A stretch of 64,000 nucleotides of DNA from Isoetes taiwanensis (taxonomy: Eukaryota > Streptophyta > Lycopodiopsida > Isoetales > Isoetaceae). This document shows positions 1 through 64,000 of this stretch, piece after piece. Location of the stretch: contig JAJEKV010000052.1 in the NCBI GenBank assembly GCA_021234155.1, positions 2,040,077 through 2,104,076 of the forward strand, read 5' to 3'. Numbering within the stretch: the first letter of the stretch is position 1; every line of letters starts with the position of its first letter. Both the position numbers and the translations under genes were made by a program. Below the pieces are notes generated by a model. The model searched no databases. It was not told the origin of the DNA and worked only from the letters and a program-made list of their open reading frames with translations.

Positions 1-689
1 TCGCAAATGCAATTCAAACATGCATACAAAAAATTCTATTTGCCCTTTCCCATAGTTTATGGCTTGCACACAATCTTAAAGATCATCGAGACCATTCCAA
101 GTGATTATACTACTAAAGAAACTTTGAACACTCAAGGCAAATCTTAGCTCATCAGCCCGGTCATTGACCAATTTTTGACCTCGGTCAATGACGATCTTTT
201 GAAATAGCTAAGTGCATCCGACTTGAGAGAAAGTTTTATATCTACTTAAGTACATCTCTCAAGCATATAAACCAAATTGGATTCAACATGAAATACATTA
301 AGACCTGCTAGCATTTGGCATTTGAAGTACACGCTTTTTCCTGAATTGGGAAATCGCAAACCGTAACAGAGCTTCATTCTTGCAAGATCAAGGTATAGAT
401 TGGTTGCCATGTGCAACCTGGAGGTCCTGCACCAAACTCAATTGAGGGATTACCAGATCCGCAACCAAATCTTACATTTCAAAATAAACCCCGCAACTAG
501 TTCTTACTATTCAAACTAGATTCTGCAATAGCAAAAAAAGAATGAAACTTTTCTTTATTACTTGAATATGAATGTTACAATTGAATACAATTTGGTTAGC
601 ACTAGCAATGCTTGTATGCTAGTAAAGAATTCATTTGTTTCCATTTCTCATTGAAGAACTTCTAAGTGTGCTCACCCTCATCTACTAAG
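1..689. other. AT-rich stretch, nothing recognised
   Basis: I see no open frame, tRNA-like fold, terminal repeat or LTR hallmark here. It lies just downstream (minus-strand sense) of the transposase-like relic that ends at 690, so part of it may be that gene's 3' flank. Confidence 0.5.
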
Positions 690-3600
690 CTATCTCGCAT
701 AAAGACTACTCTTGTGCTCCAAAACTCGATCTAAAAGATGATCATGAACATCCTTTGGAAGTTTGTATATGTTTTCACTTACAGGCACCATATCAAAGCA
801 ACACGACATGACCAAGTGGCTGTATGCATTGCACTCTGGTGCATCTTCAAGCAATTCAAATTCACTACCTCCTAAAAACTTATAATACTTACCCCGAGAG
901 GACCACTTCTCTTCTAGCAAATTTAGCACCCCATGCATCTTTAAAGGCCCTCTACAATGTGTTTAGGCTTAGTGCATTTGATGATGTAGAAGTCTACACC
1001 TGCTCCTTTGTTGTTGGCCTCGGATGGTACCGCAAAATTATCCCCAACATCAACTACATCAGAAAACCCATTCATGATCCCTTCATAGATAGGACCCTCG
1101 TAATGTTTCCAGCTCGTCTTCAAAGACTGAATTAGTTCGTAATAAACCCAAGATCCTATTCTCGCTTTTTGTTTATGCACTTCCCAAACTTTCCTCCCCA
1201 ACAAGAATTACATGTATAAATCAAATCCATATGAGCAACCCGAGTAGGGTCATTGGAATGCACAGTGTCCGATACAATGCAACTTTCGAACCTCGCTAAT
1301 GTCTTACAATCATGACTGCCACTTCTATCAACCTCATTGATAGCTATCTCCCAAAAATATCTCGCAAAAGGAATCATGTAAAATAACATGCAATGCAAAC
1401 AACATGTAAAACCCGAACTACCGTGGTACCCGCAAGGATGATCTCCTTCATTGTCACAATCTGACTTAAAATGTGCTCGCAAAAACACAAACCGCATCAT
1501 GTGCATTCCTTAGTGGTAATCAATTCCTCTTCAACATCTCATGTGTGAGGGCTCTTTTATTACAAAGACCAAAGACCATCATGCTCACCGCAAGGATTGA
1601 TTACGTAATTTTAAAGAAATGCCAATTAAAAAGAACCAATAGACTAAAATAAAAGTAATTACCTTTGCCATGATATGATGCAAAGAAATTCCAGTATTGG
1701 TTTTCCAAAGCTTTGAAAGAACCCCGCCTAGGAAGTAGAACATCCTTGCTCCTTTAAATTGATGGGAACATCCATCGGACCACATGACATGATTCTTGTA
1801 ATGGACACCCTTTGTCAGCAAGGAAAACTACATGTTTTGCAAACAATGTTGAACGAAGAGTACATCATGTTCTCTATAATCACTTATGTAAAAATGTGTT
1901 TCCTTAATGATCTTTCTATTCTTACAGTAGAAGGTGGAGCATGCCTATATGTGATGTGCACCAAAATGGTGCATTGGTCATTCCTTCAATGCAAGCTTTG
2001 TATTTCTTGTTGGATTTTGAAGGTGTAGTTCTCTCTCAGCAAAGTCAATCACCAAAACTATAGTGTCCTTTGGAAAAGCCGCCAAACACTCCCTAAACCT
2101 GTTTTGCTTGCCATCCGGCTTCATAATTATGAGGGATGAATGGAATGAGGAAGGTATCAGCAAATTGGAACAACTCCTCACATCGGGTGTCGCCTTGTAA
2201 ACAAGCTTGTTGACAGTTTTGGGAGCTTCCTACAAAAGAAGCAAAAACATATATCAAGACCACCTTTTGGATTTAACATTTCAAGTTACTTGTAATACCT
2301 TCTTCTTAGCCTTCTGATCTTCTTTTCCTGACCTGAATTCTCATCAACAGTCTTACCAAAGACCACCTTTCTTCTCGTCCCCGAATTCTCGCCAGCTTAC
2401 CTTGCCAAAGACCACCTTTCTTCTGACCAACACTTTTTCTTCCCTCAAGTCTTCTTCGGCTCCTTTCTTCTTAACAAGTTTTTCCTTCTCAAAGAACCTT
2501 ATTAAGATGCTCTTCAACTATGCTCATCCCCATTTTAACTATTGCTATAAGAATGGCAATTGGCAATACCAAACTCTATTAACATTATTTCATCATTAGA
2601 AAGCGAATGTTACCTTGTCCTCCCTCATAAACCCTCAAGTATGTTCAAAAGAAGAGTTTGAGCTGAAAAGAATATCTCATTTAAGAATAACAATTTGAAT
2701 TACCTTATCAAATGTCTTCCAATCTACTTGATGGTTCAACTTGTAATCTCTTTCTTTTGGACAAGTTGGCACTTTGTTTTTCCACAAGCCTTGCATTTAA
2801 GCAAACAGACAATTATGTTGATGCCACTCTTCTGATTCATCCTTAGGACATACCAAAGATCTCCAAAGCTCAGAGGTTGAAGCATATGTAGCTTTAGATG
2901 CATTGCAGGTTGGTCCTATACCACATACATCACAATTGCATGTGCAATTTGGACCATGGAGGTCCCGATCTAATCTTACTTTGTTTATGGCCTGCCTCAC
3001 AAAGTCAACTCTCAAATGGTAGATACAAAGAAGAAGTCTCTATATTTTACCTTCCCGACATATGGAGGCTTTAGAGCATGGAATGTCAGAAATGATACTT
3101 TGAAAGTATGGATATTGCCTTTCAAATCGTTGAAGAAAACTTGTCTGCAGAAACAAAGAACAACATATCAACAACCTTAAGTTGAAAAATCTTAAACCTT
3201 AACAATTTGAAAACAAATTGCTTTAAAATTACCCGTGGTCTCTTCAAGAAAGTGTAGTGCATGCAATATCTTCTTTCCAGAAGTTGCTTTTATCTTGATG
3301 ACATGTTTCTTACATGGGGAAACTCTTGTATTGTGTCTCCAAAAATCCACCACTAGTTTTCTCTCGTCATAAGAGAGTTTGTCACATCTAATCTTATTTT
3401 TGAACATGGACCATGGACCCTCACCAAGTTCAAAGATCTACTCTTCTTCTTACAAAGCTAGCTTGTGACAATCTTTCTGCTCGCATAGAGTTCGAAAGCT
3501 GATTTGTTAATATTGGTATTGACAAAGATAAACCATGGCAAAGATTTCTTGCCCTCTTAATATCTGTTTTCTTCTCATTCTTATGATCCGCAAAAAGAGT

Positions 3601-3900
3601 TCTTTAAATTCTCCACAATTTTCTTCATTACAGATTCATCCTTGGAGTTAGGAACAACAAGTTCGTAGCCACTTTGCGCAGACTTTAATTATCTCTTTCC
3701 TATTCCTACAACTTGCATTACCAAGAACCTTTTTTCACCTTCACTCTAACCTTTTTGATAGCATTCTCTTCTTCCATGTGCTTAGATCACCTTGGAGCAA
3801 TGCTTCTTCATCCGCTTTTCAATTTCCTTTCCCTCTTAAGCTCTCTCTTTTTCTCCTTAACTCAGCTCTATACCTTCTAAAAGCATGACAATCTGCTAGA
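690..3900 (-). pseudogene. Broken transposase-like (RNase H-fold type) gene, minus strand
   Basis: Five or more minus-strand open segments lie in N-to-C order from about 3.9 kb down to 690, separated by stops and frame changes. Near 3,192-3,407 is LSYDERKLVVDFWRHNTRVS with a basic stretch after it. At 2,797-3,015 a Cys-rich segment contains CTCNCDVCGIGPTC. At 1,978-2,181 comes IVLVIDFAEREL followed by HLQNPTRN. At 1,585-1,821 comes VMWSDGCSHQFKGARMFYFL. At 690-938 are KYYKFL and the C-terminal stop. A DFAE...SDGC-QFK order recalls transposon-derived DDE-type proteins that I know mainly from animal genomes; the catalytic assignment is inferred. The pieces could be exons of a spliced gene, but in-frame stops inside conserved stretches favour decay. 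A basic segment on the same strand at about 3.7-3.85 kb suggests the N-terminus starts further upstream. No terminal repeats were found. Confidence 0.45.
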
Positions 3901-5062
3901 AAAAAGAATCAAGTGAAAAAAGTCAAAGAAACCTTCAAATCATGCAAACCTTGCTTACCTTGAAAATGAGGTTGATCATGACATTGGGTTCCTTGTGTAT
4001 TATCTTGGTGACACCCTTCATAACAAGAAAGACAACTAAGATTAGCAAAAGAAAAGTTCAAAAGTAAATTCAAGGAATCCAATTCCTTGAAATCGACTTA
4101 AAGAAGGTTGCACACCTTCTTCACTTTGGACATCTTGAGTTCCCCTGTTGGCGCCACCCTTTCGTGACTTTGGAAATCACCTTCATGGTAAGAAGGTTGC
4201 AAATCTTCATGAAATGCGACTCTTCATTGTCTCCATAAGGTTCGGATTGTGACAAGAAACATTTTCTAGAATTAAAGCAAACATCAACAAATAAGGAAAG
4301 AAATCAACAACAAATATGTAAGTTCAAAATTACCCGAATCTATAGGAATTGATGTAGCCATATGTAACCGATCTTGTCCAAATTTTTCACCAAAGCAAAC
4401 TCATAGATTAATATGCATTTCAAAGATACATGAAAATGAAATGCATGCATCATGATCCTCAATTACCATGGTTTCCCTCTAGCACAAATTCGCTTGCTTT
4501 CTACCAAACTTGTTGGCTCTGTTTTTGAATCTGCACTTGCGATTGTCGACAAATTGCATCAGCAATTGGGAACAACCGCCAAAAAAAATTTCAAGATGAC
4601 TCGAAAACTTGAGGCTAGATAGCAGTTTTGCAACATCAAAATTAACTTGATTCTTGCACATAATGATGCACGAAAGCTTCTCTCCATTCCGCCATAGATT
4701 GCAATTGGAGAAATCTAGCAAAGAAAGAAATTCATGGTATTTATACTCTGAAGAACTTAAAACCGCCAAATTTACTTTCAAATTGCTTTGCCAACATGGC
4801 GCCATCACCTCGCACCAAGAAGACGGATCAACAACCCGCACGGATTGCCAAGTGACAATTTCCTCGGCTTCGATCGACCAACGTAATTTGGCTTCCGTGA
4901 GGAAATGGCGGGTGAAGTGCTATGACGAGCGAAAAAAATTTCACTTGACGGGTCCAGCACCCGACCAGCACAAGCGTCGCCCACATAAAAAGTTGAGTAC
5001 CTTAATAAAAAACACACCCGGCAAGAAGAAGCCCCGCACGTTCTTCCTGTAAGGTGGATCAC
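3901..5062. other. Mixed low-coding stretch
   Basis: This holds two overlapping medium-length frames on opposite strands (plus 4,654-5,052; minus 4,479-4,841). Neither has a recognisable motif. The plus frame ends in a Lys/Arg/Pro-rich tail (HKRRPHKKLS, PGKKKPR) and is more GC-rich than its surroundings. I would not call either a gene. Confidence 0.3.
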
Positions 5063-5513
5063 CTACCATGATGATGTAATTGTAGTGACAGCAAGACCGC
5101 CATGGTCTCTGCGTCCGATGTAAAATACGTTATAACTATATAATTTATTAGTAAAAATTCTTTTTGGACTATAACTTTGTTTTAAATGTGTAATGAAATT
5201 CCTTTGTTTGAGTTGTATTCTTGGTGTCTTCGACTCACGATCCGAGAAAACAGAGAGAAACATATAGGATGCTTGGACCCACCTTAACACAGAAATGCTC
5301 AAATTTTGGATAGTTATAGAGGCCGACAACTTTTCGCTCGTCCTTTCGTATAAACTAACAGGGTTCCAAAAAAAAAATGGGAATTGCATGTGACCCACTT
5401 TAATTAAATGCGACTTAAAAGTCTTTATATTCATGTTGTGTGTCTCATAGAGTTGTTACAGGTTCGCCATTTTACTGTAATGCTGAGGACAACATTATCC
5501 TAAGGGGGGAGAA
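5063..5513 (+). mobile_element. 3' internal remnant and polypurine tract of a Ty3/gypsy element
   Basis: The sequence immediately left of the LTR is AAGGGGGGAGAA (5,502-5,513), a textbook plus-strand polypurine tract abutting TGTGACG. The preceding codons resemble the short tail that often ends plant Ty3 polyproteins (EDN...GEN), but no chromodomain or integrase is readable. The internal region must therefore be deleted or too diverged to see. Confidence 0.5.
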
Positions 5514-7090
5514 TGTGACGTTCCCCGAAATTATATGTCATAAATACGTATATTTCTAGGCCATATCACTATACAAGTCTACTTGAGTAGCCTTGTACAC
5601 CATAGTGGGCGGAAAAGGGGGCATGGCTAAGTTATTCACATAACTTACCCAACCTTATGCTTAAGGCCATTTCCACATGGCCTTATCCTATTGGGCACCC
5701 CCCACATGAAAGTACCCTAATCCTAGGCCACTTTTCGGCTCCACTTGCTTTGGGACCTGTTCTTCGCTTGGAACTCCGTTTCAAGCACCGTTTGTTGCGG
5801 CATAGCTTAGATCGACAACCCCAAGGTAGTGTGCTCATCAGAAGGAGGTGTAACTACATGACTCTTCAGCAAGTCATGGAGACCCTAGTAGTTGGGGAAG
5901 TTCGTCCAGAGCAGGTATTTAGAGTAGCTTCATAGGTACATCATCTGGAACCTAGGATTCTAGATGCGCTAGTATCTTATCTTGCTAGTAGAGCCGTCCT
6001 AGAACCCTCAGTCTAGGTTTCGAACCTAAGTAAGGAACCCTAACAAGTAGATAGATTCATGTGCGTAGATTGGATGTTATTTTCATTGTTCATTATGATT
6101 ATGTTGATGTACGATGTTGATTGATCTTATGTTGCACCTCTTGTGTATTGGGAAGGGGGTAGAAATCTAGTGGCCATTGTCTAGATGATGCTCCTAGTAT
6201 TAGACCCCTTAGTTCCTATTAGTTGCGGCCTGTGCATAGGAACTCACCCGGCTACAGGAGCTATGTAGTGACTTAGCACGTACAACGAGGCTAGTGGCAT
6301 AACGGAGGGAGGTCCCTGCTGAGCGTGGCTACTGGGGACCCATGGGCTAAGCCTATAGTTGGTCACTTCGTGTGGGTTGAGTATGGGCCCGACACTTCCT
6401 GGATCAATGGTGTCGTCCTGACTCTCAAGAATTCCAGGTCTCGGCCTGGCTCTTGTTTTGGAGAGTTCAGTCGGGTATGAATCGTGTGTCGCCACGATTC
6501 TCTAGCCGCCCATGGAGCCATTAGAGCTCGGGAAGGGAAGATGCAACCCTTCCTACCTCATCAGGCCGAGGAGATGCAACTTGGAGTTGTCTCAATGGAC
6601 GATACTATGAGACTATGTATCCGGTAGGTTATAGTCACGCCAGAGCCCGATTTAGCCCGTTTGCAAAGTATGCACAGGAGGGGTGGATGGAGTGGTCAAC
6701 CCTAGCCATTGTTTATAGCCAGCCCTGCCATTGTTATATCTCGGTTTGCTCTATCTTGAGACGCAGCCGTCAGTCAACTTCTCTTACGAGTCTGAGCCGG
6801 GAGCTCATATGTTTTACGGTATGTTATTATCTTTGATGGATTTATGGATGGATAGATGGCACTACCCTTCGAGGTAGCTGATTGTATTGTTATTGCTAGT
6901 GCTGATGTTTATGTTTATGCTTCCACTGGCCATAGGGGAAGGGCGCGCAAGATACCTTCGTGTCCCCTTTCTGCACCATGGCCATCCCAAGTGCGGGATA
7001 GACAGAGGGCCCATGCGACAAGTGTGCTGGATGGGGGATTTCCTGCGAGGTGTACGACGGGGCGTCGTATATTTGGTGGGGAGCGTCACA
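5514..7090 (+). repeat. Old LTR (1,577 bp) of a Ty3/gypsy element related to element A
   Basis: It starts TGTGACGTTCC and ends GAGCGTCACA, giving TG...CA termini with a longer inverted TGTGACG/CGTCACA. A polypurine tract lies directly to the left, so this is the 3' LTR of a plus-strand element. It shares blocks with the LTRs of element A in matching order, for example TTGGGAAGGGGGTAGA followed by GATGATGCTCCTAG, and a GAGGGGTGGATGGAGTGG-type block. The overall similarity is much lower than between A's own two LTRs, so it is an older member or sister family. No matching 5' LTR is present in the window and the flanking 5-mers do not match, so a simple solo LTR is not supported. Confidence 0.75.
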
Positions 7091-8960
7091 AAGGAAATCA
7101 CCTCAACGATCAAATTTTCCATCTTTTTTCTAGTTCTGAATGCAAAAAGAGAATTCCTTAAAAACTTAATCATGAAAAACAGTACTCTTCTAAGTCACAT
7201 ATCTGATTCACATATTAACTTTTAAAATAATAAGCTATGAGTATCATGAAGTTCTGATAGGAACTCTTAACACAACGAAAAAGGTGCTCCAATACCCCAG
7301 AAAATATCCCCCAAAAATGCCTATAAAAATCCCTCTGTAGAACAAGAAGGGATAAAATGATTTTTTAGAATCAGGGTATTTGGCCATCATTTATAAGATA
7401 CTACCATGTTATATGTCACAACCCCCCATTCAAGAATTGTAAAATACCCATTTCTAAATACCCTGATTCTTCACACCCCATTTCTTGATACAATCCCCCA
7501 TTTAAAGATTGTAAATTCATACCCTGTTATCCCTGATGCTCATATGCCGTCTCTAAACACCCTGATTCTTCATGTCCCATTTCTTAATACCACATTTTTA
7601 ATACCATGTTTCTCATTATAACCTCGTGAAACAGACTAATCAAATTTTTTATTATTATAGAAAAAAGTTGATCAGTAAGACACTGATCAAAGTTGAGGAT
7701 TGGGCGACTTTAGTTGCAGTCAATGCTATAACTGTCCCCTCAGAGCTGCAACTAGTGAAAAGAACTTATGAAGTCGAAGCTATACTTCTGATTGTGGCCT
7801 TTCACTACCAAACAATCAATGTAAGAAATCTATGCTTTAAGTGTTATTCTTGTTCATCATAGAAGGACCTACAACTAAATATAGCAGTAGCCTAGCCTGC
7901 ATCCTATAGATTTAGCCACAACAAGTTAACATTTTAATAAAGATAAGCTTAAACCATCAATAGCACTAAATATAGGCCCTCCATCCTTTTGCATAACTTT
8001 CAGAAATTCAAGTATCAAAATTGATGATGGCATGACATGTTTGCTTCACATCTCCTACGCATTATTGCACCATTGATGGAATTAAACCGAGTCTTGTATA
8101 TATGCTGTCACACAGTAACGTTTAGATTGGAATCAGCTATTGATCCATCCTCCCAATACTATATTTAAGAGGCTTGGAGTAGAAATGTCTATTCCAATCA
8201 ATTCTACTCCTGTTCTACTCTTGTAATAAGCTGTTATTATAATTTTGATAACTAGTTGCTACACTCATAGTGTAGAACAAAAATGTCAGACTAACCTTCT
8301 TTCAGATTTCTTTGAGTTGAAGCCCTCATTTGCATACTTATTTGTTTGAAAAGGAAAACACAAGTGATGCAGGGCCAAACTTGAACAAATGAAAAGGGGG
8401 TCAAAACTTTTTTACTTTTAGAGGCCCATTAGACATTATTTCTCAAGATGGCTGTCATATAGTTTTGATGATGCTAATTAAAAGAATTCTTAACACAAGA
8501 CTTACTAAGAAACTGAGCTAAGGAATTCTTTATCAAAATCACCCTCTTCTATGAGCAAACATATCCAATTTTCCTCATAATAGGAAGCTACACTTTGGGA
8601 CCTTTAGTAACTTTCAAGGAAATACGAAGTTGGACTTTTGAAAGTAACGGTGGTCTATGGACATATGGACGAATTAGCATAACTATGTGGTCCGGATATT
8701 AGCAATGGGTGAAAAAACAAATCCAATAAGTGCATTGGCTAGACTCAAGGTAAGTGGGTCTGCCTTTCAGCAGATTTCTTCATCCATTTTTATGCAAAAT
8801 GGCAAATCGCATTCGACTCAAGGTAAGTGGGTCTGTCTTCTGCATTCGACTATGTCCAGGTAATCTCTTACCTTGACGTAGTCGAATGGCATGGGATCCA
8901 CCATTCTTGCTGCCCCCATGACCTGCAGAATCCTGGAGCGTCATGAATCCAGAAGCGTCT
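7091..8960. other. AT-rich intergenic DNA with short repeats
   Basis: No gene is supported. At 7,440-7,610 a phrase close to ACCCTGATTCTTCA followed by CCCATTTCTT occurs twice, about 110 bp apart. At 8,741-8,850 the phrase GACTCAAGGTAAGTGGGTCTG occurs twice, about 70 bp apart. The 78-aa plus frame at 7,626-7,862 has no recognisable motif. Confidence 0.5.
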
Positions 8961-9041
8961 TAGCATGACCTGCAAAATCCGAGAGCACCCCGAATTGTGC
9001 AGGTCAATGGGGGCAGCAAGAATGGCTGATACCATGCTATT

Positions 9042-9192
9042 CTACATAACTATAGGGCATTTCCAAAACTTCATTCTGATGGCTAAGCATCAAAGGCATC
9101 TGTGCTTATATGTTATCTACATAACTACATGGCATTTCCAAAAGTTCATTCTGATGGCTATGCATCAAAGGCATCTGATGCTTATATGTTAT
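9042..9192. repeat. Tandem duplication, unit about 75 bp
   Basis: Two adjacent units, 9,042-9,116 and 9,117-9,192, both start CTACATAACTA and both contain TTCATTCTGATGGCTA and GCATCAAAGGCATCTG. They differ at a few bases and one 1-bp indel. The overlapping plus frames here repeat the same peptide and look like by-products rather than genes. Confidence 0.85.
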
Positions 9193-10010
9193 TTACTGTT
9201 CATACAACAAAAGAAGAGCTAAACCTTAAGTATGCCGTTCATACTACAAAGGAAGCGTCAAACTTTAATATGATGGAACACAAGCTCAACCACCTTCAAC
9301 CGGAAAGTTGAGTCTCCGGCACAGTTTTTATTCAATAATCAGGGAAAAATTACGTGGATTGGTGGCTTTCATTCTAATGCTGAAATATTTTGCAGAGATG
9401 TTTATGCTAAATGTTTTGCACAAATGCTTAAACTCATCACACTGCATTGGCTACACCACAGAGCATTTTCAAAACTTTGACCTGTTCAATCCGTCACTCT
9501 AGATCTATAGAGGTTGAAATCTCCTTAAGAAATCGCCTAATGCAGCTGGCTGGTACGCGTATTTTCTGCCTCAAATTTTTTTTTTTTGTAAAGTTCCTTT
9601 ATCAGAACACAGAACTAGAACTAGCAGTAGGGTAGCATGGAAAGGAGGTTAGTTCGGTAGAAGAAATGGTAAATGGTGGCTGGAACAGGAATATGCTTAT
9701 TGATTTCATCACTATCACATTGCTGCATGACACAACCCTCATGCAACGTGTCCAGCAAAATTTTGGCATGGATCAATTTTCCATCTAATAAGCCTCTAGT
9801 TCTTGAGCATTTGCATGCTAACTGAAAATCTGCTTTCACCACAACTAGCAGAATTGCAGAATTTGGAGGAATAAGATAGGTCAAAACTGTAGGTACATGC
9901 TTTGATGATATACCTGGCAGGGGCTCTGGCACAAAATCGTTTTCATTTGCCAGAACATGCCTTTCTTCCTTAATATAAACTTTGTCCCTGTCTTGATACT
10001 GATGCGTCTG
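9193..10010. other. AT-rich intergenic DNA
   Basis: No gene is supported. There is an oligo-T run near 9,578-9,587. A minus frame at 9,621-9,932 lacks any recognisable motif. Confidence 0.4.
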
Positions 10011-10130
10011 TATGCAGATGGATGTGTGCTATCCGTAGAAAACTAGAAAGTTTGTATTCATTTTAGTCTATATGCAGATGGATGTGTGCGATCCGTAGAA
10101 AACTAGAAAGTTTGTATTCATTTTAGTCTA
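10011..10130. repeat. Near-perfect 60-bp tandem duplication
   Basis: Units 10,011-10,070 and 10,071-10,130 both run from TATGCAGATGGATGTGTGC to TTTTAGTCTA. Only one base differs (T versus G at the tenth base of the second decamer). The match implies a recent duplication. Confidence 0.95.
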
Positions 10131-11135
10131 TCAATTAACTGTATCACACTATCAAATGTAGATTACTTGAAGTCAGCACATATCAATGCAGTTTACCTTC
10201 ATGCTCAATCCTGAAAATCCACTACTGTAAGTCTATTCGTGTTTGAAAGTAATCACCAGGATAGAGAACTGCCTCATCTTGTTCCATTTCTGAGGATGCC
10301 TGCAAAACTAAGTGACTCTAGAACAGAGGTAAAAATGTAGAATGATTTGGCATCCACTCTCTGCACATTTTATGCCTCCCTGCTCAGAGCTTGCTGGATA
10401 TCAGACAGAATACTTAAACAAAATCATATTATGATTGGTTCCTCTTGACTATGTGTAGATAAATGGATAATTAACGTTTTTTCTAAAATAATAGAGAAGT
10501 CAGTACCTTCTGAATAGAAAAGGTTTTATATACTTGTAATCCCAATATGCTTCCCGTGTATACCTAGGACATGGTATACATTAGATATGGCGATGATGCA
10601 AAGGCCATATTCCAGATGCACAAGGGTCTTAAAGTGTTGGATGCTCTGATATTATCTGCTATAGAAGGCAATACCGTGTTGAAGCTGTCATATTGTTAAG
10701 TGTTGAACTATTCTTGACGCTTTTTCTGTTCTTCATCCTTCACCTTCTTCATAAGAAGCCCCAAGAATAAACCCAGCTTTGCGTTTAAGGCTCAGCTAAG
10801 GCTATTTGGGAAAGAAAACAAAGGGAGAGTATTTATCAAAGCAGATGGCAATAAATGATGAAGTAAAAGATAAAGCAACAAACATTTCTTGACGGGAAAG
10901 CCCATCTAGAAGAGAAAAACATTGTTTGAAACAACACGGTAAATGGTATGGAGAATGGCACAAAGACTGTTGGAGCTTCTGACTTGGGAGGCTTATAGTC
11001 TTCCTTTAAACATGTACCAGGGAGAATGCAATAAGAAATTACCACTGTATTAATGCAGAAGATGACAAAAATTACACAGAAAAGAACAAACTTACCACTG
11101 TATTCACGCAGAAAAGATAAAAGAGAACAAAGAAA
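10131..11135. other. Intergenic DNA upstream of the Nudix relic
   Basis: No supported gene. N-terminal exons of the NUDT19-like gene could lie somewhere in 7-12.7 kb, but I could not match any piece of the family's N-terminal domain here. Confidence 0.4.
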
Positions 11136-11206
11136 TGCGCAGCCGGGGAATCGAACCCCGGTCAGTACCGTGGGAGGGTACTATGATACCACTACACCAG
11201 CTGCGC
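11136..11206 (-). tRNA. tRNA-Gly (anticodon CCC)
   Basis: Read on the minus strand, the gene begins GCGCAGC at 11,206 and ends GCTGCGC plus discriminator A at 11,136, giving a perfect 7-bp acceptor stem. The anticodon stem-loop is GTACC-CTCCCAC-GGTAC, placing CCC at positions 34-36. The T arm is CGGGG-TTCGATT-CCCCG, with a canonical B box. No intron is present. A TTTT pol III stop lies downstream on the minus strand (about 11,118-11,122). All stems pair, so the gene is probably functional. Confidence 0.95.
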
Positions 11207-12720
11207 TTCTGTTGAATGATGATATTCGATTGCTTCTCATTAGTATCATTTGGCTAACAAATATCTATTTTCTATTCTACTCACGGATCTAATGACCACA
11301 AACACGTTACATTGGCTGCACAGATCATAAATGATATAATAGTATGATAAACTAAAGAATAGCAAATATAGAATACATCTTGCACAAGGAATATAACTTG
11401 ATTTTTTACATGTAAATCATCGGGGGGTTGAATACTAGCTTCTTATGTCAAAAATTATTTTGGGTGATTTTTGGGTTGCCTCTAGGGGGGCAAACCCTTG
11501 TTTATGTGGGTTTATGGCATATCCAAGTATATGCTAGCATATGCTTAGGATATGCCTGATCGCCTTCAACCGGCCGCTTGCCGCGAACCGGTTTGGCCGG
11601 AACCCCCTTCAGACTCCTTTTTGCCAATTGAAGCTTTGCCGTTTCTTGGAGCTAGAAGCATCTCTGGGTCCCAGCCATAGCCATAGGCATCGCTTCAAGG
11701 GCTGCCATAGCCAAAGCCGTCCCCCGCTTTTTGTAAGTCGAAATGCCTTTGGGAGTAGGGACGTTGCAAAGGCAAATGGTCGACTATTGGTTGTCCCAAG
11801 CATCGGCCATGAATCCTACGGCCAGATGCCATGAATCCCACTGTCGGAGGCAAAGGTGCTTCCATAGAGCTTCGTCCCGGCCAAGATATTCGACCAGGGC
11901 AGACGCCGAAGGCCAGCCATGGCAATGGCGACAAAGGCACAGCCATACACATGGTTGATTCCTCTCAATTAACGCATTCTATTTGCTCTGTCCCCTATTT
12001 GCTCGGTCATTTTCTCATGCCATTTTTGTCTGTAACACAGGTTTTTATATCTGACTCAGATTTTTCTTTTGCTTCATAGATCATTATCTGCAAAGCAATG
12101 ATCTTGGAGAAGACATAATCTTAGTCGTATTTTTTTCTGTCTTCCTGCACTCTTCTTGTGGGAAAAAATAGAGCCGCCGAAGTTTCAGACCAAATATCTT
12201 TTTTAGTGGTTGCTATAGTAATTTTGATTTTGCTATTCGGTGCTGTTCGGTGCAATTAGTTGCTATTGGGTGCAACAGTAAGCCTTCGATTTCAAAGTTT
12301 GCCACAACCATCAACGACAACAAGGACAAGGAAATTTGCCACAGAAATTTACCACAGGGTTTTCGATTCTTACTGTTGCGATTCTTTGTAGTGATATTAT
12401 TGGAGCAAGGATCTGATTGCTATATTGTTGCGATTTTTACTGTAAAAGGAGCTTAATGTTGCCATCCACTAATCCATCATCGATTCTTAAGCTCCAGGGT
12501 CAGTAATGTGGAGGAAACACCCGAGCAACTACATCATGACGTAGAGCTACAACTTAATCAGGTAACCAATCTTGTATCTCCAAAATCTTCTTATTTGCAT
12601 GTTTGAAAGAATCAGATACAAGGGAAATACGTTGTTAAGGGAACAAGATATTGTTTACATATTTTCTGTAATGTTTTTAGCAAAAACTAAAAACTGGAAT
12701 TTACCTCTTAGTTTTTGCAG
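11207..12720. other. Intergenic DNA with a GC-richer island
   Basis: Between about 11,560 and 11,960 the sequence is markedly GC-richer (CCGGCCGCTTGCCGCG and similar) than the AT-rich flanks, with overlapping frames on both strands and no recognisable domain. It may be a fragment of an unrelated repeat. At 12,482-12,561 a short plus-strand frame ends in a donor-like CAG|GTAACC but has no protein match that I recognise. Confidence 0.35.
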
Positions 12721-13948
12721 CCATATGTTTTTGAAACTTCATAACTAGAAGCTATAATGTTAGAATGGCATAATCAATCAAAGCACCGCGGGCGCTATGA
12801 AACAGCTACAAAATCTCTAGAGGCAGGAGCAGGACAAGGGCGGCAATGTACAAATGAGAAGTGCAAGCATAAGTGCTATCCTCGTACTGATCCTATAAGC
12901 TTTGAAAGAAATAATGCCTATCAATCTTTAGCTTAAATGCTACAATCTCTGAAACAACCTACTTTCATCTGCAGGCAGTAATTATGCTTGTTATAGACAA
13001 AGAAAAAGACTCTTGCCTTGTTGGGTCGGCAGTCACGGTTTGTTCCACGTCTCTGGAGCTGTCTTGCTGGTTTTATAGAGGTGAGACTCTTAACTTCTTA
13101 CATGTGAGTGCACTTAGATACTGTAATGTAATTTCTTACTTGTTAGTGCATGCCAGGAATACCAATGTCTTCCATTATGCTGATGTGTGTTTTGAATCGT
13201 AATTGTTTGCTATCAAACAATCATGACCTTGGTGTTCATTTCTACTAAGTTGTCTATTTTTTTGTACTCCATATTAATTTGCACAATGATGCACCTTTGA
13301 AGATGTGAAAAAGTAATGAATTCATAACCTAGCACATCCTTTCAGCCTAGTGAAAGCTTAGTTAGAAGAGGCTGTACCGAGAGACGAGAGAAGAAGCTGG
13401 TATTGATGTTGGAGAAGTGGTATACCACAGTTCACAACCTTGGCCATGTACATTCTTTTCTTTCAGAAATGTTAATATACTCTCTCCACCTGTTGTTTTT
13501 CCAGTTTCCATAACATGTTAGTTTTTGCAGTAGGGACAAGCAGCATGCCGTGCCAGCTGATGATTGGCTTTTTTGAATTTGCAAAATCGTTCTTCATCCA
13601 TGTTGATATAAAGGAGCTTGAAGGTAAGAGCACCAACTCATGCTTCACAAGATTCATGTAGCGGGCAGAACATAAAATCAGTTCCAATTTCTTATATTTA
13701 TAGATGCACAGTGGCATAGTCGAGAAGGCATACAGGAGGCACTAGCTCAGATGAACTACAAAAAGGTGCAAGAAGACTCTGCTTTAAATATTAGGCAAAG
13801 ATGTTTAGCCAAGGATGCAGAAGGAAGCTTGGCGAGGTCGGGAACGACTGAAGCCACAAAGCTTTTTGTGCCAGGTCCTTATGCAATTGTGCACTATCTC
13901 ATTGCAACATGGGCTGCAAAGGGTTTTGCATTTCTAAGCAGAATTTGA
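12721..13948 (+). pseudogene. NUDT19-like Nudix hydrolase (NADH/NAD pyrophosphatase type), decayed
   Basis: Five collinear exons of a plant NUDT19-type protein can be read. Exon 1 (to 12,894) has MLEWHNQSKHRGRYE and then QCTNEKCKHKCYPRTDP, the zinc-ribbon region; the first CxxC pair is missing. Exon 2 (12,975-13,080) has VIMLVIDKEK and, after a frame change, GRQSRFVPRLWSCLAGFIE. Exon 3 (13,346-13,447) holds the Nudix box, RETREEAGIDVGEVVYHSSQ, with Ser in place of the first Gly. Exon 4 (13,531-13,623) has MPCQLMIGFFEFAKSFFIHV. Exon 5 (13,704-13,948) has DAQWHSREGIQEAL and, near the end, LFVPGPYAIVHYLI, then TGA. Most junctions have GT-AG and keep phase, but the exon 1 donor is AT instead of GT. 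At least three indels shift the frame (one in exon 2, two in exon 3). Family members hydrolyse NADH-like dinucleotides in plastids or peroxisomes. The N-terminal domain was not found. Sequencing error for some indels cannot be excluded. Confidence 0.8.
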
Positions 13949-14599
13949 CTCAAAACATTATTTATGCGGCTGTGATTTGTATAGCATGCAGGGATATGCC
14001 TGAATAGTAGTATTTGCTAGAAGCTGTAATGTAAAAATAGTGAGATTTTTGCAGAGCAAAGCTGTCTTGATTTGTTTTGATGCATTGATGCCTGCAATAT
14101 TTAAGGATGCATTTTCATATAAAAACGGGAATTATATATCCTTCCAACTTGATCTTCAAGGGGATTGAGTAGTTGACTCCTTATTTCAACTTAATGACCC
14201 TAGAAACAAATACATGTACACAAATGCAACGTCATTGCTAGTACCAAATTCCAGTTATGTATGAAATTTGAAAAGTGAAAAACTGAAAATTTGACATACT
14301 CGCTATCATGGAATATGAAAGGAGTATGTCATCTTTCAATCACGTGTTTGGGCAAACCATTCACGTATACAGCCTATTCATTTGATCTTCTTCTCGATCT
14401 CTATTGAATGGCTAAGTCCATTGCATTAACATTTTTTTCCCATAGGAGCTTGATTGCATCCCATAAACACATGATATGGAACAACCAATGGAATCCTCAT
14501 AAAAATCGATAAAAATCAAATGCACATGGAGCTAATTTGACTTACTAGTATAAGACTAAACTTTGAGCAACATTAAAAGTTACAATACTGCACAAAAGT
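13949..14599. other. 3' flank of the Nudix relic, no gene
   Basis: AT-rich sequence with no supported frame. Some of it may be the former 3' untranslated region of the Nudix gene. Confidence 0.4.
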
Positions 14600-14770
14600 A
14601 GAACAAGATGCTGCGCACGAAGGGTTGCCCTCCGGTATCCTGAAGGGAATGTGCACATAGTCTTTGATGCGTAGTGCTCCGAACTAAGAATAAATCCATG
14701 ATTGTTTAACTTCGATGATCTCAAATAAAACTAATGTTAAATACAGATGTTACCTCCTCATAACACATTA
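14600..14770 (-). repeat. Arm 1 of a 170-bp inverted repeat
   Basis: The reverse complement of this segment matches 16,690-16,865 at roughly 90 percent by eye, including GAGGAGGTAACATCTGTATT, GTTAAACAATCATG and GACTATGTGCACATTCCCTT. The arms are about 2 kb apart. One reading frame in both copies gives RIKDYVHIPFRIPEG, so the repeat may include an exon fragment. I do not recognise the protein. Confidence 0.85.
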
Positions 14771-14849
14771 GTCCAGCTCAAAAATTAAAAGTTTTGCAAG
14801 TTTCGGCACAAAAATCCGACTTAATATGCTTTGCAAATTGAAGCTCTGC

Positions 14850-15062
14850 TAAAAAACATATGCGGCAACAGGAAGCTTTGCTCAAAAATTATTTGTGGCA
14901 ACAAGAAGCTTTGCAACAGGAAGTTTTGCTAGGCGTGTATATTGGCGACGACGGTCTGCTAGGAGTGTATCTCTGCAAGAAGATCCAGAAGCTCTGCAAG
15001 AAGTTCTGTAGAATGCTCTGCAATAAGCTCTGCTGTTGTTTACTTACAAGCTGTTTACCTTA
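14850..15062 (+). repeat. Short imperfect tandem repeats (GCAACAGGAAGCTTTGC-type)
   Basis: The phrase CAACAGGAAGCTTTGC/CAACAAGAAGCTTTGC recurs every 20-30 bp and grades into AGCTCTGCAAGAAG repeats. The 67-aa plus frame here is a by-product of the repeats, not a gene. Confidence 0.6.
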
Positions 15063-16321
15063 AAGAAATTTCAGGTGTTTACTTTGACATTAGGTATTGT
15101 GTGATAAAGGTTGCGTCATATAAGAGTTGAGGGTCATCTTCAATGGTTTTATAATAAAATGGCTAGGCAAATCATAGCATAGCAAGCTTGCCAACAAAAT
15201 GTGTTTTCATACAAACATTATTATTACAAGAAATTTATCGCGGCGGTCAAGGCCGCCGTGAACATTTCTCTTCATTGATTCACTAGGGCAACCAACCCAT
15301 CAAATGTTAAGCATGTGCACATGGATCTAGCTTAAATAATGAAAAGAATTCTAATGAGACTAGCATTGCAAAGATTCAAATCTAGGAAAAAATTTGGGTC
15401 AAGATTCAATAACACAATAAGTGGAGCTCGGAGTATGCTTTTCATACCTAGGTCATATAAACTTCTCCTAGTTCAATGACCAACATCAAAACATATTTCG
15501 ATTTCTGCAATGGAATAGGATCCTTATCACTACCCCAACAATCGAATGATCAGAATTAAAACCATCAAAGATAGCTTGACTTCTATTTTGTAAGCATTCT
15601 ATCTAAATTGCATGAGCACACAATGAAAAGAGACTTTTGGTTGAACTAAATAAAAAAACCATCAGATATCTCATGGAAACTTATTACATCATGTTCAAGA
15701 CCTTATGGTACATATCCAATACATCATGTCATTCGTTGATCATATGGCACATGTCCAATAACTTTGAATTGTTACAACTTTGGACTGTTACAGGAGGTTA
15801 GAACATACACCTTTACTGTATAGAATCTTAATATGCCCCATTCACCGAGGAGAAAAACTTTTGATGTGTTATTTCTCTAGACTCAAATATGGTGCCACCA
15901 TACCCTGATACCTCAGTTTACAGATAGGGTGATAGGGTCATGTAACATCTCATAAGCCAAATTTAGACTCGAATCATCCAAATTTGTTCCCAACCTAGCA
16001 CTGCACTGTATGTCAACCCCTTCCATGTTCTGCAGAATGTTAATGTGAATAAGCAATAATTAGCAGCTCATTTATGGGAATAAATTAGGAAGCCTAAGTT
16101 CTGGCAACAATGATGAAGTTATACCTGCTGGGAGAACTCCCTAAACTCTTTGGCACTCACAGAACAATAATTAATGGATCAAATGTATAATGGTACTTTA
16201 TAAACAGGAAAACCACCACACAAAGGTACAAAAGAATAAGATAAGCTATCCATAGGACAGACATGCAGAAGATGCAAATCTATATAATAAAACAAACAGG
16301 AAATTGAAGTAAGTGCATACT
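15063..16321. other. Intergenic DNA
   Basis: No supported gene. At about 15,238-15,268 a perfect short hairpin, CGGCGG-TCAA-GGCCGCCG, sits in AT-rich DNA. Similar GC-rich hairpins occur near ends of some plant DNA transposons, but no matching terminal repeat was found. Confidence 0.4.
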
Positions 16322-16640
16322 GGTCTTCGACAAAGAGATCGGTGGCCACCAAAAGGGTGTATAGGATGCCTATAATAACGTTGAAGGGCTGATCATAATG
16401 AGCATATTCATCCTCCTTGCAAATTTCATTGTAGCAATTCAAGCAAAGATCATAGTCTTCTTTCCTATGACATGAAATAGGTTTAGAATTTGTCTCGAAA
16501 TCTCTATAAATCATATGATTAACTGAATAGACTTACTAAATTGATTTGAAGCGGGGACCAAGAATTGAAGATAAACCACAACCATCACTCTGGACATGAT
16601 GACGAAGGACACGTTCAGAATTCCTGCTATAATTGGTTGA
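16322..16640 (-). pseudogene. ZZ-type zinc-finger exon remnants (NBR1-like)
   Basis: On the minus strand, 16,536-16,640 encodes HHVQSDGCGLSSILGPRFKS, and then a GTAAGT donor. After an 80-bp intron-like gap and a CATAG acceptor at 16,465-16,466, 16,464-16,322 continues KEDYDLCLNCYNEICKEDEY and AHYDQP. Together these give the ZZ order (Cys-x2-Cys-like, GPRFKS, DYDLC-x2-C), as in the autophagy receptor NBR1 of plants. The first CxxC is reduced to DGCG with Val/Gln before it, and the splice junction would create an in-frame TAG. This is probably a relic or a partial duplicate. It lies inside the 14.6/16.7-kb inverted repeat. The family assignment rests on short motifs only. Confidence 0.45.
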
Positions 16641-16689
16641 GACACAAGGGCCAGATGCTTCTTCAGCAGCCAGTGACTTAGGAACTTCT

Positions 16690-16865
16690 GTAGGACTAAT
16701 GTGTTACGAGGAGGTAACATCTGTATTTAACATTAGTTTTGTTGAGATCAACAAAGTTAAACAATCATGAACTTATTCTTAGTTCAGTACGCATCAAAGA
16801 CTATGTGCACATTCCCTTCAGGATACCAGAGGGCAGCCCTTCGTGCGCAGCACCTTGTTGAGCTA
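16690..16865 (+). repeat. Arm 2 of the 170-bp inverted repeat
   Basis: This is the inverted partner of 14,600-14,770. It contains the same GAGGTAACATCTGTATTTAA and TGTGCACATTCCCTTCAGGA phrases. Small indels separate the arms (for example near 16,740 and 16,785). Confidence 0.85.
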
Positions 16866-17815
16866 CGCTTAGAGCTCTATCACATCATTGGAATTTTACC
16901 CCCTGGTTGCTTACGTCAGCTAGCCGCCTGGGTGTCGGGCGGCAATAGCACTCGGAGTAACATCTCCCACAAGAATTTGGCTTCACTCATGTAGTTTTAT
17001 ATCAAATATACAATATCTAGCGTACTAATAGGGGGTTATTTCTGTAGTTTTATACGCTTTTCCACATGGTTTTTCTATGATTTTAGTCTTGTATTCGTGG
17101 AGGCATACTAAATAGTATTTCTAAAGTGCGTCATTTTTGGGTCGTTGATTTGGATTGGTTGTTCTTGTCAGCAATGCATTCATATACATCAAACCACATA
17201 ACTTTTGCCCTCTGCACATCAAGAGCTATTGGATGGGGTATTTGCAAGTAGATAGCTATCCTCGTTTGTGGAGTATGCTTTTACAAATTTTTTGATGTAC
17301 TATATAATGAGGTTTGTGAAATACTATAAGCTTTACGGCAATATACTTAATGGTGTTGATTTTATACATGTATTATACGATTTTAAGGAGTACAAAAGAA
17401 GCTCTCGCTGCCCTATGTCACCCCCCGTATGAATATGCACCCAAACCAAAGAGGGTTTCAAGGGGATTTTAATTTGAAGCTGTTTAATAGTTTGTGTTAA
17501 TTTTAAAAAAAAATTGGCTCCTTTGGGGCCTTTGAAATTGTGTAGAGATGTTATATACAACTCTATAGATGCCTTGAGAAAGATGTTGTGAATATTATGC
17601 AATTTATGTTAGAAATTTATAAATGTAAATAAACTCAAAACATGAGTTCTATTATCGAGAGGAAATTTAATTAATGTTGTTGGGGATTAATGGTTTATGT
17701 TATCAGAAGATTTGAAGGCAAACAAGAAAATAAAGACTTCAAGCATCTTTTTCAAGCACCTGTTACAAGAACATTGAATTTTTCAATATCTAGATAATAA
17801 CCTCTGTGCTTAATA
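16866..17815. other. AT-rich intergenic DNA
   Basis: No supported gene, RNA or repeat apart from an oligo-A run near 17,506. Confidence 0.4.
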
Positions 17816-17975
17816 TAATCTTTTCCCCCGAAAACCCTTCGGGGCGGAGGTTTTTTAATCCTGGTAGTAATACGCCTGCTGCTCTCTCTTTGTACTTGGG
17901 TCCCATAGGCCAGTTGGTCTCCGTGGACGATAAAATCATATTATATTCTATTCTATTCTATTACCTGAATATGTT
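17816..17975 (+). mobile_element. LINE 3' end (copy L1), plus orientation, (TTCTA)n tail
   Basis: The segment contains TTCCCCCGAAAACCC, then GGTTTTTTAATCC, GGGTCCCATAGGCCAG, GGTCTCCGTGGACGATAAAA and a (TTCTA)n tail at about 17,945-17,962. The same order occurs in reverse at 18,780-18,905 and 20,799-20,935. It is a strongly 5'-truncated non-LTR insertion with no coding part left. Confidence 0.7.
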
Positions 17976-18779
17976 TTTAATCCATTAAACAGTTGTAAAA
18001 GGTTCATTAAACAAGCATCTACATATTCCACCATAATGTCCATGGAATTTGTTTCTATATGCATTTGAATGGCATTTGCCTATATGGAATGCACTTTATG
18101 AATATAAAGCTCCAACTAAAAGAAAGGCAAATGCCTCAATGGCTACCTTTATTCTAAATATGAAGCTCCAACAGAAAAGACATGCCTATATGCATCAATA
18201 GCTTTTTCCCCATCATTTCTGCAATAACCTGAGGAAGCAAAAACAAGTCATTTACTCTTGCATCACTATTGTCCCTTGCCTCCATTAGAAATTATGTTCA
18301 ACAAAACCTGTAACATAAATCCAAGCACAATACAATGTACAAGAACAAAAAAGTTAGGTGTTTTTCTCTGTTAATACCACTATCCCATGGTGATAATGTA
18401 ACGAGCTTGGCCCAGTAGTAGGCATGTAATTTATATTTGCCTATTGATGATTATTGAGAATATTTTAATTGGTCATTACATGAGGAATACATACTATGTA
18501 TAAGAATGTTATACAAAATTCATGCGATAAAAGCAAAGGGCATCAGTTTATATGAGGGTTTCTGGAAGGAGGCAGAAGGAGCAATTTCTGGGCAGTTTTG
18601 CTGGCTGAATCTTGGAGAATCATATCTCGGCCACCCGAGATCCAATTCACATAATTTTTACTTGAATGAAAAGTTTTTCAAATCAGCTTTCCGAATTAGA
18701 TCTTATAAGGCCGAAATTCATCCATATGAGGGATATATGGCAGAAAGGGTGAAGCTATGTCAGTATTGACTGCACCATT
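17976..18779. other. Intergenic DNA
   Basis: No gene supported. The 87-aa plus frame at 18,506-18,769 has no recognisable domain. Confidence 0.4.
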
Positions 18780-19219
18780 AGAATAGAATAGAATAGTTTT
18801 TTTAACGTCCACGGAGACCAATAGGTCATGGGACCCATACAATAGGCTAGTACAATCATTACTACTAGGACTAAAAAACCCCTGCCTCGAAAGGTTTTCA
18901 AGGGAAAAACCTTTGTAGTAATGATGATACTAGACAAGCGGAGATAATGACTACTGAGGGCTCAGTAATTGCAGACGTTTATCTAGAACCTCAAGTATGT
19001 ATAATGCCAAGTCATGCACAGATGGTGCTCTGAGAAGTTGTGGAAGCGTGGAATGGAATGCTAAGGTCAAAAAATGATTCCGGACTATGTCAAAAGCAGG
19101 GCAACTCAGAAGAGTATGGCTTTCATCTTCAATAACCTGTAACTGGCAACAGGCACATAGTCTCGCTTCTCGTGGCAATTGCGGCCGCTCCCATCTACCT
19201 GTCTCAATCCGTAGCCTGT
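18780..19219 (-). mobile_element. LINE 3' end (copy L2), 5' truncated
   Basis: Read on the minus strand, the LINE C-terminus (ORF 18,951-19,178) has LCACCQLQVIEDESHTLLSC, the CCHC zinc-finger that ends many plant LINE reverse transcriptases. It ends LQLLSPQ and stop. A 3' untranslated region with GGTCTCCGTGGACG and a (CTATT)n tail at 18,780-18,796 follows. Homology to L3 ends abruptly near 19,219, as expected for 5' truncation during target-primed reverse transcription. Confidence 0.8.
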
Positions 19220-20798
19220 GGAGCTAGGAATTGAAAGGAGGGGATATTTTGAGAAGAAAACAGCTAGAAGGAGTCAAAGGGCCATTGTTGAAGTGGTTTT
19301 CAGGTGGGTGGTTTGCCGCTTACACCAGGGGATGCTTAGATTGTTCTTGTTGTTGAAGAAAAGAATCAGAATTTAATGAGTTGAATTAAGAGTATTAAAG
19401 GAATCTGAGTGATCTTGAATGTGATAATGTGAGATTGAATGTCTTTTGCGGCAGGGAATATAAGAGAAAGTATTGTAAGAAGTCCGCGAATAGTCTTTGA
19501 AATTGTAGAATAGTCTTTGGAATTGTAGATAGTAGGGTAGATCTTGTATGGAGTAAATGGGATCCTGACAACAACAATACATAGATTGTTCTCTGCTTGG
19601 TAGTAGCCAGAACTCAATTGAAACCTAGGAGATCATATAGATTATAGGTTCTGCATGGAGGTTCTAGCCATTGATGATTTTAGTGGTACTATATCGTAAT
19701 ATGGGTATCACTATTTTGGTGATAATCTTATATTCGAAACTTTTTTGGAAGGCGATAAAGTTTATCACATCAAGAATTTTTGTAGTGCATGTCGCGATAA
19801 ATATTAATCACTAAAGTATTTGTTTAGTACTTGTGACGATGTCTAAAATCTTACCATAGTATTGTTGTCATGAGTGCAAAATAATGACACACATAAGAGC
19901 CACTAACTAATGTCGTAAGCCCCCATTTTGTTTTGCTTTTGTATATGAGGGTACTATTTTCTCAAATGTGATTGTATCACATGGTAACGACATCGAATGC
20001 TATGGCTTTATCATGTTCTATAGACATTTAACCCCTAGGTAAATAAAAACTCAAAACCTTCACCTCTATACTCCCGGACTGTGTGGAATTGGTAACTCTA
20101 TATTTTTTAAGTAGGCGATCTGTTTGAGTTTTAAGAATTGAGATTACTGATAGAGAGGCGAAAAAGCTCCTTCACTAAGTCCATATAGTTGGCGAATATG
20201 GTAGAAGAGGGAAAGCTTCTCCAAAAAAATTTGGCGAATTAATCTCATTATTTTACTAAAGGCAACCTACTAACCATAGTGGCAAAATTTTCAAAAATAA
20301 AAAAATATAGCAATTTTACGATAAATAGACACTAAAATCAACACTGGTTCTAGCAAGTGCATGAAAGGCACCATTAGCTCATTGAGACAAGATGGTAATT
20401 TAGAAGATAGATAGAAAATGGATATGTATCTTTGGTGATTAGATTGAAGTTAAGATGTTAAACTAAATTATGATATGGAATAGCACTGCTAAGAAATAGC
20501 CGTGGAACTAAGATGAGGCAGATTAATATTCTAGTTGGATAGTAAGAGGATGAATGCCACATCGGCCTAGAGAAGCTTATGGAGGTTTCTGGAGTATGGC
20601 AATAGCATGGAGTGTTGTTGGCCAAATAAAATGCTAAGCTATGTAATTAATTTATTAGTAAGAAAAACAAGCTAACATACTGAATTGCATATGAGTAAAA
20701 TGTCCACTCCTTATGGAGGGAGGATCGAGAAACATGCTGGTGGAAGCATGTTGTAGTTGCTAGGTGATCCTTGTACCTTATATTGATATAAATTGTAG
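19220..20798. other. AT-rich intergenic DNA
   Basis: No gene. A short doublet, AATAGTCTTTGAAATTGTAG then AATAGTCTTTGGAATTGTAG, lies near 19,490-19,530. Otherwise nothing is recognised. Confidence 0.4.
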
Positions 20799-21567
20799 GA
20801 ATAGAATAGAATAGAATAGAATAGTTTTTTTAACGTCCACGGAGACCAATAGGTCATGGGACGGGCTAGTACAATCATTACTACTAGGATTAAAAAACCC
20901 CTGCCTCGAAAGGTTTTCAAGGGAAAAACCTTTGCAGTAATGATGATACTAGATAAGCGGAGATAATGACTACTGAGGGCTCAGTAATTGCAAACATTTA
21001 TCTATAACCTCAAGTATGTATAATGCCAAGTCATGCACAGATGGTGCTCTGAGAAGTTGTGGAAGCGTGGAATGGAATGCTAAGGTCAAAAAATGATTCC
21101 GGACTATCTCAAAAGCAGGGCAACTCAGAAGAGTATGCCTTTCATCTTCAATAACCTGTAACTGGCAACAGGCACATAGTCTCGCTTCTTGCGGGAATTG
21201 CGGCCGCTCCCATCTACCTGTCTCAATCCGTAGCCTGTGGGTGCAATAGCTACAAGCTTGTTCCTGGACAATGAAGCAAGCAAATAAGCTTGGGGCCCTG
21301 GTGCCAAGGTGGGATTTATGTGTGCATGATAATGACCAGTTTTCACTTGGGCTAAAAATAATCATGCCCCATATCTTTTGAGAAAAAATCGACCATTGAG
21401 ATATTGTTGCAAAAGCTCGGGATCGAATCGGCAAGCATCGTGGCGGTTCGTTGCACGTTTCCCAACGAGCAAACCATGTAGTGCAATGCTCTTTCCAACA
21501 TCGTTTCAAACGTTGAGGAGATATCATGATTGCTTGGGGATACGATATTATGCCATGCTAGAATAAG
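20799..21567 (-). mobile_element. LINE 3' end (copy L3), interrupted by element A
   Basis: ORF 20,970-21,527 contains HRLRIETGRWERPQFPQEAR and LCACCQLQVIEDERHTLLSC (zinc-finger C-terminus) and ends LQLLSPQ, followed by the 3' untranslated region and an (AATAG)n tail (20,799-20,825 on the plus strand). At 21,568 it is cut by the LTR of element A. In one minus frame the text on the far side of A (from 58,310) joins smoothly: ...GGLAFSSP-stop-EKLIL then AWHNIVSPSNHD. The frame that reads across the junction is not the same as that of the zinc-finger ORF, so an indel lies between. Confidence 0.8.
21563..21567. repeat. Target-site duplication of element A (left copy), ATAAG
   Basis: ATAAG directly precedes the TGTGACG terminus at 21,568. 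The same five bases directly follow the CACA terminus at 58,309. Confidence 0.9.
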
Positions 21568-23064
21568 TGTGACGTCCCCTACTCATATACGATGCCCGCA
21601 CCGTATACAAACAGGAGTTCATCCCCCATACCAGCTCCATACTGATATAGGGCCCTCCACATATCACTGTGACCGTCTAAAATCCACAGTGGGAAGAATG
21701 AAGGGGTCATTTTACCCCGTCTCCCTCAGGGCCTACCTAGCTGCGGAAGCGTAAACATACACGTCAGTAACATAACATCATATATCCACCTCGAAGGGTG
21801 GCACATCAACATCTGCATAGACAAAGATCAGCACAATACAAGTGGGTTCCTACCCAAGGCTCGGATTACCGGATGAACCCGACAAGCTTGGGCCTCGAGT
21901 TCATTGCGCATGCAATCATGACAATGGATTGGGCGGCATAAGAACATGGCATTGGGTTGTCCACTCCATCCGCCCCTCCCATTGCACACTTTGCGAGTAG
22001 GTTGAAAAGTGTTGGGACCTGATCAGAGCCCCACGGGATGCATAGCCAAAGGGGCTATTCCCCGGGTTGCATCTCCCGGTTCCGATGGGGGCGGTAGGGA
22101 TCACTCCTACCGAGATCTCCATCTTGACCCAAGGTGACTAGAGGGCCACCCTTTGCCGTATTCGACTTAACCCACCGGGAAGGTGAACTCCACCCCCACG
22201 GTGTCGAGCCCATGCCTCACCCACACTCGGTGGCAAGCCATTAGACCTAGTCACTCGATCCCCCTGAGGCCTTACACACCCGAGGGGATCTGGACAAGGG
22301 TCAACACCACGAACCTCATTCTAAGCCGCCTCGCCCCTTCACCCACAACCGTGTGGTTCTTGTACACAGTAGAAATCTAGTAATGCACTAAGAGGGACTA
22401 GCTAGGAGCATCATCTACTAAGCTTTAAGTCTCTACCCCCTTCCCAATACAATGAGTCCACGTAATGCATCCGGCCCATCATATCAACATAAGTAATAAG
22501 AACTAATCTATCTCATAGAGTTAGGTTCTTTAGTTAGAGTCAATCTCGGGATCTGCTTGGCTACTAAGGGTGATTTAATAGGCTAAACCTACCGTTCAAG
22601 GCTGGAATGAGGTTTAGGCTATTCAATCGACCAAATACCTGATCCTCGGTTCACTCTTCTCGATCCGGCCCCATGTCTCGCTTCGCCGGATGCGGTCGGA
22701 AGGATGATCCGACACGCCATTTGGCGACGCAGGCGGTCGTGGGAGTTGGAATTGACTCCTCAGGCGCGCGAATCGGAGCTCGGAAGGTCTGTGGGCGAAA
22801 AAGGGAAAGTTAGGGTTTGGTTACCTTACATAGGCTCCCAGTTAGGGTTAGGGTTCCCATGACCCTTGGTCTACCTTTAATGGGTTAAAGGTTCTTAAGT
22901 GCGCACATTGTTAAGTGTGCGCACCCTTGCAAGTTGTCCCCTAGGGCGCCCTTGCTTGGGTATATGTCGGCGCATTACCGCCGATTGAGCAACGGTAATG
23001 CGCGTGGATTTGTGCAAAGATGCGATATACGTCGTGGGACCGTATATCGTACTGGAACGTCACA
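21568..23064 (-). repeat. 3' LTR of element A (1,497 bp)
   Basis: On the plus strand it begins TGTGACGTCCCC and ends GGAACGTCACA, so the minus-strand LTR has TG...CA ends within TGTGACG/CGTCACA. A polypurine tract flanks it on the minus-strand 5' side. It matches the split 5' LTR throughout, with many small indels. It contains a TTAGGGTTAGGG dimer near 22,846-22,857, too short to be telomeric. Confidence 0.92.
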
Positions 23065-23077
23065 TTCTCCCCACCTT
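23065..23077 (-). promoter_or_regulatory. Polypurine tract of element A
   Basis: Minus strand reads CAAGGTGGGGAGAA immediately before TGTGACG. This is the expected plus-strand DNA primer position for this element. Confidence 0.85.
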
Positions 23078-23903
23078 GAAATGATGCTGTCCGCAGCATC
23101 GTGGGTCTCCCCACCTTGGGATCTTCTTAACCTGCAATCAACCTCATGCATACGACATACTTATTATTATAGTTATACATTTAATAGGATTACCTCAAGG
23201 TAATATTTATAGAACATTATTATAATATTAGTCAATCCAATAGTTATCACTTACGTCATTACAACAATAACTCCTAATGTTTCGGTTTATTATTATATAT
23301 ACAATTATTCTTCGAGGTACTCTTTATTCCTTGCAACACATTACAACAAAATTGTGTTGCAAGTCTTCGTAGTTCGACCTCCTGGCCCTCCGCAGCGCTT
23401 CTATTGGCCTGCAGGTTAACACTACGTTAGTACCATTTTTATTATTAATAAAGTTTTGGTTATATGGTGACCACCCCACCTATCTACATGAATGCATGGC
23501 TAATCTCCCGGCGTAGGAAGAGGATGATTCTTCCATCGTGGCCGAGGAGACAGCGCCTATCATGCCTATATGGCGCTCATGCCTACACCTTTAGTTGCCC
23601 CGCGTGGAGGATAGGTCCTTCCCGTACATGGGGCGTGAAGGCCAGATTCCTCCTATCAAAGCATATATGGGGCTAGAGGTGCTTTTCCTATCAATGCATT
23701 CCTCAATGACCTCCTTCCTCTCGAGGTCGTCTACTTCCGTGGGACAGAAGTAGACTTTGCAAGCGGCACCGCGGTCATGCCTACATTGACATTACACCAT
23801 GTCCTAGAGATCACCGCAATGGTCTCATCATCGGTTACAACGCATGCAACCCTTACCTCATAGGTTGCATGCGTAGATTATACTTACTAGGCAAGCTATT
23901 AAT
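23078..23903 (-). other. 3' non-coding region of element A
   Basis: About 800 bp lie between the chromodomain stop and the polypurine tract. No long frame on the minus strand is supported. Plus-strand frames here have no recognisable domain. Confidence 0.6.
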
Positions 23904-24438
23904 CTACACAAATCGACATGCCTGAGCCGATTTCTTCGGAGATGACCTTGCCGTCCCATTGCTCCATAAACTGTGGGTACTGTTTTTCCAGATCTCTTTT
24001 AAGTACCCATGTCGCGTCTTCCACCGGCAAGTGTTTCCACTTGACCAAGTATTAGAGAAACTCTGATCTCCTTGTTTTCTTGAATGCTTTATCAAGTATT
24101 AGTTCTGGAACTATTTCTATCTGCTCTTCTGTCATTTCCAACATTGTTGGGGTGTCCAGAACTTCCTCTGGATTGGGAGTGTGCTTCTTCAGCAAACTCA
24201 CGTGGAAGACTTTGTGGATCTTTAGGTGTGCTGGCAAGTCTAACTTGTAGGATTGGTTACCCACTCTCTTGATTATTCTGAAGGGTCCAGCCCACCTTGG
24301 AGCAAGCTTCTTGCAATTTCCGATGCGGAGCTTCGCCTGCTTTACCTTGATCTTGAGCCATACATTATCTCCAACTTGGAATTCTCTGATTGTCCGATGT
24401 TTGTCGGCAATGCTCTTCTGCCGACTCCTTGCTGCTAG
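23904..24438 (-). pseudogene. Element A: integrase C-terminal (GPY/F) module and chromodomain
   Basis: This continues the integrase that is interrupted at 29,371 by the copia element. Minus strand reads KHRTIREFQVGDNVWLKI, then LAPRWAGPFRIIKRVGNQSY (the GPY/F core), LKIHKVFHVSLLKKHTP, then after a charged linker the chromodomain YLVKWKHLPVEDATWVLKRD. The last ends GSGMSICVD and TAA. Aromatic residues expected in a chromodomain cage (Tyr, Trp, Trp) are present. An in-frame TAA at 24,052-24,054, directly before YLVKWK, separates the chromodomain from the integrase. Chromodomains on chromovirus integrases steer insertion to marked chromatin in related elements. Confidence 0.85.
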
Positions 24439-24443
24439 AAGGT
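24439..24443. repeat. Target-site duplication of the copia element (left copy), AAGGT
   Basis: AAGGT precedes the LTR at 24,444 and recurs at 29,367-29,371 directly after the second LTR. Confidence 0.93.
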
Positions 24444-24786
24444 TCTTAAAAATTATTGAGACTATAAATTGAATTCCGATTGAGTTACCTTTTTAAAACC
24501 CTTAATCCACAGTTCACACAACTTTCGCTATTCTTCTCCACCAGCCCAAGCATCGAACCCATCATTTGTGCCACCGTGCAACCTTCCAATCTGTCCACAT
24601 GTTCGTCTATGCAGCCCGCCCACATGCCAGTTCAGATCCAGCATAATACTCCTGCCACGTCCTGAGCTGCCGCTTCACAAAAGCCACGATGCACATGAAT
24701 ATCCAATTTTTTCTCTTTCTCTCATATGTTGGACCATATATGATCCCCATTACATATATTATGAACCTCAATTAAATAATCCAACA
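24444..24786 (-). repeat. 3' LTR of the copia element
   Basis: 343 bp. Plus strand runs from TCTTAAAAATTATTGAGAC to ATTAAATAATCCAACA. No difference from the other LTR was seen. Confidence 0.95.
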
Positions 24787-24847
24787 TCCCTCTTCAGAAT
24801 ATATGTGATGGATTAGCAGTCTTGTGTCCATATTAGACTTGTTATTG

Positions 24848-26075
24848 CTACTCCGTTGATTGCACTCCAGCCTTTTGCTTTAGAAAATTAAACCTTGTTG
24901 AGCTAAATGCTTTTGTCAGCAGATCTGCAATTTGCTCTTCTGTCACTATGTGCTTTACTTGCACTAAGCCTTTTGACACAATATCTCTTACGAAATGCAT
25001 TTGTAGCTCTATATGTTTAGTCCTATCATGCATGACTGGATTTTTGGTCATTGCTACACAGCTTGTACTATCTGAGTATAGATCTGTAGGCCCATTCAAT
25101 TCCATATTCAGCTCTTGCATTAGCCTTCTGATCCAAACAATTTCTCTAGTAGCTAGAGAAGTTGCAATATATTCCGCTTCTGCAGTTGATAAAGCTACAG
25201 AGTTTTGCTTTTTGCATTTCCAAGAAATAGCAACATTGTTAAGCATTAGTAAAAAGCCTGAAGTTGATCGTCTATTATCAAGATCTCCAGCCCCGTCTGC
25301 ATCTGCAAATGCTTCCAGTTTCATATCAGCTCCTTTATACACAAGACCGTCATTGATAGTGCCTTTTAAATATCTTAGAACCCTTTTTCCTGCAAGCCAA
25401 TGTTGTTTTCCAGGATTAAAATCTGCTTAACATATTAACTGCATAGGCTATGTCTGGCCTTGTACCTTTTAGCTAAATATAGTAGACAACCCACTAATTT
25501 CTGATATGGTACTGCCTCCATTTCTTCAACTTCAGCTATTGTTTTAGGAGACATATCACTGCTTAATTTGTGCCCAGGTATTATGGGTGAGCAAACTGAT
25601 TTGCAGCTCTGCATCGAGAATCTATCAAGGATTCCTTGAATATTTCTACTCTGAGTGATAAATAGAATTTTATTCTTTCTGTCTCTATGAATCTCCATTC
25701 CAAGAAACATTCTCAGCTTACCTAGATCAGTCATTTTAAATCCTTGCTTCAGAATATTTTTGCTGCTATCCAAGCAATCTGTATCATTGGAAATCATGAT
25801 ACAATCATCCACGTATAGAGCTATAATACAGAAGTTTTTCTCTTTACAGTAAACATATAAGTTCCCATCATTCTTAAGTTTCTGAAACCCATAATTACAT
25901 AAGAAGGCATCTATACATCTATACCATTGCCTGGGTGCTTGTCTTAGACCATATACAGCTCGCTTAAGCTTCTATACAAGGTTTTTTCCTTCTTCAAAGC
26001 CAAGTGGTTGTTTCATATATATTTCTTCCTCAAGCTCAGCATTTAGAAATGATGTACTAACGTCCATATGATGCA
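24848..26075 (-). pseudogene. Copia RT (second half) and RNase H, split by frameshifts and a stop
   Basis: The RT continues after the main ORF ends: YVDD active-site motif near 25,815, then GFKMTDLGKLRMFLGMEIHR and VPYQKLVGCLLYLAKRYKAR. The RNase H part (25,342-24,848) has DADGAGDLDNRRSTSGF, ALSTAEAEYIA and KHIELQMHFVRD, as expected for copia RNase H. Breaks seen: a frame change near 26,075, a TAG near 25,976 in a KLKRAVYGLRQ-type region, and frame changes near 25,440-25,425. The coding region is therefore interrupted even though the LTRs are identical. Confidence 0.85.
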
Positions 26076-29002
26076 GTTCTAGATTTCATGGCGTTAGCAT
26101 ATGATAGCAACAATCTTATACTCTGCATCTTAACTATAGGTGAGAAAGTTTCCTGGAAATCAATACCCTGTTTTTGTGAAAACCCCTGTGCGACCAGTCT
26201 TGCTTTATATTTCTTAGATACTCCATCTGCACCTGTTTTAATCTTAAAAATCCACCTGTTACCTATAATGTTTTTACCTTTTGGTTTTGGCACTAATTCA
26301 TACGTGCTGGTACGTTTGAAAGAGTTGACCTCATCCATCATTGCATCTTTCCAGCACTCTGCATCCTTTGCTTTAACTGCCTTCTCATATGTATCAGGAA
26401 CATTTGGTTCCAAAATAGCCATTAGAGAAATTATACTATTCTCTTGTTCATTTTCTTTTTCCGCTATTCTTTTACTCCTTCCTGATTCCAATCTTCCATA
26501 TTGCGAGCTGTCCATACCATGTTCTGCTTGCAACCTTTCTGCTTCACTCCTTCTTTTTCTGACGACTTCTATTGGCTGCTCAGGATACTCTGCTACTTGA
26601 TCATGTGTATCATGATCTTGACTTTGTATTTCAGAAAAATCAGCTTTGATATCACTTATAACACCATCGTCTTCTATTATGTCTGAGTTTATTGTCTCTT
26701 CTTTACGCTTTGTTTGTAAAAATTTTCTCTCCCGTGCACTAATTCTGTCACAATATACTGTAGACTCATCAAATCGTACATCTCTGCTCACAACAATTTT
26801 GTTAGTTTCTGGAATAAATAGCCTGTACCCTTTCGACTCTTCATCATACCCAATCAAATAACCTTCAATTGCCCTGTCATCAAGTTTTTTCCTTTGTTCA
26901 GCATGAACATGTACATATGACAAGCAGCCAAAGACTTTGAACTTATCATAGTCCTGTGACCTGCCACTCCATACTTCATCTGGCACTTTTCCATCAAGAC
27001 TTGTTGTTGGTAATTTATTGTGAATATAAACAGCAGTCTTTAGAGCTTCATCCCATAATTTATTGGGCAGACACGTATGTTTTAACATAGCTCTTACAGA
27101 ATTCAGAATTGTTCTATTGAACCGCTCAGCCACTCCATTCTGCTGTGGAGTAAAACTGCATGTTAATTGTCTCCTAATTCCTCTTTCTTTACAAAAGTGT
27201 TTGAATTTTCTTGATAGGTACTCGCCTCCTCTATCAGACCTCAAACATTTCACCTTATGGCCTGTATCTCTTTCCACTTCAGATACAAACTTCTTGAAGG
27301 CATCCAGAGCCTCAGCTTTTCTACGCAGAAGATAGCATTTTGCTCTCCTGGTGTAGTCATCCACAAAAGACACATAATATCTTTTGCCAGACCTAGATTG
27401 CACATTCAAAGGACCACATAAGTCACTATGAATCAATTCCAAAACCTCCCGGGCTCTTTTGTTAGTACGTTTAGGAAATGGTAACCTGCTATGCTTTCCT
27501 AGCATACATCCCCTGCATATATGTTCTCCTTTATTTTTCTGTTTTTTTCCTTTTATCAGCCCATCTTCCATCATTCTTCTTATTTTATTGAGATTGGCAT
27601 GACCCAGCCTTTCATGCCAAAGTTCTGGCGATACCTGCACAACCATATTAATCTCACTAGCATTTGGCAAGAGCTCAAATAGACCAGAAACACGTCTTGC
27701 AAGAAACTTGAGTTTATTATTCTTGAACACTTTACACGTGGACTTATCAAACAACAACTGGTAGTCCATGTCTACCAGCTGTGCAACGGAAATCAGATTT
27801 CTCACAACTCCTTCAACACACAATACATTTTTCAGATTTACAGGTTCACCATTGAGGTCAAAAATCTCAAGCACTCCACTCTTATCCACCTTCTTCAGCC
27901 TTCCATCTCCTAGCTGCACACGTCCTATTTTGCTGGCACAAGTTTCTTTTAACAGCTTCATGTCTCCTATGACCGTGTGCTCGGCTCCACTATCTATAAG
28001 AAAAGAATTAGATTTAGTCCCTTTCTTATAAGCAACGTTTGCCATCACATCAATATTATTTACCTCATCTTCAGAGCTTAATCCCTGTTCTTGCTCTTCC
28101 AAATCACTCACGTTATATGCCGCTGCACGCCTTTCTTTGCCTCTAGGCACACTTCTCCCTCTTGCTTCTGCTCTACTGCCTGCACTTCTACCTCTACCTC
28201 TCCCTCTTCCTCTATTGATACCTTTTGGAGACGGGCATTCAGAGGCATAGTGTGTAAAACATGTATTTGACCTAGTTTCAAATTGCTTAAAGAGCGGACA
28301 ATTGTACTTAATGTGCCCCAACTGACCACATTTGTAGCACCTAATTTGCTGGCTTCTATCTTTCTCTGCAGCTCTTTCCTTCTTCATTATTAATATCTCT
28401 GATGTTTCTTCTTCCTCATCCAATATAATTTTCATCTGTTCAAGTTCTGTCCTCGCCATTCTTTCTGCTTCTTCACGAGATTTTGCAACATTTCTAATAA
28501 GCGTGGACAAATTTTCATGTGCTGCAAACATTCTAGAAATTGCATTGACTTGAGCTTCAGTTGATAATGGATTGCCTGCTGCGTCCAGATCTGCCATTAT
28601 AAGGTCAAATTTCTGAAAGAGATCAACAAGCTCAATCGTATCATTATGTCTGAGCTTCCTCAGCTCCTTCTCTAGTATATCTATCTGAGAGGAGGATTTA
28701 ACTTCATAAGTTTTCTCCATATAATCCCACATCTGCTTAGGATTCATCCCTCTCATCTTCAGCATGATACTTGGCCCTACTCTGCTTGAAATAATTATCT
28801 TGGCTTCACAAATTTTTGCATCCTTACTACCTGATGCTTCACCTTTATCTTTTTCTACTTTTACTTCTGATTTACTTTCTCCTGCTGAAGACGGTGGCTC
28901 TATTAACACATCTTTAACCTTCTGTTTCCATACCTGAAACCCAGCCCCTCCTTTATAAATCTCAATCTGACTTAACAAAGTTGCTCCAAAGCGAGTTGTC
29001 AT
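26057..29002 (-). CDS. Copia gag-protease-integrase-RT (first part) polyprotein
   Basis: The first ATG is at 29,002 ([18 protein letters not shown]), 21 nt inside the longer open frame whose upstream part overlaps the primer site. Domains by residue from this ATG: gag UBN2-like region 1-190; CCHC zinc knuckle [14 protein letters not shown] about 222-235; protease with [13 protein letters not shown] at about 335; GAG-pre-integrase with [10 protein letters not shown] and [14 protein letters not shown]; integrase core with [18 protein letters not shown] and [13 protein letters not shown] (the D, D, E residues); then RT start [20 protein letters not shown]. The frame ends early in RT after [11 protein letters not shown] by a frameshift; downstream codons are in other frames. 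About 980 codons are intact. Confidence 0.93.
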
Positions 29003-29023
29003 ATCTGATGGCTCTGATACCAA

Positions 29024-29366
29024 TCTTAAAAATTATTGAGACTATAAATTGAATTCCGATTGAGTTACCTTTTTAAAACCCTTAATCCACAGTTCACACA
29101 ACTTTCGCTATTCTTCTCCACCAGCCCAAGCATCGAACCCATCATTTGTGCCACCGTGCAACCTTCCAATCTGTCCACATGTTCGTCTATGCAGCCCGCC
29201 CACATGCCAGTTCAGATCCAGCATAATACTCCTGCCACGTCCTGAGCTGCCGCTTCACAAAAGCCACGATGCACATGAATATCCAATTTTTTCTCTTTCT
29301 CTCATATGTTGGACCATATATGATCCCCATTACATATATTATGAACCTCAATTAAATAATCCAACA
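29024..29366 (-). repeat. 5' LTR of the copia element
   Basis: 343 bp, identical by eye to 24,444-24,786. On the minus strand it is followed after one base by TGGTATCAGAGC (29,022-29,011). Confidence 0.95.
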
Positions 29367-30402
29367 AAGGTACCCTCGAACTTCTTCCACAAGCTGCTGC
29401 ATGTCGCTCAACATTTGCTGCGAAACTTCCACTTTTGACACGGGATTGTGCCAAGTGTCTGGAGTTAGGCATTGATAGCCGTAGTTGATCATGAACGGCG
29501 ACATTTGGGATGATTCCTGCTTGGTGCTATTGTATGCAAACTCCACCAAGTGAATAAATTCCTCCCACATACCTTGCTTGTTCCAGACATAGTTTCGGAG
29601 CATGTCCTCCAATATTCTGTTGATACGCTCCATTTGCCCATCCGTCTGTGGATGATAGGCCGTGCTCATGGATAGCTTCGTTCTAATCGTTGTGAAGAGA
29701 TCCTGCCAGAAGGCACTGATGAACTTCGGATCTCGGTCGGAGATAATTTCCCTTGCCATGCAATGGAGTCTGAAGATCTCTTTGGTGAAGAGCTTTGCCG
29801 TGTCCATAGCTGTGTCCGTGGTCCTGCAAGGCACAAAATGGGCCATCTTCGACAACTTGTCGACCACGACCATCAAGGCATCCTTACCTCTTCTTTGTCC
29901 TTGGCGGTCCTGTTATAAAGTCCATCTTTGACGACTTCCCACTTAGCGTTTGGCACCGCTAATGGTTCCAATGCCCCGAATTCGTTGTTACGCCTTTCGT
30001 TTCTTTGGCATAGCCGACACTCCTTGATGTGGCGAAGCTATACGCTTCTTCATTCCCGCCAATAGTAGCTACTACGCACTTTAACGTATGTCTTCATGAA
30101 TCTGGCGTGGCGTGCTATTGCTATTGGGCTGTTGTGGGTGTCGTGGAGGATCAACTTTCTTACTCCGGATGATTCCTGCACGCACAACTTGTTCTTGTGG
30201 TATAGGAGGTTACCTTCCTTCTTAAAATTTTGAAGGTTTCCCTCTCCTTATCCGTTCTCGCTTCCTTGCACAAGCTTGCCCATACTTCCTTGAAGTCCAC
30301 ATCCGTTGGCAAGGTTTCTTCTATCTTTTCGAAATCGTTGAAGAGCGTCGAGATTGCGTTGCGGTGCACCACCCCGGTTGTCGGGGGATGCCTTGAAAGC
30401 AC
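29367..30402 (-). pseudogene. Element A: integrase core, interrupted
   Basis: The minus strand at 29,876-29,371 reads VVVDKLSKMAHFVPCRTTDT, REIISDRDPKFIS, MSTAYHPQTDGQMERINRIL and WEEFIHLVEFAYNST, giving the first Asp (lost just upstream by frame change), second Asp (SDRD) and Glu (DGQMERIN) regions of a Ty3 integrase. The zinc-binding N-terminal region lies in 29,900-30,402 in broken frames. The text stops at VEEVRGYL, where the copia element has inserted, and resumes at 24,438. Confidence 0.85.
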
Positions 30403-32678
30403 ATCTCTGCTACCACATTAAGTTTCCGGGCTTGTAGACTATATCAAAGTCGTACTCCTCGAAAACTCCATCCACATGTGGTTCGCGTGAATACGTCTTG
30501 GAGGCTCGGTGATCGGTGTCGGTTGGAACTTCCTCCCTAAGAGGTAATGCCTCCAGATTCTCAGCATACGACAACCGCTAGCGGCTCTTGGTCGTCGCGT
30601 CGTATGCGTGTTTTTGGTCGTTCATCTTTCTTGAGTCGTACGCTATTACCCGCTCCTCTTGCATGAGCACCGCTTTTTGTGGCTATCTTGCTTGCGTCCG
30701 TCGCCACTAACTTGTCCTTTTCCGGGTCTGGCAGGGTTAAGACGGGGGCGGTTGTCAAAGCTTCCTTCAACAATTCAAATCCTGCTTGGGCTTTCTTGAG
30801 CCAATGGTCTGCCCAATTTTTCACTTTCTCCGCCTTTGTCAAGTCTGTCAGTGGGGCTGCTATCTTTGCGAAGTTCTTCACGAACTTTTTGTAATATCCT
30901 GCTAGGCCAAAGAAACTTCTGACCTCATGGACGTTCTTTGGTGCCGGCCATTGGATTACCGCTTCAATCTTGGCGGGGTCTGTCGAGATTCCTTCTGCTG
31001 AAATCACATGACCGAGGTATTCCACCTTCTCTGTTGCGAAGTGGCACTTCGACAACTTGGCATACAACTGATGCCTCCTTAACTTCTCGAGCACCTTTCT
31101 TACGTGATGTGCATGCTCTTCAATGGATTTGCTGTACACCAGAATATCGTCGAAGAATACTATCACAAAGGTGTCCAAGAATTCTCTGAAGATGTCGTTC
31201 ATGAGTCTCATGAACGTAGCTGGGGCGTTGGATAGCCCAAATGGCATTACGGTGAATTCGTAATCCCCATACCTGGTTCTGAAAGCCGTTTTGTGGATGT
31301 CCTCTTCCTTTATTCTGATCTGGTGATAACCTGACCTTAGGTCGATCTTGGAGAAGACCTTTGCCCCTTGGAGCTGATCCATCAAGTCGTCTGATCTGGG
31401 GAGTGCGTACTTGTTCTTGATGGTGTGCTTGTTCAATTGTCTGTAATCTATGCACATCCTCAAGCTTCCATCCTTCTTCCTGACAAAGAGGATGGGTGCC
31501 CCAAATGGTGAGACGCTAGGCCTGATGAAGCCTAAATCGAGCAATTCTTGTAACTGCTTATTTAGCTCCGTGAGTTCCTGTGTGGTCATTCTATATGGGG
31601 CCTTGCTTGTCGGCTTGGTCCCTGGTTCGAGTGCTATCTCACACTCTACTCCCCTGTAAGGAGGAAGCTGCTCGATCTCATCTGGAAAGAGATCGTGGAA
31701 CTCCGTGATCAAGTTGGCGATTTGCTTGGGCAACTTGCTGAGCACTTTGTCTTCTTTACTTCCCTCCGACTCGGGTTCCTCAACCTCGAGTTTGAAGATG
31801 TATGCTACCTGCTCGCTCTTTATAGACTTGAGCAGCTTCTTAACAGACATACACTGCATGATGGGGACAACTTCTTTACCTGTGATCTCAATGACTTTGC
31901 CGTCGGGCGTTGTGAGGGTCACCTTCCGCTTTCCACAATCAATTATGGCTCCTGCTGGCCCAAGGTACTCCATTCCTATTATGAGGTCGTACTTGCCAAT
32001 GCCCATTACTTCTGCTCCCATCGGGATGTTTATTCCCGGCAAGTCAATGTCGAAATTGATCATTTTTCCTGCCGTATGTCTTACTGCTCCGCTTGCCAAG
32101 ATTATGGGCCTTGGTTTCAATTTCAACATTTCAACCATTCTTGGGGATGCAAAGTTGTGGCTACTTCCGGAGTTTATCAGGACTATGAAAGACTTGGCCT
32201 TTGCCTTCCCTACTGTGGAGATTACCTTATACTGGGTCTCCGCATGTTCTGTATCTATAGCAGCGAAGATGTGGCACTCACCCTGAATGTAATCGCGTGC
32301 TGCCTCGCCGTCGTCATCTGACGGAGTATCCCATCCGCTCAACTCCGCTAGCGCTGAGCTCATAACAAATGGGCAGTTTGCCGTTCGGTGGCCCGGCTGG
32401 AAACATCTAAAGCAGAGCTGCTTCTCTATGCATTCCTGCCTTTTCTCCTTGGGCATTGCCTGTAAGAAGGACCGTACTGCTTTCGAGTAGTTGGAACCTT
32501 CTTGTTTGTCCTTGAAGGACACCTGCTTTCTTTCCTGCTGTTTTCCCTGGTTGCTATTGTATGAGGGACTTTGCTGGACTTGGGCTGGCTGCCCTAGGGC
32601 TGTAACTCCCTGTTGCTTTGCCTCTATCCTGGTAGTAAGGCTGCTTCGTGTGCCGCTTCGAGGCCCCGATCCTTGCAA
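30403..32678 (-). pseudogene. Element A: gag end, protease, RT and RNase H start
   Basis: The long minus frame 32,678-30,561 (705 codons) holds a CCHC knuckle [14 protein letters not shown] (residues 89-102), an aspartic protease whose active-site motif is INSGSSHNF (Asn169 in place of the catalytic Asp), and a full Ty3 [51 protein letters not shown], the FFDD box (508-511, usual form YxDD), and [20 protein letters not shown]. RNase H begins VATDASKIA and then shifts frame; its continuation is readable in another frame to about 30,450. Loss of the protease Asp and the frameshift make this copy inactive. Confidence 0.92.
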
Positions 32679-32679
32679 A

Positions 32680-33552
32680 CTAATTGCCTTGGATTCCGCC
32701 AGACACTGTTTTGGGGTCTATTGCGCTTACGAGTTTCCTGATTTCCTCGTTCAGCCCTTCTATGTAGCTTTCCACTGCGTGTTTCGCTCGGCCGGCACAT
32801 CTGACCTTAGTCTCATAAACTCTTGATTGTATACGCGACCGTCTTGTAGCCTTGCCAATCGTAGAACCTATGCAACATATTTGACTTGTGTTCTCGAGGA
32901 ACATAGTGGCACTTGAAGGCTTTTGAGAACTTCTTAAATCTGCACCGATCTCTGCTCAAGCCATGCGCCTTGGCATAGCCCTTCCACCAGATTCGTGCGG
33001 CTCCTTTCAAGTTGGCGGTTGCTACCCTGCCTTTGTCCTTGTCCTTCATGCCATAGGCATTGCCGTACTCACTCATTTCGTCCAGCCATGCCTCTGCTTC
33101 TAGTCCTGACCTGTTCTCCCCCGAGAATTGTTCGAGTTTCCGGGCCTTCCATACATTGCCCAGTGCCGAGTCTACCTTCTTCTGGTAATCCAGCGCCTTA
33201 GCTTCCCTTACCGCGGCCGTCTGCGGTCCGGCACTTCTTCCGCCTCTTTCTCGGGACTCGGTCAGAGACCAGAAGTCTGAGGTCGGAGGTCTCGTGGGGG
33301 ACCTCCTTCTTTACTCCTCTTCTTGTCTTTCCCCGACTTTCGGGGTGTCGTTTGTGGCCCGGATGATGCTTGTGCTGCTAGTAGAGCCTTAATCTAGTCC
33401 AGCTCCGTCCTCATTTGTGACATCTCCTCTTCTGGAGTCAGGGGACCGTATTGTCCGAACAGGTTCCTTGGGATATGTTGTCTGTCGGGTGTCCTTTCAT
33501 CTTCGTCGAGCCTCCTATTTTGCTCGACCGTTCGGTGTTCCCTATCTGCATG
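32680..33552 (-). pseudogene. Element A: gag
   Basis: Gag probably starts at the ATG near 33,552 (MHADREHRTVEQNRRLDEDE). A coiled-coil-like segment PEEEMSQMRTELD precedes a TAG at 33,395-33,397, and another in-frame stop follows. The capsid core is readable at 33,076-32,813: ANLKGAARIWWKGYAKAHG, a retrotransposon gag signature, and KHAVESYIEGLNEEIRKLVS at 32,840-32,700. Two frame changes separate these from the zinc knuckle in the next entry. Confidence 0.75.
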
Positions 33553-33724
33553 CATAGTTGGTCATGGCTGTACGATTAGTTTTATTTGTTCTCTTGCATT
33601 ATATGTGTTGTTGGTATAGTAGCGGAACAAAAATACATTAACAAAACATTTAAAGTGCAAAAGAAATTAAATTCATATTATATAATATGTTAATACAAAA
33701 AGGCTTCCGGGATCAAGAGTCTAA

Positions 33725-34590
33725 CTATTCTTGAAATCGCCGGTATGATGGATTAGCCTCTAGGAACTTCTTCACTTGGGCTGTTCCTACTAAATGACCT
33801 AAGTTCCTAAGGACATTGATTGAAGATCCACCCTGCAAAGCTCTCGCCAAATCTTCTATCCTGCGCTCGGAGGTATAGGCTGCGGTCACTGCCAGTCTTC
33901 CCTGCCGTCTGTAAGGTATGGCGAAGTAAAAAATATCGAGTGCTACCGCTCTCTTCACGAGGGATGGCATACTTCGGTGTTGGGAGCTAGCCCGGCGTGC
34001 CGACAAAAGCACGAGGCGCCAATTAGCATCGATACTCCTTCCTGCCCACAGGGGGTGAATTTGCGGTGAATTTTGCTATTCTTCCGTCCATCGGCGGGGA
34101 AGGTAATACTACAACGACACATGGTTGTGTGGCCAGTCTTAAGCCTCCTCGGCCTCCCAGCTGCATTGTCTGGCGGCATAGTCATGGACCTCCTCCAGTG
34201 TGGTGAGCTCCACGTAGTCTCGGTTGTTCTTGAAGCTCTCGGTCGAACTTCGCCTCTTAAGCTCTCGGGGAGGTGTTGTCCGAAACTTGCCGTTAAGATG
34301 TTAGAGGTCTTGTGGCGGATCCCCATCTGTTCTGTAAGCAAGGAACTCCTCCTCGTCGGTAGTTGCAGCGCCTCCATATCTGCACGATGTTTATGCGTGG
34401 CTTGAATATCCAGGTCGACTCTCCCGATGTAAGTGTCGGCTTCCCTTACTTGGAGTGGGGCGTCGGAAGTTCCTCGGACGATGAAGTCGTCCAGTGCGAT
34501 TCTCGGGAGTTGGTGCAGCAGCTCGTCCGGGTCGATACTCTCTTTCCGCACCGGGAGGTTTTGGATGTAAGCAGGAGCAAATACTCTTAG
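33725..34590 (-). pseudogene. Element A: ORF3, unknown, frameshifted
   Basis: Minus strand 34,551-33,955 begins MRKESIDPDELLHQLPRIAL and contains KTSNILTASFGQHLPESLRG. After this, coherent coding seems to move to another frame (RDYVELTTLEEVHDYAARQC, about 34,215-34,155). The last part (34,012-33,725) has ALDIFYFAIPYRRQGRLAV and NVLRNLGHLVGTAQVKKFLE before the stop. The middle part has a gag-like flavour (a short helical 'TLEEV' segment), but I do not recognise the family. It lies directly upstream of gag in the same orientation. It may be an extra gag-like module or a captured host gene. Confidence 0.45.
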
Positions 34591-34668
34591 CCCTCGGCGA
34601 TGATGGGGGCTAGGCTTGTGATGCCTAGCCCAAGGGGTGGCGCGATCACGAGAGTTTGCGGCTTCTTT

Positions 34669-35280
34669 TCAATTCCTGCAACTCTTGTTACGCTGCTTGC
34701 CTCTCTTCCGGAGGTCGAGCTCGACGTAGTCCTCATCCTCTTCTTCTGACTCCTCGTCTTCTTCTTTTCCTTCTTGCTCCTGTTCGTACTGCGAAAGGAG
34801 CTGTTGTGCTGTTGCTGTGGCTAATGGGTCCACGTCCATGGGGGGAATGGAGGTTTCTCCCATGGGGTTCTCGGCACAGTGGGTAAGAAAAATTGCTACG
34901 GCAACGTTGAAAGAGAAATACTTGGTCCTGTTGACAGTCAGGACCATTGGCTCGGGCATGCACTGGGCCTTGTTTGTGAGATACTTGGCAATGTTTGGAA
35001 CATCGCCTAAGGCTGCTTGAAGGGATTGCCTAGGAACAAAGTAGCCTATGCAAGGTGGGAGCTGCACTAAAGATGGCCCTACCCTAGCTTGGAATTCAGA
35101 CAGGACTCTGCTATATGCTGGGGTTGCGTGCAAGGTTGCTTGGACATCTATCTCTTTCCGGAAGACCCGGAAAATCTCATCGATGTCGGCCTCGGCAGCA
35201 TGAGCGCTGGCGCCGTACCATCGCCCCAAATCGAGGGTTGCCATGAGTCTAGCGAGGAAGAGACTAGCAAACGGATGCAA
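34669..35280 (-). CDS. Element A: ORF2, unknown protein with acidic tail
   Basis: An open frame of 203 codons; two starts are possible, 35,280 (MHPFASLFLARL) and 35,244 (MATLDLGRWYGA). The body is mixed alpha/hydrophobic (LVQLPPCIGYFVPRQSLQAA, KYFSFNVAVAIFLTHC). The C-terminus is strongly acidic (about 25 residues, EQEGKEEDEESEEEDEDY) followed by a basic end RKRGKQRNK. Acidic tails are common in histone-binding proteins, but nothing else supports that role. Two 65-nt hairpin repeats lie 280-540 nt upstream. I do not recognise a family. Confidence 0.5.
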   Translation of the reverse strand: MHPFASLFLARLMATLDLGRWYGASAHAAEADIDEIFRVFRKEIDVQATLHATPAYSRVLSEFQARVGPSLVQLPPCIGYFVPRQSLQAALGDVPNIAKYLTNKAQCMPEPMVLTVNRTKYFSFNVAVAIFLTHCAENPMGETSIPPMDVDPLATATAQQLLSQYEQEQEGKEEDEESEEEDEDYVELDLRKRGKQRNKSCRN

Positions 35281-35556
35281 GAGCCTCGGGGAGCTGGAAA
35301 ATCGGCTAAGGGAGCAGGAGCAAACTCGTAGGGTGCTACGTAAGGAATGAGGGACTTATTTATAGAAAAGGGGGAAACCCTAATTTTTGGGTGACTTGGA
35401 AAATTCTTGGGGTTGGGCAATTCTAGCCTATATTGAGGTCTAAATGGGAATTGAAAGTCTAATTTAAGGGTTTGAGCATGACTGGGTTACCTAAAGATCC
35501 TAACATAACAAGTTGGAGATCATTTGGACAAGTTATGGTGAAGAAATGGTAGGAGG

Positions 35557-35621
35557 TCTCACAGGTAGCGCCTCGTTCAAAAGCTACACTTTAGTTTCTT
35601 GACCAGGCGCGACGTGTGAGA
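35557..35621. repeat. 65-nt quasi-palindrome, copy 1
   Basis: Outer arms TCTCACAGGTAGCGCCT and AGGCGCGACGTGTGAGA pair with few mismatches, and the inner part CTACACTTTAGTTTC continues the symmetry. The unit would fold into one long hairpin in RNA or DNA. Copy 2 lies exactly 200 bp away. Confidence 0.9.
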
Positions 35622-35756
35622 CATCAGTCCCATTTTGACCAAAGCATGTCCAATTTGGGTAAAATAAGGGTATAAGGATGACAGACTCATCAAATTAGGC
35701 AGAATTGACCTCTTACTTGGTCAATTTGGAGCTGTTTTGGGCAAATTTGGGCAAGG

Positions 35757-35821
35757 TCTCACAGGTAGCGCCTCGTTCAAAAACTAAACTTTAGTTTCTT
35801 TACCAGGCGCGACGTGTGAGA
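35757..35821. repeat. 65-nt quasi-palindrome, copy 2
   Basis: This has the same outer arms as copy 1. The centre AAACTAAACTTTAGTTT is a near-perfect palindrome. It lies between the histone-like ORF1 and ORF2. Confidence 0.9.
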
Positions 35822-35941
35822 CATCGCACTTTTTGGTCTAGAAATGTGCTATTTTACTAAAACAAAAGCTACTACTTGCTAACTTGCCCTAATTAAACAA
35901 GTTTAGACACATAAAACACTCAAAATTGATTTATATTACAA

Positions 35942-35954
35942 TTTTTTTTTTTTT
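35942..35954 (-). other. A13 run just downstream of the histone-like stop codon
   Basis: On the minus strand, 13 consecutive A residues begin 17 nt after the TAA at 35,972. This could be a remnant poly(A) tail from capture of a processed mRNA, or chance in AT-rich DNA. Confidence 0.4.
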
Positions 35955-35971
35955 GATTATTTACAAAATGT

Positions 35972-37721
35972 TTAAGGGCGTTCTCCCTTGATGCGACTAG
36001 CAAGATGCATGTCTTGCCTCATAAGTGTTACTCGCTTCGCATGAACAGTGCAAGCCGTCGAGTCTTCAAAATGTTGCACTATTCTCTGCTCCGCCGCTTC
36101 CTGCAATGCCAGCAGCATCTCATCCGTGACCCTCATGTCGGTCTTGAAGTCCTGCATCACTTCTATGACTAGACGGGCAAAGGGGGCACGGGGAATTAGG
36201 AGGCCGTAGCTGCGCTGAAAGTGTTTGATCTCCCTCAGTGCTCTTTTTTCGGTCTCCTTCCTGGTGGGCTTCTTCTTGGCTGGCCTCTTAGGGGCCTTGG
36301 GCTTTGGTGGTGGCGGCCTTAATGTCTGGCTCTTCGTTGGATGTCCGCCCTCGATGGTCCGTACCCTGTTCTCCTGATAGTAGGAGTTGTAAGCCTCCCA
36401 CTTCTTCATGTACTCCTGATGGGTAAAAGCATGTTAGGGTGTCCCTTAAAAAGTATTATTTAGTGACTAAAAAGGTACCTAAAAAGGTAGCCAGGAATGG
36501 GTACTGGGTACCTGTATAATATCTCAATATAAGGTATGTTTTAGAACTTTTTATATATATATTGGTCTCCGATAGCATTATCTTTACCTTAACTTTGAAT
36601 ATTACCATGTCCTTGACTTTTATTTTGGATTTTTGTATTAGTTTTAATGAAAAGAAAAATGAGAAAGTACCCAGTTCAGAAGTACCTAGTGTATGTACTT
36701 TTGCAGGTTCCAAAAGTGGTACACCCTAACATGCTTTTACCCTGATGTTCCATCTTCCTTTCATATATCTTGACGGGGTCCATGACATAGGACTCTCGGG
36801 CAGGTCGTGGTTGTTTCTTCCTGTCCCAAGTCGGATACCTAGGGGCTTCTCAGACTTGGTCCCCGCTGCCCCCGCCGGCGCTATCCGCCAGTACTACACC
36901 CCTTTCGTCGCTTCAGGGGTTTAGAAGAGCTTCCACCTTCGGTGTTGGGGTTGAAGTCTTCATCTTCAGAGTCGTCAGAGGCGGGCGGGGGCTGGTTAGC
37001 TGACCGTTCGTTAATGACGATCTTGGGGTTGGGCTTCTTAGTTGGCGGAACATCCTTGAGCTTCCTTGGGCCCACCACAAACTTCCCCTTCTTCTTCTTC
37101 AGTTCCTCTGCCACTTTCTTCTCCTCCTCTTCTCTCTTCCTCTTCTTTTCTTCCTTCTTCCTTTCTCGGCGTCTCTCTTTGGCCGTGCCAGCGATAAGCC
37201 CACAGGTCTTCTTCTTCCTCCATGCGGCTCAAGCCTCGGCTCCATTGTTCCTCTCGCTCCTCGGCCTCCTTCTCGCGGATCCAGGCTTCGAGTTGCTCTT
37301 CAATGGTCGGTTCTAGAGTCGGCAGCCTCTGCTCCTCACGGGCCTTGGTTCTCCTTTCTCTCTGTGCTGCCTCCTCTTCCTCTTCGAGCAGCTCTGTTCC
37401 TGCATCCGAGGGTTCGTCCTCTTCCCGGTCGATCTGCTGGTCCATCTCCTCGTTCTGCTCTCCTCTCTGCTGGGATCCTTCTCTATTGTGCTCATCCGAA
37501 GGTTCTCCCTCGCTCGAAGAAGATTGACCGTTGGTGTTAAGGAGGCGCCCCGGGCATCTTGCCGAATCATCTTTGGGATCAAGGGCGCCGGGTCGATTCC
37601 TGGTCACGCTTTCCGGCAGTCTGTTTGGTTCGGGCCATATTTGACAGATCGACGATCGGATGTCGGGCGCCAAAGATCGCCTTAGGGAGCGGGAGCAGAT
37701 TTCTAAGTCGGGAACGTACAA
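35972..37721 (-). pseudogene. Element A: ORF1, charged protein with C-terminal histone H3 domain
   Basis: The first part (37,721-37,038) is an acidic, Glu/Arg-rich coiled-coil-like region (EPTIEEQLEAWIREKEAEER). After a frame change near 37,205 it continues as a basic segment (KKKKGKFVVGPRKLKDVPPT) to a TAG at 36,881; a shifted frame carries on through RYPTWDRKKQPRPARESYVM to the MITE. After the MITE, 36,409-35,972 runs MKKWEAYNSYYQENR, a Pro/Lys linker, and then a gap-free histone H3 fold of about 89 residues: ALREIKHFQRSYGLLIPRAP, LVIEVMQDFKTDMRV, LALQEAAEQRIV, HFEDSTACTVHAKRVTLMRQ, HLASRIKGERP, stop. About 50 of 89 positions match canonical H3, including all helices and the QDFKTD and HAKRVT segments. 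The H3 N-terminal tail (ARTKQTARK) is absent. Some residues (HFQ, LLIP, TLMR) are more CENH3-like, but the longer CENH3 loop 1 is absent. Breaks: about three frame changes, one TGA, and the MITE. Confidence 0.9.
36422..36741. mobile_element. MITE, 320 bp, inserted in the histone-like ORF
   Basis: Perfect 21-bp terminal inverted repeats, GGTAAAAGCATGTTAGGGTG(T) and its complement, bound the element. It is AT-rich and non-coding. The flanking six bases CTGATG are duplicated (36,416-36,421 and 36,742-36,747). With one CTGATG copy and the MITE set aside, the reading frame of ORF1 is continuous through the site, so the insertion is later than the ORF. Confidence 0.92.
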
Positions 37722-37849
37722 ATGAGGGGGGTCTACATCTATTTATAGCTTGGGCAATTTTAGGTCAAAATCTAAGTTGCTCTATTTAACATGCCAAGGC
37801 ACCTATTTACTTAAAACATACACTTATTTCAGAGTTTTCTAATTATTGG

Positions 37850-37914
37850 TTTCACAGGTAGCGCCCTGTTCAAAAACTAGAGTTTAGTTTTTAGACCAGG
37901 CGCTACGTGTGAGA
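37850..37914. repeat. 65-nt quasi-palindrome, copy 3
   Basis: TTTCACAGGTAGCGCCCTGT pairs with AGGCGCTACGTGTGAGA at the other end, with AACTAGAGTTTAGTTTTT in the centre. It lies about 130 nt upstream of the ORF1 start on the minus strand. Confidence 0.9.
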
Positions 37915-38038
37915 TCTTATACATTTTTAAGTAATTAAGTGATTTAAGCATACTATTCTAACTAATTCTTACCTTGGAACTGGCCTTACCATATCACTTT
38001 TCTCAAATTCATCAAGTTTTAAGGTGTTCTTATTCGAT

Positions 38039-38104
38039 GTTCACAGGTGTAGCCCCGCTCAAAAACTAAAGTTCGGGCTCTTTGACCAGCGCCGACGCGG
38101 TGAG
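38039..38104. repeat. 65-nt quasi-palindrome, copy 4 (diverged)
   Basis: TTCACAGGTGTAGCCCCGCT, then AAAAACTAAAG, then GACCAGCGCCGACGCGGTGA. It is the most diverged of the four, 189 bp from copy 3, about 200 nt after the primer-binding site. Confidence 0.8.
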
Positions 38105-38299
38105 ACCACCTTGCCTGAGGAGGTTTTGGCTCATTCTTTTTAGTCTTATCATGTTCCAATTCACTTAACTGTTACTAGCTTAGCATAAACTACAAAAATG
38201 AGAAAAAAAAAAATCCCACTTTTCGAGGTTTGAGGATCCTATCAAGTTAGTACTACTGGGAGCATGGTCAGTGCTTTGCTCTTGGTCTCCAAGAACATT

Positions 38300-38311
38300 G
38301 CTCTGATACCA
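38300..38311 (-). promoter_or_regulatory. Primer-binding site of element A (iMet type)
   Basis: On the minus strand TGGTATCAGAGC follows the LTR end (...CGTCACA, then G). This is the usual initiator tRNA-Met primer site of plant Ty3 and Ty1 elements. Confidence 0.9.
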
Positions 38312-38312
38312 C

Positions 38313-38502
38313 TGTGACGTCCCTTACTCATATACGATGCTCGCACCGTATACAAACAGGAGTTCATCCCCCATACCAGCTCCATACTGATATAGGGGTA
38401 ACCGTCTAAAATCCACAGTGGGAAGAATGAAGGGGTCATTTTACCCCGTCTCCCTCAAGGCCTACCTAGCTGTGGAAGCGTAAACATACACGTCAGTAAC
38501 AT
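38313..38502 (-). repeat. 5' LTR of element A, inner part
   Basis: It matches 21,568-21,773 of the 3' LTR (TGTGACGTCCC...GTCAGTAACAT) with a deletion of about 20 bp, then is cut by element B at 38,503. The other part of the LTR is 57,070-58,309. Confidence 0.92.
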
Positions 38503-39095
38503 TGTTAGTCCTGTGCCTCCTGGTTCAGGACTATTCATGCATACGACGGACCAGGTCAAGCTTAAGGATCCATGACAGCAACGGGTCGATCTTCCAAAGC
38601 CCAAATAGAAGACTAAGCAGACCACCACGCCAAAGCCAAAGGCCTGCGTCGGAAGAACAGGCGCCGCTCAGACAAGTGATGGCCCGCCATCGCCCGCGTC
38701 AGCGTCAGCGTGATTCGAGGCACTTCAAGAGGCACCGCCAACATTCCTCCAAATCGCCTCCTTCCGTAAGTCGGCACCGATCGGTCGATAGTGTCTATAT
38801 TGGGCCAAAGGCCATTGTACTATATATATGAGTAGAGCTAGCATATGATGGCTAGATGAGTTTTGAGTCTTGTCTCTCTTCAGTCTTCTCTCGATTGCGA
38901 GAGCTCATGTATGTTCATCATTGATATCAAGGAAGCTTATCATTTTCCTCTCACTGTTCTCTCTTGTTCTGTTTTCTTCTTCTTGTTCTTTTCTTGCAAA
39001 TCCCGCGTGACATAGTCCCCCGGATTCTCCTGTTAGCTCCAAGGGTCCTCACAGAGGGCTGTCTTGCAGGAGTTCCCGAACCCAGACCCCAAACA
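38503..39095 (+). repeat. LTR 1 of element B (593 bp)
   Basis: It starts TGTTAGTCCTGTGCC and ends CCCCAAACA. A TATATATATGAG promoter-like box lies at about 38,820-38,831. The end is set by the primer site that follows. The left flank of B is A's LTR. No target duplication can be checked because the right end of the B block is deleted. Confidence 0.88.
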
Positions 39096-39096
39096 C

Positions 39097-39112
39097 TGTC
39101 GCCGCTGCCGGG
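39097..39112 (+). promoter_or_regulatory. Primer-binding site of element B (tRNA-Asp type)
   Basis: TGTCGCCGCTGCCGGG resembles the TGGCGCCGTTGCCGGGG site complementary to tRNA-Asp used by Athila/Tat elements. Copy 2 has TGCCGCCGCCGG. The mismatches may be errors or decay. Confidence 0.65.
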
Positions 39113-39188
39113 TCTGATTAGTTTTTCCTTTCTTCTGTCGCCATGTCTGTCCGAAACTTCACGCTGCAGAACTTCTTTCCCTGCATAA

Positions 39189-41420
39189 ATGCCTCGCTTT
39201 GAGCGCCATCATCGAAGGGAAGTTGCTTCGTGACATGTATGGATCTGCGTGTGACATTGAGGGAGGCCACATTCGGCCTAGGGCTCACCGGCGCCACCCA
39301 CCCTCGCGGTCATGTCTCGTCCAAATTCTCCTCCTCAAACGTGCAAACATTGCTCCGCGGCCCGGGCCTCCTCATCACTATCGGAGCCCTATCCGCTCCA
39401 CCTCCAACCTTACTTTCATACCCCGTAACATGCCTTCATCCATCACTCTTTCCGCCATACCGCCTTCACAACCATCATCTCCCTACGGGGACAGGGATAT
39501 CCACATGTCTCTTTAGCTCCTCCCCAGTGAATTTCCCCTTCCCTACCTTTCCCACCGCTTCTTCCCTGCTTACACCTTACGCACTCTCAAAACCAATGAT
39601 CGTGCACCTCCAAGCATTCTCCACCTCGCCCACCCTTAAGCTGTGGTCTTTCCGCACCATACCACCTCCAACTCCACCTCAATATCCTCACTATCATGTT
39701 CCCGTCCAGCCCAAGCACTTTTTTACCTCTACCTTTCGACCTTTAAGCCGACTTATCCCACCTTTGGCAACACGAAAGGCAAACCTTTAGACCAAAGTGC
39801 TCAGGCCCACATGGAGGAATTTGAGGCTCGGCTGTCCTGAATGGTCATGCGCAACCTCAACTGAAATTCCACATCTTTTCCACCACATTGCGGGCTCCCC
39901 TCATCAATGGCTCATGTCCAACAAAAGCCACTGAAACAAGATTGGTCCGAAATGAAATCGCTTTTCTTTCACTATGGGACCACCTGATGATGATCAACTT
40001 CATCTCAAGCAACGCAATGACCTTCAACAAGAGCCCACTTGAAGTCCCGCCTCGGATTTTGCGCATCCGCCTTCACATTTTGCTCAAGAAACTCAAGGAG
40101 TACCCCACACGTAGCCGTATCTTTGGTCCGGTTTCTCCAAGGACTTCCTCCAAATATCGACTCATGACTCAATACCTGGCGCCAAGACTTTGGAGCAAAG
40201 CTATCGATCTTGTCAATCACTCGGCCAATGTTTCCTCCCGTGGTGTGGCTCTTCGTAAGCTCCCTTTCATTCCACCCATCATGGTTCCCCGTGATCGCTG
40301 CTCAACCTCAACACGCCAATCCGGCGCAATGATCTGGTGCCATATTCAGAAATATCAAGGCCACTTGGCTAATGAGTGCAACTCCACCAATGGCCCGCCT
40401 CATTGTAAACGATGCAACATGTAATCATGCCACCTAAGAGTGCACTCGCGACTCATCCTACACCTTTCCGCAACAAGATGGTTTATCAAGTGCAAACAAC
40501 ACCTCGCCACTAATCGCACTATCGCTAGCCACCACCGCAGCGCAACCCAATCAACTCTATCAGCAACAGAGCCACAACGGGACCCAACACACGCCCTCCT
40601 TTTGATCCTTCAAAAGCTCGTTTATCACCGCCAAGAATGGGGTCATACCACCACGGCGTGTCCTCAACTCCCACAAGTTCAAAAGTGCGCTTTCCTCGCA
40701 CCAATCGTACCACATCATCACCCGCCACGGCTTACCAACTCTAGATTGCTAATGGCAAACAAGGCCCGGCCCCGTTTCTTCTAAGCCACCTCGCGCGCCT
40801 CCAGCCATCACGCTTATCAACCAGCTCATGCCAATCAACCTCGATGGATCAACAAGCACAGAAGAAATTTTTCGTGCTCTTAATCCTCCAGTCCAGCCAT
40901 CAAATTGGGTTGGTTTGGTCTCACGCCGACCGGCCACGCCCCCCCTAACCATTATTCCTAATGGCACGCAACCCCGCCTTTGCAACGACGCAATTCCTCA
41001 TGCGTAAGACAAAAAAGGTCCATTTTGCACCTGACTTGAGAAACTCATGCCGAATGTCATGCCTAAAGTTCGCCAAAGCATTTTGAACCTCATGCAAGCC
41101 GCCAAGGCCGCGACGCTGGCTAATGTCCATGCCACCACTAGAGCTCAACAAAGACAAGACGCACTTCACGCCTCAACCTCCACGCCTCGCACATATCCCA
41201 ATATCGCTGGGAGGTTGACCTACTCAAAGAAGTTGCTGCTTCTTTACCACGCACTCCCCGCACCCTGGGGTCCAAATTGATCCTTTTTCTCATGTGCCTC
41301 GAACTCCAAGAGGAGCTAGCCAAAATCAAAATTCCTTTAAGCTTGGCCACAATTTTGAAACTCGGTCCCGCTTCTCAAGGACCGCTACTCCCCCGAACTG
41401 CTTTGGTTGGGGCTGTTGCT
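39189..41420 (+). pseudogene. Element B copy 1: gag, frameshifted
   Basis: ATG at 39,189 opens MPRFERHHRREVA and soon hits a stop. Further pieces are in all three plus frames: Pro/Ser-rich N-terminus, then a capsid-like part (NFISSNAMTFNKSPLEV), then two Cys/His clusters near 40,340-40,450 (YQGHLANECNSTNGPPHCKR), interpretable as zinc knuckles. The same pieces appear in copy 2 with different breaks. Confidence 0.6.
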
Positions 41421-43330
41421 ACCTCTACTCCCACTGGCATGCCACGGTGGCAATCAACAAGTCAATCATGTTCAAATTGACGAGGTAGCGCTGTCAATCT
41501 CATCACGGATAAACTCCAAAACAAATGGGCATCAAACAACTCTATCGTGGCCCCATATGACATCAAATTGGCCAATGGCCATATCACGAGACCTCAAGGC
41601 GCCAATCTTCCGCACATCAATATTGGTGATCTCCGATTCCCTTGGAATTTGGTGTTTGAAGGCCGGAGAAGATCCGTGTGATTATGAAATGTTGGTCGGC
41701 GCACCTTTTCTCCGCCAGCCAAGAGTATCCATTACCGGGCCACGATCGCTTAGTCATCACCGATGGTCACTTCAATGCCACCATGGACTTGGAAACAGAA
41801 AAATCATTTCCGGGCGTCGACAATGCCGAACCCTCTCTCCGGCACATCGCATTCCGGGACGCCGTAATATTTATCGCTCAGCTCCACCGCGCGAAGGCCG
41901 CCTGGCCATCCTACCCCAATATGCCGATCCTTGGGGAGAAATGACTCTTGATCGGACCAGTCCGGGTCGCTTTTGCTTGACCCTTACCTAGCTCCTTGCA
42001 ATCGGAATCCAACGCGTTGATCACTTTTCGACGCCAACCTCCCCGCAAGCCCTCGTCAGATGTACACGCCGGCCATGAAGCAACCTCTCGCTTGAGGAAA
42101 CTCAAGAACCTCTTTTTTCACCACGCAGAGTGCCACGCGATCCCGTTATGCTTCAACCTCCTCGCCATATTGTCCGGGACATGGAAGTTATCCCCATATT
42201 CGCACTCAAGTCGATTGTGGACGAGGGCAACAATCACCGTCCGACTTTGCCGCCAATCTTCCGACACCCTATCGTAATGGTCTGCCACGCCTTCAAAAAG
42301 TTCAAACACATTTTGCCCTGAGCTACAAAGATCTTCGTGGGATCAACAAAACCTTGGGGAACTCACCATTCCTACCAAGTCCGATGCACGCCAGCCTAGC
42401 AACGACCAGCATTCGCTCAACCCCACTTACCGCGGATCGGCCAAGGCGAAATTGACAAACTCCTTGCCGCAGTTTGATCTATGAGGTCAAACATTCTCGA
42501 GTGGGTGAGCCCCATCGCCATTGCACTCAAACACAATGGTAAGATCCACGCTTATGGGACTAACCGAAAACTCAATCGCCACGAGCGCGATCATTTTCCA
42601 CTTTCCTTTACGCACTGTGTTCGAAGAGGTTGCCGGACATGAGATGTACTCCTTCATGGATGGTTTTTCCGCTACAATCGATCTCAATCAAAGAATCCGA
42701 TCAACTCAAGACTACCTTCACCACCCCGCGGCACTTTTGCCTACAAGGTGGTTCCTTTTGATTATCAAACTCTCCATCCACGCTTTCAACGTATCATGCT
42801 CTCCGCTTTTCATGATTTTATGAAGGAAAATCCCTTCTTGCAAATTTTTCAAGATGACTTCTCCGCCACAGCCCATGGTCTGACCATTTGATAAATTGGA
42901 ACTCGCCTTTTCGAAATGTGATGAGTCCCAAGATTAGTCTCAATCCCGAAATGCACCTTTTTAAGGCCACTTCGTGTTCTCGTTGGGACATGTGGTCAAG
43001 AAAGCGTGTATCACCACGATCCCCGCCAAAATCAGCCGGTGCTCAAGGCTCAAGGACCAGCCAATATCAAGGAAACACGCTTTTTCTTGGGTAAGGTCAA
43101 TTATTACTCCACCTTCATTCCCCGACTCAAGCAGCCCATTGCAGATCCCATTCATAAACTCATCGGTGATGAATCCACCGGGCTTGGAATTCCCAAAGGA
43201 TGTCGCTTCCAACAGCTTGAAGCTCTTGCTTACTCAGCCCCTGCTCTTGTTCCTCCTCAATGGGACAAGCCCTTTCATGTCCATGTCGATGTCTCGCCTT
43301 TTGCTATTAGAGTCGTTTCTTTCTCAAGAA
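41421..43330 (+). pseudogene. Element B copy 1: protease and RT, frameshifted
   Basis: The protease motif is at about 41,465 (VQID..GSAVNLI; one base is missing relative to copy 2). RT pieces include DHFPLPFTHCVR, EVAGHEMYSFMDGF, FQDDFSA (42,847-42,867), and ETRFFLGKVNYYSTFIPRLK. RNase H begins FHVHVDVSPFAI and is cut at 43,330 by a LINE. Confidence 0.72.
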
Positions 43331-44700
43331 TATTTATTTATTTATTTATTTATTTATTTATGTCTAATGCTCTCTAAGGGCCAAGAGAGGCCATGGAGCA
43401 CAATATCAAATCAATTACAAATTCAGCAATAGTGATCGATGAGTATCTCATCACCTCAGCAGATATAGTCCTAATTCTATAGGAGCCATACCTAACAATG
43501 AATAGTAATCAGATATGTATATCAAACTTCTCCTCGATGTGTGTATACCCCGGCATTGTATGAACGTATGATGCTCGCCTTCTACGCTGCCGAGTCACAA
43601 ATTTTGCACAGCCTTGCTTCCCTAGGTGTTTTTGCCCATCCGCTAACCTCTATTTCCAAATTATGCGAAATGGGTACGATTTGGCTATGACCTCGTTTAA
43701 AGAACTTAGGGATATCCTAATTCAAATAGTTCTCGCTTTTATACTCTTCCATGTGATTGATATTTGCCTTGTACTACATCATCCGGCCCCTCGATCCGCC
43801 CATAAATGGTCAATCGCACATTTCTCGAAAGCAATATCCTTGCATCTCGATTTGTTATCGGGCTTGGCATCTGTTATGCCCCATTTTCCCCATGCATGAA
43901 GATTTTTCAGCCACCCTTGATCTGAACTTACCATAGCCCGGTAGGATCTAAGGCGATCTAACATTGCTCCTTCAAATTGTTAAGAAAATTTATAGATTGG
44001 AAAAGAGCTTCTATCTCTAAAGGAAACATACCGGATTTTGCAAGTATAATGGCGTAAGGGATTTGGGCTCTGGCTCCAAGCTCCTCACGCAGGAACGATT
44101 TTTGTACTGCTTCAATCTGATTCCATAATCTCGCATGAATTTCTGATCCCCAAATAGGTGCCCGTAGAGCAATACCATTTGTACCAAAGTTTTGAAGAAA
44201 AGTTTCTTGAGTCTCCAACTTGTCAGTGAGGCCTTGCTGCATTTTGTAAGCATGCTGTACAATGCCATCTTTCCTCCTGTGGCTCGGCATTTAATACATT
44301 CCTTCCAACTGTAGTTAGAAGATATGTCTACTCCAAGGTATTTGTAACAAATAACCTGCCTCCAAAGATATGTTCCCTCGATATGTAAAATTCGCCTTTC
44401 CCCGGTACCAAAGACCATGATCTTTGTTTTGCTACATTTACCATCATTTTCTTTTCATTACAAAAAGTTTTCTAGGTCGCATAAGTGATCTTGCAAGATC
44501 TACTTTTTGTCGGGCTACTAGTACCACATCATCGGCATACAAGCCAGTGAATCGGATTATGTGCGCCCTAATTTGGTGCCCGCTAGAGATCGAAGCTTTT
44601 ATCCGGTCTTCCCGCCATCGATGAAAATCCCAAACAAAGTTGGAGACAACGGGCAGCCTTTGACGCATTCCCATATGATGCGCATTAATCGACAAACCAA
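43331..44700 (-). mobile_element. 5'-truncated LINE inside element B copy 1
   Basis: On the minus strand the LINE RT part (about 44,695-44,500: LPVVSNFVWDFHRW, IIRFTGLYADDVVLVA, the YADD box) is followed by CYKYLGVDISSNYSWKECIK, a zinc-finger-like C-terminus in broken frames, and a (TAAA)n tail at plus 43,331-43,361, about 7 units. It lies in B's RNase H gene at the same site as in copy 2. Confidence 0.8.
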
Positions 44701-46390
44701 ACCGCTACGCCAGCCGAAACTCAATTCCACCGAACGCAACTACTCGCCACGCAGCGAAGCCTTGGGTTTAATTTTCGGGCCCAACGCCTCGCCACTATCT
44801 TTTAAGCCCGATCAAATTCTTTGTTGACCACCAGTGCACTTTTTTATTTGATCAACAAATCCACGCCCACGGGCCGCATTGCTCGTTGTCCTCCTTCGCA
44901 AGAATTTGCACCTTTTGAAATTGTTCACAAGGCCGGGTAAATCTCATGTTGTCCCGATTATCTTTCACCCATCCACACAGATGATCCCTCCATCGAGTCT
45001 CGACGCGCCTTTCCTGACGCCAACTCTTTTTGGTCACGGCAACACCTCATTGGTTTCATGACTTTCGCCAGTATCTCCTCACAGGTGCTCTTCCCCCCCA
45101 GAGGACGCCACGCCTTCCAAAATTAGCAACAATCCCGGCCGACATCGGGCTCCTCCGCGAGGTCCGTGACTACACCATGGTTGCAGCCATCTTTACAAAA
45201 AAGGGTAAGGATACCATCCTTCGACGCCGTGTTCTCCCTCATGAGGTTCTAGATATTGTTCGAGAAGCCCATGAAGGGCTCCTGGTGGTGGTCATTTTCA
45301 TGGTGACACCACGGCACGCAAAAATCCTTCTTGCTGGTTATTTTTGGTCCACGCTCTTCAAAGACGCCACGCCCATGCCCGCTGCGGTGATGCTTGCTTG
45401 CGTGGGGGACGGCCCACGCCCGCGGACGCTCTTCCCTTGACGGGCCGCCACGCCACTTCCCTTCAAAGAAATGGGGCATGGATTTTGTGGGACCCATCGA
45501 TCCTCTGCGCACACACCCGCGTTCGCTACATTCTCCCGTTCTCACCGACCACGCTACCAAATGGGCGGAAGCTTGCGCGACTTCCGCATAACACCGCGGC
45601 AAGCACGTACCTAAGGTTATCTATCAACAAATCATCACGCGATTCGGCCGCCCCACCTGAGTTGGGTCGCTGATCGTGGTGTCCACTTTATCAATCATAC
45701 CATCAAGGAGTCGACGGATTATCTCCCCGATACAACATCACAAGAGCACACCTTACTATCCTCAAGGGAATGGTTTGGCGTAAAGCACCAACAAAACTCG
45801 GGTCACAATTTCAAGAAAATTTGTGACGCCGCAAGACCGACCGGCAAACCAAGCTTCCTATCGTTTTTTTGGGCTTACAATACTTGTTTCAAAATAGCTA
45901 CGGTCACACTTTTCAAATTGGTTTATGGTCAAGAAGCTCTCATGCCTTTTGAGTACATTCTCCCCCCACTCTCCGCTTTCAACCGGCACGCCCATAATCC
46001 GCCACGACTCAAAGAAAGGGTTTATCAATTGGAACAGCTTGGATGAACTTAGAAGGGATGCTTATATTCGTGTTCTTCATGGACAACAAGCTTGCAAAAA
46101 TCTTTACATGACAAACGGTCAAGACAAAAACATTCAACGGGAGATTTGGTTCTTCTTTATGATTCTCTGCGACAAAAATTTTCCTGTAAACTTAAGTTTC
46201 GCTTGGCTTGACCTTATCAAATTGTTCAAGTGGTTCAATTCCACCGCTTTCCAACCGGGTTGAAGTTAGATGGCACTCCATTACCTACATCGGGTTAATG
46301 GCTTCCGGCCAAAACATTTCATCCCACGTAAAAGCAACAATCAACAAATAGATGCGCTTCAAGACACAACCACAACCGAAAAGTAACTAA
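44701..46390 (+). pseudogene. Element B copy 1: RNase H end and integrase, frameshifted
   Basis: After the LINE the RNase H resumes with RQPKLNSTERNYSPRSEALG, then STPTGRIARC and a KAGKSHVVPIIF-type segment. The integrase has RRVLPHEVLDIVREAHEGLL, WGMDFVGPIDPLRTHPRS (first Asp), then broken versions of the second Asp and Glu regions, and the tail FEYILPPLSAFNRH. Many 1-2 bp differences from copy 2 break the frame. Confidence 0.75.
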
Positions 46391-49200
46391 AACAAAGGGT
46401 ATATTATATATATAGGTGGAATTTTTACAAAATGTGGGACAGCCCCGCTTATTTCCGCCTTATGGGCCCCCGCCTATATACAAAAAAACGGGCTCAGAGC
46501 CCTATCTACTAAGTCCTAAGAAAAAACCCTCTACCCCGGGTTCGGAGCGCAGGTGATGCGCAGGATGTGGTAGAGGTTCGCGCCTGTCCCAAATAAGGTG
46601 CAGAACCACCTCCATCCCGCTGGTATGAGGATCGGGATGTTCAGCCATCCCGCACACCATCCATTCTCATTCTTAACGACAGGCAAATACCAGAGGTCCG
46701 CATAATTCATTTTGCAAGTAATCCACTTTTGACAGCTTAGTGGGCATCGCGCTTCGCTCAAACCAAAACCAGCAGCCTATGCCGAAGCGCCATCGATGCC
46801 TTCGCTTCACCCCCGCTTCATCTTATATAGCCAACCGAGGAACTCCTTTGTCGACGTGGACCAATCACAAAAAATCGCCAACGGTTTTCAATGCAAGGTC
46901 GTTTTAAATGAGCATCTTTTCTCCCGCATATCTAGCCATGGTACCTTTCCTCGACACATTCCTTTTAATGATATCCCACTTCGAAGTTGCTAGCATTAAA
47001 TGCCATTCCTTCTTTTCACGCCACGGAACATTAATGTGTGTCCTTTGGCCACCTGGCACATCCCATCATTCTCTCACGCCATCTCCACCGCTCATTCCTT
47101 CTCCCTTTGTTGTTTGGGGACTTCGCCAAATTTTTGCCTCTCAATCGCCCCTTTAGCATCCTTCTTCGACACTGCACCATCAACGGTTGCGCCTTAGCCC
47201 CTCATCATGCCCCCTTCACCTTTTTTGCGCCTAAACCTTTTCGCCTTCGCTCGCCCTCCTCCGTTTTGCTTTCGCCCTCCGCCTTTGAATCACCGTTTTT
47301 TTCCGCCAATCTTTTGCCATGGCTGCACCAAAATTTTCTACACTTCTGCTATCGCCCCTGTGGATCCGCTCTTTCGAAGTCGCCTTTCTTGACGCTTCAC
47401 TTTCCGCGGAAGCCCTTTGTTGGCCTGAATCGCGGGGGCCGCAGTAACGCCAGAAACTCTAATGAATTCTCTCAAATGGAACTTCCTACTCCAAATCCCG
47501 AATGGAAGCTTGAAGCGCTTCATCGCTAACATCGCCAACAAACCGCATGGATACACACCACAAAGGGTCGATGGCACCACCATTTCACCGACTCAACACC
47601 TGATTTCAGAGGTATTCCATATTCCTTTGCAAAACCCCTTGTTTATCTTGGTCCGCCATACAGATCTTGATGTCACCGAAGTTTGGTGCTCCCGCTATCA
47701 CGCAAACGCATCACCACAAATATTGACAAGCCCCATGAAACTTTTTTGTTAAGCTTCGTATATAGTACCTTGGGTATTCTATCAAGAACACCCATATCAA
47801 TAAGCCTTTCTATAATATAGTGATCAATGCTACTCGCCCAACCACCACATTGATTGGCCCCAATTGTTGTTTTACCGCCTTTCTCCAAGAAGTTGACCGC
47901 CTTCTGCCGCCACTTCCACCTCCTCAAACTTCTCGGGAGGCCATCTTCAAGCCCCTCATATGTCATTACTTTCCTCCCCTCACCTCCTCATTCTCATGCT
48001 TCCACTCAACAAATCCCTTCATTCACTTCCTCAAAATCCACAAGTTGGCACTTCACGCCTTCTCCTCCTCGGGTCATGTCCAAAGATAACACTACGCATG
48101 TCACCGCTCTCCTCCTCCTCTACGTAAAACGGCAGGCCCTCCACTTCTCATCATGTCTCACAAACGCCTCAAACACGGCAAGCAGGCCCTCCGCCTCGAC
48201 TCCTCGCCCACCAAATTGTATCAAGATCGCCAGGATGCTCAATACATGCCCGAAGCTTGCACACCATTTACCTCTCCGCAAGCGGAAGTGCTGCAACAAA
48301 TAAGGAAGTATCCGGGACATCCCGAGATCTTCCCTATGCACAAATTTATATGCAACACCTCACCGTTACAATCAATTACGTTTTCTCGATAGCAAGATAG
48401 CCCCCTCACGGGCCGATAGCCCTCCCTCACAACTCTCAACTCCTCGCCTCGGGATCGAGGTGTAAAGCTCTTTGATCCGCCCTTGTCAAGGAATTCGAGC
48501 AGGCTTCAAGAACCCACGCCCACCCGCATGGTTCCTCTCCTATGCTTCCCCGGGTGTTCCTCCATGCCCCGTGTTCCCCCGACTTCCGATTGCCTCCCCT
48601 TTTGGACAAAGGTCATGGATGGCCATGCCGGATGGACTCCACCTCGTGATCTCGACGGATCTCCGGTGGGATCCCCGCTTTGTTCGGCCGCCCCCTTGGG
48701 AGGAGGGTGCCACTCTTTGATAACACCACGAATTGATCTATATTGCTAATGAGCTGGTTGGCAACGCCACTGCTGATGCGCGCCCATGGTCTTGACACCT
48801 TCTTCACGCCGCCACCTCACCGTGATCCTTCACCCACCTTCAAGCCGGTTTTGTGCTGCTCTAAAATGCATCTTGCTCAGCTCCTTAAATGCGGCCATTT
48901 TTTTTATCGAATCCGAATGCGGCCAAGGTTTCGCCTCCGTGACCTGCCCCTCATGGAATGTCGCAGTTTCTTCCGACGCCTATGCCGCCTTTGAGGACAT
49001 GGTGCGATCTCGCTTTTCATTGATGCGCATCCCGCCCTTTGACTCAACACTCCTCCCCGCTCTTCAAACACGCCAGATCTCATTGGCCAGATACCATAAT
49101 GGCGCTTCGCCCTCATTCCTTCGCGGAGGATCACTTTCGAGACCGATGGCTTCCCACCCTCGTAAACACTTCCTCCTTTTTCTTCACTCGGAAAGTGTCG
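46391..49200 (+). pseudogene. Element B copy 1: decayed region between integrase and 3' LTR
   Basis: About 2.8 kb with many short plus frames but no intact ORF. Candidate coding runs include MAAPKFSTLLLSPLWIRSFE at 47,319 and QMELPTPNPEWKLEALHR near 47,476, and a Pro/Ser-rich stretch at 47.9-48.3 kb. Athila elements carry an additional ORF here, sometimes called env-like. No membrane segment or family signature is recognisable, so the assignment is positional only. Copy 2 lacks this region. Confidence 0.45.
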
Positions 49201-49215
49201 TTTTGGTGGGGGAGG
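49201..49215 (+). promoter_or_regulatory. Polypurine tract of element B
   Basis: TTTTGGTGGGGGAGG directly precedes TGTTAG at 49,216, so the LTR there is also the 3' LTR of copy 1. Confidence 0.85.
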
Positions 49216-49821
49216 TGTTAGTCCCAGCGCCTCCCCGGTTCGACTATTCATGCATACGACGGACCAGGTCAAGCTTAAGGATCCACAGACAGGCACGGGT
49301 CGGGCCTTTCCAAAGCCCAAATAGAAGACTGCAGCCGGTGCCATCACGCACAAAACCTCGCGTCCGGCCAACAAGAGGCATGCGGGCCAGACAAGGATGG
49401 CCCGCCACCGCCTCGCCGGCGTCAAAACAAGATTCGAGGTAGCACTTCAAGAGGCACCGCCAACATTCCTCCAAATCAGGCCTCCTTCCCAAGTCGGCAC
49501 CAGATCACCGAGTGTCTATATTGGGCCAAAGGCCATTGTACTATATATATGAGTAGAGCCAGCATATGATGGCTAGATGAGTTTTGAGTCTTGTCTCTCT
49601 TCGATCTTCTCTCGGATTATACAGAGCTCATGTATGTTCATCATTGATATCAAGGAAGCTTATCATTTTCCTCTCAATCGCTCTCTCTCTTGTTCTGCTT
49701 TCTTCTTCTTGTTCTTTTCTTGCAAATCCCCGCTGACATAGTCCCCTGGATTCTCCCGTTAGCTCCAAGGGTCCTCACGAGGGTCAGTTTTGCAGAGTTC
49801 CCCGAACCCGCACCCCAAACA
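49216..49821 (+). repeat. LTR 2 of element B (606 bp), shared by copies 1 and 2
   Basis: It starts TGTTAGTCCCAGCG and ends CCCCAAACA, then a primer site-like sequence. The TATATATATGAG box recurs at about 49,543-49,554. It serves as 3' LTR of copy 1 and 5' LTR of copy 2. Confidence 0.88.
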
Positions 49822-49919
49822 CCTGCCGCCGCCGGTCTGATTAGTTTTTCCTTTCTTTTCTCGCCGCCATGTCCCGTCCGAAACTTCACGCCGTAAGAAC
49901 TTCTTTTCCCGCATACCGC

Positions 49920-52130
49920 CTCGCTTGGAGCCGCCATCATCGGCGGGAAGCTGTTCGTGATATGTATGGATTTTGGTGATGACATTGAGGGAGGCCACAT
50001 CTCGTCTAGGGCTCCGGGCCGGGCGCCACCCACCCCTCGTGGTCATGTCTCGGCCCAAATTCCTCCGCCAAACGCGGCAAACATTGCTCATGCCCCGCCT
50101 TCATCACTATCAGAGCCCTATCCGCTCCACTCGCCAACCTTTACTTTCATACCCCCGTAACATGCCTTCATCCATCACTCTTTCCGCCATATACCGGGCT
50201 TTCACAACCATCATCTCCTACTCTGGGGACAGGATATCCACATGTCTCTTTAGCTCCTCCCCGTGAATTTCCTTCCTACCTTTCCCACCGCTTCTTCCCG
50301 CTTTACACTCTTACGCACTCAAAACCAATGATCGCACCTCCAAAGTACCTCCACCTCAGCCACCCTTGCTGTGGTCTTTCCCAAGACCATACCACCTCCA
50401 ACTCCACCTCAATATCCTCACTATCATGTTCCCCGTCCAGCCCAAAGACTTTTACCTCTACCTTTCGCACCCTTGCCGACTTATCCCACCTTTGGCAACA
50501 CGAAAAGGCAAACCTTTAGACCAAAGTGCTCAGCCCACATGGAAGAATTTGAGGCTCGCCGCCCCGAATGGTCATGCGCAACCTCAACCGAATTCCACAT
50601 CTTTTTCCACCACATTGCGGGTTTCCCTCATCAATGGCTCATGTCCAACAAAAGCCACCGGAAACAAGATTGGTCCAAATGAAATCGCTTTTCTTTCACT
50701 ATGGGACCACTTGATGATGATCAACTTCATCTCAAGCAACGCAATGACCTTCAACAAGAGCCCACTTGAGTTCCGCCTCGGATTTTGCACCGCCTTCACA
50801 TTTTGCTCAAAGAAACTCAAGGAGTACCCCACCAACGTGAGCCGATCTTGGTCTGGGTTTCTCCAAGGACTTCCTCCAAATATCGACTCATGATCAATAC
50901 TCAACCAAGACTTTGAGCAAAGCTATCGATCTTGTCAATCACTCACCAATGTTTCCTTTCGTGGTGTGGCTCTTCGTGAGCTCCCTTTCATTCCACCCGC
51001 CATGGTTCCCCGCATCGCTGTTCAACCTCAACACGCCAATCCGGCGCAATGATTCCGTGCCATATCTCAGAAATATCAAGGCCACTTGGCGAATGAGTGC
51101 AACTCCACCAATGGCCCGCCTCATTGTAAACGATGCAACATGTGCAATCATGCCACTAAGAGTGCACTGCGCACTCATCCTACACCTTTCCGCAACAAGA
51201 TGGTTTATCAAGTGCAAACAACACCTCAAGACCAATCGCACTATCAAGAAATACCACCGCAGCGCAACCCAATCAACTCTATCAAAGAATAGAGCCACAA
51301 CGGGACCCAACACACGCCCTCCTTTTTAATCCTTCAAAGCTCGGTGTTATCACCGCCAAGAATGGGGTCATACCACCACGCGGCGGTCCTCAACTCCCAC
51401 AAGTTCAAAGTGCGAGCCGCACCAATCAGACCACATCAGTCCGCCTCACGGCTTACCAACTCGATTGCTAATGGCAAACAAGGCCCAAGGCCCCTTCTTC
51501 TTCTGAAGCCACCTCGCACGCCATCACGCTTATCAACCAGCTCATGCCAATCAACCTCGGATGGATCAACAAGCACGAAGAAATTTTTCGTGCTCTTAAT
51601 CCCCAAATCCGAATATCAAATTGGGTTGGTTTGGTCTCACGCCGACCTCGGGCCACGCCCCTTAACCATTATTCCTAATGGCACGCAACTCCGCCTTTTG
51701 CGAAACGACGCAATTCCTCATGCGAGAAGACAAAAGGTCCATTTTGCACCCGACTTGGAGAAACTCATGCCGAATGTCATGCCTAAAGTTCGCCAAAGCA
51801 TTTTGAACCTCATGCAAGCTGCTGAAGGCCGCACGTTGGCTAATGTCCATGCCACCACTAGAGCTCAACAAAGACAAGACGCACCTTCCACGTCTCAACC
51901 TCCACGCCTCGCACATATCCCAATATCGCTGCGGAGGTTGACCTACTCAAAGAAGTTGCCGCTTTTTACCACGCACTCCCCGCACTGTGTAGGTCCAGCC
52001 GATCCTTTTCTCATGTGCCTCGAACTCCAAGAGGAGCTAGCCAAAATCAAAATTCCTTTAAGCTTGGCCACAATTTTGAAACTCATCCCCGCCTCAAGGA
52101 CCGCTTACCACTCCCCGATCGCTTTGGTTG
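49920..52130 (+). pseudogene. Element B copy 2: gag
   Basis: The pieces are the same as in copy 1: RHHRREAVRDMYGF-type start (no clean ATG), FISSNAMTFNKSPLEF, and the zinc-knuckle region at 51,080-51,190 (KYQGHLANECNSTNGPPHCK, CNMCNHATK). The long frame at 51,344-52,591 is a by-frame of gag/protease and not a separate gene. Confidence 0.6.
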
Positions 52131-54065
52131 GGGCTGTTGCTACCTCTACTCCCACGTACATGCCACGGTGGGCAATCAACAAGTCAATCATGTTCAAATT
52201 GACGGAGGTAGCGCGGTCAATCTCATCACGGATAAACTCCGCAAACAAATGGGCATCAAACAACTCTATCGTGCCCCATATGACATCAAATTGGCCAATG
52301 GCCATATCACGAGACCTCAAGGCGCCACGCCTCTTCAAGACATCAACATTGGTGATCTCCGATTCCCCTTGGAATTTGGTGTTTGGAAGGCCGGAGAAGA
52401 TCCGTGTGATTATGAAATGTTGGTCGGGACCTTTTCTCCGCCAGGCCAAGAGTATCCATTATCGGGCCCGCGGATCGCTTAGTCATCACCGATGGTCACT
52501 TCAATGCCACCATGGACTTGGAAACAGAAAAATCATTTCCGTCGACAATGCTGAACCCTCTCTCTCCGACACCGCATTCGAGGACGCCTAATATTTATCA
52601 AGTTCGGGCCCACTGCGAAGTCCGCCTCATCCTCCTACCACAATATGCCGATCCTTGGGGAGAAATGACTCTTGATCGTGACCAGGTCAGTGGTTGTTTT
52701 GCTTGACCCTTACCTAGCTCCTTGCAATCAATCCAACGTGTTGATCACTTTTCGTGACAAATAACCTCCCCAGCCCCTCCTCAGATGTACACGCACGGGC
52801 CATGAAGCAACCTCTCGCTTTGAGGAAACTCAAAGAACCTCTTTTTTCACCACGCCAGAGTGCCACGCGCGACGTTATGCTTCAACCTCCTGCCATATTG
52901 TCCAGACATGGAAGTTATCCCCATATTCAGACTCCCCGGTCGAGATTGTGGACGAGGCAACAATCACCGTCCGACTTTGTCGCCAATCTTCCCGACACCC
53001 TATCGTATCAGGTCACACGCTCTTCAAAAAGTTCAAACACATTTTTGCCCGAGCTACAAAGATCTTCGGGGATCAACAAAACCTTGGGGAACTCACCATT
53101 CCTACCAAGTCCGATGCACGCCTAGCCTAGCAACGACAAGCATCGCTCAACCCCAATTACCGCGGATCGCTAAGGCGAAATTGACAAACTCCTTGCCGCA
53201 GTTTGATCTATGAGGTCAAACATTCGAAAGTGGGTGAGCCCCATCGCCATTGCACTCAAACACAATGGTAAGATCCGCTTATGCGGGACTACCGAAAACT
53301 CAATCAAAGCCACGAGCGTGATCATTTTCCACTTCCATTTACGCACTGTGTTCCGGAAGAGGTTGCCGGACATGAGATGTACTCCTTCATGGATGGTTTT
53401 TTCTCGCTACAATCAGATCTCAATCAAAGAATCTGATCAACTCAAGACTACCTTCACCATCCCGTAAGGCACTTTTTGCCTACAAGGTGGTTCCTTTTGG
53501 ATTATCAAACTCTCCATCCACGCTTCAACGTGATCATGCTCTCCGCTTTTCATGATTTTATGAAGGAAAATCCCTTCTTGCAAATTTCAAGATGACTTCT
53601 CTCGCCTCTGAGCCCATGGCTGACCATTTGGATAAATTGGAACTCGCCTTTTCGAAATGTGATGAGTCCGCATTAGTCTCAATCCCGAAATGCACCTTTT
53701 AAGGCCACTTCAGTGTGTTCTCATAGACATGTGGTCAGCAAAGGTGTATCACCACGCGGATCTGCCAAAATCAGCCGGTGCTCAAGGCTCAAGCACCAGC
53801 CAATATCAAGGAAACACGCTCTTTCTTGGGTAAGGTCAATTATTACTCCACCTTCATTCCCCGACTCGCAGCCATTGCGTGATCCCATTCATAAACTCAT
53901 CGGTGATGAATCCACTGGGCTTGGAATTCCCGTAGGATGTCGCTTCCAAATGATTGAAGCTCTTGCTTACTCGTGCCCCTGCTTCTTGTTCCTCCTCAAT
54001 GGGACAAGCCCTTTCATGTCCATGTCGATGTCTCGGCCTTTGCTATTGGAGCTGTTCTTTCTCAA
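52131..54065 (+). pseudogene. Element B copy 2: protease and RT
   Basis: The protease is readable at 52,160-52,440: HVQIDGGSAVNLITDKLRKQ, ANGHITRPQGATPL, DPCDYEMLVG. RT pieces follow: EEVAGHEMYSFMDGF, SIKESDQLKTTFTIP, RPISRKHALSWV-type frames of the RT thumb, then VHVDVSAFAIGAVLSQE, the start of RNase H, which is cut by the LINE tail at 54,066. Frame changes are frequent. Confidence 0.78.
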
Positions 54066-54071
54066 GAATAT

Positions 54072-54138
<67 letters not shown>

Positions 54139-55490
54139 TGTCTAATGCTCTCTAAGGGCCAAGAGAGGCCATGGAGCACAATATCAAATCAATTACAAAT
54201 TCAGCAATAGTGATCGATGAGTATCTCCATCACCGCAGATATAGTCCTAATTCTATAGGAGCCATACCTAACAATGAATAGTAATCAGATTATGTATATC
54301 AAACTTCTCTCTGATGTGTGTATACCCTGGGCATTGTATGAACGTATGATGCTCGTCTTCTACGTTGCCAGAGTCACAAATTTTACACAGCCTTGCTTCC
54401 CTAGGTGTTTTTGCCCATCTGCCAACCTCTATTTCCAGAATTATGCGAGCTGGTACGGTATTTGGCTATGACCTGTTTAAAGAACTTAGGGATATCCGAA
54501 TTCAAATAGTTCTGGCTTTTATACTCTTCCATGTGATTGATATTTGCCTTGTAATTTGATCATCCGGCCTCGATCGATCCGCCCATAAATGGTCAATCGC
54601 ACATTTCTCGAGCAATATCCTTGCATCCGATTTGTTGGGTGCCCGGTTGGCATCCGTTATGCCCCATTTTCTCGCCCATGCATGAAGATTTTTCAGCCAC
54701 CCTTGATCTGAACTTACCATAGCCTGGTAGGACGGGCGATCGGAACATTGCTCCTTCAGCCTGTTAAGAAAATTGATAGATTGGAAAAGAGCTTCTATCT
54801 CTAAAAGAAACATACCAGACTCCACAAGTATAATGGCATATGGGATTTGAGCTCGACTCCAAGCTCCTCACGCCAGAATGTCTTTTTGTACCGCTTCAAC
54901 TGAGTCCATAGTCCGGGCAGAATTTCGTCCCCAAATGGGTGCCCCAGAGCAATACCGCTTTTGCCAATGTTTTGAACAAAACTTTCTTAAGTCCCCAATT
55001 TGTCGGTGTGAGGTCAGTCTTTGCATTTTGTAAGCATGCTGTACAATGCTGTCTTCCCTCCTGTGACTCGGCATTTAATGCATTCCTTCCAGCTGTAATT
55101 AGAGGATGTATCTACTCCCAGGTATTTGTAATGATCCAACTGCCTCCAAAGATATGTCCCCATGTGTAAACTTCGGCCTTTCCCTGGTACCAAAGACCAT
55201 GATCTTTGTTTTTTGCTACATTTACCATCATTTTCTTTTCATTACAAAAGTTTTCTAGGGTTTGCATAAGTGATCTTGCAAGATCTCGCTTTTTCTTGGC
55301 TACTAGTACCACATCATCGGCATACAGCAGTAACTGGATTATGTGCGCTCCTAATTTGGTGCCTGCTAGAGATCGAGCTTTTATCCAGTCTTCCAGTTCA
55401 TCGATGAAAATCCCAAACAAAGTTGGAGACAACGGGCAGCCTTGACGTACTCCCATATGATGCGCATTAATCGACAAACCAAAACCGCTA
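54066..55490 (-). mobile_element. 5'-truncated LINE inside element B copy 2
   Basis: Minus ORF 55,507-55,112 gives HHMGVRQGCPLSPTLFGIFI, DELEDWIKARSLAGTKLGAH and QLLLYADDVVLVAKKKRDLA, a clear non-LTR RT palm (YADD). The C-terminal part runs to about 54,150 in broken frames, and the (TAAA)n tail is plus 54,066-54,139, about 18 units. The insertion interrupts B's RNase H. Confidence 0.92.
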
Positions 55491-55900
55491 CGCCACTCGA
55501 AACTCAATTACTCTAACGCAACTACTCGCCACGAGCGAAGCCTTGGGTTTAATTTTCTGCGTCCAACCCAACGCCCGTCACTATCTTTTGGGCGATCGGA
55601 TCAAATTCTTTGTTGACCACCAGGCACTTCTTTATTTGATCAACAAATCCACGCCCACGGGCCGCATTGCTCGTTGGGTCCTCCTTCTGCAAGAATTTGC
55701 ACCTTTTGAAATTGTTCACAAGGCTGGCAAATCTCATGTTGTCCCGGATTATCTTTCACGCATCCACACAGATGATCCCTCCACTGGAGTCTCAGACGCC
55801 TTTCCGGACGCTCAACTCTTTTTGGTCACGGCAACACCTCATTGGTTTCATGACTTTCAGCAGTATCTCCTCACAGCGCTCTTCCCCCAGAGGACGCCAC
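55491..55900 (+). pseudogene. Element B copy 2: RNase H and connection region
   Basis: After the LINE: YLLGDRIKFFVDHQALLYLI, NKSTPTGRIARWVLLLQEFA, HKAGKSHVVPDYLSRIHTDD. This is the second half of a Ty3 RNase H, with the conserved FFVDHQAL and LQEF segments. Confidence 0.88.
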
Positions 55901-57148
55901 GCCTTCCAACCAAGCAACAATCCCGCCGACATCGGGCCCTCGGAGGTCCGTGACTACACCATAATTGCAGGCCATCTTTACAAAAAGGGTAAGGATACCA
56001 TCCTTCGACGCTGTGTTCTCCCTCATGAGGTTCCAGATATTGTTCGAGAAGCCCATGAAGGGCTCGGTGGTGGTCATTTTCATGGTGACACCACGGCACG
56101 CAAAATCCTTCTTGCTGGTTATTTTTGGCCCACGTTCTTCAAAGACGCCACGCCACGCCCGCCGCGCAGGATGCTTGCCACGCGGTGGGACGCCTCCACG
56201 GCCCGCGGACGCTCTTCCCTTGACGCCGGTCGCCACGCCACTTCCTTCAAAGAAATGGGGCATGGATTTTGTGGGACCCATCGATCCCCCCTGCGGCACA
56301 CCCGCGTCTGCCACGATTCTCCGTTCTCACCGACTCACGCTACCAAATGGGCGGAAGCTTGCGCGACTTCCGCATAACAACGCGGCAAGCACAGCCAAGG
56401 TTATCTATCAACAAATCATCACGCGATTCGGCTGCCCCACGGAGCTGGTCAGTGATCGTGGTGTCCACTTTATCAATCATACCATCAAGGAGCTGACGGA
56501 TTATCTCCTGATACAACATCACAAGAGCACACCTTACTATCCTCAAGGGAATGGTTTGGCAGAAAGCACCAACAAAACTCTGGTCACAATTCTCAAGAAA
56601 ATTTGTGACGCCGCGACCGACCGGCAAAACCAAGCTTCCTATCGTTCTTTGGGCTTACAATACTTGTTTCAAAATAGCTACTTCGTCACACTCCTTTCAA
56701 ATTGGTTTATGGTCAAGAAGCTCTCATGCCTTTTGAGTACATTCTCCCCACTCTCCGTTTTCAACTGGCTACTGCCCATAATCCGCCTGCTGCACTCAAA
56801 GAAAGGGTTTATCAATTGGAACAGTTGGATGAACTTAGAAGGGATGCTTATATTCGTGTTCTTCATGGACAACAGTTGCAAAAATCTTTACATGACAAAC
56901 GGCTGAAGACAAAAACATTCAACGAAGGAGATTTGGTTCTTCTTTATGATTCTCGGTACAAAAATTTTCCGGGTAAACTTAAGTTTCGTTGGCTTGGACC
57001 TTATCAAATTGTTCAAGTGGTTCGACCCAGCGTTTTCCAACTGGCTGAGTTAGATGGCACTCCATTACCGGGTTCCTACCCAAGGCTCAGACACCGGGAT
57101 GAACTGACAAGCTTGGGCCTCCAGAGTTCATTGCAGACAGAATCATGA
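55901..57148 (+). pseudogene. Element B copy 2: integrase
   Basis: Zinc-binding region: RRCVLPHEVPDIVREAHEGL, GGGHFHGDTTARKILLAGYF. Core: KKWGMDFVGPID (Asp), ELVSDRGVHFINHT (Asp), YYPQGNGLAESTNKTL (Glu). C-terminus (56,702-57,069): YGQEALMPFEYILPTL, EGDLVLLYDSRYKNFPGKLK, FRWLGPYQIVQVV, the GPY/F module. The frame continues by chance for 26 codons into element A's LTR after 57,069. A frame change lies near 56,690. No chromodomain. Confidence 0.88.
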
Positions 57149-58309
57149 CAATGGATTGGGCTGGCATAAGAACATGGCATTGGGTTGTCCACTCCATCCG
57201 CCCTCCCCGGCACACTTTTGCGAGTAGGTTGAAAAGTGTTGGGACCTAATCAGAGTCCCACGGATGCATAGCCAAAGGGGCTATTCCCCGAGTTGCATCT
57301 CCCCAGCCCGGATGGGGCGTGTAGGGATCACTCCCACCGAGATCTCCATGCCGACCCAAGGTGACTAGAGGGCCACCGCCTCAGATTCGACTTAACCCAC
57401 TGGAAGCTGAACTCCACCCCACGGGTGTGAGCCCCATGCCTCACCCACACTCGGTGGCAAGCCATTAGACCTAGTCACTCTCGATCCCCCTGGTGAGGGC
57501 CTTATACACCGTGAGGGATTGGACAAGGGTCGAACACGAACCTCATTCTAAGCCCGCCCGCCCCTTCACCCACAAACCGTGTGGGTTCTTGTACACAAAT
57601 GTGGCAAATCTAGTAATGCACTAAGAGGGACTAGCTAGGAGCATCATCTACTAAGCTTTAAGTCTCTACCCCCCTTCCCAATACAATGAGTCCACAGAAT
57701 GCATCCGTCCATCATATCAACATAAGTAATAAGAACTAATCTATCTCATAGAGTTAGGTTCTTTAGTTAGAGTCAATCTCAGGATCTGCTTGGCTACTAA
57801 GGGTGATTTAATAGGCTAAACCTACTGGTTCGAAGGCTGGAATGAGGTTTAGGCTATTCAATCGACCAAATACCTGATCCCTGGTTCACTTCTCTCGATC
57901 CGAAGGCGTCCATGTCTCTGTTCTGCTTCGGGATGCGGTCGGAAGGATGATCTGACACGCTGGGGCGCACGGGCAGATCGTGGGAGTTGGAATTGACTCC
58001 TCGTGCACGCTTGTAATTGGAGCTCCTCGGAAGGTCCAGGGCTTAAAAAGGAAAAGTTAGGGTTTGGTTACCTTACATAGGCTCCCGCTTAGGGTTAGGG
58101 TTCCCATGACCCTTGGTCTACCTTTAATGGGTTAAAGGTCTTAAGTGCGCACATTGTTAAGTTGCGCACCCTTCTGTAAAGTTGTCCCCTAGGCCCTTGC
58201 TTGGGTATCGCTTCGCATTACACGCCGATTGGAGCGGGCAATACGCTGGTGTCTTTGCAAAGATTTGGTATACGCCGTGGGACCGTATATCGTCTTTCGA
58301 ACGATCACA
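57070..58309 (-). repeat. 5' LTR of element A, outer part
   Basis: It matches 21,844-23,064 of the 3' LTR throughout (for example GTTCCTACCCAAGGCTC, AATGAGGTTTAGGCTATTCA, TTAGGGTTAGGGTTCCC). It ends CGATCACA at 58,309 where the 3' LTR copy has ACGTCACA. Relative to the 3' LTR, 70 bp (21,774-21,843) are missing at the junction with B. Confidence 0.93.
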
Positions 58310-58314
58310 ATAAG
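58310..58314. repeat. Target-site duplication of element A (right copy), ATAAG
   Basis: ATAAG directly follows the LTR terminus. It matches 21,563-21,567. Confidence 0.9.
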
Positions 58315-58440
58315 CTTTTCCTATGGGGAGGAAAATGCGAGACCTCCTATGTATTCTTGTATAATGTATCTAGACATGCTACATGCTTGGATACCATGGT
58401 TATGTGTCAAGGTTACATTATGTTAGCATGTATTTGTTAA
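58315..58440 (-). mobile_element. LINE L3, part beyond element A
   Basis: The minus strand reads SMSRYIIQEYIGGLAFSSP, a stop, and EKLIL, and joins the LINE text at 21,562 when A and one ATAAG are set aside. The 5' limit of this LINE is not visible. Confidence 0.6.
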
Positions 58441-59540
58441 ATATTTGACATCATATTGTGGTAGAACGTGAATGTGATCTTTTCTCTATGATATCATTGC
58501 AAGTGTTAGCATTATTCCTAATAAATGCATAGAAAATGCATTGAATTATGCCTCTTGATTCTTGGATCATACGATGATAAATATGGTTTAAACTCTGGCA
58601 TGTGGGGCATGTGCTAAATTCTTGGCTGACACATGAGTGCATAATCTCCGGGGCCGGAGTCCATTTGCGGTGGCTTGGACTCGTGGTTGTTTCTTGTTCT
58701 TGACATAGAGTGTTGTGACTTTAACGAGGGTGCTCCGTCGCGCTACATGGCTTGGAACTGGTCCCCTAGCGCTGGACGCAGGCTAGGAGGGTGTGTACAC
58801 ATGAGGCTTACCCCACTCATATTTGCTGCAGGGCCTGATCAACCGGGTGGCCTTCATAGAATCGGTGTAGGCACTGTATGCTTATGGATATCTCATGGTT
58901 TCTCATTGTCTCATGGTTATCTCTTGGTTATTGTAAGGTTATGACATGTGCATTTACAACTTATTTGGATGGCTTGATGATGTTTTGATTCTTATTATCA
59001 TTGTTCATATTATGTGCTAATACCGCATTGCCAGTTTCTAGCATAGGGGGATTCTTAGGTGAGGCAGCTAAGTCTGAGAATTATTCTTGTGCTTGGTACA
59101 TCGTACATGTTTCTTGTTGATTATTGCATCATTTTCTAAATGCCTCAAACCCCCACGTAGTCTTTAAGACTAACTCCACGTGTTCATGGTGTAAGCAATT
59201 TCAAAAGTAGCAGAATATAGCAGGATAATTGACGGGCACAACTGGGTGCAGTCTTCACTTATTGGGAATCTGTATGCCTTTAGAAAGGCCTTATCATTTC
59301 TGGAGCTTATAGATATTAAACTGCATATCATTATCTTATATGCGAAAAGAGTGTTATACAATTATGTTTCAAATATATATGTACTAACTGTGGATTTGAA
59401 GACAAAGATTTTACCAAGATTTCTTCAGTAGGATTGCATCATTCAACTCATGCACATGCATACTAATTTGACATTGACTCATGCAAGATTAGATGGGATT
59501 TCGAGTTGCCTGGAGGGTGAACCCGGCAGGTCGGTACAGT
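58441..59540 (+). repeat. Probable degenerate LTR region before a primer site
   Basis: The stretch ends TCGGTACAG directly before TGGCATCAGAGCA at 59,541, an iMet-like primer site with one mismatch. That makes the preceding sequence a candidate 5' LTR of a plus-strand element. Its start is not resolved. A GC-richer block lies at 58,650-58,870. No second LTR was found. Confidence 0.4.
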
Positions 59541-59553
59541 TGGCATCAGAGCA
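59541..59553 (+). promoter_or_regulatory. iMet-like primer-binding site (degenerate element)
   Basis: TGGCATCAGAGCA differs from the usual TGGTATCAGAGCA at one base. It is preceded by ...TACAG, compatible with an LTR CA end. Confidence 0.55.
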
Positions 59554-61377
59554 TAGTTGGATCATTGGTGTTGACATGGTAGATTATAAATTTCAGCTGA
59601 GATTATTGGTTATTGGATGGTGATAATGTTTCAAATCATGTAGAGATGATGATCTAGAATGTGCGACGGATCTGTCAAGTATGGAAATGTAATGACATGA
59701 TATCCTAGTATTGGTTTCTTTAATTATATTTCTGTGGTAGATCCTCTCGAGGGATGCATGTGATCAAGGAAATAATTCTAGTTTAATACAGAACAAAACA
59801 TGAAGGACGCTAATAGAAACGTCTTCTTGTGGAGCATGAACAGTGAAGTTGAATGATGTGAAGGTATGGCTTTTACATTTGCTTATTTTCTCTACAATTG
59901 GTAGATGGAGGAGTGATAGACCCTATTGGCAAATGTATTTTGGAATAAAGTGCAAAAGAATGTGAAAGCAGAATTTCATTATGTACGAAGGTGAGCTTTC
60001 CTTATCATATCGGATGAATTGTTTTTGCATTACGGAGATATTAAATGGCTTGCTAGTAATGGGCCTAGATATTTGAGTATGAGATGTTAATATATTCTCG
60101 CATGTTCTTGTTGAATCATTTTGATACAGGTTATATCTGAGTTCAGGGTCACAACAACGCAGCTAAAATAAGATATAAGCTGAGGTTAAGTTTGCCTGGA
60201 TTGCATTTGATAGTTCAAGTTGTCAAGATGGCTAGTTTGGGCATCTTGTAAAGATAGTTATGGCATTGATTGACATAGAAGAAAATGCCATTATTTTATA
60301 CAACGACTCTATTTTGAGATTAAAGCTATGTGCAGGTTCTTGTATAAGCGGTCTTTTGTGAATGTTTCTATCCAAGGTTATAGCTGAAGAGGATTTGGAG
60401 GATTTGAAAGATTCTCATAAATGTCAAGGGCAAAAGTAAGTGCTTTTCAGAACACACAGATTTGGTCAAAGGATTGAGTAAATAGAGAATGATCTTAAAC
60501 ATTTGATCAAGATAGGTTGAGAAATAACTTGAGCTATGTTGGATGTATAGTAGAATATAGATTTTGTCCATGTTGCAAATGCTAATTGAAATAGCCATAT
60601 CCTTGGTGGTAGGAAGCATTAGTGGCAGACATAACAGTGGAACCTAAAAGTATAAGGACATACCTGAGCTGAGGTGGAAGGAAATGTTACAGCAAGGTGA
60701 AATGCCACATTTGAAATTATATAATTTGATAGGAAGTTACTACAGCAATAAGCTCAAGAAGTTGGGGTTATTGCCCATATACTTGTGCTCTCTTATCGAG
60801 TCGTTTGAGGGATATATTGAAAGGATGTTAATTTCATCACAATATATCAAGGAAAGTAAGCATCTGTTGGGGATTGCATCATTGGATCCTTGCTAGTGAT
60901 GGAAGGAATCTTGATGGTTTGAATGGTTTATATTAGTTCGACGTATTCTATCCCGGGTTAGTAAAGGAGCTAATTGGATTATATGTGAGAGCATGCCAAC
61001 AATTTTTTGAGTGTAAGGCGTTGTTTGATATGTGAAATAAGGGCTTTTATAGCTTGACTGGTGTCTCGAAAAAGTCAGCGCTACGCAATAGAAATTAACC
61101 TATATGTAATGGGCATGGGCAGGTGAGCAATGTCTATCGAGATTACTTTTATAGCTTAAGGAATTTGATAAGTATTTCATATGTTAAATAGGCTTCTTTG
61201 AGAGAACCTATATTGTAGACTATGATTGTAATCCTCTTATATTGATTATCTGTTCTTTAGAGCCTTGAGATACCCAGATTGGGGGACACAACTATGTATC
61301 CTACTTGTCACTTTTTGGATTTGGCCATCCAAAAGTTTCGTGTGAGTACATATTGAGTTCGATCTGAGCATTTATGT
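59554..61377. other. Low-coding region, possibly a decayed retrotransposon interior
   Basis: No domain is recognised in any frame, although the position after a primer site suggests a former element. The 70-aa plus frame at 60,684-60,896 has no match that I know. Confidence 0.35.
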
Positions 61378-61866
61378 TGTCATGAACCTACGCGAAAACA
61401 AGGAAAATACGCAAGAAATACGGAAGAAATATGCCAAGATCGGCAAAGCATCTAATATATGAACATGAATCAAGAGTACAATGGCCCGAAGGCAAGCAGG
61501 AACACGAGACAGATGCCTAGAAGGCTCAAGACTGGCGTTGAACTAGAATGATTCAACAAGAAGGGGATGCCTCCTTATATATCTAGGCCAACGGTCGGGA
61601 TCATGCCACTTCAATGGATGAGATCATGCCAAGTGTCGTGCATGCATGTAGGTTCTAGAATATTCTAGAACCTCCTGGAAACAGCCCCACATATGAGAAA
61701 GACATGAATGTCTTTAACAAATATTGGTAGTGCGCTTGGCAAAGGTATGTGACTTACAACTGGAAGGTTGCAAGTTCAAACCTTGTCCTTTTGCATCCGT
61801 CTGACGATCACCTTTTGTACATACAAGTATAATATTCGTATGATACGAATATCCGTATGGTCGTCA
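61378..61866 (-). repeat. 3' LTR of element D (489 bp)
   Basis: On the minus strand it begins TGACGACCATACGGATATTC and ends GTAGGTTCATGACA (TG...CA). Its first base is part of the TGA stop of the polyprotein. The plus strand from 61,735 to 61,790 has a tRNA-like B-box phrase (GGTTGCAAGTTCAAACC), not developed further. Confidence 0.75.
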
Positions 61867-62625
61867 TACTATTCCCCTCCTACGACGGCGACGAGTCCTT
61901 GGAGCTGGGGCCGGAGTACTCAAACTTGGCTTATCCAGGTAACGTCGGTGAAACTCCGCAATTTTATCAGGAGCATTAGTCAGATTCTCGGCAGGCTCCC
62001 AGGTTCTACTTGGCGAGTAACCTTCCCAATCGACAAAGAAATGCAATCGTCTATGAAGAAACTTAGATTCCAGAATCTCTCGAACCTCGAACTCCTCATG
62101 ATCATCAATTTCTACTGGTGGTGGCTGCGGAGGAACGCGATCCGGGAAAGTATTAACTATGTAGGGCTCCAATAGAGAAACATGAAATACTGGATGGAGC
62201 CGAACAACTGGAGAGAGCTCGAGCCGAAATGCCACATTGTTGATCTGAGTCGTGATCCGATAAGAACCAAGGCGACGATAGTCAAGCTTGTTGCAGGGTT
62301 GTGTAGGGGAGGTCCCTATGAAGAAGCCAAACAAAGTCACCAACGTGAAATTTGGAAGCTCCCTGCCGATGCAAATCGTCATAATGCCAATAGCGTTCTT
62401 GTGCTTGGTGAAGATGATGTTGAAGATCTGATTGAAGAGCCTGGAGTTTCTCAAGTTGAGACTCGGCACTAAGATTGACAGAGTCACCGCCAGCGACACT
62501 AAGGGACCAACGAGGATGCTGACCAGAGTTCAGAAAGAACAGAGTCTAGCTAATGGAAGCATGTACGGAGTTATTATAGGAAAACTCAGCTAATGGAAGA
62601 TAATCGACCCAATCATTCTGCTAAT
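61864..62625 (-). pseudogene. Element D: integrase C-terminus and chromodomain
   Basis: Minus ORF 62,499-61,864: KLDYRRLGSYRITTQI (GPY/F module), VVRLHPVFHVSLLEPYIVNT, then EEFEVREILESKFLHRRLHF and FVDWEGYSPSRTWEPAENL, a chromodomain with Trp/Tyr/Trp aromatic positions, ending RRRRRRGIV and TGA. Upstream, 62,500-62,625 in shifted frames gives DYLPLAEFSYNNS, the end of the integrase core. Confidence 0.88.
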
Positions 62626-63075
62626 TGTTAGAGCCTGAACTCTAACCTTGCAAGAAGGATGAAAAACCCAACAATACAAGCTCAATCTATCAGAACAAGG
62701 CAATGCACAACACAAAGAATCCTCATCTCCATAGCTAGATCAAACAAAATACTCTCTCCATACACCGTCCTTCTCTCTCTCTGTTCTTCTCTGCTCAGAT
62801 AATCCTGCTCATGATGGCTCCACAATGCATACGTGCAAATATCCTGCACGCGTGCATGCGCATACATCACTCCATATACGGTATACTATCTTCTATACCA
62901 CCTCAATAGTGGTGAATGTGGTTAGTGGTGACAAGTGTGGTGAGTGGTGTGGTGAGTGGTGACGACCCCAACAGTGGCGACCACAGTGGGAAAATATGCC
63001 ACTCCGTGGCGGAGAACCCACAACAAAACATATTACTATGGTCCTTGGGACATGTCCCCAAATGACACATTTACA
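62626..63075 (-). repeat. 3' LTR of element C (450 bp)
   Basis: Plus strand TGTTAGAGCC...CACATTTACA. On the minus strand it starts TGTAAATGTGTC after GAGGAGGG and ends GGCTCTAACA. Confidence 0.78.
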
Positions 63076-63353
63076 CCCTCCTCAAATTCAAACAAATTGG
63101 TCCAAAATGACAGTTACGAAACAGAGCCTCTGTAACTATGGCAAACTTGGAAAGCTGATATCTTGAGTTTCAGGCCTCCGTTTGACCTGCACCATAGCTC
63201 GTTGGATTCGTATCGCCGAAATGCATCTTTTGATGTAGGATAGATGAAGTATTATGGAACTGTCACCACCTGTTTTTACAGAAAAACGACCTGCTGTAAC
63301 CCAAAAATTCTCCACAATTCTCTCAGAATTGAGCTATGCCAAATCCAAATCCC

Positions 63354-64000
63354 TTAGAATAACACGTCTCTCTCAAAATAAGGCCTGAGATCCTTGCCAT
63401 TTCTGGGATTAGGCAGCAATTCCCCTTCTGGAGTCATCAAGTAGAAAGCCCCACCTGGTACCTCTTTATCAATCAGAAATGGGCCTTCCCATGGGCTTTG
63501 AAATTTGGATAGATGCTTCTTAGTGGTCCTGCACAACACCAATTGCCCTTCCTCAAATGGATTGACAACCTGTAACTTGTCTTTGATAAGCTTTACTTTC
63601 TGTTTATGCCTCATATTGAAGTCTGCTGCTTCTTGTCTCATCTCTTGCAATTGCAAAAAAATCATCCATCCTATTATGCACTTGATTTGGAGTTGGAACT
63701 TCTCCTAAATTCTCATAATAAGGGAGCTCCACAAATGAACACAAAGGAATATCCAAATGAATAGGCATCACAGCTTGCACTCCATAAACCAATTCAAATG
63801 GTGTAAATCCCCAGAGCTAACTTGTAAGTACACCAAACTCCATAAGGCACCCGTCAAGGCTTCATGCCAATTTCTTTGATTATCCTTCACCGCTTTTTGG
63901 CCAAGATAGCTTTCAGAATTTTGTTAGTAGACTCAACTTGTCCATTTCCCCTGTGGATAATAAGCGTAAGCTTGTACATGTTGAACACCAATCTTCTCTA
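63354..64000 (-). pseudogene. Element C: integrase, partial
   Basis: From 64,000 downward on the minus strand: EKIGVQHVQAYAYYPQG, QVESTNKILKAILAKK (Glu region) in two frames, then VYGVQAVMPIHLDIPLCSF (63,792) and, in an overlapping shifted frame, FEEGQLVLCRTTKKHLSKFQ, SPWEGPFLIDKEVPGGAFYL and a stop at 63,354. There is no chromodomain, so this is probably a Tat-like or other non-chromovirus element. Frame changes near 63,640 and 63,810 break it. Confidence 0.82.

Follow-up and report, generated by a model that had tools for sequence, protein, structure and literature searches.

The window, a 64,000-nucleotide stretch of the Isoetes taiwanensis genome, contains a minus-strand LTR element (21568-58309), denoted element A, that is flanked by the target-site duplication (TSD) ATAAG on both sides (21563-21567 and 58310-58314). 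As a sequence-only reading of this DNA had proposed, element A is a Ty3/gypsy chromovirus. It has LTRs running from TG to CA with a short TSD, a tRNA-type primer-binding site (PBS), the domain order protease (PR), reverse transcriptase (RT), RNase H (RH) and integrase (INT), and a chromodomain. The same reading had taken both the LTRs and the target duplication to be intact. This is true of the duplication, but the right (5') LTR is interrupted by a nested region of 18.6 kb (38503-57069) holding two 88%-identical copies of ~7.8 kb each (38503-46285 and 49216-57069). By eye, ~70 bp of LTR are gone at the split site. The LTR divergence of the window copy, calculated by LTR piece, was 0.089 and 0.027. 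A histone H3 fold lies between PBS and gag in the orientation of the element, as had been described, and a further gene, ORF2, is located between H3 and gag. The features are as follows.

21568..23064, minus strand: 3' LTR of element A (TGTGACG...GTCACA on the plus strand), from the repeat pair, with TSD ATAAG at 21563-21567
to about 23950, minus strand: chromodomain, after one in-frame stop (Chromo PF00385, E 1.3e-10, stop read as X)
24052..24492, minus strand: integrase C-terminus (SH3_Tf2-1), from a domain match
24444..29366, minus strand: nested copia element, young, with identical 343-bp LTRs (repeat pair), within the integrase of element A
29352..29912, minus strand: integrase core of element A (rve, E 1.1e-6, 29.3 bits, under the curated cut-off of 32.6)
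30561..32717, minus strand: CCHC motif (by eye), protease (RVP_2), RT (RVT_1, E 2.3e-40) and start of RNase H (RT_RNaseH_2)
32813..33310, minus strand: gag of element A, partial open frame (Retrotrans_gag, E 2.4e-4, 21.7 bits, under the curated cut-off of 24.1)
33725..35244, minus strand: ORF2, open to 34669 and broken beyond
35357..35364, minus strand: motif TATAAATA, 120 bp 5' of the ORF2 ATG
35555-35625 and 35755-35825, minus strand: two ~70-nt palindromes ~200 bp apart, before ORF2 (palindrome search)
35972..36433, minus strand: H3 fold, C-terminal part of ORF1 (Pfam, solved chains, AlphaFold2/Foldseek)
35972..37638, minus strand: whole ORF1, broken (three-frame reading; open relatives in other loci)
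36421..36742, no strand assigned: MITE-like insert of 322 bp with 25-nt terminal inverted repeats (TIRs), splitting ORF1 (inverted-repeat search)
37740..37747, minus strand: motif TATAAATA, 109 bp 5' of the ORF1 ATG, also found upstream in all 12 fetched type A loci (see below)
37848..38108, minus strand: second palindrome pair (about 37848-37917 and 38041-38106), before ORF1 (palindrome search)
38300..38311, minus strand: PBS TGGTATCAGAGC, adjoining the 5' LTR, which we take to be of the initiator-Met tRNA type
38313..58309, minus strand: 5' LTR of element A in two pieces (38313-38502 and 57070-58309), with TSD ATAAG at 58310-58314

ORF1 and ORF2 share their upstream layout, a pair of ~70-nt palindromes ~200 bp apart followed by TATAAATA. 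A DNA transposon as the carrier of this 5-kb module was rejected, as no bounding TIR pair was detected within 33.0-38.3 kb. Element A likewise does not present the hAT transposase, TIRs and 8-bp TSD of the fungal hAT elements that carry H3; it has LTRs, RT and a 5-bp TSD. Elsewhere in the window, a tRNA-Gly (CCC) gene is located at 11136-11206 on the minus strand.

ORF1 and ORF2 in the window copy

The open frame at 36433-35972 (minus strand) matched the Pfam Histone profile, a search that had been proposed as a check, with 98.5 bits and an E value of 4.3e-28 (cut-off 26.4). It also matched solved H3 chains, from E 4.6e-29, and its core identity to H3 was ~54% across 88-90 aligned columns in many Foldseek rows. 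Given these scores and this identity, a chance match is excluded, and the earlier estimate by eye of about 50 identical residues in 89 was right. The AlphaFold2 model of the fold (mean pLDDT 67.4) has the helix order of H3, and its best Foldseek matches were nucleosomal H3 (E 2.1e-5); by Pfam, solved chains and Foldseek, the region is an H3 histone fold. When the window H3 was used to search a protein database, 495 proteins were retrieved, and the 8 examined of the 120 listed were ordinary H3 or CENH3. A viral protein model library gave no match to it at E ≤ 0.001.

The gene start had been placed at position 36409, which turned out to be an internal Met. Reading all three minus frames, we located the real start at an ATG at 37638 in a different frame, opening MARTKQTAGKRD, an almost canonical H3 start (MARTKQTAGK). 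From this start, ORF1 continues through a highly charged linker in shifting frames and the MITE-like insert to the H3 fold. The window H3 fold thus makes up the C-terminal end of a longer ORF1, broken in this copy, in which frameshifts and the insert part the start from the core. A protein-database search for relatives of the long ORF1 gave 162 candidates, none at E ≤ 0.001, although the query was rich in X and the null is weak.

Open ORF2 frames occurred in many copies of the family, with lengths of 500-545 aa and often of 460-545 aa. In a protein-database search, none of 2,847 candidates was accepted as a relative of ORF2, and comparisons with viral contigs, Pfam, NCBIfam and solved structures gave no match. 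Judged by these searches, ORF2 is an orphan protein encoded beside H3. An origin of ORF2 as a paralogue of the N-terminal part (N-part) of ORF1 was tried with hhalign, with a negative result. In one LTR-paired copy (L011:2957-9419), ORF2 is seemingly missing and gag-pol directly follows ORF1.

Copies and cassette types in the genome

We searched the I. taiwanensis assembly (1,658,258,908 bases in 1,110 contigs) for histone matches. Among the 150 scored of 8,705 first-look candidates, the first 15 spanned almost the full profile and appear canonical, and the seven printed loci (L001-L007) are canonical H3. The remaining 135 matched only from profile positions 4-25 on, many of them in frames 350-494 aa long. 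When the window H3 served as the query, all 150 scored of 10,920 candidates were 78-100% identical to it, the window included. On the same strand, ORF2 was found 0.93-1.22 kb downstream in at least 56 of the best 150 type A H3 matches, and RT 4.57-5.03 kb downstream in at least 22 of the best 150 H3 matches, with the window included in both counts. By chance, 0.54 and 0.47 such pairings, respectively, would be expected within 20 kb. The H3, ORF2 and RT lists hold best-scoring matches, and the RT partners were drawn from 129 listed RT matches. The recurring H3-ORF2 and H3-RT spacings rule out a one-off insertion of a host H3 gene.

From the H3 matches, 36 loci were fetched (20 as L009-L028, 12 as L029-L040 and four as L052-L055). 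All 36 contain an open H3 fold, although most were selected because they had long open frames or ranked highest by profile score, a choice that biases openness and dN/dS. Copies bounded by LTRs were found among them. L011 has an LTR pair with TSD CAATC and an LTR divergence of 0.030, and L017 has one with TSD GTGGC and a divergence of 0.0225; the pair of L028 is covered in part, with 4 of 5 TSD bases and a divergence of 0.027. In L011, PR-RT-RNaseH-INT is complete across two frames, with a chromodomain (PF00385, E 6.3e-8). The exact 12-mer TGGTATCAGAGC was detected as the PBS in 13 of 20 type I-III loci and 9 of 12 type A loci.

As a reverse check, slices of 1.2 kb upstream of eight RT matches off the H3 list, out of 20 first requested, were inspected, and four of the eight contained H3. 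One of the others (L042) holds an LTR and PBS leader, so that H3 may lie outside the slice, and three hold nothing of element A. Since only half of these slices held H3, its presence is not claimed for every copy. The proposed H3 gene of the element is therefore upheld at the level of the family, in several diverged cassette types, with the reservation that some copies may lack the gene. Full-length copies devoid of H3 had been named as the sign of a one-off insertion; as far as the check was run, the fixed spacing, the LTR-bounded copies and the selection described below speak otherwise. The H3-like fold is a family trait in many copies of a high-copy chromovirus lineage.

The fetched loci fall into five cassette types, distinguished by the start of ORF1.

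type I, 12 loci: start MPRFKLT... or close
type II, 7 loci: start MEEVKQV... or close
type III, four loci (L025, L052, L053 and L055): start MAN[TI]KSAPDP...
type IV, one locus (L054): start MARTKGTKS...
type A, 12 loci and the window: start MARTKQTARK in most

The type A start is exactly MARTKQTARK in 7 of 12 loci, has one change in three and two changes in L038, and is lost in L032; ARTKQTARK with at most two changes is thereby present in 11 of 12. Among the tabulated A starts, K4 is kept in 9 of 9 and K9 in 8 of 9. This start lies ~300 residues from the fold in type A, and an ARTKQT start is missing in types I and II. By eye, the K27 segment of the tail is shortened or replaced in all types. 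The motif TATAAATA lies 108-119 bp from the ATG in the nine A loci measured. At up to four errors, at least one palindrome was found in 12 of 12 A loci and two palindromes in 9 of 12. Since types A and IV both begin with MARTK, ORF1 may have descended from an H3 gene whose tail was opened by an insertion. Palindrome pairs with a spacing of ~190-200 bp recur 5' of ORF1 in the A copies L029-L040. In L027 (1676-2216, in ORF1 orientation), a PBS, a palindrome pair and a TATA box in type A spacing precede a type I ORF1; by this arrangement, L027 is apparently a recombinant or nested copy. Two such palindromes also lie close to the upstream end of L019 (138-672).

The identity of the RT proteins was up to 99% (mean 86%) between types I and II, and type I shared a mean of 82% with the window. 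Between the same two types, 81% of the fold is shared, compared with 33% of the ORF1 N-part. At the DNA level, three I-II pairs (one without LTR) were ~80-89% identical over LTR and gag-pol, and the ORF1-ORF2 stretch aligned in the fold only. We read this pattern as ORF1-ORF2 cassettes that were probably swapped on a common backbone, although it would also be accounted for if ORF1 and ORF2 evolved much faster. Among L017, L023, L024 and L011, LTR and gag-pol are related, with RT proteins up to 99% identical, whereas the ORF1 N-parts and ORF2 are very different. The RT tree (13 rows) contained no well-supported fork.

Purifying selection on the H3 fold

We calculated dN/dS by the Nei-Gojobori method as mean dN over mean dS, dropping pairs with saturated dS (56 of 66 pairs were used for the type I N-part and 40 of 45 for the A fold). 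L021 was left out of type II, and L030, where start and fold do not share a frame, and L039 were left out of type A. The ratios for the H3 fold were 0.040 in type I (12 copies), 0.022 in type II (6) and 0.059 in type A (10), while those for the rest of ORF1 were 0.126, 0.133 and 0.219, respectively. The ratio for host H3 was 0.010 (7 genes). A comparison of dN/dS across copies had been suggested on the strength of the window, and with values of 0.02-0.06, under those of the rest of ORF1, it reveals strong purifying selection on the H3 fold. Picking open copies lowers such ratios, but we do not think that this explains a dS of 0.5-0.7 with a dN of 0.01-0.04. Between the element folds and host H3, pS was ~0.89 and pN was 0.10-0.11 in types I-III and 0.32 in type A (L040 left out). 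Because synonymous sites are saturated against host H3, the gene is old, and the low dN/dS together with the saturated pS and low pN indicates that the ORF has long been kept as a protein.

The conservation of single residues differed between the types. All 20 type I-III copies examined keep R49, R69, R72, R83, C110, H113, K115, R116, T118, D123, L126 and R129, and R63 is kept in 19 of 20, with C in the other. We take the kept residues to be DNA-contact and four-helix-bundle positions of H3. Many of these residues are also kept in the 11 rows of type A, where a small deletion puts L040 out of register. The departures are P63, R or C at position 56 (no K56), A109 (no L109), mostly Q122, and R129 in 7 of 11. 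With P63, without K56 and L109, mostly without K122 and with R129 in only part of the rows, the entry of type A into nucleosomes is less sure.

Possible roles of the element-encoded H3

H3 is the protein that bears the host marks by which transposons are silenced. From the anatomy and the selection, we infer a mechanism in which ORF1 would be a large H3 variant with an N-terminal module, a charged linker and a C-terminal H3 fold. The protein would pair with host H4 and enter nucleosomes, in line with the examined DNA-contact and four-helix-bundle residues, which types I-III keep, and such nucleosomes could mark or open chromatin on element DNA. The usual silencing marks would probably not be in their usual place, since types I and II have no ARTKQT, the A start is far from the fold and the K27 segment is altered; this may help new copies to escape silencing. 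We give roughly even chances to the view that the element-encoded H3 variant both assembles with the H4 of the host and changes the chromatin of the element's own DNA. A wider version, which we advance tentatively and find somewhat doubtful, is that the lineage runs its own histone system. Here, a single pol backbone would bear diverged ORF1-ORF2 cassettes, perhaps swappable, that each supply an H3 variant with a tail insert, these variants would build element-specific nucleosomes with host H4, and the element would write its own chromatin state and not only read that of the host. If the mechanism is right, an H3 kept under strong selection by a retroelement lineage takes the arms race into the nucleosome itself. 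Diverged natural H3 variants would reveal the parts of H3 that are needed by an element and those that it drops, and it becomes testable whether transposon-built chromatin can evade marking by the host. The retention of H3 by selection suggests that these elements take part in building the chromatin normally used by hosts to silence them.

Strong selection fits roles in packaging, integration or as a chaperone as well, and the tether, packaging, CENH3 and decoy alternatives taken up next are mutually compatible. One is that the ORF1 N-part holds the integration complex, with the H3 fold joining host nucleosomes or H3-H4 chaperones and so steering insertion towards particular chromatin. The assembly residues kept in types I-III agree with this, and variable N-parts with a constant fold are what would be expected of an adaptor. 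The chromodomain of element A is also relevant here. It had been taken to read histone marks, a view that lacks support, since by eye only one of the three positions that we presume to form its aromatic cage (the middle aromatic) is kept, and a different contact with chromatin might therefore be required. ORF1 has its own frame and is not fused to integrase, however, and we consider such steering of insertion unlikely.

Large DNA viruses use histones for packaging, and ORF1, a basic histone fold with charged linkers and the first gene after the PBS, might coat element RNA or cDNA, with or without H4, in the particle or at nuclear entry. Types I-III keep the four-helix bundle and DNA contacts more exactly than a generic coat needs, however, which leaves this role improbable.

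We consider it about as improbable that the type A fold came from CENH3 rather than ordinary H3 and acts at centromeres. In the fold tree, types I, II and III fell among ordinary H3 as a single clade (100/95). The clade of type A (100/100), on a long branch of 0.66, joined two gymnosperm CENH3 (97/90), with which it has LLIP and PFARLV in common. Given the length of this branch, the grouping is likely due to long-branch attraction. The window H3 keeps QDFKTD. It does not have the extra loop-1 residue of the two gymnosperm CENH3, for which reason an ordinary CENH3 was rejected. In a search for the host CENH3 (150 scored of 8,350 candidates), CENH3 was not separable from the H3 copies. Type A may go back to a second capture or to a CENH3 source, or may be a branch that evolved fast.

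The protein could also titrate H3 chaperones or host H3-modifying enzymes, with the near-canonical start of type A mimicking the H3 tail towards readers and writers of K4 and K9. The kept ARTKQTARK, K4 and K9 are consistent with such a decoy, but types I and II keep the fold without that start, and we regard this role as quite improbable. A captured host H3 gene without function, spread by amplification as in the fungal hAT transposons that multiplied captured H3 in RIP-inactivated copies (PMC6710886), is very improbable, because the dN/dS of the fold largely refutes a pseudogene passenger and a pS near saturation stands beside a low pN in types I-III.

Comparison with known systems

Among the papers listed by text searches of PubMed Central (CC0, CC BY and CC BY-SA), we recognised none on an LTR retrotransposon that carries H3. 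Large DNA viruses and bracoviruses encode core histones; the lineage of element A resembles them as a viral genome with a core histone and differs in that those are DNA viruses. In Ogre, an extra ORF sits before gag. Ogre/Tat/Athila (OTA) elements share with element A an extra ORF outside gag-pol; unlike it, they are non-chromoviruses, and to our knowledge they have no H3 fold. REXdb describes most OTA elements as carrying eORFs (PMC6317226).

Captured H3 genes have been described in hAT DNA transposons of Pseudocercospora fijiensis and relatives, in hundreds of copies (PMC6710886). Both cases represent a transposon that amplifies a host H3 gene. As far as that account goes, however, the fungal elements are DNA transposons with H3 mostly truncated and RIP-inactivated, whereas the lineage of element A is a retrotransposon with open, selected multi-domain ORFs. 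A closer parallel in kind of element is found in the 25-kb Gypsy elements of Phalaenopsis, which encode an AlkB m6A demethylase (PMC9289625). They too belong to a plant Gypsy lineage whose extra ORF encodes a host-like regulatory domain, although the protein is an RNA demethylase there and a core histone here. The accompanying screen of 121 angiosperm genomes, which does not include lycophytes, names no histone domain in text that names only part of its 15 domains (PMC9289625).

Compared with the plant chromovirus clades defined in REXdb (PMC6317226), element A has the same TG..CA LTRs, 5-bp TSD, tRNA PBS, PR-RT-RH-INT order and C-terminal chromodomain. It differs from them by a pair of additional genes located between PBS and gag, with an H3 fold at the end of the first. 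Among these clades, Tcn1, of moss and club-moss species, is described there as self-priming, with most members devoid of a tRNA PBS (PMC6317226); judged on the PBS alone, the lineage of element A is unlike most Tcn1. A figure legend in the Tcn1 paper names an additional ORF of unknown function (PMC2864245).
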